Shown here: one piece after another, positions 1 through 50,519 of the stretch
Position numbering within the stretch: the first letter of the stretch is position 1
Layout: each line of letters starts with the position of its first letter
Virus record (IMG/VR): IMGVR_UViG_3300020439_001565
Coordinates: 1-50,519 of that record
DNA from: a virus
DNA length: 50,519 nucleotides
Direction: 5' to 3' (one strand)
Notes under the pieces: generated by a model
Database searches by the model: none
Told to the model about the DNA's origin: nothing
Seen by the model: the letters and a program-made list of their open reading frames with translations, nothing else
Program-made: the position numbers and the translations under genes

Positions 1-491
1 AAAGGATAGACCAGGAAGACTGCGGATGCTGCTGCAACAGGTGCAGAGTATGCAACACAGATCCAAGGACGCATACCGAGACGGTAAGAAAGTTCCCACT
101 CACGACCCATGTAGGCGTAGATGCCGATGAGGAAGTGGAAGACTACGAGTTGGAAAGGACCACCGTTGTAGAGCCATTCATCCAAAGATGCGGCTTCCCA
201 GATGGGATAGAAGTGAAGTCCGATTGCGTTAGAAGAGGGAACAACTGCACCAGAGATGATGTTGTTACCATACATTAGAGAACCAGCAACTGGTTCACGG
301 ATTCCGTCGATGTCAACTGGTGGGGCAGCGACGAAAGCGGTGATGAAGCAGATCGTTGCAGCGAGAAGGGTTGGAATCATGAGGACTCCGAACCAACCGA
401 CGTACAGACGATTGTTGGTGCTGGTCACCCAGGAGCAAAAGTCTTCCCAGGTTGAACTTTGTGTATTACGTGAAAGAATTGAATTGGCCAT
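1..491 (-). CDS. psbA: Photosystem II D1 protein, N-terminal part (cut by window edge)
   Basis: Encodes the D1 reaction-centre subunit of photosystem II, which phages supply to replace photodamaged host D1 in the thylakoid membrane. The frame opens [11 protein letters not shown] and contains the D1 segments [36 protein letters not shown] and [20 protein letters not shown]. About 163 residues are visible; the remaining two thirds lie off the left edge. The start ATG at 491 has only a weak ribosome site. It sits beside tail-fibre genes, as in other cyanomyoviruses, and is preceded by a long structured leader with both host-type and phage-late promoter boxes. No intron is visible in this part. 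Confidence 0.97.
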
Positions 492-541
492 TTTGAAAAA
501 GGGTTAGGTAAGAGTTCGGGGGACGAACCAGTTAGAATATT

Positions 542-622
542 CCCGTGCCACCCTCCGGCGCGGGTATGAGAGACGTGTTTTATACTCCCTAGAGGTCTCG
601 GTTTACGGAGAGTTGTACAACT
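542..622 (-). other. Structured psbA leader: hairpin and 12-bp palindrome
   Basis: The psbA leader (492-653) has no reading frame. It holds a strong hairpin (542-549 pairs with 557-564, 8 bp including one G-T) whose loop reads GGAGGGT on the minus strand, so a ribosome-binding-like motif is displayed about 60 nt before the ATG. A perfect 12-bp palindrome, AGTTGTACAACT, lies at 611-622. Structured psbA leaders (PhotoRC motifs) are known in marine cyanobacteria and cyanophages; whether this is one of them needs a covariance search. Confidence 0.5.
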
Positions 623-653
623 TAACGGAACTTTACATCCCGCGTCGTTGATT

Positions 654-687
654 TATTTATAATACCCTGAAACCCGAACCCTGTCAA
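654..687 (-). promoter_or_regulatory. Composite psbA promoter: sigma70 -35/-10 plus T4-type late box
   Basis: Minus strand: TTGACA (687-682), 17-bp spacer, TATTAT (664-659), overlapped by TATAAATA (661-654), the exact T4 late-promoter consensus. Transcription would leave about 160 nt of leader before psbA. The boxes follow directly after the stop codon of the 691-2778 gene. Confidence 0.75.
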
Positions 688-690
688 GCG

Positions 691-2778
691 TTAGAATCCT
701 AGAAGGTCTTTACGATATACCGAATCGTTTGTGTCACCAATCCAGAAAATTGATACTCCCTGGTCTGTTTCTTCCATCAAGACACCACGAGCAAAGCCGT
801 CAATATCAGTTAAATCTTCTCTATTGTTTCCAGTGCCACCAAGTTCCGTAAAAGTAGTTGTGACATCATATGGATTTGCAAGTTGAAAACATATCAATAT
901 ATCTTCGTTTGAACCAATTACAAACAATAAAGTTCCATCAGGAGAGAAACACATTCCAGATGGACTAGCATCGGCAACATTTATATTTTGACTTACCCCA
1001 TCATAAGTGCTATTATATCTATCAATAATAAAAGGAGTAGTTACACTATATTGCAGTATTTTATCGGCATTCTGATCTAAAACGAAAAACTTGTCTCCGT
1101 TAGGACTCCACACAAGATCCCAAGGATTTGTAGCTGAAATATTATCATCTGCCAGATCTCTACATCCATCAATTAAAGTTGTTGCATCATCAGTTACACG
1201 GAAAGGAAATAATGAGAATTTATCATAACTAACATTCCATGGGTCCAACATGAGTATTTTTGTACCAGAATCAACTATCAAACAATCTGATATTGCTACA
1301 TGATAAAAATCGTGACTTTCGTTAGTTACTATACCAGAATTGTTTAAAGCACCATCATCCATACTGAGGGTAGTTCTACCAGTAGTAGTCATCTGAGATA
1401 AATCATATCCCTTAGGTTCTACAAAAATATTACCAACCATACCCGAATGACTACCACATTGATATACATATGCTCCTGCAGTACTAGGAGTCCAACTCAC
1501 TGTAGCATTGGTAGCTCCCTGATTGGTAGGTCCAGAAACATTTGACCCACCTGGATGGGTTCTAATATAAAATGGATGACTACTTGCATTAACGGCAAAG
1601 TTAATAGTATCCCCGACATGTATGTATACGTTTGGATCGGGTCCATCAACGCCACCCTCTCTGTCAATACCAGCAAGACTATAATTAGTCGAACCTGAAG
1701 CGGTAACATTGAAAGAGTAAGTACCCGCAGATGCAGCAGGACAATTCATAATTTCTAGGTTAGCACTATCACCAGCAGCAACTACAAGTTGAGTTCCATC
1801 AGTGTTCCAAGAAAATCCAAAATGTTCCGTCCATCCAGTCAAACTAAGATTGGTAAAGTAAGATGCAGTACTTAGATCCCATGCAGTCGTAAGACGATAC
1901 TCGTTAAGATCATTACCAGCCTCTCCTATCATATAAAAACTGCGACCATCAGGTCTGAATCTAATACCAGTAGGACTAGATTCTTGAGAAGATATACTAA
2001 AATTAGCAGTATTACTTAAAGTTCCACTAGTTACGTCCCAAGCGTTGGAAAGAGATACTTCGTATATTTTATCATACTGACTATCTATAAGATACATTTT
2101 AGTTCCATCAGGTTTAAATTCAATACCTCTAGGAACTGGACTACTTTCATAATTCAATGAACCATAACTATCATAACTACAGGTTGTAAGATCAAATGCA
2201 GTGCTTAGATTCCACTGATATACCCTGTCATTACCATAACCACATGCAAATATTCTTGTTCCATCGGGTTTCATAGTAAACCCTCTAATATAACTCTCAC
2301 TAGCTTGAGTAGAATCAGATATATTGTTGTGTATTGTAGTATTGAATCCTCTAGTAAGAGTACTAGTTACATCAAATGGAGTACTTAAAGTGAACATTGA
2401 TACTCCATCGTGTTCACTTCCAGCTATGTAAATATATCGACCATCTGAAGATATTGTAAATCCCCTAACGTATCTTTCACTCAATTCATCGATAGCTACA
2501 GTACCATCTAATGTTTTTGTTGAAAAATCGTATGGAATGGAAAGAGTATATTGTTTTAAATTACCAGTGGTTTCTACAATGTATGCTTTAGTACCACTTT
2601 GAGCAAATCGAAGTGCATACATATCAGAACCATGATTATACACTGATTCAGACACTGTATAATTTCTAAGTCCACTACCAAAGGACCTCAAGAAATCAAT
2701 AGTATCATCTAACCTAATTAGTCCACCCAGTCTGGCACCGACCGAAGCGCCTGTAACAAGACCTCTTTTTCTTGGCAT
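691..2778 (-). CDS. Beta-propeller-like virion protein with internal cupredoxin-like domain
   Basis: A 695-residue protein, probably structural given its neighbours. Residues about 45-345 and 500-690 are repeats of about 50 residues with the pattern FxPDGTxxY...GxxxxxxxxYxLSxxWDLST, like WD40/YVTN propeller blades. Between them (about 360-455) lies a cupredoxin-like domain: NVYIHVGDTINF, then SSHPF (His401), then YVYQCGSHSGM (Cys441, His444, Met447), a plausible His-Cys-His-Met type I copper site. The start overlaps the upstream stop as TAATG. The C-x2-H-x2-M spacing is shorter than the C-x2-H-x4-M of plastocyanin, so copper binding is inferred. A role in fibre or baseplate decoration is likely but unproven. 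Confidence 0.7.
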   Translation of the reverse strand: MPRKRGLVTGASVGARLGGLIRLDDTIDFLRSFGSGLRNYTVSESVYNHGSDMYALRFAQSGTKAYIVETTGNLKQYTLSIPYDFSTKTLDGTVAIDELSERYVRGFTISSDGRYIYIAGSEHDGVSMFTLSTPFDVTSTLTRGFNTTIHNNISDSTQASESYIRGFTMKPDGTRIFACGYGNDRVYQWNLSTAFDLTTCSYDSYGSLNYESSPVPRGIEFKPDGTKMYLIDSQYDKIYEVSLSNAWDVTSGTLSNTANFSISSQESSPTGIRFRPDGRSFYMIGEAGNDLNEYRLTTAWDLSTASYFTNLSLTGWTEHFGFSWNTDGTQLVVAAGDSANLEIMNCPAASAGTYSFNVTASGSTNYSLAGIDREGGVDGPDPNVYIHVGDTINFAVNASSHPFYIRTHPGGSNVSGPTNQGATNATVSWTPSTAGAYVYQCGSHSGMVGNIFVEPKGYDLSQMTTTGRTTLSMDDGALNNSGIVTNESHDFYHVAISDCLIVDSGTKILMLDPWNVSYDKFSLFPFRVTDDATTLIDGCRDLADDNISATNPWDLVWSPNGDKFFVLDQNADKILQYSVTTPFIIDRYNSTYDGVSQNINVADASPSGMCFSPDGTLLFVIGSNEDILICFQLANPYDVTTTFTELGGTGNNREDLTDIDGFARGVLMEETDQGVSIFWIGDTNDSVYRKDLLGF

Positions 2779-3143
2779 TATGAGATTTCCTCGTAACCTA
2801 CAATAACATCGATGTCATTTGCAGCACTAGCTTCTACTCTCAAACTAGTTCCTTCTTCAAGATAAAAATAAGTTTCTTTTGAAGAAATAATCTGGGTTGC
2901 ATGTGCTGGAACTTGAATATCCTTTGCGATATTAATATCATTAGTACCATCGTAGATGGAAACTGTTACATCTGCAGCTACTGCAGAGTCATCATTAGCA
3001 CAAAGAATTGAATTGATCTTCAGGACTTTGTTGCTTGAAGAACCACAAGTGACAATTCCTTGTTTAGTAGCAGCAGCTCCGATACTATACGCAGCAGTCT
3101 TACCAGTAATAGTTGTTGGATTTTTTAGATTTGGTGCAGCCAT
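2778..3143 (-). CDS. Small fibre-associated structural protein, unknown
   Basis: A 121-residue protein opening MAAPNLKNPTTITGK, rich in Ala, Ser, Thr and Val, with alternating hydrophobic residues that suggest a beta-sandwich and no membrane segment. It has a strong ribosome site (AAGGAGA) before ATG 3143 and a CTAAATA box 19 nt upstream, so it is probably expressed late. Its size, position and composition recall the 113-residue product of 6418-6759; both follow a giant fibre gene and may be fibre accessory or head-decoration proteins. No catalytic motif seen. Confidence 0.6.
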   Translation of the reverse strand: MAAPNLKNPTTITGKTAAYSIGAAATKQGIVTCGSSSNKVLKINSILCANDDSAVAADVTVSIYDGTNDINIAKDIQVPAHATQIISSKETYFYLEEGTSLRVEASAANDIDVIVGYEEIS

Positions 3144-3162
3144 TTTTTAAATCTCCTTGTAG

Positions 3163-3169
3163 TTATTTA
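3163..3169 (-). promoter_or_regulatory. CTAAATA box, probable late-promoter variant
   Basis: Minus-strand CTAAATA (3169-3163) lies 19 nt before the ATG at 3143, just after the stop of the preceding gene. It differs from the T4 late box by one base and recurs upstream of other genes in this window. Confidence 0.4.
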
Positions 3170-6100
3170 GAATATCATTCCTGCTATTACAGGACTTATA
3201 CCTGCAGCAGCACCAGAAGTAACAGTGACAACACCAGCAGAGACTGGAGACACTGAGAGACCAGAACCAAAGTCTATGGTAGTAGAAACACCAACAGCGG
3301 ACTGATCGTCTTGAACAGATATTCCTGCTTCAGATGCTGCAAGAACACCAGATAGTTGAGATCCATCTCCTCTGAAAGAAGTTGCGGTAAGAATACCAGT
3401 TACAACTACACCAGCATTGGTGGTGGCGACCCTCTCAACAACATTATGGTAGAGACTGACTCCATCACCGACACCTCCACCACCAGATCCATATCTAGCA
3501 AATAGGTTACCAGAATTATCTTCAATATCAAAACCATTATTTGTCCTGAAGTGTAACAAACCACCACCAGATTTTTGTATTATAGGGTCACCACTACTTT
3601 CAAAAACTTTAATTTCACCGTTTCCACCATCCAAGAACGTAGAAACACCAGAAATATTTAAAGAATTAATTTCAACATTCCCTTGAAAAGTAGCACTACT
3701 TGAACATAGAAATTGATCAACATTTGCAAGTCCATCAATATAAAGGTTTCTCCATTCATCGTTAGGAGCACCTAAGTCATAAGTATCATCACTTGCAGGA
3801 ATAAGGCTAGAACCAATGTCGCCAGAGAATGTAGAAACACCAGATACGTTTAACTGTTGTGTTTCTGTAGTTCCAAATACTGTGGCACCTACACCAGTGG
3901 TTTCAAGTTTCTTATCGTAATTATATCTAAGTTCAGTTGAAGTATCGGGGTTAACTACAAATGCAACGTCACTATCCTGCATACCACCAGGATTACCAGC
4001 GGAAGAAGAGCTTCCATCATTATTACTAACTCGGAAAGCATTTGCTGCACCAACAGAAACAGAATAATTTCCATTTGTAGTTTGTCTTACATAGTTTTGA
4101 TGAAGATTTGAATTTGCATTCGAGGTAGAATCAACAACATAAAGTCCATAATCAGTTATAGGATTACCAACACTAATTGATGATCTATTAATGTAACCAT
4201 CAGCAGTGGCAAAATGTAGTTTTCCACTGTTAGAAGCTACGTCAGTTCCAATAGCAACCTTATCATTAAATGTAGAAACACCAGTTACGTTTAATGTTTG
4301 TGTTTCAGTATTTCCAAAGACAGTAACACCAATACCAGTTGTTTCAAATTTCTTGACATTTTGATGCCAAAGTTGAGCAGTTCCAAAACCAGTGAAGACT
4401 GCCATTCTTCCCCAACCAGTGCTATAGTCATTAGAACCCGATGTTGCACCAACACTAGCAATAACTACATCACCACTAGTTCCTCCAAGATTATTGGAAC
4501 CTAACATCAAATCCTGAGTACCATTTGATGCTATTTGTATTACTGAAGTACCAACTTCGATACCGCCTTTGTATACATTAGCACGTTTAAATGTAATTCC
4601 CTCGTTAGAAAAACTTCTATTGAGTTGAATATTTCCAGTAAATGTTGAAATACCAGAAACATTAAGGTTAGCAACTTCAATATCTGGTGTACCAGTAAGT
4701 CCTTGAGATACAGTAGAAACACCAGCAGTATTTGCATATGTTGCGGTGATTCCAGTGATCCCACTTCCACTTCCTTGGAAATCACCATAGAAAGTTGTTG
4801 CGGTTACAACTCCAGTGAAGTTACCATCACCTCTATCAAGTCTTACAGTACCAGCAGCACCAGTTCTCAGGATCGTACCACCAGCGGTGGCGGAAGTGAT
4901 ACTAATATCTGGATCTCCTGTCAGATTTTCTGCAACAGTTGCAATGCCAGCAGTTTGTGCATAGGTAGCAATGCCAGCAGTTTGTGCATAGGTAGCAACA
5001 CCAGCATTCCCAACGTAACTTTGAGCAGGTACATTTACAAGACCAGAACCATCTCCGTAGAAGTTAGCAGCAGAAACAAAACCAACAACAGTTAAGTTTC
5101 TACCGACTGACATGTCAGTACTAACTGCAACGTTAATTGCATTTAGATCTAAGTTATTAGGAGAATCAATACTTGGAGTACCTGAAGAAGTACTTTCAAA
5201 TCTAGTAGCAGTTACAACACCCGATACTCTCAAGTCACCAGTGATAGTTACTCCACCACCAACGGTTTCTAATTTCTTTCCGCCATTATAATATAGTTCT
5301 ACAGATGCATCATCAGTAAACTTTGCTGCTGTTATAGAGTCGTTCTGAATGAACATCTCATGTGTTTGGCCAGACTGACCATACTTAATATACAGAGGTT
5401 TAGTTGACGTAAAGAAAGAGTTTCCGAGTGTCCCATGGAAGATTTCCATCTCCTGGGAAGTACCAAGGTAAATCCTATCATTATCATAAAGACTAACACT
5501 ATCTGTGAAAGTTGCAGCAGAACCAGTAATATTTCTAATATTAAGATCCTGAGCATCAAGATCTTGCAGAGTAGTTATACCAGATAGAACATGAATACCG
5601 CGAGTATTAACTACGATTCCATCTCTCGCAGTAACTATACCAATGGAATCTACATTGGTTACGTCTTCATAAGTTAGAGTACCACCAATGGTTACGTTTC
5701 CAGTGAAGTTACCACTAACCGCAGTGATAATTCCAGCATTGACATCTCCAGTTAAATCGCCAGTAACATTGCCTTCTAGAGGTCCAACAAATCCATCAGC
5801 AGTTGCAATACCAGTTACTATAATACCTGACTGAGTAGTTTCAAATTTCTTGGAGTCATCAAAGAAAAGATCTACTGATCCATTTTGATGAGCGTTAATT
5901 ATCTTTTCATCATCGGGAGATCTAAAACGAAGGGTGGTGCCCTTCATAATGAGGGCACCAGTTCCAGCATCTTCTACATAACTGTTGCTACCATCATGAT
6001 AGATTTTCAGATCAGATCCATCACCCATGATGATTTGATCATTATCACCAAAGTAAATATCTTCTTTAAATGTAGCAATACCCGCTACATCAAGATTGGT

Positions 6101-6409
6101 GATCTCAATATTTGGTCTACCAGTCAGAGAATAAGCAGTAGCAGCTGCAGTTGCAGTGGTTGCAGATCCAGCAGTGGTTGCATTCGTCGCAATTCCAGCG
6201 GTGTGTGCGTAACCAGCTACAGTTGCAAAACCAGCAGTGCCTGCATAAGCACCAGCGTCAGCAGTTATATTTGTTAAGTTAGATCCATCACCATGAAACT
6301 CTAGAGCCGTAACGATTCCAGAGAACTCAGCATTACCAGTAACACCTAAAACTGTATGGGTATCAGTATAACTAGAAATACCGATCTTGAGATGTCTCTT
6401 CCTTTCCAT
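3167..6409 (-). CDS. Giant fibre-like virion protein with GDGS-L repeats
   Basis: A 1080-residue protein opening MERKRHLKIGISSYTD. It is built from repeated modules: ATxFxGDGSxLTxI hairpins, TAGIATYA-type 9-residue repeats, NLNVSGISTFxGxI strands and KKLETTGVGVTVxG blocks, as in tail-fibre or long-appendage proteins of marine T4-like phages. It ends in a glycine/valine-rich segment (SAGVVTVTSGAAAGIS) likely to be beta-structured. It lies between two small accessory structural genes. Trimeric fibre folding is inferred from the repeats; receptor specificity cannot be read. Confidence 0.75.
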   Translation of the reverse strand: MERKRHLKIGISSYTDTHTVLGVTGNAEFSGIVTALEFHGDGSNLTNITADAGAYAGTAGFATVAGYAHTAGIATNATTAGSATTATAAATAYSLTGRPNIEITNLDVAGIATFKEDIYFGDNDQIIMGDGSDLKIYHDGSNSYVEDAGTGALIMKGTTLRFRSPDDEKIINAHQNGSVDLFFDDSKKFETTQSGIIVTGIATADGFVGPLEGNVTGDLTGDVNAGIITAVSGNFTGNVTIGGTLTYEDVTNVDSIGIVTARDGIVVNTRGIHVLSGITTLQDLDAQDLNIRNITGSAATFTDSVSLYDNDRIYLGTSQEMEIFHGTLGNSFFTSTKPLYIKYGQSGQTHEMFIQNDSITAAKFTDDASVELYYNGGKKLETVGGGVTITGDLRVSGVVTATRFESTSSGTPSIDSPNNLDLNAINVAVSTDMSVGRNLTVVGFVSAANFYGDGSGLVNVPAQSYVGNAGVATYAQTAGIATYAQTAGIATVAENLTGDPDISITSATAGGTILRTGAAGTVRLDRGDGNFTGVVTATTFYGDFQGSGSGITGITATYANTAGVSTVSQGLTGTPDIEVANLNVSGISTFTGNIQLNRSFSNEGITFKRANVYKGGIEVGTSVIQIASNGTQDLMLGSNNLGGTSGDVVIASVGATSGSNDYSTGWGRMAVFTGFGTAQLWHQNVKKFETTGIGVTVFGNTETQTLNVTGVSTFNDKVAIGTDVASNSGKLHFATADGYINRSSISVGNPITDYGLYVVDSTSNANSNLHQNYVRQTTNGNYSVSVGAANAFRVSNNDGSSSSAGNPGGMQDSDVAFVVNPDTSTELRYNYDKKLETTGVGATVFGTTETQQLNVSGVSTFSGDIGSSLIPASDDTYDLGAPNDEWRNLYIDGLANVDQFLCSSSATFQGNVEINSLNISGVSTFLDGGNGEIKVFESSGDPIIQKSGGGLLHFRTNNGFDIEDNSGNLFARYGSGGGGVGDGVSLYHNVVERVATTNAGVVVTGILTATSFRGDGSQLSGVLAASEAGISVQDDQSAVGVSTTIDFGSGLSVSPVSAGVVTVTSGAAAGISPVIAGMIF
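4941..4994 (-). repeat. Perfect tandem 27-nt repeat inside fibre gene
   Basis: Two identical adjacent 27-nt copies (4941-4967, 4968-4994) encode two 9-residue YAQTAGIAT units. Exact identity inside an otherwise diverged repeat field indicates a recent duplication and possible length variation of the fibre. Confidence 0.85.
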
Positions 6410-6417
6410 TTAGCCCC

Positions 6418-6759
6418 TCAGATTAATGTTTCAAGGACAGTTACTAAAACATGTAGTCCAGTTGATGTGCTTGTACCGACTTTAAACTGATCTCCAGGAA
6501 CAAGAGTTAATTTTCCTGTAGTCAGTTCAATTGTTTCATGAGATGCACATGCTTTTTGATATGAAGCATATGTTGTTACTGCGACTCCTGATACTTCTCT
6601 GACGTGTTGTAGAGTAACGTCTTCTGATGCACCCGTTGTGTTTGTCGCTTGGGCGCATAGTACAACTGCGTTATAACCAGATGGTGCGGTATATATTCCT
6701 ACTGGAGAGCTTCCTGCGTTGACACCAACTGTCACATAATTATTAAGTGCTAATGCCAT
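6418..6759 (-). CDS. Small fibre-associated structural protein, unknown
   Basis: A 113-residue protein opening MALALNNYVTVGVNAG, with predicted beta strands (YTAPSGYNAVVLCAQA, LTLVPGDQFKVGTS) and no signal peptide or membrane helix. The last part, GLHVLVTVLETLI, is hydrophobic and resembles the end of a beta-sandwich. It lies between two giant fibre genes, 8 nt upstream of the 3167-6409 gene, which suggests co-expression. The fold may match the 121-residue neighbour at 2778-3143. Function not recognised. Confidence 0.6.
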   Translation of the reverse strand: MALALNNYVTVGVNAGSSPVGIYTAPSGYNAVVLCAQATNTTGASEDVTLQHVREVSGVAVTTYASYQKACASHETIELTTGKLTLVPGDQFKVGTSTSTGLHVLVTVLETLI

Positions 6760-6762
6760 TTT

Positions 6763-9700
6763 TTAGAAACCCCCGAGAGATAAAATATATGGTGTCATAG
6801 TTGAAACTAAACTCTTGCTGTACGATTGTCCTGAAATTCTTCCTTCGACTTGGTTGATAATAACACCGTCACCGATCTTAAAGTTACCCGCTTGGTTAGT
6901 ACTGGTGTAGATTACCAGTCCACCGTTTCTAGAATCTGTTTCATTTTCAGGGATTGGTGGAATGCCACCACTATATGGAATTGCTCTAGAAATATCATTT
7001 CCAGATCCAACAAATTCAAATGAGTGGGAAGTTGCAAGTATTCTACTTTGTTTAAAGAAGTTTACTACCGTACCAACTCCAACGGCGAAAGGCACATTTT
7101 CAGTCAAGGTTACCAAAGAAACATCATTAGTAATTGCCGTTGCTTTTGAAATTGTATAGTAAGTCGGAGTAAGTTCAGCCTTACCTACTGCAGTATTTAT
7201 GCCTGACTGGGGAGTAGAGAAGGTGACAGTAGGAGGATTTACATATCCTCTACCATTTGAAATCATATCAACACCAACGATCTTTCCGTTTTCTAGAACA
7301 GGAATACCAGTTGCTTTGACACCCCAATCAGTCTCTGGATCAGAGAACACAACGGATGGTTGTGCGGTATAAGTTCCTTGATCACTGATGTTGACTTTCT
7401 TGACAGTATTATAGAGTCTATCAAAGTAAATAACCTGACCATCATGTGGTCTAGGAACGTCAAGTGCAGCATCTCCACCACTTACATAGGTGTGTGCAAT
7501 AGTGGAAACACCAACGTTAACAGTGAATACTGTACTAGCCATGGATACTGCAGGTAACTCGTTTGCACCCACGATATTTCCAGCACCCAGTCTAGTGGTA
7601 AGAATACCAACCAGATTATCAATAAAGGAACGAGGTCCAGAACAAGATGCAGGATCAGTATTGGAACCAGTACCAGGATCAGGAAGAATAGTTAGATCCT
7701 TGAATGGAAGTTGATTAGTAATTGCTTCCTTCATCATGACTCTTGCAGAACTAAATCCTACAAGAGTTTGTGGAACTTCACCAGCAACACCATTAGAGAT
7801 TAGTGCAGATCCATCAAGAGTAAAGTATCTCTTTGTTGCTTCAAGAGTATTCTTTGAAGTCTTGTCGCGGATATCCTTAGTGACTGCATCGATAACGTGA
7901 CCGATATCTCTCTTACATTTCTCAGGATCTGGTTGGACAAATGAAGGATATGCAACACCAATCGCAGCATAGGATTGATCAATGATATGTTGTCTATTAC
8001 CAGCAATCAGAGTATGTCCATCATAATAGGTTCCCTCTGCGACTGCTTCTGCATTGAAAACATATCCCAAATTACCAGAAGGATAAATTGAGTTACCCTC
8101 ATTGCAACTAAAAGTCATATTATTAATAGTTACACCAGCACCAATCAAGAACTTATGTGCTCCATCAGTTTCAACTCTCAACATACCAGTAGTATGTGTA
8201 TAACCTGCATTGACTACATTTAATGTTGGATTGTTTAGATTGATGGCAAATACGTCAGTATTTTCTGCAGCTGCAGTAGTAACAACACCAGTATAACTTA
8301 GATCACTAACACCATCTGCAACCAATCCAAAATCACCAAATGATGAGTTGGAGTTTGAAAGATCACATGCACCACCAGTCCCTGTAAAGATTGCAGTTTC
8401 ACAACAAATTGTGAACATAGAAACCAACTGGGCATATGCATTATTGGTAATAGAACAACCAATACCACCCTGATTATACTGAGTGTAGGAGTCAACAACC
8501 ATGGACTTCGTTGGTCCAATAGAGAGATCACCATCAATCTTCATCCCGATATTATTAGGAATGAAGTTAGTGCAGTTCTGAACATATGTAGATCTACTAA
8601 TATATCTTCTCTCTACAGGATCAAATGCAACAACTGCTTTACCTGGATTTTGAGTTCCAGTAAAAGACATCTCAGCGATGTAGTTTGCATTACCAACATG
8701 GAAGATATCTTGATCTGCATTTAGGGGACTGATCGTAGTCTCTCTAATAGATGCACCGATTACACTAACCTCATTAGGAAGAACAATAGGATTGTCTTCA
8801 ATGTAAGAACCTGGTGCAACTCTTACAACAGTATCAGATAGACCTTCGTCAATAATTTTTTGAACTGCAGCCTTAATGGTTAGTTTTGGTTTAGTCAGTT
8901 CACCAGAGTTGGAATCATTACCATCCTTGGCAACATAAAGAATACTCTTCTCACCTTGAATGTCTGCATCGTTTGCAAAGGTTGCAATACCAGCAGTAGA
9001 AGCATAGGTTGCGATGCCAGCAGTAGCAGCATAGGTCGCGGTCCCAGCAACACCAGATATACTCTGAGCCGTGGTTGCTACAGAAGCAATACCAGCAGTA
9101 GCAGCATAGGTCGCGACAGATGCATTAGTTGCAATACCAGCAGTGGTAGCATAGGTCGCGGCAGATGCATTAGTTGCAATACCAGCAGTGGTAGCAAACG
9201 TTGAAATGCCGGCAACGAAAGCATAATTTACTGTGTCAGCTGAAGGTGCGGTAACCGTAGAGAATACAAACTTCTTAGTCGCATGATCGTATCTCAGATA
9301 CATGCCATCATATGCACTTGCATTAGTAGCAATACCCACAATATCATCAAGATATTGCAAACGGGTTTCACCGCCACCACCAAGTGTTGATAGTTGCTCT
9401 TGAACTCTATTGACAAACAAACTATAGTGTTTGTTCAACTGGTCAATGGTTACAAACTCAGTTTTAGAAAGAGGATCATTCGGATCCAGAGGTCCGTTCA
9501 AAAGACCTTCATTAAGAAGTTTTCCTTTCTTGGTTTCTTCTTTTAGTGCCTGATAGGACTCACTAATTTCATTTAGTTTCTTACCAAGAGCAGAGATATC
9601 AAAATCTTTCTTAGATAAAATTCCAAATACTTCTTCTCTCAGTTCTTTAATGGCAATGCCATGTTCTCTACTATATTTCTTATCAATACTTTCTTTTACC

Positions 9701-10128
9701 TGATGAACTCTAGAGTCCAAAAGGTTTCTAACTTCTTTAACTGTGGAAGAAGTGGTATCTTTAAAGTTTTCAGTTAATACTTCAACTTGTTCAAAGATCT
9801 TCTTCTCAGCTTGTTTAATCTTTGATTCGACTCTGAGATCTGTTTGATGGACAGTCTTCTTATACTTAGGAAGTTTATCATTTACAAGATCATCTACTAG
9901 ATCATATAAACCAACAATGTCTTCCCGATACTCCTGCAGTTGTTTTTTATTTGCAGAGAGAATTTGTTCCTGAATATTTTTAAAAGCACTATCAATAATC
10001 AACAATGAAGGTGCTACTCCCTCATGTGGTGATTCGATGGTCTGTTCTTCCATCGGAATATCAACTACCTCAGGAGCTTTAATCTCCTTGTTTTCACCAT
10101 TTAGTTCGGACGGTTTTTTTAGTGCCAC
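6763..10128 (-). CDS. Coiled-coil and beta-helix fibre/structural protein, GTG start
   Basis: About 1121 residues. Residues about 35-225 are charged coiled coil (KQAEKKIFEQVEVL, KELREEVFGIL). Then come TAGIATNAS repeats (about 285-385) and a parallel beta-helix-type region starting AKDGNDSNSGELTKPKLTIK, like pectate-lyase/pre-neck-appendage folds, followed by a large C-terminal region ending PYILSLGGF. I chose GTG 10128 (VALKKPSEL) because GGAG lies 9 nt before it; an upstream ATG at 10155 lacks such a site and adds an unlike sequence. It is first in the fibre operon, with a composite promoter 35 nt upstream. Likely a tail-fibre or tailspike-type protein; no enzyme residues are evident. Confidence 0.72.
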   Translation of the reverse strand: MALKKPSELNGENKEIKAPEVVDIPMEEQTIESPHEGVAPSLLIIDSAFKNIQEQILSANKKQLQEYREDIVGLYDLVDDLVNDKLPKYKKTVHQTDLRVESKIKQAEKKIFEQVEVLTENFKDTTSSTVKEVRNLLDSRVHQVKESIDKKYSREHGIAIKELREEVFGILSKKDFDISALGKKLNEISESYQALKEETKKGKLLNEGLLNGPLDPNDPLSKTEFVTIDQLNKHYSLFVNRVQEQLSTLGGGGETRLQYLDDIVGIATNASAYDGMYLRYDHATKKFVFSTVTAPSADTVNYAFVAGISTFATTAGIATNASAATYATTAGIATNASVATYAATAGIASVATTAQSISGVAGTATYAATAGIATYASTAGIATFANDADIQGEKSILYVAKDGNDSNSGELTKPKLTIKAAVQKIIDEGLSDTVVRVAPGSYIEDNPIVLPNEVSVIGASIRETTISPLNADQDIFHVGNANYIAEMSFTGTQNPGKAVVAFDPVERRYISRSTYVQNCTNFIPNNIGMKIDGDLSIGPTKSMVVDSYTQYNQGGIGCSITNNAYAQLVSMFTICCETAIFTGTGGACDLSNSNSSFGDFGLVADGVSDLSYTGVVTTAAAENTDVFAINLNNPTLNVVNAGYTHTTGMLRVETDGAHKFLIGAGVTINNMTFSCNEGNSIYPSGNLGYVFNAEAVAEGTYYDGHTLIAGNRQHIIDQSYAAIGVAYPSFVQPDPEKCKRDIGHVIDAVTKDIRDKTSKNTLEATKRYFTLDGSALISNGVAGEVPQTLVGFSSARVMMKEAITNQLPFKDLTILPDPGTGSNTDPASCSGPRSFIDNLVGILTTRLGAGNIVGANELPAVSMASTVFTVNVGVSTIAHTYVSGGDAALDVPRPHDGQVIYFDRLYNTVKKVNISDQGTYTAQPSVVFSDPETDWGVKATGIPVLENGKIVGVDMISNGRGYVNPPTVTFSTPQSGINTAVGKAELTPTYYTISKATAITNDVSLVTLTENVPFAVGVGTVVNFFKQSRILATSHSFEFVGSGNDISRAIPYSGGIPPIPENETDSRNGGLVIYTSTNQAGNFKIGDGVIINQVEGRISGQSYSKSLVSTMTPYILSLGGF
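9119..9196 (-). repeat. 45-nt period repeat with two identical 33-nt copies
   Basis: 33-nt identical segments at 9119-9151 and 9164-9196 encode the TAGIATNAS units of the fibre protein. A similar but diverged unit lies just downstream of the coiled coil. The array probably sets fibre length. Confidence 0.8.
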
Positions 10129-10162
10129 TAATAATATCTCCGTACATGAGGTCAATATTTAA

Positions 10163-10196
10163 TATTTATATTACCGTCATAATAGATCATTGTCAA
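10163..10196 (-). promoter_or_regulatory. Composite promoter: sigma70 boxes plus late box
   Basis: Minus strand TTGACA (10196-10191), 17-bp spacer, TAATAT (10173-10168), overlapped by TATAAATA (10170-10163). The stop codon TGA of the preceding gene (10195-10193) forms part of the -35 hexamer. It drives the fibre gene starting at 10128. Confidence 0.75.
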
Positions 10197-10831
10197 CAAA
10201 AGTGAACTAACTTATCAAGCAATTTCTTATAATTACCATCTGACTTAATTATCAAACGTTTCATTTCACACCATAAATCAGACTCGTCGTAGATCTTACC
10301 AGACCAAGGACCCAGAGGATGAGGTTCCTGGTCAAACTCTATCCCCATGACGTAAGTTCTTCTAGGCCACATAGTTCCCATACATGATAATACAGAAACT
10401 TGATCGACTTCCTTTCCTTTTCGTACTAGGTCAATTAGATTTGATAATTTGCCACCAGACTTTGGTTGAAATATGACTCTATCTATAGGAGTCTGCGGTA
10501 AGAAATGAGATAGGATCAATGTTCTACACTTTCCAGTTTCTCTCATGGGAGAGGTAGGATCAGAAGTTTTATACATTGGATACATACATCCTCCTTCGGA
10601 AAGTTCTTTATACAAAATAGGGAGAACAGTGAAGTGTGACTGGGGATATTCTATAGAATTATTATCATATTTGCCTTGCATTACATCTTCTACATCAGAA
10701 ACAAAAGTATCAAAAGATGATTGTTCATCAATAGAATCTACCAGAGTATTCTCCATATATTCAAACTGGGCAATATCATCAAACGGTTTTAATGTTTCAA
10801 ACGTTACCGCATCATTATATAAAATATTCAT
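10193..10831 (-). CDS. Paralogue array member 7 (last, most diverged), unknown
   Basis: A 212-residue protein, the last of seven tandem related genes. It keeps the family layout: an N-terminal beta segment with FEYME, the middle block SHFTVLPILYKELSEGG, then CRTLILSHFLP in place of the GRxLIxxRYFP seen in the others, and a C-terminal YKKLLDKLVHF. The YGxG loop present in the siblings is replaced by SGGKLS, so it may have lost an activity or interaction. A ribosome site (GGAG) precedes ATG 10831, and the gene overlaps the next one upstream by 17 nt. No known domain recognised. Confidence 0.75.
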   Translation of the reverse strand: MNILYNDAVTFETLKPFDDIAQFEYMENTLVDSIDEQSSFDTFVSDVEDVMQGKYDNNSIEYPQSHFTVLPILYKELSEGGCMYPMYKTSDPTSPMRETGKCRTLILSHFLPQTPIDRVIFQPKSGGKLSNLIDLVRKGKEVDQVSVLSCMGTMWPRRTYVMGIEFDQEPHPLGPWSGKIYDESDLWCEMKRLIIKSDGNYKKLLDKLVHFC

Positions 10832-11531
10832 CTTTCTCCGACTTTGGTCTGTCTAAACTATTGATCATACCCTTTACTATTTTATCAAAACAATCTTCTG
10901 GATCATCTAATATAATCTTTCTCTGTTTTTCCCACAAATAATCAGACACAGTATCTTCAATATATTGATTGGGTTTCCACCACTTACGTTCATCTATATA
11001 GTCGTGCCCAAAACAAATCTCTTTAATGTAATAGTATGCACCACATGGTTCTAAAAACACTATGACATCTTCAATAAAATCCTTGTCTTTCCAATAGTCA
11101 CTATTCCGTATCAAATCAATTACTTTTTCAACAACTTCTGTAGTACCAATACCGTACTCTTCCGAAGATCTAATAATATCAACTTTACAATCAGGAAAGT
11201 ATCTACCTATTACTAGTGCTCTACCAAATCCAGTAGAATACTTATCGAAAGGATCATCACAGTCCATAAATGTAAAGATAGGAAATCTAACCATACCTTC
11301 AGATAAAATGTCTCTATAAAGATAAGGCAACTTGGTGAAGTTTCTGGGTTTATCTTTACCACTCCTAACTCTTTCCAAATGATAATTAAAATCATCAATA
11401 GCATATTGATGGAAATCTATTGGAATATCAACCTGACAATCATACTTAAAATTACAGATCATCAAAGGTCTTATCTTGGTTGATTTTATTTCTCTACCAC
11501 TAGTGTCTTCAAAGTATCTTATCCTCTGCAT
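10815..11531 (-). CDS. Paralogue array member 6, unknown
   Basis: A 238-residue protein opening MQRIRYFEDTSGREIKSTKI. It has the full family signature: YFxDxTG at the N-terminus, NFKYDCQVDI, FTKLPYLYRDILSEG, FGRALVIGRYFP, SSEEYGIGTTEVVEKVIDLI, YWKDKDFIEDVIVFL and a C-terminal DCFDKIVKGMINSLD. It is closest to member 3 (13092-13814), sharing KSTRIKPLMIANFEYE-like text, so these two probably arose by a later duplication. No signal peptide or membrane segment; likely cytoplasmic. Function not recognised. Confidence 0.8.
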   Translation of the reverse strand: MQRIRYFEDTSGREIKSTKIRPLMICNFKYDCQVDIPIDFHQYAIDDFNYHLERVRSGKDKPRNFTKLPYLYRDILSEGMVRFPIFTFMDCDDPFDKYSTGFGRALVIGRYFPDCKVDIIRSSEEYGIGTTEVVEKVIDLIRNSDYWKDKDFIEDVIVFLEPCGAYYYIKEICFGHDYIDERKWWKPNQYIEDTVSDYLWEKQRKIILDDPEDCFDKIVKGMINSLDRPKSEKDEYFI

Positions 11532-12244
11532 AATATAATATCGTCCAAGAGTTGCAAATAATCTTCATCTGTTTCTAACTTAGAAAGTTTTATCTTTGAT
11601 TTTATTTCCAACCAGTCATCGAAAGTACAGACTTTTTCCAGAAAAGGATCTAGTTGTCTAGTTGTTGGTCTCTTTAGTCTTTCAGACAAATATTCTTTAC
11701 TCACAAAATTAACACTCCTAATTTGCCACATGTCCTGAAAGGGAAGTAATGACACAACATATTCTTTATCAAAATCATTCCCACTTCCAGCAAGACTCAA
11801 ATATTTTCTTACTAACTCTTCACCACCAACACCATACTCTTTACCATGCGTAGTATAATCATGAACAAGATATGGAAAATACCTATACCCAATCAACGTT
11901 CTACCATGCCCACATGAAAGAAGTCTTTCCTTATTGGGATCAATAACAAATGGTTGTTTGAACTTACCCTCCTCCACAAGGACATCATATAAATGAATCA
12001 ATTTTGTTATCAACCAATATCCCTCTCTGAATTCTATAAAAGCATCATCATATGGTTTATTCCATGCAGGATTGAAAGGAGCAGACTTGAAGTGTTTGAT
12101 ATCTCTCTTAAAGATAGAAAGAGATTCTTGAAAGAGTCTTTCGGATATCGTATCGTGTTCATACTTATATCCAACTACCTTTAACTGATCACCAAGGTTT
12201 AACGACTCTCCAGTTTTATCATTAAAGTATAATATAGGTTTCAT
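11519..12244 (-). CDS. Paralogue array member 5, unknown
   Basis: About 241 residues. I chose the ATG at 12244, which overlaps the upstream stop as ATGA (an ATG nine bases earlier is possible). Family blocks are seen: MKPILYFNDKTGESLN, VGYKYEHDTI, HGRTLIGYRYFP, HGKEYGVGGEELVRKYLSL, YVVSLLPFQDMWQIRSVNF and YLSERLKRPTTRQLDPFLEK. The strongly conserved FP...YGxGxxE core suggests one fold with variable surfaces. No catalytic motif of a known family recognised. Confidence 0.78.
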   Translation of the reverse strand: MKPILYFNDKTGESLNLGDQLKVVGYKYEHDTISERLFQESLSIFKRDIKHFKSAPFNPAWNKPYDDAFIEFREGYWLITKLIHLYDVLVEEGKFKQPFVIDPNKERLLSCGHGRTLIGYRYFPYLVHDYTTHGKEYGVGGEELVRKYLSLAGSGNDFDKEYVVSLLPFQDMWQIRSVNFVSKEYLSERLKRPTTRQLDPFLEKVCTFDDWLEIKSKIKLSKLETDEDYLQLLDDIILCRG

Positions 12245-13095
12245 ATCTTCCAAGTATAGACACTCTCAAAATGTTTTTTGTATCCTCTAACCATATTATC
12301 TAATAATTCCCAATAGTCTTCATCAGTTTCCAATGTAGATCCATCAATAATATTTTTAAGAATCTTCCAGTTAGTTAGTCTAGAAGTATTTTCTATAAAC
12401 CTTTCAGGTCTGTAGTGCTTATAGTTTTCCATGTATTCAGGATCAACTAACTCTACTGTCTTTAGAGTGTACAACATTCTATAAGTATAGTCGTCATAAA
12501 AGTCATCCAATCCACCAAAGAATCTATTTTCGCCCACAGAACATAAGTTAACTATGATTTTATAATCAGATATATCTTTACCATTCCAATATGAATTTTC
12601 AAATAAGTTATCCAAAAATTCTTCCATATCGTCATCACCACCAATACCTTCCGATATATCGCTACTAACAATATCAATGGTTTGTTCTGGAAAATATCTA
12701 CCTAAGATTAAACTCCTACCATTTCCAGATAACATTGGCGTATGTTTGAGTCCATAGTCATTAGAAGTCAACCACTTCTCCTGATACGGAGATTCCATAA
12801 TGGGATACTGAAATGGTTCTCCTCCTTCAGCAGTTAGGTATAGGAAAGGAAGTATAGTGAAAACATCGAAAGCTATTCTACCATCGTCATAATCACGCAT
12901 ACCATATCCACGACCACCGTTTAAGTATCTATCAACATCATATTTGAAAAGATCAAACGCAGTTGCAAGTCTATCTGGTGAAATTTTTTCATTCTTATAG
13001 TACTTAAACTTTACAAGATTTAAGTTAAAGAGACCATCATCAAATTCAATCAACTGACCATCGTCAGCATCAAAGTAAGTTACATTGTATTTCAT
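12241..13095 (-). CDS. Paralogue array member 4, unknown
   Basis: A 284-residue protein, longer than most siblings because of insertions near GYGMRDYDDGRIA and the region after the core. The family core is intact: VTYFDADDGQLIEF, FTILPFLYLTAEGG, GNGRSLILGRYFP, SSDISEGIGGDDDMEEFL (an acidic version of the YGxGxxE loop), YWNGKDISDYKIIVNL and ERFIENTSRLTNWKILKNI. Overlaps its upstream neighbour by 4 nt (ATGA), so translation is probably coupled. Unknown function. Confidence 0.8.
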   Translation of the reverse strand: MKYNVTYFDADDGQLIEFDDGLFNLNLVKFKYYKNEKISPDRLATAFDLFKYDVDRYLNGGRGYGMRDYDDGRIAFDVFTILPFLYLTAEGGEPFQYPIMESPYQEKWLTSNDYGLKHTPMLSGNGRSLILGRYFPEQTIDIVSSDISEGIGGDDDMEEFLDNLFENSYWNGKDISDYKIIVNLCSVGENRFFGGLDDFYDDYTYRMLYTLKTVELVDPEYMENYKHYRPERFIENTSRLTNWKILKNIIDGSTLETDEDYWELLDNMVRGYKKHFESVYTWKI

Positions 13096-13814
13096 TTTGT
13101 ATAATACTTGATATTATTGGATTGAAGTCCATCAAGGTTATTTAACATGCCTCTCACAACCATATCAAAACAATTTGTGGGGTCTTCTTTTATTGCCTGT
13201 TCCTGCAATTCCCACAACCCATCATTGATTGTTGATTCTACAAATTCTTGAGGTCTATAATTCTTTCTTCTCTCTAGATAGTCATCCGAAGCGAAACCTA
13301 TTTCTTTAAGATAATAATACCAAGTATGTTTACCCAACATGACAATAACTGTTTCGGAAACTGATTTATCTTTCCAATACATATTATTCCTAATCAAATC
13401 TATTGCTTTTTCTGCAATTTCAATTGATCCTACACCAAAATCTTGAGATGACTTTATATGATCTACCCTAATGTCTGGAAAGTACTTTCGTGCAACTAGT
13501 GCTCTACCATATCCCACACCATATCGCACATTTATATCTGGATGATCACAAAATTCATAGAATGGAAACCTCATCATCCCATCTTTTTGAAACTCTTTAT
13601 AGAGATACGGCAACTTTGTAAAGATCCTAGGCTTAGGATTACCATTAAGTACTCTATTTACATGATACTTAATGTCATCTATGGCACAACTATGAAACTC
13701 TTCAGATATTTTAACTTGAGATTCATACTCAAAATTTGCAATCATTAGAGGTTTGATCCTGGTAGATTTTAATTCTTTTCCACTACCATCATCAAAGTAC
13801 TTTATCTTTAACAT
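13092..13814 (-). CDS. Paralogue array member 3, unknown
   Basis: A 240-residue protein opening MLKIKYFDDGSGKELKSTRI, the clearest copy of the family N-terminus. It has FTKLPYLYKEFQKDG, YGRALVARKYFP, SSQDFGVGSIEIAEKAIDLI, YWKDKSVSETVIVML, YYLKEIGFASDDYLERRKNY and a C-terminal FDMVVRGMLNNLD. It is the nearest relative of member 6. Overlaps member 2 by 23 nt, a longer overlap than ATGA that still preserves both frames. No domain recognised. Confidence 0.8.
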   Translation of the reverse strand: MLKIKYFDDGSGKELKSTRIKPLMIANFEYESQVKISEEFHSCAIDDIKYHVNRVLNGNPKPRIFTKLPYLYKEFQKDGMMRFPFYEFCDHPDINVRYGVGYGRALVARKYFPDIRVDHIKSSQDFGVGSIEIAEKAIDLIRNNMYWKDKSVSETVIVMLGKHTWYYYLKEIGFASDDYLERRKNYRPQEFVESTINDGLWELQEQAIKEDPTNCFDMVVRGMLNNLDGLQSNNIKYYTK

Positions 13815-14535
13815 AATCTAAGTTCTTAAAAACAATGTCATTGAGAATCTCAGTGTAATATTTACCAGATTTCAAAATCAACTTTATCCTACTCCATAAT
13901 TTCATATCCATAGATCTTTCGATGAATGGTTCTGGTCTAAAATTTCTATAGGAGTTCAAGTAGTTTTCATCGGTAAAACTCAAATCCTTAATTACATACA
14001 AATCTTTTTTATACTTTGAAAGTAAGACAACAGCAATAGGATATTTTACATGACCCATCCAATATCTATTATTAGAAATATCATTAATTAGTTTTCTGAT
14101 TATTTCTTCTCCACCAGTACCAAACTGTTCTGAGTGTGTAGTAATATCCAAAGGAACATCATGGGCAAAAGTAGAAGCTATAAGAGTTCTACCCAATCCA
14201 GAAATCATTTTCCTACTTTTTTTCCTATCTGGAAAAACATAAGCAGGATATTTAAAAGGTAGTTTCTTTACACACAAATCATAATAAAGATATGGCAGTT
14301 TTGTGAATACGTCGTGAGGAAAAATATATTTTTCACTGAATATATACTCTTCTTCTGATAAAGTAGTATCTTCTTCTAAAAACTCATCCACATCCGCAGT
14401 AAAGACGTTGAAGGCATCTTGAGCCATTTGGTCTGTTGGTAATATGACTTCATACTTATAGTCCACGATGGTAGGAATATCCATAGGCATTCCAGTTGCA
14501 TCATCAAAACATAATATTTTAAAGTCTCCAGTCAT
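13792..14535 (-). CDS. Paralogue array member 2, unknown
   Basis: A 247-residue protein opening MTGDFKILCFDDATGMPMDI. Family blocks: VDYKYEVILPTD, FTKLPYLYYDLCVKK, GLGRTLIASTFAHD (core changed from RYFP), HSEQFGTGGEEIIRKLINDI, YWMGHVKYPIAVVLL and FRPEPFIERSMDMKLWSRI. The altered FP motif separates it from members 3-6. No transmembrane segment. It is co-transcribed with its siblings; the function is unknown. Confidence 0.8.
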   Translation of the reverse strand: MTGDFKILCFDDATGMPMDIPTIVDYKYEVILPTDQMAQDAFNVFTADVDEFLEEDTTLSEEEYIFSEKYIFPHDVFTKLPYLYYDLCVKKLPFKYPAYVFPDRKKSRKMISGLGRTLIASTFAHDVPLDITTHSEQFGTGGEEIIRKLINDISNNRYWMGHVKYPIAVVLLSKYKKDLYVIKDLSFTDENYLNSYRNFRPEPFIERSMDMKLWSRIKLILKSGKYYTEILNDIVFKNLDYVKDKVL

Positions 14536-15373
14536 AAATTGATTCTACGTAGTCTAAGTTATCGAAAATGAATTTGTCTAAAAGATCTATGTCTTCCCCT
14601 TCAAATTCTTCGTATATTTTATGTAATCTTTTATTTAGATTGTTTTGAATGGTCTTACTTAAGAAGTAGTCTGGTTTTAATCTGGGTTCTATATGTTTCC
14701 CCGCATCTTTCTGAGGCACAAAGTCTATCAGTTTAATAAACCAAACATTTTTTTCATTCCATCTATACTCCTGTTCATCAAAAGGAACCTCAATACCATC
14801 TGTATGTGTCCACTTAGGATCTGGGTATGGATGTAAGTTAACAAATGCTACCATGTCGGACACATCTTTGTCTTTCCACCATGAAGTTTGTTTAACGTAT
14901 TCAACATATTCTTCGATAACTTCACCTCTACCTGTTCCATATTGTAAGGAAAAATGGGCAAGTGGATAATTACTTTCTGGGAAATATCGATTCTGAATAA
15001 AAAGTCTACCAGATCCTGTTTGAAGATCCCATCTCTCTGGATTAGTTTTACTATATCCTTTCCTATCAATGATATTTAAATCTATTGCAATGTATGGGTA
15101 CATGAAACATCCATGTTTCTTATAATCCAAATACTGATATGGAAGTTTGGCTATAGATCTAAGTTTCTCGTCACCTTCTTTGGTTCCTGGATTAAAAAAT
15201 ATATTGGGATCATCATTATGAATTGATCTTATATTTTTCAAGTTAGATTTATAACTATCTCTAACCATTTTTTCTGACATGACATCCAAAGTCACAGGAT
15301 TAAATCCCATGACCCTATTAGGTGGATGCTCAAAATTTATACCAGTCTCATCAACGATATATTTTATTTGCAT
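14519..15373 (-). CDS. Paralogue array member 1, unknown
   Basis: A 284-residue protein and the first of the seven. It has MQIKYIVDETGINFEHPP, IAKLPYQYLDYKKHG, SGRLFIQNRYFP, FSLQYGTGRGEVIEEYVEYV, WWKDKDVSDMVAFVNL and a C-terminal DLLDKFIFDNLDYVES. It overlaps the GT8-like gene upstream by 23 nt, tying the array physically and probably translationally to a sugar-transfer gene and glgP. The family might act on or sense carbohydrate, but that is inference only. Confidence 0.8.
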   Translation of the reverse strand: MQIKYIVDETGINFEHPPNRVMGFNPVTLDVMSEKMVRDSYKSNLKNIRSIHNDDPNIFFNPGTKEGDEKLRSIAKLPYQYLDYKKHGCFMYPYIAIDLNIIDRKGYSKTNPERWDLQTGSGRLFIQNRYFPESNYPLAHFSLQYGTGRGEVIEEYVEYVKQTSWWKDKDVSDMVAFVNLHPYPDPKWTHTDGIEVPFDEQEYRWNEKNVWFIKLIDFVPQKDAGKHIEPRLKPDYFLSKTIQNNLNKRLHKIYEEFEGEDIDLLDKFIFDNLDYVESIYDWRL

Positions 15374-16034
15374 CTAGACACTCCTCATAATATTGATTCC
15401 ACAAACCAGAGTAATCACAGTCTTTAGTCTCTTCAAACCATGGTCCACCATCCGTATAGTGCAATGCAAAAGGATCATCGTAAGCCCACAGATCATCATA
15501 ATAACCAACCAACCAATTCCACCGTTCAGGTAGTTCACCTAGATCTTTATCTGCAATCCAGTCAAACTGATGCAACTCTGCAGGAGTCATACCATTGACA
15601 TCCAAAAACTTATGAGATGGATGTTCGTTATTGAATAAGATCAAAGAACTCCAGTTCTTTCTAGGATATGGAAACTGAATTTGACCATCCATCTTCGTAT
15701 TGCTCTTTGGTTTATAGTCATGTTTGACTACCATTGCAGCATACTTAGGATCAGCCATATCAAATAAATCCTTAACATCCTCAATGAATAAGAAGTCACA
15801 ATCACAATATAGTGACCAACCCTTAAAATTTGATAGTGCAGGTGTTAAGAATCTAGTTAGAGAGAACTCAGTAGACGCATTCTCATCCACAGGTCTATCG
15901 TAAAGACCAAGAAGTCTTACGTTTCGTTGTTCAATTGGTTTTACTATTGCTTCAGGTCTGTGTTTGCGGATGCTGTAATCACAGACCTTGAATGCCCAGT
16001 GTTCACGGGTATCATACCCAACCCAAATGTTCAT
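15351..16034 (-). CDS. GT8-like glycosyltransferase
   Basis: About 227 residues, starting at the ATG that overlaps the glgP stop as ATGA (16034). It opens MNIWVGYDTREHWAFKVCDYS, then has FSLTRFLTPAL and GWSLYCDCDFLFIEDV, which carries a DxD-type nucleotide-sugar/metal site (DCD), and later WNWLVGYYD and the terminal HYTDGGPWF, typical of GT8-type cytoplasmic transferases. GT8 includes glycogenin and galactosyltransferases; the acceptor here is unknown. Its place directly after glycogen phosphorylase is suggestive but no proof of a shared substrate. Confidence 0.75.
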   Translation of the reverse strand: MNIWVGYDTREHWAFKVCDYSIRKHRPEAIVKPIEQRNVRLLGLYDRPVDENASTEFSLTRFLTPALSNFKGWSLYCDCDFLFIEDVKDLFDMADPKYAAMVVKHDYKPKSNTKMDGQIQFPYPRKNWSSLILFNNEHPSHKFLDVNGMTPAELHQFDWIADKDLGELPERWNWLVGYYDDLWAYDDPFALHYTDGGPWFEETKDCDYSGLWNQYYEECLDANKIYR

Positions 16035-18421
16035 ACTTTCCAAATGTTGTCACAGTAATCTTGAATCGATCTATCGGATGAGAAGAATCCAGATCTAGCA
16101 ATGTTCATCAGAGATCTACGATTCCATTCCTCTCTATTACCCCAGGTGTTATCTACAACGTTCTGGGCACGGCAATAATCTGCAAAGTCTGCACAGACAC
16201 AGAATGGATCACTCTGCATCAGATTATCAATGATAGAAACAAATGCGTTCTTATCACCATTAGAGAAGTGACCAGACTTGATTAATTCAATGGCCTCGAA
16301 CAATCCTGAACTCATGTGTTCTTTAGGATCATAACCATTCTTCCATAGATCACCGATCTCTTCTTCAGTATTACCAAAGAGGAAGAAGTTCTCTTCACCT
16401 ACCAAGTCACGAATCTCTACGTTTGCACCATCGAGTGTACCAATAGTCAAAGCACCATTCATCTGGAACTTCATATTACCAGTACCAGATGCTTCCTTAC
16501 CTGCAGTTGAGATCTGTTCAGAGAGGTCTGCAGCAGGATAAACTTTCTCACCCAACTTCACACTATAGTTAGGTAAGAATACAACACGCAACTTTCCATC
16601 CATATCGGGATCTGAGTTGACCGTCTCCGCAAGATTACAAATGAAACGAATAATCTCCTTCGCCATATAGTAACCAGGTGCGGCTTTACCACCAAAGATT
16701 ACTGTACGTGGAACAACATAATCGTCTTTATGATTTTTGATATACAAATACCGAGACACAATCCATAGAGCAAGGAGATGCTGTCGTTTGTATTCATGAA
16801 TCCTCTTTACTTGTACATCAAACATACTTGACGGATCAACAGAGATGCCAAGTGTCTTCTGTATGTATTGTGCAAGTTTATGTTTACCGATTAGTTTTGT
16901 CGCACCAATCTTCTCAAGAACAATAGGATCATCAGCAAACTTCTCCAGATCCCCTAGACGAGTCATGTCAGTAACCCATCCATCGCCAACATAATCGGTG
17001 AGAACTTCTGCAAGTGCAGGGTTAGAATCTGCCAACCAACGGCGTGGTGTCACACCATTAGTCACATTGGTAAACTTATGAGGCCAAAGATCATAGAACT
17101 CGGGCATCAGATTCTTAGTGATAAGATCTGAGTGAAGTGCAGCAACACCATTGACATGATGAGATCCTACTGTTGCAAGATGGGCCATGCGAACAGATCT
17201 ATTACCTGTTTCATCAATGATAGAAAGTTTACGGAGAGTTTCCTCGTCTCCTGGATAATGCATTCTAACAATCTGAAGGAATCTAGAGTTGATTTCATAG
17301 ATGATCTCTAGATGTCTGGGTAAAAGTTTTTCAAACAGACTTACACTCCACTTCTCCAGTGCCTCTGGGAGTAGTGTGTGGTTAGTATATGCAATCGACT
17401 TACTTGTAATATCCCATGCAAGATCCCACTCCATGTGGTGATCATCCATAAGAAGTCTCATCAGTTCTGCAACCGCAACTGATGGATGAGTGTCATTCAA
17501 CTGAACTTGATAATAGTTGTAGAACTCTTCGAGAGGTAGATTACGTTCTTTGAGACTTCTAATCATATCTTGAAGAGAGGCACTAACAAAGAAGAACTGT
17601 TGTTTCAGTCTAAGTTCTTTACCCTGATCAGTACCATCATTAGGATACAGAACCTTAGAGATAGTCTCTGTGGTTACACTATTCTCTACTGATCCCAGAT
17701 AGTCTCCCTGGTTGAATGCTTTGAAGTCAAACACATCAATCGCGTCTGCTCTCCAGAGTCTGATCTTAGCACAACTATCTACTTTATATCCTGCTTGCAG
17801 AACATCATAAGGAACTGCAACTACATGGTGTTGAGGTGCCCAACGAACTCTATGATCACCATCATCGAACTCATAGTGTTCCACCTTTCCACCGAATCCA
17901 ACCATAACAGATTCATCTGGATAACAAACTTCCCATGGCCAATCTCCATGTAACCAATTATCGGTAACTTCTACCTGTTGGTTGTCTCGGATTGTTTGTT
18001 TGAAAATACCGTACTTATATCTAATACCATATCCAGTGGCAGGAACTCTCAGAGTTGCCATGGATTCCATGTAACATGCAGCAAGTCTACCCAGACCACC
18101 ATTTCCAAGTCCAGGTTCTTCAGACAATTCTAGAATCTCATCCAGATCATATCCAAATTGACCAACTGCTGCAGCAGCTTCTTTGCGAATATCCAAATTG
18201 AGTAGATTGTTACTCAACTGCGGTCCAATAAGGAACTCTGCAGACAGATATGCAACTTCCTTTCTGTGTGATTTTTCAACTAAATGATTATCAATCATTC
18301 GATCTCTAACAGCATAACAAAGTGCCATGTAGACATCGTGTGCAGAGGCAGACTCAGGACGTTTTCCCAGTGTATACAGAAGACGTTCCTTTACTCCATC
18401 CGTAATTGTGTTGGTTAACAT
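16031..18421 (-). CDS. glgP: Glycogen phosphorylase
   Basis: A 796-residue alpha-glucan phosphorylase, which releases glucose-1-phosphate from glycogen using phosphate. Full-length homology to bacterial GlgP is visible: LYTLGKRPESASAHDVY, YLSAEFLIGPQLSNNLLNL, EEPGLGNGGLGRLAACY, TNHTLLPEALEKW, FDVQVKRIHEYKRQ, FGGKAAPGY and the signature EASGTGNMKFQMNGAL with the pyridoxal-phosphate lysine at residue 651. The start at 18421 matches family N-termini; an upstream in-frame ATG at 18472 would read through the terminator hairpin. It overlaps the GT8 gene by 4 nt, so it belongs to the phage operon and is not a contaminant. It appears intact. Probably an auxiliary gene feeding the pentose phosphate pathway or nucleotide synthesis. 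Confidence 0.95.
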   Translation of the reverse strand: MLTNTITDGVKERLLYTLGKRPESASAHDVYMALCYAVRDRMIDNHLVEKSHRKEVAYLSAEFLIGPQLSNNLLNLDIRKEAAAAVGQFGYDLDEILELSEEPGLGNGGLGRLAACYMESMATLRVPATGYGIRYKYGIFKQTIRDNQQVEVTDNWLHGDWPWEVCYPDESVMVGFGGKVEHYEFDDGDHRVRWAPQHHVVAVPYDVLQAGYKVDSCAKIRLWRADAIDVFDFKAFNQGDYLGSVENSVTTETISKVLYPNDGTDQGKELRLKQQFFFVSASLQDMIRSLKERNLPLEEFYNYYQVQLNDTHPSVAVAELMRLLMDDHHMEWDLAWDITSKSIAYTNHTLLPEALEKWSVSLFEKLLPRHLEIIYEINSRFLQIVRMHYPGDEETLRKLSIIDETGNRSVRMAHLATVGSHHVNGVAALHSDLITKNLMPEFYDLWPHKFTNVTNGVTPRRWLADSNPALAEVLTDYVGDGWVTDMTRLGDLEKFADDPIVLEKIGATKLIGKHKLAQYIQKTLGISVDPSSMFDVQVKRIHEYKRQHLLALWIVSRYLYIKNHKDDYVVPRTVIFGGKAAPGYYMAKEIIRFICNLAETVNSDPDMDGKLRVVFLPNYSVKLGEKVYPAADLSEQISTAGKEASGTGNMKFQMNGALTIGTLDGANVEIRDLVGEENFFLFGNTEEEIGDLWKNGYDPKEHMSSGLFEAIELIKSGHFSNGDKNAFVSIIDNLMQSDPFCVCADFADYCRAQNVVDNTWGNREEWNRRSLMNIARSGFFSSDRSIQDYCDNIWKV

Positions 18422-18432
18422 AATAATCCCAT

Positions 18433-18457
18433 AAAAAATGAGGAGGTTTCCCTCCTC
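18433..18457 (-). terminator. Rho-independent terminator before glgP
   Basis: Minus strand: 7-bp GC stem GAGGAGG/CCTCCTC with a GAAA loop, followed by a T-run ending 12 nt before the glgP ATG. It follows the stop (18462) of the small hli operon. The stem also contains a GGAGG sequence. Confidence 0.8.
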
Positions 18458-18458
18458 G

Positions 18459-18465
18459 TATTTAG
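18459..18465 (-). promoter_or_regulatory. CTAAATA box upstream of glgP
   Basis: Minus-strand CTAAATA lies 37 nt before ATG 18421. Its TAA is also the stop codon of the 48-residue upstream gene. If active, transcription would start next to or in the terminator hairpin, giving glgP mRNA a 5' hairpin and its own late supply. Confidence 0.35.
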
Positions 18466-18608
18466 ATACCATCTAGGACAGGTGACATCAGACCACTGTC
18501 AGGGCCTCCATCATCGTCATCATTTCCTGACGCGAATGCGGCAACTAGTACCCATCCACTCAGAAAAGAAAGACTAAAAACTAAGATATTTCCTACTATG
18601 TCACTCAT
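18462..18608 (-). CDS. 48-residue membrane protein of hli operon
   Basis: Reads MSDIVGNILVFSLSFLSGWV onwards: one hydrophobic segment (LVFSLSFLSGWVLVAAFA), an acidic GNDDDDGGPD stretch, then a short tail. Last gene of the hli operon, overlapping the previous gene as ATGAGTGA. Probably a thylakoid-associated small protein; identity not recognised. Confidence 0.75.
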   Translation of the reverse strand: MSDIVGNILVFSLSFLSGWVLVAAFASGNDDDDGGPDSGLMSPVLDGI

Positions 18609-18681
18609 CACCACTCTGCGAAATCATTGCTCCCACACCGAATGTCAAAAACATTACTACTGCGAGATATCCCATCACCAT
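18601..18681 (-). CDS. 26-residue single-helix membrane peptide
   Basis: Reads MVMGYLAVVMFLTFGVGAM then ISQSGDE: almost entirely one membrane helix. Start at 18681 (or 18675, MGYLAV) overlaps the hli stop by 7 nt, and the stop overlaps the next start. Small size and position suggest a photosystem-type small subunit, but no family is recognised. Confidence 0.6.
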   Translation of the reverse strand: MVMGYLAVVMFLTFGVGAMISQSGDE

Positions 18682-18782
18682 ACACCAGGAATGATTTGTC
18701 CTGTTGCTGCATAAGATCCCATTGCTGCGACTACACCGATCATTGCGGCCCAACCGTTGATGCGTTCTGCTCTTTCAGTCAT
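18675..18782 (-). CDS. hli: High-light-inducible protein, short form
   Basis: A 35-residue Hli/Scp protein (single-helix chlorophyll-binding stress protein acting at photosystem II in thylakoids). The motif is AERINGWAAMIGVVAAMGSY, matching the ExxNGxxAMxG signature with a Trp replacing the usual Arg after NG. A usable ribosome site (GGAG, about 9 nt upstream) precedes it, and it overlaps both neighbours. Shorter than the second hli gene at 19164, with almost no N-terminal tail. Confidence 0.9.
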   Translation of the reverse strand: MTERAERINGWAAMIGVVAAMGSYAATGQIIPGVW

Positions 18783-18927
18783 TGTTTTTCTCCAAAGTTT
18801 TGTTAAAGATTACGACTCTACCGTTTTCGTGAGTGAAAATAAGTTCATCATCGTGCCCCCAGCAGAGTTCCTCGTATAGGGCATTGAGTCTTCGCATGTC
18901 TTCCCACAGTGCGTTCTCATTGGTCAT
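18775..18927 (-). CDS. 50-residue conserved-type phage protein, unknown
   Basis: Reads MTNENALWEDMRRLNALYEE onwards, ending NKTLEKNND. Soluble, acidic, with an amphipathic N-terminal helix and a beta segment (ELIFTHENGRVVIF). Its stop overlaps the short hli start (ATGACTGA). The gene has no known catalytic motif. Confidence 0.75.
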   Translation of the reverse strand: MTNENALWEDMRRLNALYEELCWGHDDELIFTHENGRVVIFNKTLEKNND

Positions 18928-18942
18928 GGTATTAAATCTTTT

Positions 18943-19164
18943 TCAACTATCTAGTTGAAGAAAAAACTTAGTGTTGTCACTTGGTGTGTTTTCGTAGATA
19001 GAAGAATCACCATATGTTTTGTGGTCTTTGTATCCAACCATTCGACCCTTAGTATTTTGAAGGGCGGGTTGGAATACAATAAAGAAAAATACTCCTGGGG
19101 CACCAATCAGAAGGGCACCACCAATAACATAATAAGTCAGAATTTCAAGAAGAGAGTTTTCCAT
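18943..19164 (-). CDS. 73-residue membrane protein next to hli
   Basis: One transmembrane segment near the N-terminus (YYVIGGALLIGAPGVFFFIV), then a polar tail with KGRMVGYKDHKTYGDSSIYE. The start overlaps the hli stop as TGATG, so translation is coupled. Probably inserted in the thylakoid membrane; not matched to a named photosystem subunit. Confidence 0.7.
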   Translation of the reverse strand: MENSLLEILTYYVIGGALLIGAPGVFFFIVFQPALQNTKGRMVGYKDHKTYGDSSIYENTPSDNTKFFLQLDS

Positions 19165-19382
19165 CAGATACCAAACATTCCAAAGAAGAACAGACTACCA
19201 GTGGTAGCATAAGAAATAACAGCGGCTGCAAATCCCAACATGGCTGTACGACCATTCAGTTTTTCTGCACGTTCTGCGTAGGTCTCATAACCATAGCGTT
19301 CTGCTGCGGTTTGATCTACATACATGCGGGGTTCGCGGGCAAATAGATTTTGTTGTCCACGCTCATTAGTAGTAACAGTCAT
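19164..19382 (-). CDS. hli: High-light-inducible protein, long form
   Basis: A 72-residue Hli protein with a 35-residue polar N-terminal tail and the chlorophyll-binding helix AERAEKLNGRTAMLGFAAAV, complete with the canonical ExxNGRxAMLG. It protects photosystem II against photodamage during infection. First gene of the operon, with a consensus host-type promoter 25 nt upstream. Confidence 0.95.
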   Translation of the reverse strand: MTVTTNERGQQNLFAREPRMYVDQTAAERYGYETYAERAEKLNGRTAMLGFAAAVISYATTGSLFFFGMFGI

Positions 19383-19407
19383 TTGCTTTGTAAAGATTTA
19401 CAACATA

Positions 19408-19437
19408 ATTATATAGTAATGTAACAATCTTTGTCAA
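19408..19437 (-). promoter_or_regulatory. Host-type sigma70 promoter of the hli operon
   Basis: Minus strand TTGACA (19437-19432), 18-bp spacer, TATAAT (19413-19408): consensus in both hexamers, so expression soon after infection is likely. The TGA stop (19436-19434) of the preceding glycosyltransferase gene is embedded in the -35 box. Confidence 0.85.
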
Positions 19438-20225
19438 GCGTCTTTTTTAGGGCCTTCTGACGTTCGTCCTAGGTATGGATCATATTCCATGAGTCGATCC
19501 AATTCTAAGGTAGATCCCTGGGTTTCCCAGAGCTCTCGCAAACCGTCATGTGATCCTCTATGGAAAATCTCAATATGTTCAGGATGGATTGAGGACCCCA
19601 GTTCAATCTTGTAGAGAAATATGGGCAAGGCGAATGTATTACCAGAGTTATAGATCAGATCATCTGCAACAGCACGTGGCTTGATCTTATAGTCTAGTTT
19701 ATACTTTTCCCCCCGACAATGGAGGCGAACCACCTTTTCCGCATGGTGACGTGTAATAACATAACACGCTGTAGAGAAATCGTTTACGAATCTCCTGTGT
19801 AGATTGACATGAAGTGTACCAGGACAGATCACTGCCAACTGAACAACATCATAGTCATAGGGGAATCTTGCATAGAGTTGATTCCAAGTAAAACTCCAGA
19901 ACTTGGCGATGTTAATGTCAACATCATCTTCCATCACCACACAATAGGGTGCATCAGATGTTTCCAGAAAGTGCTTAAGGAGTTTAAGGTGAGAGGTTAC
20001 ACATCCAATCTCACCAGAACTCATGTTCTCAGGATACCTTCCATGAAGAATATCACTCAGATCATCATCTCTACCATCATAGGCAGAGATTCTTTCATAG
20101 TTTGTGATCTCCCAGTGTGCAAACATGTCTTCCATGTACTGTCTGCGTTCTGGTTGCCCATCTAAGTTGATGTAATAGATGGGTCCCATACCTTTAAGTG
20201 TAGCTACGGACTTGTTCTTATCCAT
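19434..20225 (-). CDS. Glycosyltransferase family 25 (LPS type)
   Basis: About 263 residues; the start ATG 20225 overlaps the upstream stop as TGATG. GT25 motifs: YYINLDGQPERRQYMEDMF, then ISAYDGRDDD, SSGEIGCVTSHLKLLKHFL and CVVMEDDVDI with the acidic metal-binding motif. GT25 enzymes add hexose to lipopolysaccharide or collagen-like acceptors. Last gene of the glycan operon; its stop codon forms part of the next promoter. Cytoplasmic, no membrane segment seen. Confidence 0.85.
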   Translation of the reverse strand: MDKNKSVATLKGMGPIYYINLDGQPERRQYMEDMFAHWEITNYERISAYDGRDDDLSDILHGRYPENMSSGEIGCVTSHLKLLKHFLETSDAPYCVVMEDDVDINIAKFWSFTWNQLYARFPYDYDVVQLAVICPGTLHVNLHRRFVNDFSTACYVITRHHAEKVVRLHCRGEKYKLDYKIKPRAVADDLIYNSGNTFALPIFLYKIELGSSIHPEHIEIFHRGSHDGLRELWETQGSTLELDRLMEYDPYLGRTSEGPKKDA

Positions 20226-21079
20226 CAAATAACTTCCCAACCTTCGCAATACAAATCTTTAGTGTCCTTATCAGCGTAGTCAGGACCAAACCAGTTCTTA
20301 GGTGCAATGACTTTACCAGCACCATTCTGCAACCATGCACCCCACCAAGATAGAGTAGAGTTTGCAATGATCGCACCCTTACAATTCGCCATCAAACAGA
20401 GGTCAATATAAGGAGTGTAAGATCCATCAGGATACTTCTCTTCAGGTGTAGAAACAAAGAAACGATCGGGTTTGAATAGTTCCTGTTCCATAACCCACTC
20501 AGGAGAGTCTGAGACAACGACAACCTCTTGATCGTCTGGGAATTGTTTCAGTGCCTCTTCATAGTACTCAAGGGACTGTGGCGGGTGCATAGAAGAACAC
20601 TGGGTATAAGACCACTTAAATCCACGAGCATCGACAAGGTTAGGATCACCACGACGTACATGCAGGAAGATAGGATCTTTCAGATCACTAAGGAATCCTT
20701 GAATAGGAACCGTCAGATCTTCATGGAAAGTAAAGTCCTTACGAATCTCATCCCGAATATGTGCAAAATACTTTTCAGTCTGGAAGAATCCATACAAAGA
20801 AACATCATTAGGACATAGTTGCATCAGTTCCTCATCAAAATGGAACTGTTTTTCCATAACTACTGGAGCATGTCCACGATCAAGAATGTATTGATTACTG
20901 GGAGTAACACTCTCCATAGTAAAACAATTAGCAAGACTGTAGTTATCAATCCTAGGAGTTGTAAAAGGCGGAATACACCATTCATACCCCTTTGCAGCTG
21001 CAAGTCCTCGCGTTGCTGCATATTGGAACATCTGGTTTCCTAGACGACCCATGTTCCCGAGTTCATTAATTGCTAGCAT
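20225..21079 (-). CDS. Glycosyltransferase family 11 (fucosyltransferase-type), copy 1
   Basis: A 284-residue GT11, typically an alpha-1,2-fucosyltransferase using GDP-L-fucose. Motifs: MGRLGNQMFQYAATRGLA, FLHVRRGDPNL (intact HxRRxD donor-binding motif), EEALKQFPDD and IIANSTLSWWGAWLQ. First of three tandem-type copies (with 21885 and 22781). This copy keeps the canonical catalytic and donor-site residues. It may also take GDP-L-galactose, given the epimerase in the same operon (inference). Confidence 0.9.
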   Translation of the reverse strand: MLAINELGNMGRLGNQMFQYAATRGLAAAKGYEWCIPPFTTPRIDNYSLANCFTMESVTPSNQYILDRGHAPVVMEKQFHFDEELMQLCPNDVSLYGFFQTEKYFAHIRDEIRKDFTFHEDLTVPIQGFLSDLKDPIFLHVRRGDPNLVDARGFKWSYTQCSSMHPPQSLEYYEEALKQFPDDQEVVVVSDSPEWVMEQELFKPDRFFVSTPEEKYPDGSYTPYIDLCLMANCKGAIIANSTLSWWGAWLQNGAGKVIAPKNWFGPDYADKDTKDLYCEGWEVI

Positions 21080-21888
21080 GACAGTTCTTCTAACCTCTTT
21101 GCGTTGTAATCTTGTTTTTGATAGTACTCAATAAGTTTATCGGCATCCCACGTTCTAATATCTTGCCATAGATTGTGGTTATCCATGAACTTGGGATTGT
21201 GGTAGTGTGAATTGAATGTTCTACCATGTTCAAAGTGATAAATGTCACCAAGAACTCTACCCACCTTTCGACCAAAACTATTCAGACGGAAGTAGAACTC
21301 ACAGTCTTCTGCACCCCATGAAATGAAGTTTTCATTCCACATACCAACTTCAATCTCAGTATCTCTTTTGATCATTTGACCCCAACCAATCGATGAAGCA
21401 ACTCTAAATTTACCTTCATCTAGTGTATTGAAATCAAAATCAGAATCCAAGAACTGACTAAAAATTGATTCGGAATAGTTTACAGCCCACTGATAAACTC
21501 CACAACCAAAAGGATAGACTGCATCAGACTGTCCGTTTTTAATTGCAGAGTATGCAAGTTCATAACTTTCCTTAGGAAGAACTACATCCACATCATGATT
21601 ATAAACGATAGGAGTATCAGAAGCAACCAGAAGATCGTTCAAGATACGAGTCTTATGGAAAAACTTTTCATCACTCTCCTCAAAAATATGAGTCAGTTGA
21701 TTTGTATTTACATATTTTTGAATGATGGGTAGGGCACGGAACTTGAAGTGTGACCTGGTATCTACTTCTTTCAGAATTACTTTTGCTTCTGGAAAGTTCT
21801 TGAGAAGATATGTCGTAGATGTAATTACATTCTTGAGTCGATCTTCAGACTCAATGCGACATGGTAATAGGAATGTTAAATCTTTCAT
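21073..21888 (-). CDS. GT2/GT7-like glycosyltransferase
   Basis: About 271 residues, start 21888 at ATGA overlap. N-terminal MKDLTFLLPCRIESEDRL, then VYNHDVDVVLP (DxD-type metal site) and NENFISWGAEDCEFYFRL, the WGxEDxE motif of GT7/galactosyltransferase C-terminal domains, also seen in chondroitin-type polymerases. Likely adds a hexosamine or galactose. Interrupts two GT11 genes. Soluble. Confidence 0.8.
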   Translation of the reverse strand: MKDLTFLLPCRIESEDRLKNVITSTTYLLKNFPEAKVILKEVDTRSHFKFRALPIIQKYVNTNQLTHIFEESDEKFFHKTRILNDLLVASDTPIVYNHDVDVVLPKESYELAYSAIKNGQSDAVYPFGCGVYQWAVNYSESIFSQFLDSDFDFNTLDEGKFRVASSIGWGQMIKRDTEIEVGMWNENFISWGAEDCEFYFRLNSFGRKVGRVLGDIYHFEHGRTFNSHYHNPKFMDNHNLWQDIRTWDADKLIEYYQKQDYNAKRLEELSC

Positions 21889-22781
21889 TGTTCTGGAGTA
21901 ACTGGAGATGGATCGTTGTGGAGTTTGACCCATCGATCTGGAATCATATCCTTCATGTTGTAGTGGTCATATGCAGGTCCAAACCAGGGATCAGGTACAA
22001 CTACCTTTCCCGTGTCACCTTGCAACCATGCACCCCACCAGGATAGGGAAGAGTTGGCGATGATAGCACCACCACAGAGACTCATCAAACAGAGGTCAAC
22101 ATAAGGAACAGATGCACCATCACCAAAGACCTCATAAGATGAATCGGAAAATTGGAATCGATCTCCCTGAAGATAAGGTTGTTTCTTACACCAATCGATT
22201 ACGTCGGAGACGACGATGACTGTTTTGTCTTCTGGGAACTCTTCAAGGGCCCGTACATAATAGTCAGCTTTACAGAGTGGGTGATACTCTTGCACCATCT
22301 GGTAAGACCACTTTTCCCCTCTGCGCCCAGTAAGATTTGGATTACCTCTACGAACATGCAAAAAGATGCACTGGTCACGTCCACCAAGAGAATCAATAAA
22401 CTCTTGACACGGTTCCAGATACGCCTTTTTAAAAGTGAAATCCTCACGGATAGACTCGGTGATGGTTTCAAAATACCTCTCGGTTTGGAAATTACCAGAG
22501 AAATTGGTATTGTCCTCGCAGCGGTCATAGATTTCTTCATTGAAGTGCATGTCCCTATATTCTACAGTTTTGTAGAAAGGTTCTCCAGTGTTCTTATTTA
22601 GATCACAGTTACTTAGCTCAAATGCATCAAACAGACCATAGTTATCAAGTCTATCTGCATTTGGACCAGGAATCATCCAATCAAATCCACGGTTTGCGGC
22701 GACACCACGCACAAATGCATATTGAAACATCTGGTTACCAAGGCGACCCTCGTTACCAAGTCCTTTAAATGTTACAGCCAT
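21885..22781 (-). CDS. Glycosyltransferase family 11, copy 2
   Basis: A 298-residue GT11 paralogue. N-terminal GRLGNQMFQYAFVRGVAA, C-terminal IIANSSLSWWGAWLQ. The donor motif reads FLHVRRGNPNL, with Asn replacing Asp of the canonical HxRRxD. This may alter activity or donor choice. A TAATG overlap couples it to copy 3. The acceptor cannot be read. Confidence 0.88.
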   Translation of the reverse strand: MAVTFKGLGNEGRLGNQMFQYAFVRGVAANRGFDWMIPGPNADRLDNYGLFDAFELSNCDLNKNTGEPFYKTVEYRDMHFNEEIYDRCEDNTNFSGNFQTERYFETITESIREDFTFKKAYLEPCQEFIDSLGGRDQCIFLHVRRGNPNLTGRRGEKWSYQMVQEYHPLCKADYYVRALEEFPEDKTVIVVSDVIDWCKKQPYLQGDRFQFSDSSYEVFGDGASVPYVDLCLMSLCGGAIIANSSLSWWGAWLQGDTGKVVVPDPWFGPAYDHYNMKDMIPDRWVKLHNDPSPVTPEQ

Positions 22782-23641
22782 TACTTACTCCACTCTTTAA
22801 TAATCCAACGGTCAGGCACAATGTCTGAGGTATCTAGGTGCGTCATGGCAGTACCAAACCATTTCTTAGGATCAGGTGCAACAACCTTACCCGCATCATC
22901 CTGCAACCATGCTCCCCACCAAGAGAATGATGAGTTTGCAATAATAGCACCAGAACAAAGACTCATAAGACAGAGATCAACCTGGGGCAGAAGAGTATTC
23001 TGCATACGTCCAAGACCATCAATAGTCTGGTATTGATAACGATCATTGTTCTCATTGAACATGAATCTATCATTATCAAAGAACGATTGTTTCTTACACC
23101 ACTCAATATCATCTGTAAGAACAAAGCAAGGAGTGTCTTCGGGGAACTCCTTCAGTGCTTCTTCATAATATGTAAGGGGAAGAATGGGGTGGTACTCTTC
23201 CCTCCCAATATTATCGGACTGACGAATATGCAGAAAAATAGGAGGAGAATCCAAACTGTCAATATACTGTTTACAAGGAAGGAAATAATCATCCCTGAAT
23301 GTATAATCAGCCAGGATCTCTTCTCTGATATGGGAGAAGTATTTTTCTGTTTGGAAGTATCCATCTAAACTCACATTATCTGGAAGGACATTGAAGAAGT
23401 CCTCTAAAAAACAATGATCATTTTCTTGTACATAATCACCCCGAATAAATCCAAGGTTTTTTGATGTAACACTAATTAGTTTGAAAGTTTCAAACAAACC
23501 ATAGTTATCCTTATGATCATATTCTTCTGGAGGAATACACCAATCATATCCATTCTTACTTGCAATGCCTCTTAATGATGCATATTGAAACATTTGGTTT
23601 CCCAAACGTCCATTACTTCCGAGTCTGTTGTACCCAATCAT
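22781..23641 (-). CDS. Glycosyltransferase family 11, copy 3
   Basis: A 286-residue GT11 paralogue with NGRLGNQMFQYASLRGIAS and IIANSSFSWWGAWLQ. The donor motif is changed the most: FLHIRQSDNIG, with Gln replacing the second Arg of HxRRxD. It may use another donor or have become specialised or inactive. Overlaps the dehydrogenase stop as ATGA. Diverged enough from the other copies that recent duplication is unlikely. Confidence 0.87.
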   Translation of the reverse strand: MIGYNRLGSNGRLGNQMFQYASLRGIASKNGYDWCIPPEEYDHKDNYGLFETFKLISVTSKNLGFIRGDYVQENDHCFLEDFFNVLPDNVSLDGYFQTEKYFSHIREEILADYTFRDDYFLPCKQYIDSLDSPPIFLHIRQSDNIGREEYHPILPLTYYEEALKEFPEDTPCFVLTDDIEWCKKQSFFDNDRFMFNENNDRYQYQTIDGLGRMQNTLLPQVDLCLMSLCSGAIIANSSFSWWGAWLQDDAGKVVAPDPKKWFGTAMTHLDTSDIVPDRWIIKEWSK

Positions 23642-24783
23642 AGGTCAATCTCAATAACTTGTACATCTTCTGGTGGTTTTCCATACTTAAGTCTAGCGAC
23701 ATTAAGTTTGGGATTTTGTTTTAGTTGAGTGGTGATACTTTCATTATCATCAACATAACAAGTGTATCCTTGGTACAAAAGATCTTCGCAGAGGCGATAC
23801 TGTTGACTTTCTGTAAGGATATCCGTCCCTTCCTTATATGAAACATATCGGAAGTAGAAGGGTCTACTATCTTTGTTCTTACTCAAATAGTAATTACAAA
23901 GGAACTTCGCATGTTCGTCATTGAAGTTATCAGTAGTCTCACCAAGATTATACTTGACACCAACCTTAGATGCAAATGATGCAAAGGCACGATTGTCTCT
24001 TGGAAGACATGGACCACCAAATCCATACCCGAACTTAAGATATTTATTTCCGATTCTAGAGTCGTCTCCTATGGCTTGCAGGACGGTATCGATTTCCTCA
24101 TCCAATCCTGCACCAATCATTACCTGACCAACCATGTTGGCATAACTGATCTTTGTAGTAACGAAACAGTTCACTGCAATCTTCACAAGTTCTGCAGCAG
24201 TTGTAGACATCCTACCCCACCTGGGAGGACGTGCCTGAATCTTACCGTAAAGGTTTTGCATGAATGCATAGGTATCGTCATCAGCACCACCGATGAGAAC
24301 CATGTCTGCGTTCTGCAAATCTCTTATGATTGTTCCCTGTGCAATAAATTCTGGGTTATAAACTACACCAACACCAAAGTATGCAAGTTCTTCACTGAAC
24401 TTCTCACAATCTCCTGGATTGGTTGTACATCCAACCACCAGGGTTTTTCCATTTAGTTTTGCTTCAGACTTTTTGAAGTCTTCAACAACATTCCAAACAG
24501 AACTTATATCATAAGAACCATCATTAAGAGAAGGAGTTGCAACAAGGCAAATAATAAAGTCGCATTCGTCGATGACACGTTGGTTGTCCCATGTTGCCTC
24601 GAACCTTTCCGTTTGTCTAAGGAGCCACTGGACATCAGGTTCCTCCGTTACGATCTTCTTCTTATTTAAGGCGTCAACGTAATCTGGACGAATATCAGAT
24701 ACCAAAACTTCATATCCCGCCCTCTCAATCAAGAGAGCGAGACAGATTCCAAGTCGTCCTGCACCAATAAGACCAATTTTCAT
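23638..24783 (-). CDS. UDP-glucose/GDP-mannose 6-dehydrogenase family
   Basis: A 381-residue NAD-dependent sugar dehydrogenase, which makes UDP-glucuronate or a similar sugar acid. N-terminal Rossmann motif MKIGLIGAGRLGICLAL, the middle AELVKIAVNCFVTTKISYAN with the catalytic region, and the signature YGFGGPCLPRDNRAFAS with the active-site Cys. C-terminal domain shortened compared with about 430-450 residues in typical bacterial Ugd. Supplies acidic sugar for the glycan built by its neighbours. Confidence 0.88.
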   Translation of the reverse strand: MKIGLIGAGRLGICLALLIERAGYEVLVSDIRPDYVDALNKKKIVTEEPDVQWLLRQTERFEATWDNQRVIDECDFIICLVATPSLNDGSYDISSVWNVVEDFKKSEAKLNGKTLVVGCTTNPGDCEKFSEELAYFGVGVVYNPEFIAQGTIIRDLQNADMVLIGGADDDTYAFMQNLYGKIQARPPRWGRMSTTAAELVKIAVNCFVTTKISYANMVGQVMIGAGLDEEIDTVLQAIGDDSRIGNKYLKFGYGFGGPCLPRDNRAFASFASKVGVKYNLGETTDNFNDEHAKFLCNYYLSKNKDSRPFYFRYVSYKEGTDILTESQQYRLCEDLLYQGYTCYVDDNESITTQLKQNPKLNVARLKYGKPPEDVQVIEIDL

Positions 24784-25538
24784 AGTTCAAAAGTCGGGAT
24801 AGGATTCATTTTGTGCTTGTTTTTTGCATGATAGTCATGGAGAATTCGGACTGCAGGACCAGTTCCATGTTCCATGGCATATTCTAGATCTTCATAGGAT
24901 GCACCAATCTGATCTTCATCAGTTCGACTGTCATCCCAAAGACCATCAGTAGGAGGAGCATCAATGATACGTTGATCAACACCAAGGTGTTTACCAAGTT
25001 CCCATACTTCAGTCTTGTAGAGATCTGCGATAGGTGCAATGTCTACACCACCGTCACCATACTTAGTATAGAACCCAACTCCATAATCTTCAACCTTATT
25101 TCCCGTTCCCACAACAATTCCACCAGTGGTTCCTGCAACTTGATACAAAGTTACCATACGCATACGAGATTTGGTGTTCGCATTTGCTAGACCACTCTTA
25201 GTATACTCACCATCACCACACCAGAAGTCAAGACTGTCCATGAATGACTGATAAACTTTACCCAGGTCCACTCGGATTTTAGTCACATTCTCATAATTGT
25301 CCTCAAGGAAATTAGAATATGAATCCGAAAGATCATCATTTGCGGAACTTGAGTTCAATGGCATTGAAAGAACATAGGTTGGTAGACCAGTTCTAGCACA
25401 AAGAGTCGAGACTACTGCAGAATCAATGCCTCCAGATACCCCGACTACAAGACTATTCAGTTTGTTCTTAGTGACATAATCTTTGATCCATGCCACGATT
25501 CTTGTTTCTAACTCTTGAAAATCCTTAACTCTGTTCAT
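24780..25538 (-). CDS. nadE: Ammonia-dependent NAD synthase
   Basis: A 252-residue NAD synthetase, which converts nicotinate adenine dinucleotide plus ammonia and ATP to NAD. ATP-pyrophosphatase motif VVGVSGGIDSAVVS, then VVGTGNKVEDYGVGFY, TKYGDGGVDIAPIADLYKTE and IIDAPPTDGLWDDSRTDEDQ, all characteristic of NadE. There is no glutaminase domain. Placed inside the glycan operon between FkbM and the sugar dehydrogenase, overlapping both by a few bases. It may sustain NAD for the sugar dehydrogenase and epimerases, or counter NAD-depleting host defence (inference). Confidence 0.93.
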   Translation of the reverse strand: MNRVKDFQELETRIVAWIKDYVTKNKLNSLVVGVSGGIDSAVVSTLCARTGLPTYVLSMPLNSSSANDDLSDSYSNFLEDNYENVTKIRVDLGKVYQSFMDSLDFWCGDGEYTKSGLANANTKSRMRMVTLYQVAGTTGGIVVGTGNKVEDYGVGFYTKYGDGGVDIAPIADLYKTEVWELGKHLGVDQRIIDAPPTDGLWDDSRTDEDQIGASYEDLEYAMEHGTGPAVRILHDYHAKNKHKMNPIPTFEL

Positions 25539-26190
25539 GGGTCTCCTTTACAAAAAGAACATCACCCCAGTTCTCTGCATGGGGAATAATTTGTGTCTCA
25601 ACAAATCCTTTAGATTCCAAGAAAGATTTTAACTCATCATACATTACATTGTCAATGTAATCAGGATCCTCCCAGGTTGCTTCAGTGGTAACCCACTTCA
25701 CATTATCTAGGACTTTTTCAGAACCCTTTAAAACCATCAACTCAGCACCCTGAACATCCATGTTTAGGAGTTGGAAGTCTTCTACTTTGAAATCATTCTC
25801 TTCTAAAAGAGTATCGATAGTGATGGTTTCTACTTCGATTGTATCTTTATACCAGGCCTCAAATCTACCCTCCGCTTTCAAAAGAGATGAACATCCCTTG
25901 TTACCCCTAAGATAACCAGCATCAGGTCCATAATATCTGTTGAACTTTACAGTAGCATGATCTTCTGTACTCGCAGCGTATTGAAATGCATGAGATTCAA
26001 TAGCAGATTCAGCATTGGTCAATGCAACACGCATCTCTTCAAATACATCAGGGTTTGCTTCAACCCAAATGACTTGCTTAGCACCAAGGTCTTCATATTC
26101 ATTAACCTCTTCACCCCTGTGGGCACCGACATGAATGACACCAGTAAGTGTGATGTCATTCTCTTCAAAGTAACTAAATCGACTACTCAT
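25525..26190 (-). CDS. FkbM-family methyltransferase
   Basis: About 221 residues; start 26190 (ATGA overlap with GT10). SAM-binding motif VIHVGAHRGEEVNEYEDLG and VIWVEANPDVFEEM, plus FQLLNMDVQGAELMVLKG typical of the FkbM family of sugar/polyketide O-methyltransferases. Probably methylates a glycan hydroxyl. No membrane segments. Confidence 0.88.
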   Translation of the reverse strand: MSSRFSYFEENDITLTGVIHVGAHRGEEVNEYEDLGAKQVIWVEANPDVFEEMRVALTNAESAIESHAFQYAASTEDHATVKFNRYYGPDAGYLRGNKGCSSLLKAEGRFEAWYKDTIEVETITIDTLLEENDFKVEDFQLLNMDVQGAELMVLKGSEKVLDNVKWVTTEATWEDPDYIDNVMYDELKSFLESKGFVETQIIPHAENWGDVLFVKETHEQS

Positions 26191-26978
26191 TTCCAATAAG
26201 TTTCATATAGATAATCTTCTGCCACTGGCAGGTTATTAGCACGTTCAAAATTATCTTTGACCGCATCTAATTTGGAATGATAAAGATCTTCAGTCAGTGT
26301 GGAAATGTCAAAGTCATCATCTAGGAATATAATTCCATCTTCGTTGAAATATTCTGTGACCCCTCTACAACCGTAGAAGACAGGAATCGTTCCTGTGGCG
26401 AAACAGTCTGTAAGTTTCTCCGTAAAGTATGTATCATAGACGGCGTTCTCTACTGCCACGGAGAACATGTAATCTCGAATACCCTCTTCCTTACGGGGGA
26501 GATCATTGAATCCCCTACCATAAAGATCAACTTGATCTCTAAATTTTTGAACAAATTCCAGTCTCTTACGATGACCAGGAACCATTGCTTTGTTTGAAGA
26601 GATCATAGAGACCAGTTTAGTCTTCTCATAGATCTGACGTTCTTCAATCCATGGTGCAGCGTTACTCAGTGCGTAAAAGAACTTCGGATATTTTTCACAT
26701 AGTTCTTTATCGCAACTAAAAATACCGTCCACTCTGGAAGCAACAAAGTCGTAGTTTGTAAGAATCCAATCATAGATCCCCTGGATAATTTGTTTTGACT
26801 CTAGTAGCCAAATATACTTAGGCGTACTAGAGACATCTTGCAATATATCTAAAGACTTCTGATTGACATACAAACTCACTGCACCCGATCCATCATAGAC
26901 CCATTCAGTATTCTTAGCAGTGTTTTTGTCTGATGTAGAGGGCAACAATGAGTCGTTGCAAATCAAATTAATCTTCAT
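26187..26978 (-). CDS. Glycosyltransferase family 10 (alpha-1,3-fucosyltransferase-type)
   Basis: A 263-residue GT10. The core motif FSVAVENAVYDTYFTEKLTD is followed by ATGTIPVFYGC, the family's diagnostic C-terminal block that binds GDP-fucose. N-terminal domain with PKYIWLLESKQII. Typical bacterial GT10 enzymes are longer (about 350-450 residues), so this is a compact form. Operates with the GT11 copies; probably adds a GDP-linked L-sugar. Confidence 0.85.
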   Translation of the reverse strand: MKINLICNDSLLPSTSDKNTAKNTEWVYDGSGAVSLYVNQKSLDILQDVSSTPKYIWLLESKQIIQGIYDWILTNYDFVASRVDGIFSCDKELCEKYPKFFYALSNAAPWIEERQIYEKTKLVSMISSNKAMVPGHRKRLEFVQKFRDQVDLYGRGFNDLPRKEEGIRDYMFSVAVENAVYDTYFTEKLTDCFATGTIPVFYGCRGVTEYFNEDGIIFLDDDFDISTLTEDLYHSKLDAVKDNFERANNLPVAEDYLYETYWK

Positions 26979-27180
26979 TATTTTTTTCTGTTTTATTAAA
27001 ACCGAATGGACCTTCTTTCTCTTCCATCTTGAATCTCAGTGCAACTGTACCAACAGCTTCCATGCATTTCAGAATGTCTTCCGACCTTGCACCTTCACCA
27101 AGTTCTTTGGCTACGTACCAATACTTTGGCCAGAATGTTTCTCCTGCCTTCTCGTAATCTTCAAGTGTAAGTAGTTTCAT
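26968..27180 (-). CDS. 70-residue hypothetical protein
   Basis: Reads MKLLTLEDYEKAGETFWPKY onwards, ending EKEGPFGFNKTEKNNED. Mostly helical, soluble, charged; overlaps both neighbours (11 nt and ATGA). No family recognised. Possibly a small partner of the glycan enzymes. Confidence 0.7.
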   Translation of the reverse strand: MKLLTLEDYEKAGETFWPKYWYVAKELGEGARSEDILKCMEAVGTVALRFKMEEKEGPFGFNKTEKNNED

Positions 27181-28028
27181 AGGAACTCTCCTTTCATGTC
27201 ATTAAATACGTTACGAATACCATCTTGAATGGTGGTTTTAGGATTCCAATACTGAGTAATAAACCTATCTGCCTCATTCCTCTTATCTTTCTGAACCTCA
27301 TCTTTGGATTCTGCAGGCGTAACAGTCACACTGCGACCAACCTCTGCAAACAATCCTTGAATGATGTGTCCAATGCGAAGAATACTGGTTGCTTCAAAAG
27401 AGGTAATGTGTAGATTATCTTCTGAATCGAGTTTGTCATAGTTTTCCATGACAGACTCTAGTGCTTCACAACAATCTTCTGCATAGAGGAACTCACGTTG
27501 TTCAGTTCCATCAGTCAACATAGAAATGTCACCCGTTTCAAATCCCTTCTTAATGAAGTCAGTGATAACGTGTGCCTTGTCCATGTCCTTCTCAATACCA
27601 TAGACATTCCAGAAGTGAACGATCTTACCACCAAGGGCTTTGGTGTATAGTTCTCCCATCTTCTTAGCAACACCATAAGGTGAGTAAGACATATTACTCA
27701 TCTGAGATGATGCAAAGACAAATGGTTTCTTATGGGCTTCAAGTTGTTCAAAGACGTTTGCCATCATCTTTGTGTTGTTGTGGAGGAATCGATAAGTATG
27801 TTGATACTTCTTCAGATACCTAGATCCACCAACGTCAAATGCAAGGAAGAACACAAAGTCTGCCTTGATCATGCACTCCATAAGATATGCATTGTTATTC
27901 ATTGTGAGATCCTGCCAATGAGGATCTTTATTTTTATCAAACTCAATTACTTCATGACCTTTTTCACGAAGATATTCGACCAGGTATGCACCAACCTGAC
28001 CACTAGAACCAAGAACAAGAATTTTCAT
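27177..28028 (-). CDS. NAD-dependent sugar epimerase/dehydratase
   Basis: A 283-residue short-chain dehydrogenase-type enzyme. Rossmann motif LVLGSSGQVGAYLVEYL, then FVFASSQMSN and SYSPYGVAKKMGEL (Ser...Tyr-x3-Lys catalytic triad), and TEQREFLYAEDCCEALESV. Similar to extended SDR epimerases or dehydratases of nucleotide sugars; substrate not assigned. Complements the GDP-mannose epimerase in the operon. Confidence 0.85.
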   Translation of the reverse strand: MKILVLGSSGQVGAYLVEYLREKGHEVIEFDKNKDPHWQDLTMNNNAYLMECMIKADFVFFLAFDVGGSRYLKKYQHTYRFLHNNTKMMANVFEQLEAHKKPFVFASSQMSNMSYSPYGVAKKMGELYTKALGGKIVHFWNVYGIEKDMDKAHVITDFIKKGFETGDISMLTDGTEQREFLYAEDCCEALESVMENYDKLDSEDNLHITSFEATSILRIGHIIQGLFAEVGRSVTVTPAESKDEVQKDKRNEADRFITQYWNPKTTIQDGIRNVFNDMKGEFL

Positions 28029-28597
28029 CAGACAATAGCGACTTCGTGTGCTTCACCAAAGTTGACAAGACCAGTACCACTCATATGAGCAATCTCGGTA
28101 ACATCAATTTTAGGTTCGGGAATCTCATCCCACATGAGTTGAATATCAGGCCAACCAGGACCGATATCATCATGAAGCATGATACCTTTCCAACCCTTAT
28201 CTCGCAACCAGTCCATCATGACTCGTTCCTGAGCACCATCGTGAGGATCAACATCGATCATGACAATAGAAACATTATCCCAGTCGATGTCTTCATCCTC
28301 CATGAAATTACCAATGAAGAATGAAAGATTATCTTTTTTGATAGTGCTTGCACCTTGTTCCACAAGATCATAACTGCGTACAGTGTTCTGCGGGTTGTAT
28401 GAAAGTGCAAGGGCAGAACCACCAGTTCTAGTACCAATGTCTAGAATGGTAGTCTTGTTAAAGAAAGTGGACAGGTATGCATAGAGTCGATACTCACTGA
28501 CACCTGCTGCCTGCCAATCATTAGGATTGAGTGACAGGGCTTTAAGATGATCAATATCTAATGACTTTACTTCGTCACGAACGATGTCAATTTTCAT
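28028..28597 (-). CDS. Class I SAM methyltransferase
   Basis: About 189 residues; start 28597 (ATGA overlap with the GDP-mannose epimerase). SAM motif I TTILDIGTRTGGSALAL, then VSIVMIDVDPHDGAQ and a HDDIGPGWPD block resembling CmcI/sugar methyltransferases. Probably methylates the glycan or its precursor. An in-frame upstream ATG at 28654 would add 19 residues lying inside the preceding gene. Confidence 0.78.
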   Translation of the reverse strand: MKIDIVRDEVKSLDIDHLKALSLNPNDWQAAGVSEYRLYAYLSTFFNKTTILDIGTRTGGSALALSYNPQNTVRSYDLVEQGASTIKKDNLSFFIGNFMEDEDIDWDNVSIVMIDVDPHDGAQERVMMDWLRDKGWKGIMLHDDIGPGWPDIQLMWDEIPEPKIDVTEIAHMSGTGLVNFGEAHEVAIV

Positions 28598-29715
28598 TGG
28601 ATGGTAATTAGTTGTTTTGCTTCGGTACGGGTTTCGATTTGAGCAGAGATCCACTCATAGGTTTTACGGATACCTTCCTCAAGAGTTTGAGAGTAATCCC
28701 AACCCAGTTCTCTGCGAACTACATCATTGTTAGAGTTACGTCCACGGACACCCAGAGGAGCATCCAGTTTATGCATCTTTCTTACTTCTTTTCCAGCAAC
28801 TCTAGCAGCAGTCTCTACGAGTTCATTGATGGTTACCATCTCTTCAGAACCAATATTTACAGGTCCAATGAAGTCGGAGTCCATGAGTCGTCGAGACGCT
28901 TCAATGCATTCGTCAATGAACAGGAAGGAACGAGTCTGTAGGCCATCTCCCCACACCTCGATAGCTCCACCCTCCTCTGGGAGGTAAGCGACTTTACGGC
29001 AGATTGCAGCTGGAGCTTTCTCTCTTCCACCTTCCCAGGTTCCTTCTGGACCAAAAATGTTGTGATAACGAGTAACCCTAACAGGGATACCATAGTTGCG
29101 ATTATATGCGAAGTAGAGTCTCTCACTAAAGAGTTTCTCCCATCCATATTCCGAATCAGGGTTTGCTGGATATGCGGATTCTTCACGACAATCAGGATTA
29201 TCAGGGTCAAGTTGGTTGTGTTCTGGATACATGCAAGCGGATCCAGAATAGAAGATCTTAGTGGGTTGTTCTAAAGATGGACGATTGCACTCAGTCCACT
29301 CTTTATCTACACCATCAAAAGTCTCATTGAGTTTACGAACTTCCTCAAGGACATTCAGGTTGATAGATACGGAGTTGTGCATGATGTCGGCATCATTTTC
29401 ACCAGTGAAAACAAAACCTGCACCACCCATATCAGCAGCGAACTGATAGATCTCGTCGAAAGGACGGATATAACGGTAAGGTACTGAATTATAGAAATTT
29501 CCTTGCTCACCCTTGAACTGAATGACCCGACGAACGAATTCTACGTCACGCAGGTCACCCTGAATAAATTCATCTGCAGCAGTTGCAGTAAATTCTGGGT
29601 ATTTAAGATCTACACCACGGACCCAATATCCTTCGGACTTGAGTCTCTTCACCATGTGACTTCCAATAAATCCACCTGCACCAAGAACCAGTGCAGTTTT
29701 TCTAGTTTCAGACAT
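28594..29715 (-). CDS. GDP-mannose 3,5-epimerase (plant-type)
   Basis: A 373-residue SDR enzyme that converts GDP-mannose to GDP-L-galactose (and GDP-L-gulose). Seen: VLGAGGFIGSHMVKRL, ADMGGAGFVFTGENDA, FYSGSACMYPEHNQL, AYPANPDSEYGWEKLFSE and FGPEGTWEGGREKAPA, all hallmarks of GME. The Tyr-x3-Lys pair (YGWEK) is present. First gene of the 13-gene glycan operon, with a consensus host-type promoter 25-55 nt upstream. It implies the operon makes an L-galactose-type or further modified sugar. Confidence 0.92.
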   Translation of the reverse strand: MSETRKTALVLGAGGFIGSHMVKRLKSEGYWVRGVDLKYPEFTATAADEFIQGDLRDVEFVRRVIQFKGEQGNFYNSVPYRYIRPFDEIYQFAADMGGAGFVFTGENDADIMHNSVSINLNVLEEVRKLNETFDGVDKEWTECNRPSLEQPTKIFYSGSACMYPEHNQLDPDNPDCREESAYPANPDSEYGWEKLFSERLYFAYNRNYGIPVRVTRYHNIFGPEGTWEGGREKAPAAICRKVAYLPEEGGAIEVWGDGLQTRSFLFIDECIEASRRLMDSDFIGPVNIGSEEMVTINELVETAARVAGKEVRKMHKLDAPLGVRGRNSNNDVVRRELGWDYSQTLEEGIRKTYEWISAQIETRTEAKQLITIQ

Positions 29716-29741
29716 GACTTGTGTTTAGACTATACTTATAT

Positions 29742-29770
29742 ATGATACAAAAAAAGACCCTTGATGTCAA
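29742..29770 (-). promoter_or_regulatory. Host-type sigma70 promoter of the glycan operon
   Basis: Minus strand TTGACA (29770-29765), 17-bp spacer, TATCAT (29747-29742). The -35 hexamer lies inside the stem of the upstream terminator, so one short DNA segment ends one transcript and starts the next. Confidence 0.7.
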
Positions 29771-29775
29771 GGGTC
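29748..29775 (-). terminator. Rho-independent terminator
   Basis: Minus strand: 9-bp perfect stem GACCCTTGA/TCAAGGGTC with a 2-nt loop (29756-29775), then seven T (29755-29749). It closes the transcript of the structured region and the small genes upstream. Confidence 0.9.
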
Positions 29776-29967
29776 TCGGGAGGTCTTTTCATGCACGCCA
29801 CTTGTTTTTTTTACCTGAAACAAGAAACAGAGCGGGAGATAATCCCATCCGCACCAGGGTTGTTATCGTGTCTCCATCACGGGCAAAAGGGGATTGACTC
29901 CACCACCTAGTTTTAAGAACTAGGAAACTTCGGGATTGAAGGGGGACCTTCACCGACCAGGGCTAGA
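29776..29967 (-). ncRNA. Candidate structured RNA or 3' untranslated region with five hairpins
   Basis: A 192-nt gene-free stretch before the terminator. Hairpins by position: GAAGG/CCTTC (29938-29951), 7-bp CCTAGTT/AACTAGG (29906-29924), CGTG/CACG (29867-29881), GGGA/TCCC (29834-29846) and CTTGTTT/AAACAAG (29801-29824). No start codon with a convincing frame and no tRNA T-arm. It begins right after the stop of 29968-30201 and could be a processed 3' RNA. Conservation is untested. Confidence 0.45.
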
Positions 29968-30201
29968 TTAACGACTTACCGAGTCTTTTTGATAACAAGG
30001 TACACCTTCTGGATCAAGCCATTTGGTGTACTCAAAGTCTTCCATCGCAGTCAGAAGTTGCATCTGATTGTCAAGAAGATACATGTCACTATAACGTTTG
30101 GTCCAACTATCCGCTTTTTGAATACGGTAGTCGGGGAACCCGTTATCTAGGGTTCCACATTCAACATAACGATAGGGAAAACGCTCAAGAATGATCTTCA
30201 C
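29968..30201 (-). CDS. 77-residue early hypothetical protein, GTG start
   Basis: Starts at GTG 30201, overlapping the upstream stop as GTGA. Opens with KIILERFPYRYVECGTLDNG and has a basic middle (SWTKRYSDMYLLDN) and a DPEGVPCYQK tail. Soluble. No family recognised; typical of small early phage genes that redirect host metabolism. Confidence 0.65.
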   Translation of the reverse strand: MKIILERFPYRYVECGTLDNGFPDYRIQKADSWTKRYSDMYLLDNQMQLLTAMEDFEYTKWLDPEGVPCYQKDSVSR

Positions 30202-30416
30202 GCGAGTACTCCTTCAGAAGACAGATCTGCATACAGGTTCTCCATAAGCATTTCGTAGTCGTCAAGTGCATCACCCGAGAAGACTACTCCGTTCTGTTCA
30301 TAGAAGCGACGAACTTTCTTGTAAAGTTTCGGATTCTTTACATCGAGATAACAATCTCCGTTCGCAGCAGACTTCAACATTTGAATGTCTTTCTTGAACT
30401 TAGTAGTGAGTGCCAT
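30198..30416 (-). CDS. 72-residue early hypothetical protein
   Basis: Reads MALTTKFKKDIQMLKSAANG onwards: helical, with a basic N-terminal half and an acidic C-terminal half (DDYEMLMENLYADLSSE). A host-type promoter lies about 25 nt upstream. No known motif. Confidence 0.65.
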   Translation of the reverse strand: MALTTKFKKDIQMLKSAANGDCYLDVKNPKLYKKVRRFYEQNGVVFSGDALDDYEMLMENLYADLSSEGVLA

Positions 30417-30439
30417 TGGTCTTGTGTGTTTACCTCAGT

Positions 30440-30468
30440 ATTGTAAGGGATTGACGGAGATCCGTCAA
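30440..30468 (-). promoter_or_regulatory. Host-type promoter within a hairpin
   Basis: Minus strand TTGACG (30468-30463), 17-bp spacer, TACAAT (30445-30440). The -35 lies in an 8-bp inverted repeat TTGACGGA/TCCGTCAA (30451-30468), one base after the tRNA-Met gene end, so the hairpin may also punctuate the tRNA transcript. Confidence 0.65.
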
Positions 30469-30469
30469 G

Positions 30470-30542
30470 TGGGGGTCGCGAGGATCGAACTCGCCTTAGG
30501 CAAATTATGAGTTTGCTGCATTCACCAGATTGCTAGACCCCC
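30470..30542 (-). tRNA. tRNA-Met type (anticodon CAT)
   Basis: 73-nt cloverleaf: acceptor GGGGGTC/GACCCCC, D stem GCA/TGC, anticodon stem GCAAA/TTTGC with loop CTCATAA, T stem GCGAG/CTCGC with TTCGATC loop. CCA not encoded. CAT could be elongator Met or lysidine-modified Ile; the sequence alone does not tell. Confidence 0.9.
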
Positions 30543-30548
30543 AAGAAC

Positions 30549-30740
30549 TCAATCAGCGTCGTTGTTGAGTTCAGTATGTATCTTAATGAATTCGTCGTCA
30601 GCAGGCAACATTACAGCCCGTTCTCCCTCCTCATTTTCAACCCCGATGGTCTCTCCGTTTTCTACTCTGTCCATAAGTTCATCCCAGTTTTCTTGCCAGT
30701 ATTCGACTGTGTAAAATTCGATGTCTTCGATTTTCTTCAT
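30549..30740 (-). CDS. Phd/YefM-like antitoxin-type protein
   Basis: A 63-residue acidic protein: IEFYTVEYWQENWDELMDRV, then ENGETIGVENEEGERAVML. This resembles the Phd/YefM fold (short helix, then beta strand with GE.I.V...G). No toxin gene is adjacent on either side, so if it is an antitoxin it may guard against a host toxin or act as a regulator. Six bases separate its stop from tRNA-Met. Confidence 0.55.
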   Translation of the reverse strand: MKKIEDIEFYTVEYWQENWDELMDRVENGETIGVENEEGERAVMLPADDEFIKIHTELNNDAD

Positions 30741-30745
30741 ATTTA

Positions 30746-32026
30746 TTATACCTTATCTTTAAGGTGTTTGGGGACTTTTCTTACTTTAATTACATCCCAG
30801 ATACGTTGAAATTCTGGGAATGTTTCCATAGTGGACTCGCCTCTAATTTTATCAAAGTGTCTCATGGTGTCAAGAAAAGATGGAATGAGTTTCTGTTCTT
30901 GATACAAATCAATATATGTAATCAGACTCTCATAAAAATCTACTGATCGTTTTGATTTATTAGGTTTGAGAAAGTTATCAATATGATCTCGAATCTTGGC
31001 TTGAGCACGTTTCTTTGTTTGTCTATCAAGAACCCACACAGACATCTGCCTAGGACCCTGTAGGAAGTTCAAAAAACAATAGTCAATATCTTTCATAAGT
31101 CCTCGATTGAACAGTTCTTGGTGCAAATCAACAACGTTGAAAACGTTCAAGGCTTGAACTGTAGTATCGAAATATAATCGATGACCTTTATCTGGAAACT
31201 TCTCAATAAATTGTTGTGCATTAGATAAGAACTTCTCCCAGTTAAATCCCTTACGAATAAGTTCTCCTCTTTTTTCAGTTCCATCAATACTGATATGAAT
31301 TTCTACATCCTTAAACTTCTCCCAGTATTCAAAGATGTGTTTCTTTTTATAAACCAGAGTACTGAAGTTACTATTGTAAACAAGAGTCACTTCTTTCTCT
31401 CTACCAAGTCGAATAACTTCGTCTAGAATTTTATAATGAGCGTCAATAATAAGTGGTTCTCCACCAGAGAAATAGAGGTGTCTGACCATTGGGATATATT
31501 GTTGAACTTCTTCAAAAGTTTTCTCTTCTGCATCCCATCGACCAGAAATAAATCCGTTTTGTTCTAATTCAAATGTAGAAGATGATGTTTCGCTACACAT
31601 CCTACATTTAAAATTACATTTACTGGTGAGTTTCACATCCCAGTGAATAAAACCTGGCTTTTTAACGGTGAAATCGTCATTTGTATCATTAATAATATGA
31701 TCTTTATACTCGGGTTTACACCAGTATTGATCTTTAGGATTCAGAAAGTCATTGAGATCTTGTCTTAGAGAACTTTTATTAGATGCTTCATTGACCCAAC
31801 ATACTTCACAGGACTTTGGTCTTGTTCCACTTAGAAAAGCTTCTCTTAATTTTCGTATGGGTTCATCATTCCACACATCAAATAAAGATTTTTCCTTAAT
31901 ATCACCCATGGTATATTCAGAAACGCAACATGGTTTCACTTCACCATCTTGACGAATATCAAGATTCAACCAAGGAGCGACACAAAATACATCATCGTCG
32001 TGTTTTACTCTGCTCGTATCAATCAT
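30746..32026 (-). CDS. Radical SAM protein with N-terminal SPASM/twitch-type Cys cluster
   Basis: 426 residues. The radical SAM core has CNFKCRMC (C137, C141, C144), followed by YFSGGEPLIIDAHYK. The extra cysteines precede the core: C15, C33-C34, C73, C76 in FCVAPWLNLDIRQDGEVKPC. In SPASM proteins such a domain follows the core, so the order is reversed here. Probably modifies a peptide or nucleotide; the substrate is unknown. A 4-nt ATGA overlap couples it with the next radical SAM gene. Confidence 0.85.
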   Translation of the reverse strand: MIDTSRVKHDDDVFCVAPWLNLDIRQDGEVKPCCVSEYTMGDIKEKSLFDVWNDEPIRKLREAFLSGTRPKSCEVCWVNEASNKSSLRQDLNDFLNPKDQYWCKPEYKDHIINDTNDDFTVKKPGFIHWDVKLTSKCNFKCRMCSETSSSTFELEQNGFISGRWDAEEKTFEEVQQYIPMVRHLYFSGGEPLIIDAHYKILDEVIRLGREKEVTLVYNSNFSTLVYKKKHIFEYWEKFKDVEIHISIDGTEKRGELIRKGFNWEKFLSNAQQFIEKFPDKGHRLYFDTTVQALNVFNVVDLHQELFNRGLMKDIDYCFLNFLQGPRQMSVWVLDRQTKKRAQAKIRDHIDNFLKPNKSKRSVDFYESLITYIDLYQEQKLIPSFLDTMRHFDKIRGESTMETFPEFQRIWDVIKVRKVPKHLKDKV

Positions 32027-33327
32027 TGCAATACTCTCTTCAATTCAGGGAATGTTTTTAAAGTATCTTCACCACGCAAAGCATCTAATGCTTTCATGTA
32101 TGCTTTGAAGTTAGGAATAAGATCTGTTCTCTTTTCACTCGCAAGGAGTTTCAATACACTTATATATTGGTTGATAGAGTCTTCGGATTTTGTGGGGATA
32201 AGAAACTCTTTTACATGGGTTTTAATTTTATCACCAAGTTCTTTTCTAGTTTCACTATCCAAAATACAAACAGATAAGAAATCAGGATTATGTAGAAGAG
32301 TGCAATAAAAATCATCTGGTTCGTTAATAGCTCCCATCATGTACAACTCTTTTTGTGCATCCATTGAATGGAATACAGTTAGAGCTTGAACAACATAGTT
32401 TACAGTGAGTTTTTTATCGGGGAATCTCTCCCTAAACTTCGCATAATTATCCTTAAACCTTTTCCAATCAAATCCATTCCTTACAAGTTCACCCCTTTCA
32501 CCAATACCGTCAATACTAATCATAACATTGACATCATCAAACTTTTCCCAAAGATCTAATACATTGATACCCTTATATGTCAATGTACTGAAGTTGGTAT
32601 TGTATCTGATTCTTACATCAGTTCTACCTCGTTTGATTAGTTCTTGAAGAATTTCATAGTGGTGATCCATAATCATTGGTTCACCACCAGCGAAGTAACA
32701 TTCTTCTACGATATCATACAGTGGTTCAATATTATCTCTAACCATATCCATGTCAATTTTTGGATATGGTTCTTTAACATCAAACTCTTTACGCATTTCA
32801 GCTTCCCATGCAGAACTACATCCAGGTCCACACATGCGACACTTGAAATTACATACGTTACTAAGTCTGAAATCCCAGTAAATTAGATTGAATCGATCAA
32901 ACGTACCATCTTCTTTGGTTTCACTAACGTACTTATAATGATGACCAAAATTATTATTCATACCTTGTCTGTGAGAAAAGGCACCAACAGATTCTTCCTT
33001 ATAACAAGTTGTACAGAAACTAGATCTCTTTCCTGCAATCATATTTCTACGAAGTTCTTTCATCTCTTCGCTATTCCATGCTTCTTTCATGGATTGATTG
33101 ATCAAAGATCCTGTTTTAAACTCCCTCGGAGAACCATCACACTCACCAGCAATATACTCCAAAGGATTGTCATGATTGAATCCATCACCATCGAGCATCT
33201 TATCAGTGTCATCATGTTCCTCTGTCTCAAGAATAGGTAACATGCAACATGGATATACATCACCATTGCAGTTCACGTTCATGTGAACCCAAGGAGCCAT
33301 ACAAAATACTTTGTTAAATTCTGTCAT
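32023..33327 (-). CDS. Radical SAM protein, second copy
   Basis: 434 residues, clearly paralogous to the gene downstream. Core CNFKCRMC (C159, C163, C166) and YFAGGEPMIMDHHYEIL. N-terminal cluster C9, C27-C28, C105, C108, starting FCMAPWVHMNVNCNGDVYPC. It has a longer insert between its N-terminal cysteine groups. Two diverged copies may act in series or as a pair. Overlaps its neighbours by 4 nt. Confidence 0.85.
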   Translation of the reverse strand: MTEFNKVFCMAPWVHMNVNCNGDVYPCCMLPILETEEHDDTDKMLDGDGFNHDNPLEYIAGECDGSPREFKTGSLINQSMKEAWNSEEMKELRRNMIAGKRSSFCTTCYKEESVGAFSHRQGMNNNFGHHYKYVSETKEDGTFDRFNLIYWDFRLSNVCNFKCRMCGPGCSSAWEAEMRKEFDVKEPYPKIDMDMVRDNIEPLYDIVEECYFAGGEPMIMDHHYEILQELIKRGRTDVRIRYNTNFSTLTYKGINVLDLWEKFDDVNVMISIDGIGERGELVRNGFDWKRFKDNYAKFRERFPDKKLTVNYVVQALTVFHSMDAQKELYMMGAINEPDDFYCTLLHNPDFLSVCILDSETRKELGDKIKTHVKEFLIPTKSEDSINQYISVLKLLASEKRTDLIPNFKAYMKALDALRGEDTLKTFPELKRVLQ

Positions 33328-34103
33328 CGGAAAAGATTACCAATAGTTTGTCTAAATTTTACATAAGGGCATTTAGTTGCCAACTTATCATCCAACATAG
33401 TTAGTTCTACACCATTCATTCTAGCCCATTCTTCTTCACTAATATAATTACATTCCATCTCAAACGATTGTCTTTTGAAAGGGATAATCAAAAATAGGGG
33501 GTCACCATATTTAACAAGTTGATTATCAACATCAATATCGGCAGACATACCAGTCTTGATTTTATAATTCCACTCAAACATCCAATGCACTTGCAAAGGA
33601 GATACATCTGTGTGAACTATACCCTGAACAGATGTAAAATTGGATTTATTTTGCCAGAAGGCATCCATTATCATAACAGAAATTCCTGGTTCTGTTTTTA
33701 TAATCCAAGGAGAAACAATTTTATGAAATCCCCCATAAAGAGGAGCGTTTGGAATACCCTCTATTTGATTCATACCATGCAAGGAATATTCATTTCGATG
33801 ATCACTATGATCATCGACCCAGTTTACATATAGAAAACCATTCTCTTCTCTAAAAACAAAATCTGTCCAAGATTTTATAACATATCCAGTCTTCAATATT
33901 TCCTGAACACCAGGACATTTTTTTATAGTAACTTTACCTCTATTTCTCTCAAGTTCTTTTATATTTTCTGGATCTGATATGACTGGTGATTTTATTTTTT
34001 CAATTTGTATATCCGAAAACCATTTTGGGACTACTTTAGAAGCAGGCACTGGTTCTGGAATGATGTCCTTATTACTATATTTTGTATAGAATTGAACTTT
34101 CAT
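33324..34103 (-). CDS. DUF6065-like protein of radical SAM operon
   Basis: About 259 residues, opening MKVQFYTKYSNKDIIPEPVP. The W-rich, P-containing N-terminal block KVVPKWFSDIQ is typical of a family I associate with DUF6065. The in-frame upstream ATG (34163) would translate into tRNA-Pro and was rejected. ATG 34103 lies 2 nt after the tRNA 3' end, with no ribosome site between. Probably supplies or recognises the substrate of the radical SAM pair (inference). Confidence 0.65.
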   Translation of the reverse strand: MKVQFYTKYSNKDIIPEPVPASKVVPKWFSDIQIEKIKSPVISDPENIKELERNRGKVTIKKCPGVQEILKTGYVIKSWTDFVFREENGFLYVNWVDDHSDHRNEYSLHGMNQIEGIPNAPLYGGFHKIVSPWIIKTEPGISVMIMDAFWQNKSNFTSVQGIVHTDVSPLQVHWMFEWNYKIKTGMSADIDVDNQLVKYGDPLFLIIPFKRQSFEMECNYISEEEWARMNGVELTMLDDKLATKCPYVKFRQTIGNLFR

Positions 34104-34105
34104 AA

Positions 34106-34179
34106 TCGGGATGATAGGATTTGAACCTACGGCCACTCGCTCCCAAAGCGAGTGCTCTACCAAACTGAGCTACATCCCG
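34106..34179 (-). tRNA. tRNA-Pro (anticodon TGG)
   Basis: 74-nt cloverleaf: acceptor CGGGATG/CATCCCG, anticodon stem CTCGC/GCGAG with loop TTTGGGA, T arm GTAGGTTCAAATCCTAT. Ends 2 nt before a protein start; promoter 11 nt upstream. Confidence 0.93.
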
Positions 34180-34189
34180 TAGTAAATTA

Positions 34190-34218
34190 AGTATACTACT
34201 TTTTGAATATTTTGTCAA
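34190..34218 (-). promoter_or_regulatory. Host-type promoter of tRNA-Pro/radical SAM operon
   Basis: Minus strand TTGACA (34218-34213), 17-bp spacer, TATACT (34195-34190). Start of transcription predicted a few bases before the tRNA. The -35 is inside the C-terminus of the upstream gene. Confidence 0.82.
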
Positions 34219-34360
34219 ATGGTTCCCAGTGTTCCCATCCGTACTTATGGATTGCCCACATTCCTAAGATGGGAACAAACACTAGGCACCAAGATAAGAT
34301 GCCTAGTGTCCAAGGGTTATTCAGAGTCCACGCGGCGAATTGTCCGGCTTGATGCATCAT
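34196..34360 (-). CDS. 54-residue membrane protein
   Basis: Reads MMHQAGQFAAWTLNNPWTLG, one hydrophobic segment (ILSWCLVFVPILGMWAI), then a Trp/His-rich KYGWEHWEPFDK tail. Its 3' end carries the next promoter's -35. Overlaps the gene before it by 44 nt in another frame. Function unknown. Confidence 0.65.
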   Translation of the reverse strand: MMHQAGQFAAWTLNNPWTLGILSWCLVFVPILGMWAIHKYGWEHWEPFDKIFKK

Positions 34361-34466
34361 CTTTTTCTTTGTGTTGTTTTAGATATTTGTCACTGTCACG
34401 TTGAGTTATAAGTGTCATACCAGATTTAATAAAGTCCTTGCTCTTGTCGGTGGGTGAGTTTGCCAT
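34317..34466 (-). CDS. 49-residue basic hypothetical protein
   Basis: Reads MANSPTDKSKDFIKSGMTLI onwards, ending RTIRRVDSE. Highly charged, no membrane segment. Start 34466 is the first ATG after a 51-nt gap. Not recognised. Confidence 0.6.
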   Translation of the reverse strand: MANSPTDKSKDFIKSGMTLITQRDSDKYLKQHKEKDDASSRTIRRVDSE

Positions 34467-34517
34467 CTGTTTGTCCGTTAGGGTAAACAGAACTTTTTAC
34501 GGGGTTGCTATCCCGAA

Positions 34518-34652
34518 TCACCTCAACACCTTGTGAGCAGTTCCATCACCATCATACTGATCGGTGTCATAATATCCACCCTTGGTTCCAAAGAACAAAG
34601 TTACGATCACAAATGGGACGCAAGAAAATAGTAAAAATTGTGCAAGTATCAT
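34518..34652 (-). CDS. 44-residue membrane protein
   Basis: Reads MILAQFLLFSCVPFVIVTLF then FGTKGGYYDTDQYDGDGTAH: one membrane helix and a polar tail. Overlaps upstream stop by 4 nt (ATGA). Part of a tightly packed set of tiny genes. Unknown. Confidence 0.65.
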   Translation of the reverse strand: MILAQFLLFSCVPFVIVTLFFGTKGGYYDTDQYDGDGTAHKVLR

Positions 34653-34795
34653 GGGTTTTTGGGGTCAATTCCTAGTCTAATTAAGTATTCCATCCACCAG
34701 TCAGGATCTTTTTTAGTTCTCCATTTTGGTACTGGTTTGCCTTGTTCAGAGTAATACTCCTCTAGAGCATTATCGATAGTCTGTGCGATCTCCAT
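34649..34795 (-). CDS. 48-residue hypothetical protein
   Basis: Starts at ATG 34795 (MEIAQTIDNALEEYYSEQGK), directly after a purine-rich GAGGAAGAGGAGT. Ends LIRLGIDPKNP. Soluble, helical. A longer in-frame start exists at 34915 but runs through the neighbour and lacks a site. Confidence 0.65.
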   Translation of the reverse strand: MEIAQTIDNALEEYYSEQGKPVPKWRTKKDPDWWMEYLIRLGIDPKNP

Positions 34796-34982
34796 ACTCC
34801 TCTTCCTCTTTGTCAACGTCAGCATATGCGTTGTCCAAATAGGGTCCTCGTTTTCTGAAGGGTTCTTGGGCAACATACTTCTTCTCCTCGTTAACAGCGG
34901 ACATCCAAACAGCAATCTTCATTACTATGTAGATGATTGCGAGAGGCGTAAAGCACGCGATGAGAATAAAAGACTCTTTCAT
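34770..34982 (-). CDS. 70-residue membrane protein
   Basis: MKESFILIACFTPLAIIYIV is an N-terminal membrane segment, followed by an acidic DVDKEEEEYGD tail. The start overlaps the upstream stop as TAATG. No family recognised; likely inserted in the cell or thylakoid membrane. Confidence 0.65.
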   Translation of the reverse strand: MKESFILIACFTPLAIIYIVMKIAVWMSAVNEEKKYVAQEPFRKRGPYLDNAYADVDKEEEEYGDRTDYR

Positions 34983-35065
34983 TAGTATGCAGTGTGTAGT
35001 CCCCAGACTACTAGAAAGGTTATTAATGTATATACTAAAAGGAAAACACGCATAGTGTGACCCAT
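34982..35065 (-). CDS. 27-residue membrane peptide
   Basis: MGHTMRVFLLVYTLITFLVV then WGLHTAY: a single hydrophobic helix. Both ends overlap neighbours as TAATG, which supports its being translated. Unknown function. Confidence 0.55.
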   Translation of the reverse strand: MGHTMRVFLLVYTLITFLVVWGLHTAY

Positions 35066-35187
35066 TACATTCCTCCGTTTCTAAATCCTATCACATAACC
35101 AAGATAAACACCCGAAAGCCATGCCACAAATAACCATAATACACTCTCTATGAATTGAATAAATTCAACGGCTTCTGCATTACTCAT
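35065..35187 (-). CDS. 40-residue membrane protein
   Basis: MSNAEAVEFIQFIESVLWLF then VAWLSGVYLGYVIGFRNGGM: short amphipathic start, then a membrane segment. Start overlaps upstream stop (GAGTAA/ATGAGT). Unknown. Confidence 0.6.
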   Translation of the reverse strand: MSNAEAVEFIQFIESVLWLFVAWLSGVYLGYVIGFRNGGM

Positions 35188-35329
35188 GATCATCATACGT
35201 CATACGAGTATCAGAATCCCATTCGGGTTCATATAAGGGACAAGGTTCCTCAAATAAGTGACCCATCCTTAATTGATGGATTCTTTCCCTTAACTGTTTG
35301 TAAAACTCTCTTTTTTGGTCGTCGTTCAT
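35180..35329 (-). CDS. 49-residue hypothetical protein
   Basis: MNDDQKREFYKQLRERIHQL, then an acidic RMTYDDHE end. Soluble. Overlaps upstream stop as ATGA. Not recognised. Confidence 0.65.
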   Translation of the reverse strand: MNDDQKREFYKQLRERIHQLRMGHLFEEPCPLYEPEWDSDTRMTYDDHE

Positions 35330-35508
35330 TTGTCTTTTAAAAGGTCTTCGATCTGTTTACGTGCATCAGACATCTTCTCTTTTTCTCTTTCAGTATGTCT
35401 ATAACCATATTTTCCATGGAAAATAAAATGACCTTGGATAAACATGGTTATAGCAAATAGTATCGCAGTAATAATTCCAATCCAATCTACAATGTGATTT
35501 GTAGCCAT
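35326..35508 (-). CDS. 60-residue membrane protein
   Basis: Start 35508 (MATNHIVDWIGIITAILFAI), one membrane helix, then the charged tail EKEKMSDARKQIEDLLKDK. Overlaps the upstream gene by 22 nt. No family recognised. Confidence 0.65.
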   Translation of the reverse strand: MATNHIVDWIGIITAILFAITMFIQGHFIFHGKYGYRHTEREKEKMSDARKQIEDLLKDK

Positions 35509-35690
35509 GGTAGTAGTGGAGGAATGACGCCAATGAGTCTTAAAAGTCCTTCTGCAAATAAAGCGAGAACTACCCAACCAACACAAAAACTAATTATCGA
35601 TGCATTACGATTATGTTGTCGTATTGCATCGTCAATCATTTCCTGACACTCTTCTTTTGTCACATATCCGTCAGGTTTCAGTTCCGTCAT
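35487..35690 (-). CDS. 67-residue membrane protein
   Basis: MTELKPDGYVTKEECQEMID then IISFCVGWVVLALFAEGLL: soluble N-terminal half and one or two membrane helices. ATG 35690 chosen (35702 also in frame). Unknown. Confidence 0.62.
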   Translation of the reverse strand: MTELKPDGYVTKEECQEMIDDAIRQHNRNASIISFCVGWVVLALFAEGLLRLIGVIPPLLPWLQITL

Positions 35691-35853
35691 CCTGTGTGTC
35701 ATTTTGTGTTGGTTTTGCCAGCATTTTATCTAGCGGGTCTGGTCTACCGCCTACAATCGCACAGGCTCTTTGATAAAACAGATTGTCTGTGTTTCCAGAT
35801 TCTTCAAATGTTGCCTTTACTCTCACCCAATTCTGATAGGTGTATTCGTCCAT
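35671..35853 (-). CDS. 60-residue acidic hypothetical protein
   Basis: MDEYTYQNWVRVKATFEESG, ending KPTQNDTQDDGTET. First gene of a nine- to eleven-gene small-protein operon, after the promoter 35882-35909. Soluble. Unknown. Confidence 0.65.
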   Translation of the reverse strand: MDEYTYQNWVRVKATFEESGNTDNLFYQRACAIVGGRPDPLDKMLAKPTQNDTQDDGTET

Positions 35854-35881
35854 TTGATAGGTATTTAATTGTACAAGCTAT

Positions 35882-35909
35882 ATTGTAATTAGAGATTTCA
35901 CACTGTCAA
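35882..35909 (-). promoter_or_regulatory. Host-type promoter of small membrane-gene operon
   Basis: Minus strand TTGACA (35909-35904), 16-bp spacer, TACAAT (35887-35882). Precedes the run of tiny genes from 35853 to 34196. Confidence 0.7.
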
Positions 35910-35951
35910 CAAATGTGTTCATCTCGTTACATACCTTAAGAAAATATAAAA

Positions 35952-36038
35952 CGGAGAGTGGGGGAATCGAACCCCCAAGGGCTTTAACACCTCGACGCTT
36001 TTCAAGAGCGGTTCCGTCACCTATCGGATTGACTCTCC
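35952..36038 (-). tRNA. tRNA-Ser (anticodon TGA)
   Basis: 87-nt class II tRNA with acceptor GGAGAGT/ACTCTCC, anticodon loop CTTGAAA, long variable arm, T stem GGGGG/CCCCC. Its first 22 nt overlap the 3' end of a reading frame (36017-36169). Confidence 0.93.
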
Positions 36039-36169
36039 AAGTATTTCTTTTCATTCTGGTAGATTTGTTCTTCCCCAGTCCATAATTTATATCCCTGTAC
36101 TAAGTCAGGGATCAACCACTCATCGACTCGATAACAATATTTCCAATTAACGGGTTGGATACAGTTCAT
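36017..36169 (-). CDS. 50-residue protein running into tRNA-Ser
   Basis: Start 36169 (MNCIQPVNWKYCYRVDEWLI), with a conserved-looking LVQGYKLWTGEEQIYQNEKK tail. The stop lies 22 nt inside tRNA-Ser. A longer start at 36217 is possible. Overlaps its upstream neighbour by 23 nt. Unknown. Confidence 0.5.
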   Translation of the reverse strand: MNCIQPVNWKYCYRVDEWLIPDLVQGYKLWTGEEQIYQNEKKYLESQSDR

Positions 36170-36365
36170 TACAACTACATTCCAAAACGCTACCAGATGT
36201 ATTATTAGTGTTTGCATTCCAATGTCTCACTGCGTTGGCAACAATAGCCACGTTAGTAACCATATAAGAAACAAATATAATAGTCCGTATGACAGCCACT
36301 GCGTTTGCCTCTCTGTCATTCTTACCCTCCTTCCCTCCTAGTGCCTTTGCCCACAGTCTCCACAT
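36147..36365 (-). CDS. 72-residue membrane protein
   Basis: MWRLWAKALGGKEGKNDREA then VIRTIIFVSYMVTNVAIVA: basic start, then one membrane helix, then ELYPTR end. TAATG overlap with upstream stop. No family recognised. Confidence 0.68.
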   Translation of the reverse strand: MWRLWAKALGGKEGKNDREANAVAVIRTIIFVSYMVTNVAIVANAVRHWNANTNNTSGSVLECSCNELYPTR

Positions 36366-36613
36366 TAACGAATCTCAAAATCTAACTTGCGAACTTTTCG
36401 TGAACGTCTTGCTTCTTGGTATGCAAGATCACTTTGAGAAAGAACATTTTTGCTTTTATTATTCTTTGGAGAGTCTAACATGACCACTTTATCTAGGTCA
36501 ACTGCACCAACCTTGTCATCCACAACCCTCATTTGATTAGGGCATCCACAGAACTGAACTTTACTACTACTTGTCAATTCTGTATTGCATTCTTTGCATC
36601 TTACTCTTAACAT
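36365..36613 (-). CDS. 82-residue zinc-ribbon-like protein
   Basis: Start 36613 (MLRVRCKECNTELTSSSKVQ) with two CxxC/CxC-type cysteine pairs (CKEC, CGC) suggesting a small zinc ribbon, then a basic tail (RRSRKVRKLDFEIR). A longer in-frame start at 36658 would overlap tRNA-Val and was rejected. Might bind nucleic acid (inference). Confidence 0.62.
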   Translation of the reverse strand: MLRVRCKECNTELTSSSKVQFCGCPNQMRVVDDKVGAVDLDKVVMLDSPKNNKSKNVLSQSDLAYQEARRSRKVRKLDFEIR

Positions 36614-36628
36614 TTGATTGTACCTGTA

Positions 36629-36700
36629 TGGGAGATACTGGGATCGAACCAGTGACAACCTCGGTGTAAACGAGACACTCTACCGCTGAGCTAATCTCCC
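36629..36700 (-). tRNA. tRNA-Val (anticodon TAC)
   Basis: 72-nt cloverleaf: acceptor GGGAGAT/ATCTCCC, anticodon loop TTTACAC, T arm CTGGTTCGATCCCAG. Immediately follows the CCA end of tRNA-Gly with no spacer. Confidence 0.93.
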
Positions 36701-36775
36701 TGGAGCGGAATAGGGGATTTGAACCCCTGACATTCAGCTTGGAAGGCTGACGTTCTACCACTGAACTAATTCCGC
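36701..36775 (-). tRNA. tRNA-Gly (anticodon TCC), CCA encoded
   Basis: 75-nt including CCA: acceptor GCGGAAT/ATTCCGC, anticodon loop CTTCCAA, T arm AGGGGTTCAAATCCCCT. The encoded CCA abuts tRNA-Val directly, so RNase processing must separate them. Confidence 0.92.
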
Positions 36776-36783
36776 ATGTGATT

Positions 36784-36812
36784 ATTATAACGTGAGACTA
36801 TATTAGTGTCAA
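36784..36812 (-). promoter_or_regulatory. Host-type promoter of tRNA-Gly/Val
   Basis: Minus strand TTGACA (36812-36807), 17-bp spacer, TATAAT (36789-36784): full consensus. The HNH gene's stop TGA (36811-36809) is part of the -35. Confidence 0.87.
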
Positions 36813-37279
36813 CCCCAGTTGTACTCTTTCCACTCTGAGATTGTAGTCTTTTCTAAGTCTAACATGACTTTGCTGATTGGTGCTCTTGGCGTAGACTTTA
36901 AAACCAATCCAGCTTCTTTGAGAGTTTTACTACCTTTCTTTACATTACAGGATGAACATGCTGTTACAAGGTTTGTCCATGTATCATCGCCACCCTTGGA
37001 CCTTGGTGTCACATGGTCAATAGTGAGATCTTTCTTAGATCCACAATATTGGCATTCATAATTATCACGTTTGTAAATCAAATGTCGGGAGGGAAACATC
37101 TCTCCCAAACGTATGAAAGGTAGTCTCACGTAATTAACGAGTCTGATGACTCTTTTTGAGATTAACTTAGCTTTGTCCTTGAATAGTAGAATGATCGCTC
37201 GTTTCCAATTGGTGAAGTGTAATGGTTCGTATGAACTGTTTAACACCAGTATGGTCGAATGGGGTTCTACTATCTGCAT
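36809..37279 (-). CDS. HNH endonuclease
   Basis: A 156-residue HNH nuclease: RDNYECQYCGSKKDLTIDHV, then TPRSKGGDDTWTNLVTACSS followed by CNVKKG. Zinc-binding CxxC pairs flank the His-Asn-His core (DHV...N...). Located between tRNA-Leu and tRNA-Gly, like many mobile or homing nucleases, but no interrupted host gene is visible. It has a CTAAATA box 22 nt upstream. Could also be a packaging or recombination nuclease. Confidence 0.85.
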   Translation of the reverse strand: MQIVEPHSTILVLNSSYEPLHFTNWKRAIILLFKDKAKLISKRVIRLVNYVRLPFIRLGEMFPSRHLIYKRDNYECQYCGSKKDLTIDHVTPRSKGGDDTWTNLVTACSSCNVKKGSKTLKEAGLVLKSTPRAPISKVMLDLEKTTISEWKEYNWG

Positions 37280-37301
37280 AGGAGGCTTGCCCAGTTTCTT
37301 C

Positions 37302-37308
37302 TATTTAG
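37302..37308 (-). promoter_or_regulatory. CTAAATA box upstream of HNH gene
   Basis: CTAAATA immediately after tRNA-Leu (minus strand), 22 nt before ATG 37279. Same one-base variant of the late box as elsewhere in the window. Confidence 0.4.
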
Positions 37309-37390
37309 TGTCGATGAAAGGACTTGAACCTTCATGAGTTGCCTCACTGGAACCTAAACCCAGCGCGTATACCAATTCCGCCACATCGAC
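37309..37390 (-). tRNA. tRNA-Leu (anticodon TAG)
   Basis: 82-nt class II tRNA: acceptor GTCGATG/CATCGAC, anticodon loop TTTAGGT, long variable arm, T arm GAAGGTTCAAGTCCTTT. Confidence 0.88.
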
Positions 37391-37516
37391 TTGGGAATAT
37401 CCCCCACTCGTCAGCGGGGGAGGCTCAAGAGGGATCCCACCTCTCTCTCACATGGGTTGTTGTTCCGATTCTTTTTTCTCTCGGAGATGTGAGCCAGGAT
37501 GCATTCCAGTCCCTTA
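37391..37516 (-). other. 126-nt spacer with GC-rich hairpin between tRNA genes
   Basis: No convincing gene. It contains a hairpin with CCCCC/GGGGG ends at 37401-37420, upstream of tRNA-Leu in transcription. It may help process the polycistronic tRNA transcript. Confidence 0.4.
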
Positions 37517-37588
37517 CTCCCAAGGCTGGATTTGAACCAGCGACCAGCCGATTAACAGTCGGCGGCTCTGCCACTGAGCTACTTGGGA
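37517..37588 (-). tRNA. tRNA-Asn (anticodon GTT)
   Basis: 72-nt cloverleaf: acceptor TCCCAAG/CTTGGGA, anticodon loop CTGTTAA, T arm GCTGGTTCAAATCCAGC. Its first 10 nt overlap the stop region of the 54-residue gene upstream. Confidence 0.93.
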
Positions 37589-37743
37589 TTGTTCTCTTCT
37601 TTCTTGAGTTTGAAGTATAGTTTGTAATACTTCTTTCTCAACTGATCGAAGATTGCATTGTCTTCTTCAAAACCAAGTCTCTTAGTGTGCGTATAGCAAC
37701 CTTCCAATTCAGATATTAGAAGTAAGATGTCTACTGGTTTCAT
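37579..37743 (-). CDS. 54-residue hypothetical protein ending inside tRNA-Asn
   Basis: MKPVDILLLISELEGCYTHT, then LRKKYYKLYFKLKKEE. Lies between tRNA-Arg and tRNA-Asn; its stop TAG is made by tRNA-Asn nucleotides 8-10. Basic C-terminus, no known motif. Unknown function. Confidence 0.6.
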   Translation of the reverse strand: MKPVDILLLISELEGCYTHTKRLGFEEDNAIFDQLRKKYYKLYFKLKKEENNPK

Positions 37744-37757
37744 GGTAAAGAAGACAA

Positions 37758-37831
37758 CGATTCAGGTAGGACTCGAACCTACGACCGACTGCTTAGAAGG
37801 CAGTTGCTCTATCCAGCTGAGCTACTGAACC
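37758..37831 (-). tRNA. tRNA-Arg (anticodon TCT)
   Basis: 74-nt cloverleaf: acceptor GGTTCAG/CTGAATC, anticodon stem ACTGC/GCAGT with loop CTTCTAA, T arm GTAGGTTCGAGTCCTAC. First tRNA in the leftward cluster. Confidence 0.93.
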
Positions 37832-37903
37832 AAGCGGTAGTTCCTATCGCCGCTAACCCTGAACTACCAAGGGAGTCACCGCAGTTGATCTCTCAACTCT
37901 TTA
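37832..37903 (-). other. Structured leader of the tRNA operon
   Basis: Between promoter and tRNA-Arg: hairpin GTTGA/TCAAC near the start of the transcript and a longer stem GGTAGTTC/GAACTACC enclosing a 17-nt loop next to the tRNA. Not a tRNA (no T-arm); it may guide 5' processing. Confidence 0.4.
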
Positions 37904-37932
37904 AGTATACCACTAGGGGTGGGGTCTGTCAA
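37904..37932 (-). promoter_or_regulatory. Host-type promoter of the tRNA cluster
   Basis: Minus strand TTGACA (37932-37927), 17-bp spacer, TATACT (37909-37904). The upstream gene's stop TGA (37931-37929) is inside the -35 hexamer. Confidence 0.85.
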
Positions 37933-38351
37933 CGACCAACACCAGATTGCCAACCACCTGGACCTTCCTGGAATGTCTCAGAACCACCAATAGGATCCCG
38001 TTGAATAGTGGTTTCACCACTACTCATAGACATCTGATACATCACTTCATGGATGTTCTCTGGTTCATTGGTCTGTTCCTCATAGTATTTCAAAGCTTCT
38101 GCTTTGAATGCCTCAGATTCTGCCTTGAACTCCTCTTGTTTCTCTGTAAGAGTAGGCGCAGGACCAAACCATGGATCGTCTTCAAGATATGCGGGCGCAG
38201 GAACACCCGTCCAACTGCCCTGTGCTTCTGGACTGAAGAACACATCTTCTAGTGTGTCACAGGGAACTGTTTCCCCATCAACGGCACATTCAATTTTTTC
38301 TTCTTCAAATTCCTTTGGAGAAAGGAGTTCTTTAATGGCGCGCAAAATCAT
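37929..38351 (-). CDS. 140-residue acidic hypothetical protein
   Basis: MILRAIKELLSPKEFEEEKI, with a helical EKQEEFKAESEAFKAEALKY stretch and a Gly/Gln-rich end (FQEGPGGWQSGVGR). Overlaps the lysozyme-like gene as ATGA, so the two are likely co-translated. Possible virion or scaffolding protein; not recognised. Confidence 0.65.
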   Translation of the reverse strand: MILRAIKELLSPKEFEEEKIECAVDGETVPCDTLEDVFFSPEAQGSWTGVPAPAYLEDDPWFGPAPTLTEKQEEFKAESEAFKAEALKYYEEQTNEPENIHEVMYQMSMSSGETTIQRDPIGGSETFQEGPGGWQSGVGR

Positions 38352-38932
38352 GCTTCGAGTACCAACCTCTTAGTATAGTTATATGAGTAATTTCTCCTAC
38401 TTCCTTCAATACCCCAACCCAACCAGTAATATGCTGGAACCATATATTGATCTACCGTTTTACCAGTACCTTCAAACTCAGGTAGGTAACGTTGAAAAAC
38501 ATTTTCGTTAATCATATAACGAGTTTGTCCTTCTAGACTACTGGGGTCACATCCATAATTTTTACAGAACTTGCCCAGATTATTATAACGACCTACTGAG
38601 GTCCACTGAATAAGACCATACCCACCGCTATGACAATCCCCGTAAGAAACTCTAGCCCCTCCCTCGCATATGTTGGGAATGAACTTGCTTTCCTGTTTAA
38701 TGTTACCCATGATCGTTGCAAGAGCATTACGATCGGTGATTCGGGTGTGTTCTTGGAGTTCTGATAAGACATACTGTTCTTCTGGTGTGCAATCAGGACA
38801 TTTCCAAGAAGGTACTTTGAATTCTACCTTGGGGATTTCTACTGGTGGTGGGGGTGCAGTGGTGTTAGTGTTATGAATGATGAAAGCTGAAAGAACTCCA
38901 GTTCCACCAACAAAAGCGGCATTCATCCACAT
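38348..38932 (-). CDS. Tail-lysozyme-like protein with N-terminal anchor
   Basis: About 194 residues, start 38932 (MWMNAAFVGGTGVLSAFIIH), with a membrane/signal-anchor segment and a proline-rich linker (APPPPVEIPKV). The domain LATIMGNIKQESKFIPN, with a probable catalytic Glu, and SGGYGLIQWTSVGRYNNL matches the phage tail-lysozyme fold that cuts peptidoglycan. It may work at the tail tip or in lysis; the anchor favours an envelope role. Confidence 0.8.
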   Translation of the reverse strand: MWMNAAFVGGTGVLSAFIIHNTNTTAPPPPVEIPKVEFKVPSWKCPDCTPEEQYVLSELQEHTRITDRNALATIMGNIKQESKFIPNICEGGARVSYGDCHSGGYGLIQWTSVGRYNNLGKFCKNYGCDPSSLEGQTRYMINENVFQRYLPEFEGTGKTVDQYMVPAYYWLGWGIEGSRRNYSYNYTKRLVLEA

Positions 38933-38933
38933 G

Positions 38934-39062
38934 TCAGATAAGTTCCTCAAATGATTCTTTGAATTCTTCATAAACAGCACAAGCATTCAGATAGTCACCC
39001 ATAGCCACTAGGTCATGGATGCGATCAATGATACTGTCTTTGAGAAGCTGAGTCTCATTCAT
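38934..39062 (-). CDS. 42-residue helical hypothetical protein
   Basis: Start 39062 (MNETQLLKDSIIDRIHDLVA), overlapping the GIY-YIG gene end by 8 nt. All helical and acidic (ACAVYEEFKESFEELI). A start at 39077 is possible. Unknown. Confidence 0.6.
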   Translation of the reverse strand: MNETQLLKDSIIDRIHDLVAMGDYLNACAVYEEFKESFEELI

Positions 39063-39498
39063 CAGATCTTGTTCCATGAAAGTAGTCCTTCCTGTAGTAA
39101 CGGCCGAGAACATTAGAATTGTAGAACCTCGGGACACCGTTGTCAAGCGATTCGGTCAGGACTCCCTGGACGAACAACTGACGGGTCTCCTCGTAGTTCA
39201 CCTTTCCTAGTGTAGTATGTATACTCAAAATCTGGCGAGAAAAGTTCTGTTTTCCGTACTTCTTAATATCTTCTTTGAGTTCAGGGCAAGACCCGTAGTA
39301 CTTCTTCCAATCGGACTCTGAAGTAACTCGGCGTTTACCACCTTTTGGTTTACGTTTCTGGACAAAATATTTTCTTCCGATATACTCTCTACCATTAAGT
39401 GAGTTCGTAATTTTATAAACGAACCCGTAGTTATCTCCAATATCTTCCGACAAAAACGCACGACCCTCGTACATCCAAGGGTTCTCATAATCAACCAT
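39055..39498 (-). CDS. GIY-YIG-like endonuclease
   Basis: A 147-residue protein: GFVYKITNSLNGREYIGRKY, a variant of the GIY-YIG signature (GFVYKI...YIGRKYF), then KYYGSCPELKEDIKKYGKQN, a pattern known in phage Seg-type and homing nucleases. Contains an internal host-type promoter for the next gene. Preceded by a composite promoter. Homing target unknown. Confidence 0.78.
   Translation of the reverse strand: MVDYENPWMYEGRAFLSEDIGDNYGFVYKITNSLNGREYIGRKYFVQKRKPKGGKRRVTSESDWKKYYGSCPELKEDIKKYGKQNFSRQILSIHTTLGKVNYEETRQLFVQGVLTESLDNGVPRFYNSNVLGRYYRKDYFHGTRSDE
39118..39146 (-). promoter_or_regulatory. Internal host-type promoter in GIY-YIG gene
   Basis: Minus strand TTGACA (39146-39141), 17-bp spacer, TACAAT (39123-39118), inside the coding region and upstream of the 42-residue and lysozyme-like genes. 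Confidence 0.6.
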
Positions 39499-39519
39499 AT
39501 AGCTTTTTAAGTTTAGCTA

Positions 39520-39576
39520 TATTTATTTCTGAAACTCCACAGAGTCATTATAGTGATGTTTGTAGGGCTTTGTCAA
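39520..39576 (-). promoter_or_regulatory. Composite promoter of GIY-YIG gene
   Basis: Minus strand TTGACA (39576-39571), 18-bp spacer, TATAAT (39552-39547), and AATAAATA (39527-39520), a late-type box, 22 nt before ATG 39498. The upstream gene's stop TAA lies inside the TATAAT. Confidence 0.75.
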
Positions 39577-40336
39577 CTTTACCTTCAAGAATCTTCTGAT
39601 CTTCAATGAACTTGATTAGGCGATCTGCCCAGTATTCATGATACTCTTCTGGATAGTGCATTGACCAACGATCAGTATCTTTCAGATGTTTCCAGTCTGG
39701 ATGATTTGTAGCAACACCCCAGTAACTATATTGTTCTCTAACAATTACATTACCAGGTCTACTGGGTTCATAGATTGTTTTATTAGTTGCATGATGTCCA
39801 TAGTAATATCTTGGATCAATATTTGACCAATCGCCATAATAAAAATCAGTAGCAGAGGTGAACAAATATGGAATATCATATTGTTTGCAAATACATTGAA
39901 TCTGCCATATAATGTCTAGAGACATACTATGAACTTCTTCGTCTGTATGTGCTCTCAACCAATATTCGTATAGTCGTAATAATTTTTCATTCACTCTTTC
40001 ACGTTCTTCTACTACTCCTTCTTGGTATCTTCCCAAGAGGTATGGAGTTCCATGAAGAGTTCCTCTACCACTACTAACAAAATTTCTTGCAGGTTCACAG
40101 AAACCAAAGACCATAAACATCTTCTCGTTTCTTCGGAGTCCCATCTGAACTCTGGACATAAACTTTTTCATCAACCAGTAGTTACTACCACCGACTTGAC
40201 CATAGTTTTCATAGTCCATTCCATAGTGATTAGCAATTTTAGCAGGGTAAGCTTTTTTAATACTACCCTGTCCCCATCTCTGTTCAATTTCGGCACCAGC
40301 GGTATGACTATCACCGAAAGCAATTAATGTTGTCAT
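39548..40336 (-). CDS. SGNH/GDSL-type hydrolase
   Basis: About 262 residues, start 40336 (ATGA overlap). GDS block LIAFGDSHTAGAEI with the catalytic Ser, then YGQVGGSNYW (Gly and Asn blocks) and VFGFCEPARNF. SGNH enzymes are esterases or acyl-transfer enzymes acting on lipids or sugar acetyl groups. Sits downstream of the carbamoyltransferase, so both may decorate the same glycan or small molecule (inference). Confidence 0.75.
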   Translation of the reverse strand: MTTLIAFGDSHTAGAEIEQRWGQGSIKKAYPAKIANHYGMDYENYGQVGGSNYWLMKKFMSRVQMGLRRNEKMFMVFGFCEPARNFVSSGRGTLHGTPYLLGRYQEGVVEERERVNEKLLRLYEYWLRAHTDEEVHSMSLDIIWQIQCICKQYDIPYLFTSATDFYYGDWSNIDPRYYYGHHATNKTIYEPSRPGNVIVREQYSYWGVATNHPDWKHLKDTDRWSMHYPEEYHEYWADRLIKFIEDQKILEGKVDKALQTSL

Positions 40337-41799
40337 GTCCAAATTTTAACGTTGTATTTTTCTTCCCACTCTTGAATTTGATCTTTACTATTCAGAATAG
40401 GTTCTCCTTTTATATTTAACGAAGTATTCAAAAGCATTGGGCAACCAGTCTTTTCATACCATAGTTCTAGAAGTTCTCTGAATTGAGGATTATCTTCTTT
40501 AGATACAGTTTGAACTCTACTAGTACCATCCACATGAACGATTGCAGGATAGAGATCAGGTCTTCTACATTTTGCAATCATCTGCATGTAAGGACTTTTC
40601 TCTGAAGGCATGTCAAAGTATTCACTCGCAAATTCTTCTAGGATTGCAGGAGCAAATGGTCTGAATGTTTCTCTCTTCTTGATTTCATTAACTTGGTCTT
40701 TAATGTCTTTGTCCCTAGGATCTGCAATGAGACTACGATTCCCCAGTGCCCTAGGACCAAACTCTGCACGACCTCTTGCAATACCACACAATTTGTTCCT
40801 AAGAAGATCTTCAACAATCATCTCATTCTTGGTATTGTGTCCGAGATTTCTTCCTAGATATGGTCCTGGCCATTTGATGTGTTTTTTATGGTGTGCGAGA
40901 ACTGCACCAATAGAATTACCATCATCACCAGGCGCAGGCATAATCCAAACATTTTTGAAAGACTTATATGCAATAGGATTGGCAGCACAATTTAATGCAC
41001 ACCCACCCATAAACACTAAGTTTTCACTCTTTACCAATGACTTTGCTTTTATGAGAACACGTTCCAGTATATTTTCATAAACTTTCTGTGTTGCTGCAGC
41101 AATATCAAATATATCTTTTTGACTATGAAGGTCTTCTCTCCAGTTTAAACAACCTTTATGTAGATTATGTTTTACCCAATAAGGATTTTTATTCAGATCA
41201 AAGAAGTCTGATAATATTTCTCTATAAAGTCTATCGGGATCACCAAATGCGGACATACCCATGAGAATATATTCTTCCTCATTTGGTTTCAATCCACATC
41301 TTTGAGTCATTGCGGAATACCACAAACCCAAACTGGAAGGATATGATTGAGAATATACTTTCCTCAACTTATCACCACGACCTTTCCATATAGTAAAAGT
41401 TTCAAACTCTCCTATTGCATCCAATACAACAACTGCAGCGTTATCAAATTGACTTGTATAGTAACCTGCGGATGCATGACTCTTGTGGTGAGTTGTATAT
41501 TGGATAGGAACATCTCCAATATACTTTTCAATATATTTTCTTATATTGTTTTCACCCTTAGGTACTTTTTGACCCGCAATAAACTGTCTACATGATTTCA
41601 GTTTGGGATTTTCATACCAATAAATCTCATGGGGTTTCCCCCACCACATAGCCTCATCTATTAAAGCTTTACATAGATGAGCGTCATTCTTAAGTTTACT
41701 ATATCTTTCACTTGACGAAGCGAAGACTAATTGATCTCCAACGAATACACTTAATGCTGCGTTGTGACTATTCGCGGAGATTCCCCATCTAGTCATCAT
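40333..41799 (-). CDS. Carbamoyltransferase (NodU/CmcH family)
   Basis: A 488-residue O-carbamoyltransferase, which adds a carbamoyl group from carbamoyl phosphate to sugars or antibiotics. N-terminal metal-binding domain HHKSHASAGYYTSQFDNAAV with the His pair, FMGGCALNCAANP, and the C-terminal YrdC-like part with GRAEFGPRALGNRSLIADPR and NTSLNIKGEPI. Appears full length. Coupled to the SGNH hydrolase by a 4-nt overlap. Acceptor unknown. Confidence 0.9.
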   Translation of the reverse strand: MMTRWGISANSHNAALSVFVGDQLVFASSSERYSKLKNDAHLCKALIDEAMWWGKPHEIYWYENPKLKSCRQFIAGQKVPKGENNIRKYIEKYIGDVPIQYTTHHKSHASAGYYTSQFDNAAVVVLDAIGEFETFTIWKGRGDKLRKVYSQSYPSSLGLWYSAMTQRCGLKPNEEEYILMGMSAFGDPDRLYREILSDFFDLNKNPYWVKHNLHKGCLNWREDLHSQKDIFDIAAATQKVYENILERVLIKAKSLVKSENLVFMGGCALNCAANPIAYKSFKNVWIMPAPGDDGNSIGAVLAHHKKHIKWPGPYLGRNLGHNTKNEMIVEDLLRNKLCGIARGRAEFGPRALGNRSLIADPRDKDIKDQVNEIKKRETFRPFAPAILEEFASEYFDMPSEKSPYMQMIAKCRRPDLYPAIVHVDGTSRVQTVSKEDNPQFRELLELWYEKTGCPMLLNTSLNIKGEPILNSKDQIQEWEEKYNVKIWT

Positions 41800-41915
41800 T
41801 TGTAAATAAATGGATCACGTTTCTGTTGTTTTTTCAATCTCTTTTTAAATGCTCTATCTTGTCTCCATTCTTGGAAGACTTCGATAAGGTCTTCAATCAT
41901 TTTTTTCATCAACAT
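41796..41915 (-). CDS. 39-residue basic hypothetical protein
   Basis: MLMKKMIEDLIEVFQEWRQD, with a strongly basic KKRLKKQQKRDP end. Its TGA stop overlaps the carbamoyltransferase ATG (ATGATGA). First gene after the CATAAATA box. Not recognised. Confidence 0.6.
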   Translation of the reverse strand: MLMKKMIEDLIEVFQEWRQDRAFKKRLKKQQKRDPFIYK

Positions 41916-41930
41916 AATCGAGAACTTTCT

Positions 41931-41938
41931 TATTTATG
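41931..41938 (-). promoter_or_regulatory. Late-type box CATAAATA, leftward
   Basis: Minus strand NATAAATA box 16 nt before ATG 41915. Together with the rightward box at 41944-41951 it makes a divergent late promoter region. Confidence 0.55.
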
Positions 41939-41943
41939 TGTAC

Positions 41944-41951
41944 GATAAATA
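41944..41951 (+). promoter_or_regulatory. Late-type box GATAAATA, rightward
   Basis: Plus strand GATAAATA, 31 nt before ATG 41983. The giant fibre gene also has a GGCGGAG ribosome site about 6-12 nt upstream. Confidence 0.7.
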
Positions 41952-41982
41952 TAATAAAATAGGGACATAGGGCGGAGTTTTA

Positions 41983-44900
41983 ATGTCTAAACGTGTTATT
42001 AACATAGGAAACGCTCCCAATGATGGAACTGGAGATCCGTTGAGAACGGGTCTATCCAAAGTTAATGAAAACTTTACTGAGCTTTATAATACTCTCGGTG
42101 ATGGGAACAACGTTATAAGTTATGCAAGCACTGCAGGCATTTCAACTCTTGCTGGAAACCTGACAGGTACACCTTCTATTGAGGTTTCTGGACTTACAAA
42201 CACTGGAGTTAGTACGGTTCAATCAATTCAAGCAACCGACCTAACTGTTGCTGGTATTGTAACTGCAACTCAGTTCTCTGGTGATGGATCTCAACTTACT
42301 GGTGTAACTGGAACTGGTCAAGGTATTGACATTTATGAAGATGCAACAAGAAGAGGTATTGCAAAACAGTTAAACTTTGCAGAAAACATTCAAGTATCTG
42401 CTCCAGATGGTCAAGGAAGAGTTAATATCTCTGTTGCTTCCAGTATCATTGGAGCAGGTGGAACTGGTGGCGGAGGTATAGCTGGCATAGAAGTTCGCGA
42501 TGATAATGTAACCCTAGGTGATGTAACAAAAGTAGACTTCGGTGACAACTTAGATCTAACACCTGTCAGTGAAGGTATATCTACGGTATCAGTATCTTTC
42601 CCAACATATCCATACAGTGGAATTACCACCGCAGATATCACAAACTGGGATACAGCATATGGTTGGGGAGACCATGGTGCAGTAGGATATCTTACATCAT
42701 ATACCGAGAGACAAACACTAGATGATGTTGTTGGTCTGGGGAATTCAACCAGTAGAGATGTAAGTATCGGAGGATCGATATTTGCAGAAAGGATCTATTA
42801 TCGTAATGTATGGTCAAGTATTAGTGACATATATCAAAACGCACCTGCAATCTTATATCATGGAATGTTTGCACATGTTCATGAAACTGGGCATGGTTAT
42901 TTTGCACACCAGGGTGACTGGATTCAGTTATTAGATACCAGTAGTAAACTTACAGATCTTAGTGACACACTAAATGATGTTCCCGACTCTGGATGGGACG
43001 GTAATATTCTTAGATATAATTTTGCAACTGGTAGGTGGGAAAGAGAAGAACCCATTTCACTAGGAATTGGAACTGCTGATATTAATAATTGGAACGCAGC
43101 ATATAATTGGGGTAACCACGCAACCGTTGGTTATATTACATCATATACCGAGACACAAACACTAGACGATGTTCTAGGACTTGGTAATAGTACAACCAAG
43201 GGAATCAATCTCGGTGTCCTCACCGCAACATCATTCATTGGTGATGGTTCTGGAATTACTGGAATTACGACTCTAAACATCAGTAATATCGGCAACTATG
43301 CTACAATAAGTTACGTCGATACTCAGATTGGCATTAAGACTTTCTCTGGAGTATATAATGATCTATCTGGAAAACCAACCATCCCCTCAGGACTTAATGA
43401 TCTAAGTGATGTAAATGCACCAACTCCTTCCACTGGACAAGTCCTGAAGTGGTCTGGAGAAGAATGGCAGGCAGCTGCAGATATTGGTGGGTCTGGTGGT
43501 TCGGGTATTGGATATTCCGATCTATCAGTTACTCAGAACTCAGTAGGTGTTGCATCACTTTCTTACAATCAAGTAACAGGTGTATTCCTCTACACTCCAC
43601 CAGATCTCACAGGATACGCCACAACAACCTCCATCGTAGGTTTAGCATCTGAAGGTTATGTTGACAATGCTGTTGTCGGTATGGCGACTACAGGGTATGT
43701 AAACAATGCAATCATCGGATTTGTAACCGATGGTTATGTCAATAGTAGAGGATTTACAACTGCTGCATATGTTACTAATTACGTTGATACTCAGATTGGT
43801 ATCAAGACTTTCTCTGGTAGTTACGTTGATCTTAGAGATAAACCCACTATTCCTTCAGACACAAGTGATCTAACAAACAATGCGGGTTTTGTAACATCTG
43901 GAATTGTTGCAGGACTTGCATCAGAAGGTTATGTCAACAATGCAACAGCTGGATTTGTAACTACAGGAGGAGCTAGATTCACTGGAATTGTCACTATGGC
44001 TGGTGGCATAGATCTACTAACCAATGAAATTACCACACCTAGAGTAGATGCTGGTGACCTTATCATGGGAGGTACTCAGTCAAATAGAATTACTACTCAG
44101 TCTGGTAATCTTCGTTTAGATGCATTTACTAATGAAGTAGAAATTACGGCTGACTTGAGTCAGACTGGTAATCAAAACATCGCTGGTATTATTACTGCAA
44201 GTCTATTTTCTGGCGATGGTTCTGGACTCACGGGAGTTGCAGCAACTGACGTAGCTCTCAGTATTCAAGATGAAGGTTCATTAGTAGGATCTGCAAAAAC
44301 TCTAAACTTTGCAGGTGCTGGAATTACTGCATCAATATCGGCAAACGTTGCAACTATAACTGTTTCCGATCAGACATATACAGGAACTGCGTCAACGATT
44401 ACTACAAGTGATATCTCAAATTGGAATACTTCTTATGGTTGGGGTAATCATGCAATAGTAGGTTATCTGACTACAGGGGGAGGTACATTTACTGGAATTA
44501 TCACCGCCCAGGGAGGTATAGATCTTGGTGAACTTGATAAAATCAGATTTAATGATGCTAACCTCGCAATCTATGGTAGTACTGACTTAAATATTGATGC
44601 TTCTGGTGGTAAAGATATCGTCCTCAAGTCTAATGCTTCTGGTGGTAGTGCTGGAAATATTCAATTAAGAACTGTAGTAGGAGGTAGAATCGATCTTACT
44701 GGTGCTGGTGGTGTAGAAATCTATCACACCGACTCATCAGTAAAACTTCAAACTATCAGCGCAGGTGCTACTGTCACTGGAAATCTTTATGCAACAAGAT
44801 TTTATGGCGATGGATCTCAATTAACTAATGTCTCTAACTATACGAACTCAGATGTAGATACTCATCTCAATACTGGAACTGCTTCTAATAACGAATTCCT

Positions 44901-45939
44901 CAGTTGGAATGGTTCTGATTATGATTGGGTTGCAATCAGTACTAATTCATATCAGAATTCAGATGTTGATACTCATCTAAACACCTCTAGCGCTTCTACT
45001 GGAGAAGTTCTTAGTTGGAATGGTTCTGATTATGATTGGGTTGCTCAATCAGGTGGTGGTAATGTTGCTGGCATTGATACTACTGGGGTATCTGAATTCA
45101 ATCATATTAAGGCATCAGGTATTGTAACTGCTACTAGATTTGAAAGCACTACAGCAGGAACACCAAGTATTGACTCTCCAAATAACTTGGACATAAATGC
45201 AATTACTGTTGCGATCAGTACCGATCTAACTGTTGGTAATAGATTAAGTGTTGGTATTATTACGGCACCAAGTGGAAACATTTCCATAGCACATACAACA
45301 GTATTTGAAAAGTTTGCATACTTTGGTACTGGAGAAAACCTAAGATTACATAATGATGGTAGTAATTCCATTGTAGAAGACGTAGGTTCTGGAAGTCTAG
45401 TTGTGGGAACTAATGGTCCTGCAGTCCGTATTACCAAAGGCAACAATTCTGAGAGTATGGCCGTCTTTAATATAGATGGTTCTTCAGAGTTGTATCATGA
45501 TGGACTTAAGAAGTTTGAAACAACTTCACTAGGATCTAAGGTAACAGGTAACATAGAATCTACTGGTATCGCAACAGCAGTAACTTACCATACTAACGAT
45601 ACACTTGGTGATGGTTCTGATGTTGGATTCGCTATCAAGTATAGTGTAACTTCTAATGGATCATCGTCTTACAGATTCTCTGGTCCTGGTTTGGTAAATA
45701 GTACAGACAATCCAACATTCTACTTACAAAGAGGATTCTCTTACATATTCGTAAATACTACTGGATCGGGACATCCATTCCGTATTCAATTTACTGGAAC
45801 AACAACTGGTGTTGGAACTTATGTCAGTGGATCTCAAAGTGGAACTCAGATCTTTACAGTCCCATTTGATGCACCGTCTAGTTATGAGTACCAATGCACA
45901 TTACATAGTGGTATGAAAGGAACCTTTAACGTAGCGTAA
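41983..45939 (+). CDS. Giant fibre-like protein with C-terminal cupredoxin-like domain
   Basis: 1318 residues. The N-terminal VINIGNAPNDGTGDPLRTGL is a phage fibre prefix. Then come repeats: GDGSxLTxV hairpins, WNTSYGWGDHGAVGYLT, YVDTQIGIKTFSGVYNDL. Residues about 1215-1318 form a cupredoxin-like domain: SGHPFRIQF (His1264) and EYQCTLHSGMKGTF (Cys1305, His1308, Met1311). It precedes the protease gene by one base. Probably a tail or head fibre; the domain is shared with the 691-2778 protein. Confidence 0.78.
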   Translation: MSKRVINIGNAPNDGTGDPLRTGLSKVNENFTELYNTLGDGNNVISYASTAGISTLAGNLTGTPSIEVSGLTNTGVSTVQSIQATDLTVAGIVTATQFSGDGSQLTGVTGTGQGIDIYEDATRRGIAKQLNFAENIQVSAPDGQGRVNISVASSIIGAGGTGGGGIAGIEVRDDNVTLGDVTKVDFGDNLDLTPVSEGISTVSVSFPTYPYSGITTADITNWDTAYGWGDHGAVGYLTSYTERQTLDDVVGLGNSTSRDVSIGGSIFAERIYYRNVWSSISDIYQNAPAILYHGMFAHVHETGHGYFAHQGDWIQLLDTSSKLTDLSDTLNDVPDSGWDGNILRYNFATGRWEREEPISLGIGTADINNWNAAYNWGNHATVGYITSYTETQTLDDVLGLGNSTTKGINLGVLTATSFIGDGSGITGITTLNISNIGNYATISYVDTQIGIKTFSGVYNDLSGKPTIPSGLNDLSDVNAPTPSTGQVLKWSGEEWQAAADIGGSGGSGIGYSDLSVTQNSVGVASLSYNQVTGVFLYTPPDLTGYATTTSIVGLASEGYVDNAVVGMATTGYVNNAIIGFVTDGYVNSRGFTTAAYVTNYVDTQIGIKTFSGSYVDLRDKPTIPSDTSDLTNNAGFVTSGIVAGLASEGYVNNATAGFVTTGGARFTGIVTMAGGIDLLTNEITTPRVDAGDLIMGGTQSNRITTQSGNLRLDAFTNEVEITADLSQTGNQNIAGIITASLFSGDGSGLTGVAATDVALSIQDEGSLVGSAKTLNFAGAGITASISANVATITVSDQTYTGTASTITTSDISNWNTSYGWGNHAIVGYLTTGGGTFTGIITAQGGIDLGELDKIRFNDANLAIYGSTDLNIDASGGKDIVLKSNASGGSAGNIQLRTVVGGRIDLTGAGGVEIYHTDSSVKLQTISAGATVTGNLYATRFYGDGSQLTNVSNYTNSDVDTHLNTGTASNNEFLSWNGSDYDWVAISTNSYQNSDVDTHLNTSSASTGEVLSWNGSDYDWVAQSGGGNVAGIDTTGVSEFNHIKASGIVTATRFESTTAGTPSIDSPNNLDINAITVAISTDLTVGNRLSVGIITAPSGNISIAHTTVFEKFAYFGTGENLRLHNDGSNSIVEDVGSGSLVVGTNGPAVRITKGNNSESMAVFNIDGSSELYHDGLKKFETTSLGSKVTGNIESTGIATAVTYHTNDTLGDGSDVGFAIKYSVTSNGSSSYRFSGPGLVNSTDNPTFYLQRGFSYIFVNTTGSGHPFRIQFTGTTTGVGTYVSGSQSGTQIFTVPFDAPSSYEYQCTLHSGMKGTFNVA

Positions 45940-45940
45940 T

Positions 45941-47884
45941 ATGAAAAAGTATCAGATCGCAGTTACATCAGCAGATAAGTGGGGTGAGATTCATGAGGCT
46001 CTCACTCTTGATTCTAATCAGGATGGTATTCCTGATCGACGAGTGGATTGTGCAGATGATAAAGTTCATAGTCCTACCAGAGGTGTATATGAACTTACTG
46101 ATGAAGAGGCAAATGATCTAAAGGGTCATGTAGATGTCTTATTTGTTGAATTAGATCCCGAATCAAATCCAGACGAATACCCACAACCAGAACTTGACAT
46201 TAAAAGATGGGGAAAAGACGTAAAAGTATATCGTGACCTAAACCTTAACGGACCTACGAGTGGAGTTACAACAGAAGGTGAAAAAAATAGAACTCACTGG
46301 GGTATGCCCAGAACAGGAATAACTACCAGAGGTGCATTTGGTGATTGGGCTGATCCTAATTGGTGGGGAAACCCAGAACCAACTGCGGGTGATATTGATT
46401 ATAGTCTAACTGGAAAAGGTGTAGATATAATTATTCAAGACTCTGGTGTTCTTCAAGGTCATCCAGAATTAAGAGACTACAATGGAGTGAGTAGAGTTAG
46501 AGACGTAATTTTAGATGGTCCTTATTACTTAGATAAGTCATATTGGGATGCAAATCCCAGTAAGTTGTATACTAAGGCGGATGGAAGAGTGGGACCCACA
46601 ACAGCCTCTGCACATGAGTGGTGGGAAAATAATACCACTACATATAGATCTACAACATTTGCTAGCGGTGGTGCAAATAACTTTGGAACTATAGCCATAC
46701 CATCTAATTATACTGTAGCTAATACTATGGGTATTGGTTCGGATGGACAAAATCTAACCAGTAGTCACGGAACAGCATGTGCTTCTCAAGCAGCAGGTTT
46801 GAACTATGGACTGGCATGGGAAGCCGATATTTGGAACATTTCTGGCATTTCGAGTCCATCTGGTGCCAGTATCTCAACAAACTATGATGTTTGTAAAGTC
46901 TTCCATAAGTATAAACCATATACAAATGAACATGGAATTAAAAAACCAACTGTTATGAACGGTAGTTGGGGATATGGTTCTAATGTTAGAACTGATAGTG
47001 GTACAATCGATTATAGATTTGCTGGAGTTGCAGGAACCACCACAGGAAACGCTGCAAGTAATACTTTAGTAGATGGTGCAATCAACGGAATTTATAATGC
47101 AAGATTTGCATCTAGTTCTGGTTCCAATAGTACCAATACTGCAGGTGAGGAATTGATTGCAGAGGGAGTTATCTATGTTACTTCTGCTGGAAATTCTAAT
47201 CAGAGAATGGGAGTTGCAACGACAGATCCACACTACTTAGATTATCTCCAAAGTTCAAATGGATTTGATCATGAGGACTCCACTTTGTTTGACGGATTTA
47301 ATAATAAACCTTTTGGTTCTAGACAGTTTATTCATCCATCCAATATTGGATTCAGTAGTTCTCATCCCGAAAGATTCTACCCAAGTATCTGTGTAGGTGC
47401 TATGGATGAATATTTTAATACATCAAATGGTACTGAAAGAAAAGCAAATTACTCTAATAATGGACCTGGAGTTGATGTTTGGGCACCTGCAGATGAAACT
47501 CTTGCAGCAGGTGTTGATGGAACTGGAGATACTCAGTACACTAATGCTGATGATAGTAACTATAAGGATAGATTCTTTAATGGAACAAGTTCTGCATCTC
47601 CTATTTGTGCAGGTCTAATTGCTCTATACATGCAATCAAATCCTGGTGCAGGTATTACCGAAGTTAAAGGATGGTTACATGACCATGGTTCTGTAATCGA
47701 TAGTACATATGAAGATACCGAACCTGACCCTACTCAAATTAGTTATTGGAGTGGCAGTTATAACCTTAGGGATGCCGAGAAAAGAATTCTTTACAATCCA
47801 TTTGCAAATTCAACCAAACCAACACTAAGTGGTATCCAAATTAACGGTACTCTGAATATAAACATGGAAAGAAACTTTAATTAA
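45941..47884 (+). CDS. Subtilisin-like serine protease (S8 family)
   Basis: 647 residues. Catalytic triad: VDIIIQDSGVLQGHPEL (Asp167), LTSSHGTACASQAAG (His276) and NGTSSASPICAGLIAL (Ser550). N-terminal 130 residues may be a pro-domain or fibre contact (acidic, DSNQDGIPD). No signal peptide is visible, so it is likely cytoplasmic or carried by the virion. It starts one base after the fibre stop, with the same strand and late promoter. Could process a fibre or the secreted proteins downstream. Confidence 0.9.
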   Translation: MKKYQIAVTSADKWGEIHEALTLDSNQDGIPDRRVDCADDKVHSPTRGVYELTDEEANDLKGHVDVLFVELDPESNPDEYPQPELDIKRWGKDVKVYRDLNLNGPTSGVTTEGEKNRTHWGMPRTGITTRGAFGDWADPNWWGNPEPTAGDIDYSLTGKGVDIIIQDSGVLQGHPELRDYNGVSRVRDVILDGPYYLDKSYWDANPSKLYTKADGRVGPTTASAHEWWENNTTTYRSTTFASGGANNFGTIAIPSNYTVANTMGIGSDGQNLTSSHGTACASQAAGLNYGLAWEADIWNISGISSPSGASISTNYDVCKVFHKYKPYTNEHGIKKPTVMNGSWGYGSNVRTDSGTIDYRFAGVAGTTTGNAASNTLVDGAINGIYNARFASSSGSNSTNTAGEELIAEGVIYVTSAGNSNQRMGVATTDPHYLDYLQSSNGFDHEDSTLFDGFNNKPFGSRQFIHPSNIGFSSSHPERFYPSICVGAMDEYFNTSNGTERKANYSNNGPGVDVWAPADETLAAGVDGTGDTQYTNADDSNYKDRFFNGTSSASPICAGLIALYMQSNPGAGITEVKGWLHDHGSVIDSTYEDTEPDPTQISYWSGSYNLRDAEKRILYNPFANSTKPTLSGIQINGTLNINMERNFN

Positions 47885-47896
47885 TGGTTAAGTGCC

Positions 47897-47903
47897 CTAA
47901 ATA
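47897..47903 (+). promoter_or_regulatory. CTAAATA box, rightward
   Basis: Plus-strand CTAAATA 28 nt before ATG 47932, in the only gap of the rightward block. Supports this variant as a working late box. Confidence 0.45.
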
Positions 47904-47931
47904 AGGCATAATGTGCATAATATTCTTTCAC

Positions 47932-48426
47932 ATGAAGAAATTTATTCCTCTTATTATGCTACTGATGACCGCGAGTGCAGCAAATGCCGGCGGACTTGTT
48001 ACGAAACATGCTTCCAGTGTTCAACTAACTGTTGACGCAGCAAGAACTACTGCAACAAGAATTGGTTCTTCCTTCAGCATCTCGGGATCAAACATTGATA
48101 CTACAGACGGTAGCACAGCAGGTGCTGTATCTGCTGGTACTATCACTTCTGGTGTCTATAATCCTGGTACGATTACTGCTACTCAGGATACAGCGGGTTC
48201 CGCATTCTCCTTCAGTCAATCTTATACTCAAGGCGATGCAGTTCCAACTAGTGCAGCTACTGTAGGTACGGTGCCTAATTTCTCTAGCACCACTTCTTAT
48301 GCTTCAGGCACTGCTGGAGATCTTGCAGGTACTGTTCTAACTACTGGAGCACTTACCGTAACCGCTGGCGGCGCAGGTTCTTCTGCTACTGGCCAGTTCG
48401 TTTCAGAAATTACTGTTATCGACTGA
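47932..48426 (+). CDS. Secreted Ser/Thr/Ala-rich protein
   Basis: About 164 residues; start 47932 (MKKFIPLIMLLMTASAANA). A classic signal peptide with cleavage after ANA, then repeats rich in Ser, Thr, Gly and Ala (SGSNIDTTDGSTAGAVSAGT). An in-frame start at 47911 is less likely. A signal peptide on a phage protein implies export to the periplasm. Shares the GSxxSFSxSY style with the next gene. Confidence 0.72.
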   Translation: MKKFIPLIMLLMTASAANAGGLVTKHASSVQLTVDAARTTATRIGSSFSISGSNIDTTDGSTAGAVSAGTITSGVYNPGTITATQDTAGSAFSFSQSYTQGDAVPTSAATVGTVPNFSSTTSYASGTAGDLAGTVLTTGALTVTAGGAGSSATGQFVSEITVID

Positions 48427-48869
48427 TGACTAGATTACAAGAAGCAATCGGTCTCGGATTGGTTCTTGGGGTGATTCATGGACTACTTCAACCCGCATAC
48501 TCGGTTCCAGTGGTCCCGAATTTTACACAAGGCTCCATGACCAGCCATACGGAGACGACTAGTAAAATCACAGAAACCATCAATTCGATGGATTATAATA
48601 CAGGTTATCAATATTCAGCAACTGGATCTGGAGTAACCGCAAGTGGAAACCTTTCCCCAGGGACAGGTTCAGTTAACGTAACTATTAATGGAGTGACATC
48701 ATCATGGACTGGTGCAACAAGCAAACCAACCTTCACTCAGACAACACCAGGGGCAGCGTTTCAATTCACAGAAACTTATTCAGGGCCTGGTTTGAGCAAC
48801 CACACAATTATTCAAAGAGAGACCGAAGTAACAAGCGTAACAGACACTACAAGTATCTTCTCCCAGTAA
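48426..48869 (+). CDS. Secreted Ser/Thr-rich protein
   Basis: 147 residues: hydrophobic N-terminus (EAIGLGLVLGVIHGLLQPAY, with a plausible signal-type cleavage near SVPVVP), then low-complexity Thr/Ser/Gly strands (SATGSGVTASGNLSPGTG). TGATG overlap with the previous gene. Probable periplasmic or structural partner of its neighbours. Confidence 0.68.
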   Translation: MTRLQEAIGLGLVLGVIHGLLQPAYSVPVVPNFTQGSMTSHTETTSKITETINSMDYNTGYQYSATGSGVTASGNLSPGTGSVNVTINGVTSSWTGATSKPTFTQTTPGAAFQFTETYSGPGLSNHTIIQRETEVTSVTDTTSIFSQ

Positions 48870-49636
48870 TTCTAATTGGATTTTTCCCATCTCAATCCTT
48901 TGCAGAAACTGTTGGCGGCGTCTCTGCTACCGCTTCTCCTATTGCTAATAGTAGTGGCAGCGTCACAAATCAGGCCGTCCAGGTGTTGCAGGGTCCATAT
49001 ATTACGAATACGTACGGCGGTGGAATCCAATGTCAAGGTCCTACAAGAAATTTCACCCCATTTGTAACAGGAAGTGTATCGGCATCAAAACCTTTTGAAG
49101 ATTATTATGACAGTCCTGTATATGATATGAGTGATAATGTTGGCGCCTTCGATGATGAAGGCAATCCAATTGGAGATGGTATTTTAGATAATCCTGGTTC
49201 TGTGCAATTTTATGATCCAGTCAGAACGGGACAGAAAGATAATTATAATCTCTCTGTTGGTTTTTCAATGACTTGGAGTACACCAACAGATAAAAAGTTA
49301 CAGGATCAATGTAAAGAAGCTGCAGCAACTCAGATTGCATTGCAACAACAGTTGACTGCAAATAAGCGCCTTGATTTTGAGATTGCCAGACTTAAGAATT
49401 GTGGCGAACTAATGCAACGTGGAATATATTTTAAACCTGGGACAGAAATGGCAAAGATTTGTGCTGATGTAATGGTGCAAGGCGTGAATGTAATTAAACC
49501 ACACCGTCACAGTATTCCACAAGTTCGACCTATCACTTCTTCTTCATCAACCGTAATGCCCGAATTGCAGCACTCCTCTGACGCTGCTCATCTCGGCGGT
49601 CCCTTACAGACTCGACCTTTGCGGTCTTCCCCCTGA
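48704..49636 (+). CDS. Secreted or virion protein with unresolved start
   Basis: Frame is open from ATG 48704. The convincing protein starts later: KYLLPVILIGFFPSQSFAET is a signal peptide beginning near 48851, followed by ATASPIANSSGSVTNQAVQV and FEIARLKNCGELMQRGIYF. No ATG, GTG or TTG occurs just before it, so initiation may use ATT 48869 (stop overlap TAATT), a -1 frameshift from the previous gene, or the long overlapping form. C-terminal part overlaps the convergent gene by 104 nt. Confidence 0.6.
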   Translation: MDWCNKQTNLHSDNTRGSVSIHRNLFRAWFEQPHNYSKRDRSNKRNRHYKYLLPVILIGFFPSQSFAETVGGVSATASPIANSSGSVTNQAVQVLQGPYITNTYGGGIQCQGPTRNFTPFVTGSVSASKPFEDYYDSPVYDMSDNVGAFDDEGNPIGDGILDNPGSVQFYDPVRTGQKDNYNLSVGFSMTWSTPTDKKLQDQCKEAAATQIALQQQLTANKRLDFEIARLKNCGELMQRGIYFKPGTEMAKICADVMVQGVNVIKPHRHSIPQVRPITSSSSTVMPELQHSSDAAHLGGPLQTRPLRSSP

Positions 49637-50315
49637 TAGCAGCAATCTTTTTAACAATCTTCTTCGTGGTTGGTCTTACAACTCTCATAAGAAGATCCGC
49701 TAAAGGTTTTGCCAACAGAGCAGATGTTGTTGCAACAACAGCAATAGATGCAGTGGCAGTTACTTTACCTGTATTAGGTATATTTAAAACAATCTGATCT
49801 CGAACATCAAGTGTTTCCGTTACCATCAAACACTCTTTTCCGATCTGTTCGTAACCAGTAATTTTTTTGTTGCCCTCTAGGATTTTTCCTATAGGGTTTT
49901 TTAATTCCTGTTCCCTAGTAGGACACTTTGGTGGTGGATTTTCTGTTGGTTTTTGTTTTGGTATATCTTTTGGTTCTGGTGTTGGTGCTACTTTTGGAAC
50001 AGGTGGTTGATAGTTGTACTCTAATTCATCTGGGTTGTAATCAATCGGACCAAAAGATGGCACACCAGCATCACAAAAAGTCTTTACACCCTTAGGATCA
50101 TCTTCACCAATAATACCACTCCTTTCTCTAGTGGTATTTTGTTCATGTGCTTCCACACACCCAGGTATGTTGACAATAGGCACACCGATCTCTTGTGTGA
50201 TTGGTGGAGCAGTGAATATTGCTGAAGGATTTGTTGTCCATCCAGGTGGTTGATAAACCTGAATGTCAGGGATATTTACATTGTCAATACCAATATCTTT
50301 AATAAGAATATCCAT
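49533..50315 (-). CDS. Proline-rich virion-like protein with membrane segment
   Basis: 260 residues. MDILIKDIGIDNVNIPDIQV begins a Pro/Gly-rich region (KVAPTPEPKDIPKQKPTENP), then a hydrophobic helix ATASIAVVATTSALLAKPLA and a very basic C-terminus (RRDEQRQRSAAIRALRLMKK). Probably a structural or envelope-contacting protein. Ends by overlapping the convergent gene from 48704. Function unknown. Confidence 0.7.
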   Translation of the reverse strand: MDILIKDIGIDNVNIPDIQVYQPPGWTTNPSAIFTAPPITQEIGVPIVNIPGCVEAHEQNTTRERSGIIGEDDPKGVKTFCDAGVPSFGPIDYNPDELEYNYQPPVPKVAPTPEPKDIPKQKPTENPPPKCPTREQELKNPIGKILEGNKKITGYEQIGKECLMVTETLDVRDQIVLNIPNTGKVTATASIAVVATTSALLAKPLADLLMRVVRPTTKKIVKKIAAIRGKTAKVESVRDRRDEQRQRSAAIRALRLMKKK

Positions 50316-50327
50316 ATTAAAAAAAAC

Positions 50328-50519
50328 CTAGCAATCGTTAAATACCTGCCCGACTTCTGATCCTACTTCAGATCCAACGTTGGTTCCTAACAAAGTTGCC
50401 CATCCTGCAGCCAACCATCCGATGTATGGGATATTGATTACGGCGGGAACTGCGACACCAGCAGCGATAGCACTACCTGCCATTGCACCTTGTGACCGTG
50501 CTCCAGCGTCCGCCACGAT
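50328..50519 (-). CDS. Gly/Ala-rich hydrophobic protein, N-terminus off window
   Basis: Frame open to the window edge, ending FNDC. The visible part AMAGSAIAAGVAVPAVINIP then IGWLAAGWATLLGTNVGSEV is Ala/Gly-rich with two hydrophobic stretches. GTG 50516 is a possible start, but the gene probably continues beyond 50519. Adjacent to the proline-rich gene; unknown function. Confidence 0.45.
   Translation of the reverse strand: MVADAGARSQGAMAGSAIAAGVAVPAVINIPYIGWLAAGWATLLGTNVGSEVGSEVGQVFNDC

Follow-up and report, generated by a model that had tools for sequence, protein, structure and literature searches.

A cupredoxin domain with a predicted type-1 copper site was identified inside a 695-aa propeller-repeat protein of a marine cyanophage, and both the fold and the copper-competent site are very likely genuine. 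The protein is encoded in a 50.5-kb record (IMG/VR IMGVR_UViG_3300020439_001565), the whole of which (50,519 nucleotides) was analyzed and is referred to here as the window. About 330 records of cyanophages and marine viruses contain the same domain, in most cases as the C-terminal end of gp9, the baseplate/tail-fibre connector, and its location on the virion is likely. The best overall explanation, a true cupredoxin display module that carries a type-1 site on the virion exterior and takes part in host contact, is modestly favored.

Sequence and predicted structure of the domain

The domain comprises residues 347-456 of the protein encoded at 691-2778 (-), corresponding to positions 1411-1740 (-) of the window. 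An initial annotation had placed a cupredoxin-like domain at 1420-1690, which is the right region but slightly short, since the strands of the AlphaFold2 model span residues ~353-454. The four ligands it named were found at exactly the stated residues: His401, the first predicted copper ligand (codon at 1576-1578, -), Cys441 (1456-1458, -), His444 (1447-1449, -) and Met447, the predicted axial ligand (1438-1440, -). Its motif strings NVYIHVGDTINF, SSHPF and YQCGSHSGM were likewise all present in the open reading frame. Among distinct near-full domains the four residues are conserved in 95.7%, 97.2%, 95.7% and 96.0% of sequences, respectively.

Searches of solved structures placed the domain among the blue copper proteins. 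With the single domain sequence, phmmer returned pseudoazurin (E 4e-4), with weaker matches to plastocyanin and amicyanin. A profile of eleven phage relatives matched 50 distinct PDB chains, nearly all of them type-1 copper proteins, with amicyanin and plastocyanin at the top (E about 2e-6); rusticyanin and CuNiR were also matched by profiles of relatives, for which the lowest E over all matches was about 1e-6. In a 72-row profile the Cys-His-Met loop (CxxHxxM) was aligned with the loops of plastocyanin and NirK. The CxxHxxM spacing is that of the amicyanin loop, whereas the plastocyanin loop has the form CxxHxxxxM.

Structure prediction, which the initial annotation had named as a check, yielded a cupredoxin sandwich with the ligands on the canonical loops, so that one of the two refuting conditions set there, a fold lacking the sandwich, did not apply. 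The AlphaFold2 model of the domain (alignment of 72 window and viral-contig rows) had nine strands, a pLDDT of 96.1 and a pTM of 0.88. In this model H401 (domain His55) is situated between strands 45-51 and 57-60, while C441, H444 and M447 (domain C95, H98 and M101) are found at the end of strand 89-95, before strand 102-108. The ligand layout of the predicted model is that of a canonical cupredoxin. Foldseek comparison with solved structures returned cupredoxins throughout the top rows, and VIA-align gave a Z of 11.4 (rmsd 2.0 Å, 94 residues) against residues 24-133 of CuNiR 2dv6 and a Z of 10.0 against rusticyanin. The cupredoxin-like assignment is therefore borne out by PDB sequence matches, model and fold matches alike, and a chance motif is ruled out by the profile matches, the fold and the conservation.

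The best structural match, the N-terminal cupredoxin of the three-domain CuNiR from Hyphomicrobium denitrificans (2dv6/6tfo), is likewise fused to a larger protein (24% identity over aligned residues), although the remainder is an enzyme there and a tail-region protein here. Amicyanin, plastocyanin and pseudoazurin share the fold and ligand types of the phage domain; however, each of them is a small free-standing carrier of the periplasm or lumen, in contrast to a tail-type module with no evident export signal. The open reading frame at 691-2778 had no match to Pfam Copper-bind (PF00127). Three relatives exceeded the cut-off of 21.2 (L171, 34.2; L247, 24.8; L208, 22.4). Membership of PF00127 is not claimed for the two copies found in the window, both of which fell short.

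The combination of one Cys, two His and one Met is characteristic of type-1 copper sites, and the four residues are read from sequence and model as a complete set of type-1 (blue) copper ligands, forming a putative copper site. It is highly improbable that the site holds a metal other than copper (Zn, Ni), or that its cysteine acts instead as a reactive or cross-linking residue. Cupredoxin sites accept other metals in vitro and the Zn-bound cupredoxin-like 4hcg was among the fold matches, but the ligand set is the one expected of type-1 copper and a role for a lone cysteine would not preserve both histidines and the methionine.

Conservation of the ligand set

Conservation was assessed in about 240 viral-contig loci plus references, from which 440 domains were recovered by a profile whose ligand columns had been masked. 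The four columns were aligned in 316 distinct domains: 263 had H, C, H and M, ten had an axial Gln, and 13 had none of the four. When ligands were re-dealt among sequences in 5000 shuffles, a test inflated by the relatedness of the sequences, about 208 complete sets were expected (maximum 219) against the 263 observed, and 1.0 domains with at most one ligand (maximum 5) against 21 observed. The excess of both complete and near-empty sets over the shuffles indicates that the four residues tend to be retained or lost as a unit. The ligand columns were four of the five most conserved among 102, the remaining one being a structural Gly, and no second cysteine was present in 229 of 266 distinct HCHM domains. 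The bait peptides contained ligand motifs; among non-bait domains the full pattern was found in 73 of 151, the others being fragments, divergent sequences or ligand-free members of giant tail-type proteins. Taken from these alignments, the ligand set is probably under selection in most copies.

The ligand-free members in giant tail-type proteins suggest that the fold can serve the virion without metal. They are compatible with an apo domain acting as an immunoglobulin-like decoration or spacer of the virion, its ligands vestigial, as is the immunoglobulin-domain label of one viral relative. Such a role for the family is nonetheless quite improbable: the ligands are present in 263 of the 316 distinct domains, rank among the top conserved columns and are lost as a set, and the ligand cysteine is often the sole cysteine of its protein.

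Two further groups of sequences were observed. Giant phage proteins of ~2750 aa (L224:2-8296, L228, L229, L239, L240 and L242, with YHYH matches in L224) contain one intact cupredoxin together with further copies in which some or all ligands are lost. A subgroup with the motif H...CHxHTGQG and an axial Gln occurs in eight loci (L015, L018, L019, L032, L038, L042, L044 and L065). An axial Gln is reminiscent of stellacyanin-type sites.

Genomic context of the propeller protein

The first gene of the window is a partial psbA with about 90% identity to Synechococcus phage psbA, and the propeller gene is its neighbor. A block of tail fibre and structural genes (PHROG matches) lies on the same strand at 2778-10155, and the propeller gene is the last of this block. 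Its ATG shares bases with the stop codon of the preceding gene (TAATG) and a GAGG site lies upstream of that ATG, so the gene reads as a member of the tail gene block. The description of this part of the genome as a virion region is thus supported by gene context and by the tail PHROG matches of neighboring open reading frames. The term propeller protein is also supported, as matches to Pfam Lactonase (PF10282, 48.4 bits, cut-off 21.7) and SGL (PF08450, 43.7 bits, cut-off 26.3) both exceeded their cut-offs. As read from sequence, the match is indicative of propeller repeats and not of lactonase activity.

A model of the full-length 695-aa protein had a mean pLDDT of 53, with the propeller part poorly modelled and the cupredoxin segment at block means of 94-98; its alignment rows were cupredoxin-only, and propeller rows, once added, were threaded by MAFFT through the cupredoxin segment. 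No close relative of the whole propeller-cupredoxin protein was found among the viral contigs. Propeller relatives were abundant there, none of their propeller open reading frames contained a cupredoxin, and the four domain copies present belonged to other open reading frames. No example of the propeller-cupredoxin fusion was found outside this window. In S-SKS1 (NC_020851.1; L252:4001-4873), propeller-repeat coding sequence related to that of the window was noted upstream of a baseplate wedge gene, in a region free of gene annotation.

The position of the gene beside psbA raises the question of whether the domain is a phage plastocyanin serving photosynthetic electron transport in infected cells. 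Cyanophages do carry petE (PMC3037559, PMC2984593), and a weak match to phrog_515 PetE was obtained (E 0.15). PetE, however, is a free protein of ~100 aa, whereas the window copy lies inside a 695-aa fusion at the end of a tail block and its relatives are in tail fibres, gp9 and proteases. No signal peptide was evident by eye at the N-terminus of the propeller protein (MPRKRGLVTGAS...). An electron carrier of this kind is extremely unlikely, and a plastocyanin-type auxiliary metabolic gene was rejected on architecture, loop spacing and the absence of an evident export signal.

Other features of the window were noted from sequence reading. Seven consecutive open reading frames of about 210-285 aa at 10193-15373 (-) appear by eye to be paralogues of one another. 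Cargo unusual for a phage occupies 16031-18472 (-), 19434-29715 (-), 30746-33327 (-) and 40333-41799 (-), and includes glycogen-phosphorylase-like, glycosyltransferase and nucleotide-sugar-type, two radical-SAM-type and carbamoyltransferase-like genes.

A second copy in the window and its link to subtilases

The window encodes a second cupredoxin domain (HPF...CTLHSGM) at 45634-45936 (+), not mentioned in the initial annotation, which scored 17.9 bits against Copper-bind. This copy forms the C-terminus of a 1318-aa tail fibre protein at 41983-45939 (+), identified by matches to phrog_9729 and, in its C-terminal part, phrog_677. Its ligand cysteine, C1305, is the sole cysteine of the protein. 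The gp9/10 N-terminal domain (PF07880) was absent from both cupredoxin-bearing window proteins in a Pfam scan. In a tree of 113 domains, which is based on few columns and has many unresolved forks, the two window copies were split apart with support of 100/99, arguing against a recent duplication; Bacteroidetes and phage sequences were intermingled in the large clade to which the propeller copy belongs.

Directly 3' of the tail fibre stop is a subtilase gene at 45941-47884 (+) (Pfam Peptidase_S8, phrog_9158). The phrog_9158 subtilases of S-H9-1, S-CAM4 and ACG-2014e bear the closest kind of domain at their C-terminus, whereas in the window the clade-A domain is on the propeller protein and the subtilase lacks the C-terminal cupredoxin usual in this family. 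Of 160 clade-A loci, 92 encode the domain as a fusion with a subtilase. Clade-B copies, of the tail fibre or gp9 type, are not fused to the protease; of their 79 loci, 38 have a subtilase gene no more than 600 bases away and 61 have one on the same fragment. That the domain and the subtilase are joined in some genomes and neighbors in others points to a common task, and shared tail-gene clusters may be a partial cause of the linkage. No subtilase was found in the 82 propeller-repeat loci, and the propeller gene of the window is not beside the subtilase gene. Loci with a subtilase fused to or beside cupredoxin-bearing tail proteins include, besides the window, L007, L091-L096 and L171-L182.

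Distribution among phages and marine Bacteroidetes

Searches by tblastn with the propeller copy retrieved 71 phage records, all named as cyanophage or marine virus with the exception of one 'Actinomycetia' record. The tail fibre copy retrieved 321 records and a podovirus copy 332, all of which were named Synechococcus, Prochlorococcus, cyanophage or marine virus. The annotation over most of the matches listed was 'baseplate wedge tail fiber connector', or gp9, and other database labels of relatives were hypothetical and immunoglobulin-domain. Gp9 open reading frames ending in a cupredoxin with four ligands were identified in S-RIM2, Syn33, S-RIM8, P-SSM3, S-RIM14, S-MbCM6, ACG-2014d, ACG-2014b, Syn30, S-SM1 and P-SSM4 (L387-L394, L397-L399). 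The four ligands were kept in all 13 gp9-type or podovirus copies that were read (11 and 2, respectively), and the ligand cysteine was the only cysteine in ten of the 11 gp9 open reading frames.

The cyanophage gp9 proteins (PF07880 N-terminus, phrog_677) share the cupredoxin with the window proteins, here as their C-terminal end, and differ from the propeller protein in carrying the gp9 N-terminal domain. In both gp9 proteins scanned (S-RIM2 and Syn33), T4_gp9_10_N (PF07880) was above its cut-off at the end opposite to the cupredoxin, and a PDB sequence search with S-RIM2 gp9 matched T4-type gp9/gp10 at the N-terminus only. In T7-like P-GSP1 (L395:2944-4944) and P-SCSP2 (L396:2959-4272) the domain is near the N-terminus of a hypothetical protein, indicating that it crosses phage morphotypes. 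The PDB sequence search with the P-SCSP2 tail protein returned no match.

Among cellular genomes, most occurrences of the domain were in marine Bacteroidetes, where it typically makes up the final ~100 residues of DUF285 or InlB-repeat proteins; all ligands were present in 51 of 56 distinct copies. Sequences from marine Flavobacteriaceae and relatives (L333-L382) had up to 72% identity to a phage copy.

Proposed role at the virion surface

The protease link, together with the C-terminal position of the domain on surface and tail proteins in both phages and Bacteroidetes, favors contact with surfaces or substrates. The propeller copy would then be one member, on the outside of the virion, of a family of display domains used across marine cyanophage tails. 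The protein would fold metal-free in the host cytoplasm; phage proteins are made there, so metal uptake probably takes place after lysis or at the host envelope, where copper could be acquired through H401, C441, H444 and M447. The filled site would fix the loop-rich end of the sandwich, this end would touch the host surface during adsorption, and an adjoining or fused subtilase could trim a surface protein. We infer that the metal is copper, that the protein is part of the particle and touches the surface, and that the events follow this order. A role in host contact in which copper is used mainly for structure or affinity is put forward tentatively, as less likely than not. The structural part of the initial annotation is supported; the functions it suggested for a copper site on a structural protein, namely metal binding, adhesion or redox handling at the host surface, are hypotheses.

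The main rival to the display module is a redox or copper-sensing trigger, in which the type-1 site moves electrons or senses copper or redox state at the cyanobacterial surface, for example in baseplate rearrangement or in the handling of reactive oxygen. Retention of all four type-1 ligands including the axial Met goes beyond the needs of a structural metal site, and the ten domains with Gln in place of Met, as in stellacyanin-type sites, point the same way. Yet no redox partner was seen, the fused or adjacent partner being a protease, and some family members have lost all ligands, making a trigger of this kind unlikely. A still broader proposal is that particles of marine T4-like cyanophages are copper proteins on a large scale, with a type-1 ion in each gp9 copy at the baseplate periphery as well as in fibres and proteases, and with copper used to start cyanobacterial infection through redox sensing, host-surface chemistry or a metal-gated step; this is distinctly unlikely. 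The display module is the reading preferred here.

Relation to earlier work and significance

Cupredoxins, cyanophage petE and iron in phage tails are already known. For HxH iron-binding tail fibres (T4 gp37; Alteromonas phage R22Y), the metal has been proposed or shown (PMC11705849). The phage cupredoxin differs from these in the metal expected and in fold, and is predicted to be a dedicated metal-binding domain. Virion proteomics of S-SM1 is reported to have identified 41 proteins (PMC3037559). In the P-SCSP1u cryo-EM paper, fibre N-termini only were resolved and a metal ion is not mentioned. A search of the open-access literature, with subscription journals and preprints outside its scope, found no earlier account of phage tail or baseplate proteins that contain a cupredoxin or type-1 copper domain.

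The findings carry a caution for marine viromes, in that 'plastocyanin-like' matches can be tail domains and not auxiliary metabolic genes. Furthermore, an overlooked C-terminal domain of gp9, a protein annotated only as 'tail fibre connector', would become directly testable. Should the domain indeed bind copper, blue-copper sites would be present in very common marine phages at the point where the baseplate and tail fibres contact the host, and copper would join the iron already proposed for phage tails. Infection would then be tied to the copper chemistry of seawater and to copper-sensitive Prochlorococcus and Synechococcus.

Follow-up and report, generated by a model that had tools for sequence, protein, structure and literature searches.

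The window (the whole stretch of DNA analysed, 50,519 nt, from a marine cyanobacterial virus) carries an array of seven genes that are paralogues of one phage protein family, and the core of this family is most probably a branch of the ParB/sulfiredoxin (ParB/Srx) fold that has diverged extremely far, an assignment that is supported but unproved. The assignment is new, as the earlier note proposed no fold. As a joint reading, we give an even chance to ParB/Srx-core paralogues that carry out NTP-dependent tailoring of a phage-directed glycan.

The array and its relatives

ORF calling in the window gave seven consecutive, overlapping, homologous ORFs on the minus strand, numbered here in transcription order:

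14519..15373, minus strand: m1, 284 aa, opening the array, GxxR motif GSGR (ORF and homology)
13792..14535, minus strand: m2, 247 aa, GLGR (ORF and homology)
13092..13814, minus strand: m3, 240 aa, GYGR (AlphaFold2 model m0d05a2ffd9a9)
12241..13095, minus strand: m4, 284 aa, GNGR (ORF and homology)
11519..12253, minus strand: m5, 244 aa, TTG start, GHGR (ORF and homology)
10815..11531, minus strand: m6, 238 aa, with m3 as closest paralogue (51%), GFGR
10193..10831, minus strand: m7, 212 aa, last in the array and lacking the YGxG loop, GKCR (AlphaFold2 model m7a439babdb3e)

The overlaps from m1/m2 to m6/m7 are 17, 23, 4, 13, 13 and 17 nt. With m6 as query, six of the seven members (itself included) were matched in the window at E 8e-10 or better, the closest paralogue being m3. 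This single query did not match m7, which aligns with the other members and matches a member from Synechococcus phage S-SCSM2R (E 2e-18); the counterpart of m7 in a 239-kb virus contig, L016, was picked up at E 4e-51 by a family profile including m7. The seven tandem overlapping paralogues of the earlier note are thus borne out, as are the closeness of the third and sixth members and, by alignment, the loss of the YGxG loop in the last.

The seven proteins have no significant match in Pfam, PHROG or NCBIfam; when 12 members were scanned against Pfam and NCBIfam, the best E-values were 0.064 and 0.014, both to unrelated families and for one member each. There are seven members in the window, six in L016, five in S-SCSM2R and a single one in L034, a short contig from a different virus. 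The L016 members lie in a stretch syntenic with the window array (m6 has no counterpart there), and those of S-SCSM2R are partly scattered. A tblastn search with six members as queries against 50,697 phage records returned S-SCSM2R as the only significant match, and the family profile found nothing in S-SCSM1, a cyanophage with the same host as S-SCSM2R, whereas it does find matches in L016. The family is rare and variable in copy number, and not a known family with a standard copy number across cyanophages, the pattern that the earlier note would have counted against its reading.

Over 19 members, the only invariant columns are a proline and the G and R of a GxxR motif, which is present in all of them. 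The YFxDxTG, FTKLPYLY, GRxLIxxRYFP and YGxGxxE blocks described previously do reflect shared homology, but are looser than claimed. Array members are under purifying selection between relatives, with dN/dS against the L016 orthologues of 0.10–0.16 for m1–m5 and 0.29 for m7 (NG86, custom script); the value for m3 versus m6, obtained in the same way, is 0.14, with dS saturated. In the tree, long branches separate the paralogue groups, which together with the different neighbours of the members in S-SCSM2R fits divergent substrates. Of the proposal that the copies were retained under selection for diversity, retention under selection is supported and divergent substrates are a fit, whereas the receptor or fibre role is weakened (see below).

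Resemblance to the ParB/sulfiredoxin fold

The relation to ParB/Srx was raised from motifs, before any fold result. Across 28 ParB_N domains taken from 10 genomes, four columns are invariant, P, G, R and N; the family's three invariant residues correspond to three of them and come in the same order. The L–P spacing is 12 in the family and 12–14 in ParB_N, the G–R spacing is 3 in both, and the P–G spacing is 12–18 in 15 of the 19 members and 26–27 in the other four, compared with 12–17 in ParB_N. GxxR is the P motif of Box II, whose R-to-A substitution served as a negative control in NTP-binding assays (PMC12704722). For the Box III P motif (ENxxR in ParB), the family has no conserved NxxR, whereas N118 is invariant in the 28 ParB domains.

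13563..13622, minus strand: segment of m3 defined by model secondary structure, invariance over members and register with ParB
13503..13514, minus strand: m3 residues 101–104, putative Box II P motif GxxR (GYGR), invariant in 19/19 members (motif definition PMC12704722)
10523..10534, minus strand: m7 residues 100–103, GxxR (GKCR), from the member alignment

Structure prediction had been advised for all seven proteins; we modelled two, m3 (pLDDT 90.4, pTM 0.86) and m7 (pLDDT 84.6, pTM 0.82), which are not fully independent because most alignment rows are common to both. Both predicted models follow the ParB/Srx order of helix (Box I), loop with P, strand, GxxR, helix and strand: helix 62–78, P84, strand 85–88, GxxR 101–104, helix 102–111 and strand 117–122 in m3, and helix 60–78, P85, strand 86–89, GxxR 100–103, helix 101–109 and strand 116–128 in m7. 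Both also rank ParB/Srx first in VIA-align. By title, nine of ten entry rows for m3 are ParB/Srx (ParB-N, sulfiredoxin, ParB, Noc, PadC and SbnI; Z 3.6–2.4), as are 12 of 14 for m7 (sulfiredoxin, ParB, KorB, SerK and PadC; Z 3.4–2.3), where the two unrelated rows rank last. All Z scores are below 5, and even 3.6 is weak, because, by the tool's own guidance, models without a clear match typically reach a best Z of 7–8, against a larger chain set. Foldseek gave no significant match for m3 in the PDB (best E 0.48, pyruvate kinase) nor for either model in BFVD (best E 0.39 for m3 and 0.10 for m7).

The profile–profile comparison, also suggested earlier, places the same boxes of the family and ParB in register (hhalign score 24.2, P-value 0.003); none of 200 column shuffles scored as high, and the best score of the family against 26 unrelated families was 20.5. 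It is not decisive, as the probability is 8–17%, and 0.2% against 10 chromosomal ParBs alone. Moreover, two of the 26 unrelated neighbour families score above the family against ParB (32.3 and 32.0; the third, 20.4), and one of the 26 also has a conserved P...GxxR arrangement. The loose P...GxxR pattern occurs by chance in 212 of 1,820 unrelated ORFs, compared with 17 of the 19 members. Searched at E ≤ 1 with Pfam ParB_N (PF02195), six records, which include the genomes of the window, of L016 and of S-SCSM2R, give no match; of 14 control genomes, 11 match, nine of them over the cut-off, so the family is not filed in PF02195. Pfam also gave no match in 12 members for the HTH and C-terminal dimerisation domains of canonical ParB, and the listed neighbours of the members are glycan, photosynthesis and virion genes, not parA.

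An unrelated fold family that converged on a similar alpha/beta core would account for the low Z scores, the insignificant Foldseek E-values, the missing Pfam match and the two unrelated profiles that outscore the family against ParB. We consider it improbable, since models of two different members, albeit not fully independent, both rank ParB/Srx first and the three invariant residues match those of ParB_N in order and with similar spacing.

Neighbouring genes and possible function

The array lies within the following features:

29787..29888, minus strand: wcaG RNA (RF01761), RNA family match
19434..29715, minus strand: glycan biosynthesis cluster
19408..19437, minus strand: sigma-70-type promoter match, 12/12, consensus match only
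19382-19164, minus strand: high-light-inducible-like ORF, weak PF00504 match below cut-off
16031..18472, minus strand: carbohydrate (glycogen-type) phosphorylase, PF00343, 1043.6 bits, likely start 18421 (the L016 start)
15351..16043, minus strand: GT8-like glycosyltransferase, below the Pfam cut-off, strong match to PHROG 28018 (function unknown)
691..10155, minus strand: mostly tail-fibre-type genes, separating the array from PhotoRC-II/psbA
529..625, minus strand: PhotoRC-II RNA
491-3, minus strand: open-ended ORF after PhotoRC-II that reads as the start of psbA (named by eye)

The promoter match is upstream of the high-light-inducible-like ORF, the phosphorylase, the GT8-like gene and the array. 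The cluster encodes GT25, three GT11, GT2-like and GT10 transferases and an FkbM methyltransferase, together with UDP-Glc dehydrogenase, NAD synthase, two epimerase/dehydratases and an FtsJ-like ORF (below cut-off). The wcaG RNA is a cis-regulatory motif reported with exopolysaccharide or high-light genes in cyanophages (PMC2864571). The GT8-like gene overlaps m1 by 23 nt, and directly precedes and overlaps a family member in four genomes (window, L016, S-SCSM2R and L034); many GT8 relatives lack a nearby family member, which counts against the favoured reading. In S-SCSM2R, genes annotated as KdsB, KdsA, an amidinotransferase and 2OG oxygenases are interspersed among the members, one of which shares an overlap with a SPASM radical SAM gene. 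Pfam bears out the KdsB and KdsA annotations and that of one oxygenase, and has no match for the amidinotransferase and the second oxygenase.

The adjoining phosphorylase, glycosyltransferases, Kdo genes and oxygenases suggest that the proteins tailor a phage-made glycan in an NTP-dependent way. The helix and loop ending in the invariant P (Box I) would form, with GxxR (Box II), a nucleotide-binding pocket from which ParB's Box III is missing. Putative NTP binding by the family is fairly probable, and to the same degree so is its glycan role. The proteins would act inside the cell, as their inferred location, on a phage-directed carbohydrate pathway supplied by glycogen, through the phosphorylase, and by the GT8-like transferase, with the tailoring of sugars or glycan intermediates as the most likely activity. 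A first guess for the chemistry, to which we give a rather low probability, is phosphotransfer like that of SerK and SbnI, serine kinases with the ParB/Srx fold; the best catalytic-acid candidate is one Asp, in 17 of the 19 members, and none is universally conserved. Each paralogue may have an acceptor or position of its own, and this would explain duplication with long divergence under purifying selection. That up to seven ParB/Srx-fold sugar/glycan phosphotransferases each mark a different position of a polysaccharide built by the phage from host glycogen during infection is a rather unlikely elaboration, and we met no precedent in the literature for this use of the fold.

Other readings are partly compatible with these and with one another, since the fold is at issue in some and the function in others. 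The proteins may be NTP-driven switches or scaffolds of the ParB/Srx fold, each controlling or docking one glycosyltransferase or oxygenase, rather than enzymes. In ParB the fold does work as a switch, and binding of CTP, ATP or GTP is known for orphan members (PMC12704722); the missing universal catalytic acid and the different enzymes next to the S-SCSM2R members point the same way. This reading is nevertheless unlikely, as SerK, SbnI and Srx are enzymes without HTH and dimerisation domains (PMC12704722; PMC5120207), and our analysis gave no sign of protein–protein contact.

Less probable still is an action on DNA (base hypermodification, anti-restriction or nuclease), like that of GmrS or DndB. 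Oxygenases and glycosyltransferases are also found in DNA hypermodification, and the non-significant BFVD matches of m7 include "DNA-sulfur modification-associated" and GmrSD N-terminal proteins. GmrS, with its DGQQR motif, has been placed in the ParB/Srx fold (PMC4619093). Against this, the neighbours are surface-glycan genes, with KdsA/KdsB between S-SCSM2R members and UDP-Glc dehydrogenase, fucosyl-type GT11/GT10, epimerases and the wcaG RNA in the window, and Pfam detects no DNA-binding domain in the members.

The earlier note rightly placed the array between phosphorylase/GT8 and fibre genes in the window (PF00343, GT8-like gene and tail-fibre proteins), and suggested variable receptors, inhibitors or fibre-associated proteins that diversify host interaction. 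Tandem duplication, copy numbers of 7, 6, 5 and 1, the divergence of m7 and the fibre genes downstream are in keeping with such a system. However, the fibre-type region is absent at the corresponding place in L016 and S-SCSM2R, where the array end leads into PhotoRC-II and psbA, so the fibre genes look incidental; the exception is a single S-SCSM2R member, at 28627, that lies some 1.4 kb ahead of a long tail fibre gene. Together with P and GxxR in every member and purifying selection between relatives, this makes a host-interaction role improbable to a marked degree. Sulfiredoxin-like repair of hyperoxidised peroxiredoxin is very improbable: although sulfiredoxin is among the best structural matches and a peroxiredoxin gene is annotated just upstream of the S-SCSM2R phosphorylase, the catalytic Cys of G-C-H-R (PMC4619093) is absent at that position in 19/19 members, 17 having no Cys within GxxR and the other two (GKCR and GVCR) having it one position later.

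Since genes that build sugar chains adjoin the array, its proteins probably help to decorate a virus-made sugar coat. If the fold holds, it provides the first functional handle on seven proteins without a significant Pfam, PHROGs or NCBIfam match, and ParB/Srx gains a branch, tandem-amplified in a carbohydrate locus, that a PF02195-based survey (as in PMC12704722) would miss. What cyanophage glycan clusters make would also become a question open to direct test, with one small protein available in seven natural variants.

Comparison with known systems

The family shares with the ParB_N/ParB-CTPase fold (PF02195) the helix and loop leading to an invariant P, then GxxR, helix and strand, with similar spacing, and this fold is among the best structural neighbours of both models. 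In contrast to ParB_N, it has no PF02195 match, Box III, or detected HTH or C-terminal dimerisation domain, it adds the YGxG loop and a C-terminal part, and it is surrounded by glycan genes instead of parA. The free serine kinases SerK (5x0j) and SbnI (5uje) have the ParB/Srx fold and a size similar to that of the family; SbnI is among the structural matches of m3 and SerK among those of m7 (Z 2.4–2.5), whereas no sequence match was found between them and the family, in which the equivalent of their catalytic acid is not assignable. Sulfiredoxin (6ky4, 3cyi) is the second-best structural match for m3 and the best for m7 and has a G..R phosphate-binding motif; the phage proteins lack its catalytic Cys and are about twice as long. 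GmrS/DUF262 and DGQHR-type proteins are divergent ParB/Srx members, among which GmrS was assigned through fold recognition and a motif of GxxR type (PMC4619093); in the phage family the motif mostly reads G-x-G-R, with no Asp before it, a nuclease partner domain was not detected and the context is not that of restriction.

T4-like cyanophages of the S-SCSM1 and P-SSM2 type carry GDP-mannose enzymes, fucosyltransferases and other transferases (PMC9602691). Compared with such exopolysaccharide/LPS clusters, including that of S-SCSM1, in which no family member was found, the window adds a phosphorylase, a GT8-like gene and the ParB/Srx-like array.

Layout of the array and distribution of the family

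The seven tandem overlapping genes described in the earlier note were recovered as seven minus-strand open reading frames of 212-284 aa (15373-10193), with overlaps of 4-23 nt, and are called here m1 to m7 in the order of transcription. A search of the window, a 50,519-base virus record, with m6 matched six of the seven members, including m6 itself, and matched m3 at 51%, in line with the proposal that the third and sixth members are the closest. The terminal member, m7, is tied to the others through the alignment and through a match to a member from Synechococcus phage S-SCSM2R (E 2e-18). The array is preceded by a phosphorylase (PF00343, 1043.6 bits) and then a GT8-like gene. The sole 12-of-12 sigma-70-type promoter match within 9900-19500 (19437-19408) precedes a high-light-inducible-like ORF, itself upstream of the phosphorylase, and one terminator-like match (18457-18440) sits just ahead of the probable start of the phosphorylase (18421); promoter-like matches in the whole region (42 observed, 40.4 expected) and terminator-like matches (5 observed, 4.2 expected) are both at chance level.

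The order phosphorylase, GT8, members is repeated in L016, a 15.6-kb stretch of a 238,937-base virus contig, which has six copies. S-SCSM2R (PQ898602, 244,186 bases), annotated as a phage of Synechococcus sp. WH7803, carries five members: two directly behind its phosphorylase and glycosyltransferase, two farther along, each immediately after a gene annotated as a 2OG oxygenase, and one, at 28627, that overlaps a SPASM radical SAM gene. A copy 99% identical to this radical-SAM-linked member (S-SCSM2R_40) occurs at a further locus (L015), and a further virus, represented by a 6.6-kb contig (L034), has one member, which overlaps a GT8-like gene 48% identical to that of the window. Six queries, namely three window members, two of S-SCSM2R and the one of L034, were compared by tblastn with 50,697 phage records; S-SCSM2R was the only significant record, one query also returning two matches at E 9; S-SCSM1, another cyanophage of the same host, gave no family match. 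A motif scan of viral contigs returned six stretches, with members in the L016 contig and in L034. Scans of viral contigs with single members (m6, and the S-SCSM2R member before psbA) gave no confirmed relative, and a related-locus search with all seven members as one alignment gave no conserved stretch. An alignment of six family sequences, of which one motif was used, gave 25 pattern matches in genome contigs, none of them confirmed, and therefore a cellular home was not found at this limited sensitivity.

The idea that the GT8-like gene is always accompanied by a family member was rejected, as many GT8 loci have none: among nine such loci the records of all eight besides L016 lack a member, and no member was found at a significant E-value in the best 80 of 573 viral or the best 80 of 81 bacterial GT8 loci. 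This absence is a local one, because many of the loci are fragments or have short flanks. GT8-like genes occur widely in viral contigs, with at least 573 stretches; at one of these loci (L038) the preceding gene resembles, by eye, a nucleotidyltransferase, and the gene after GT8 carries a TDRP stretch that, also by eye, is common to other proteins of GT8 loci.

Fold of the family

A relationship to the ParB/sulfiredoxin (ParB/Srx) superfamily, which the earlier note did not propose, was guessed from motifs ahead of any model and, on the predicted structures and the invariant residues together, is quite likely. Scans of the members against sequence libraries were not significant (best E 0.064 in Pfam, 0.011 in PHROG and 0.014 in NCBIfam), and a search of PDB sequences with a 12-member profile gave a single chance match (E 0.68). 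AlphaFold2, supplied with 15 family rows, produced confident models for m3 (pLDDT 90.4, pTM 0.86) and m7 (pLDDT 84.6, pTM 0.82), which have most alignment rows in common. Foldseek found no significant match for either model. VIA-align was applied as a second look at the Foldseek candidates, so that the absence of a family from its rows excludes nothing. ParB/Srx proteins fill 9 of its 10 entry rows for m3 (15 of 889 compared chains reach a Z of 2) and 12 of 14 for m7 (16 of 648 chains). The Z values of the ParB/Srx rows lie at 2.3-3.6, a weak range by the standard that the tool itself sets; single matches are therefore worth little, and the weight lies in the choice of one superfamily by two models.

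Only three columns, P84, G101 and R104 (m3 numbering), are invariant across 19 members, a count that excludes the near-identical L015 copy. In 28 ParB_N domains (PF02195) from ten alphaproteobacterial genomes, retained from 31 matches after removal of one without a locus and two wrongly extracted (L221 and L227), four columns (P, G, R and N) are invariant; the P, G and R occur in identical order and with similar spacing in the two sets. The GxxR of Box II is described in a 2025 survey as the phosphate-binding P motif, with an R-to-A change serving as negative control, and Box III as frequently absent or divergent in orphan ParB proteins (PMC12704722). Of 1,820 unrelated ORFs, 212 contain a loose L...P...GxxR pattern, as do 17 of the 19 members; one of 26 unrelated families has a conserved P...GxxR. 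PF02195 itself has no match in the window or in the L016 and S-SCSM2R genomes, and matches 11 of 14 control genomes.

Profile comparison of the family with ParB by hhalign aligned the expected boxes with a score of 24.2 (P 0.003), which none of 200 column shuffles reached (best 19.2); reversed alignments scored 11.3 and 10.0. Against this family, ParB scored above the best (20.5) of the 26 unrelated families, which are all those with at least six non-redundant members. The hhalign probability was 8-17%, and 0.2% against ten chromosomal ParBs alone; with ParB as reference, two of the 26 families outscored this one (32.3 and 32.0, the third reaching 20.4). Clusters 1-3 of this control, genes beside GT8 whose memberships overlap and which are thus not independent, were rejected as ParB-like once their sequences had been read: they share a TDRPIxVRPHP-like stretch and, by eye, look like GT-B-type transferases. 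They counsel caution in trusting hhalign scores.

History of the array and its downstream side

Each of m1-m5 pairs in the family tree with an L016 counterpart (support at least 100/98), while m6 has no counterpart there and is sister to the m3 pair. A further group joins m7 to the final member of the L016 array and to the S-SCSM2R member that precedes psbA (80/84); the deep order of the tree is unsettled and some long branches are possibly misplaced. By our own NG86 script, m1-m5 have dN/dS values of 0.10-0.16 relative to L016, and m7 has 0.29. Identity to L016 is 87-91% for the other members and 54% for m7 (counterpart at 14501-15172), whose dS, 1.3, is also raised. This low identity, together with the raised dS, points to a possible exchange by recombination at the end of the array.

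The earlier note placed the array between glgP/GT8 and the fibre genes, which is true of the window, whereas the fibre side differs in L016 and S-SCSM2R. In both of these the array runs out at a PhotoRC-II RNA and psbA (psbA of L016 and of the window being identified by eye). The window has some 9.5 kb, mostly of fibre-type genes, between m7 and the corresponding elements:

529-625, minus strand: PhotoRC-II RNA, at the window edge, followed by the 5' part of an apparent psbA
3-491, minus strand: 5' part of the apparent psbA, identified by eye

Since the other two arrays directly precede PhotoRC-II and psbA, the fibre adjacency likely reflects a rearrangement of the window genome, not a conserved association; a point against this reading is the long tail fibre gene about 1.4 kb downstream of the lone S-SCSM2R member at 28627.

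Glycan setting and possible function

The array stands in a carbohydrate-synthesis setting:

Glycan genes of the window: GT25, three GT11, GT2-like, GT10, UDP-glucose dehydrogenase, epimerases/dehydratases and an FkbM methyltransferase
40333-41799, minus strand: Nol-like carbamoyltransferase (PF02543/PF16861), possibly another glycan-tailoring gene
29787-29888, minus strand: wcaG RNA (RF01761, 68 bits), immediately ahead of the gene (29715) that opens the glycan cluster

The wcaG motif is reportedly associated with exopolysaccharide or high-light genes, cyanophages included (PMC2864571). Elsewhere in the window, two adjoining radical SAM/SPASM genes (30746-33327, minus strand), in both of which the SPASM match lies on the N-terminal side of the radical SAM domain, are near a tRNA-Met (30469-30542) called by ARAGORN and not in the Rfam list. 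The element at 35951-36039 (minus strand) is tRNA-Ser(TGA) for ARAGORN and, as best Rfam match, tRNA-Sec (47.3, gathering score 47); it is probably an ordinary long-arm tRNA.

Lying between the S-SCSM2R members are genes annotated as KdsB (PF02348) and, on the opposite strand, KdsA (PF00793), an annotated amidinotransferase that has no Pfam match, and two annotated 2OG oxygenases, one of which has a Pfam match. Just before the phosphorylase of this phage lies an annotated peroxiredoxin gene (L014, 11875-12411), suggestive beside sulfiredoxin-like folds; the family is without the sulfiredoxin cysteine.

Open-licence PMC yielded no paper on S-SCSM2R and none combining ParB, sulfiredoxin, glycan and phage, and, in the titles and abstract openings examined, its cyanophage ParB literature mentions no such array; the cell-wall section and further passages of the S-SCSM1 paper describe glycan genes and no such family (PMC9602691).

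This carbohydrate-synthesis setting, in the window and around the S-SCSM2R members, leads us to favour an NTP-dependent tailoring of a phage-directed glycan by the members. No catalytic residue was identified in them, so they may instead act as a non-enzymatic NTP switch; the rival explanations considered are not all mutually exclusive. For glycan tailoring, a first guess at the chemistry would be phosphotransfer, as ParB/Srx-fold proteins without clamp domains include phosphoryl-transfer enzymes, namely SerK (PMC5120207) and, as cited in PMC12704722, SbnI and Srx. GmrS is described as a divergent ParB/Srx protein (PMC4619093).
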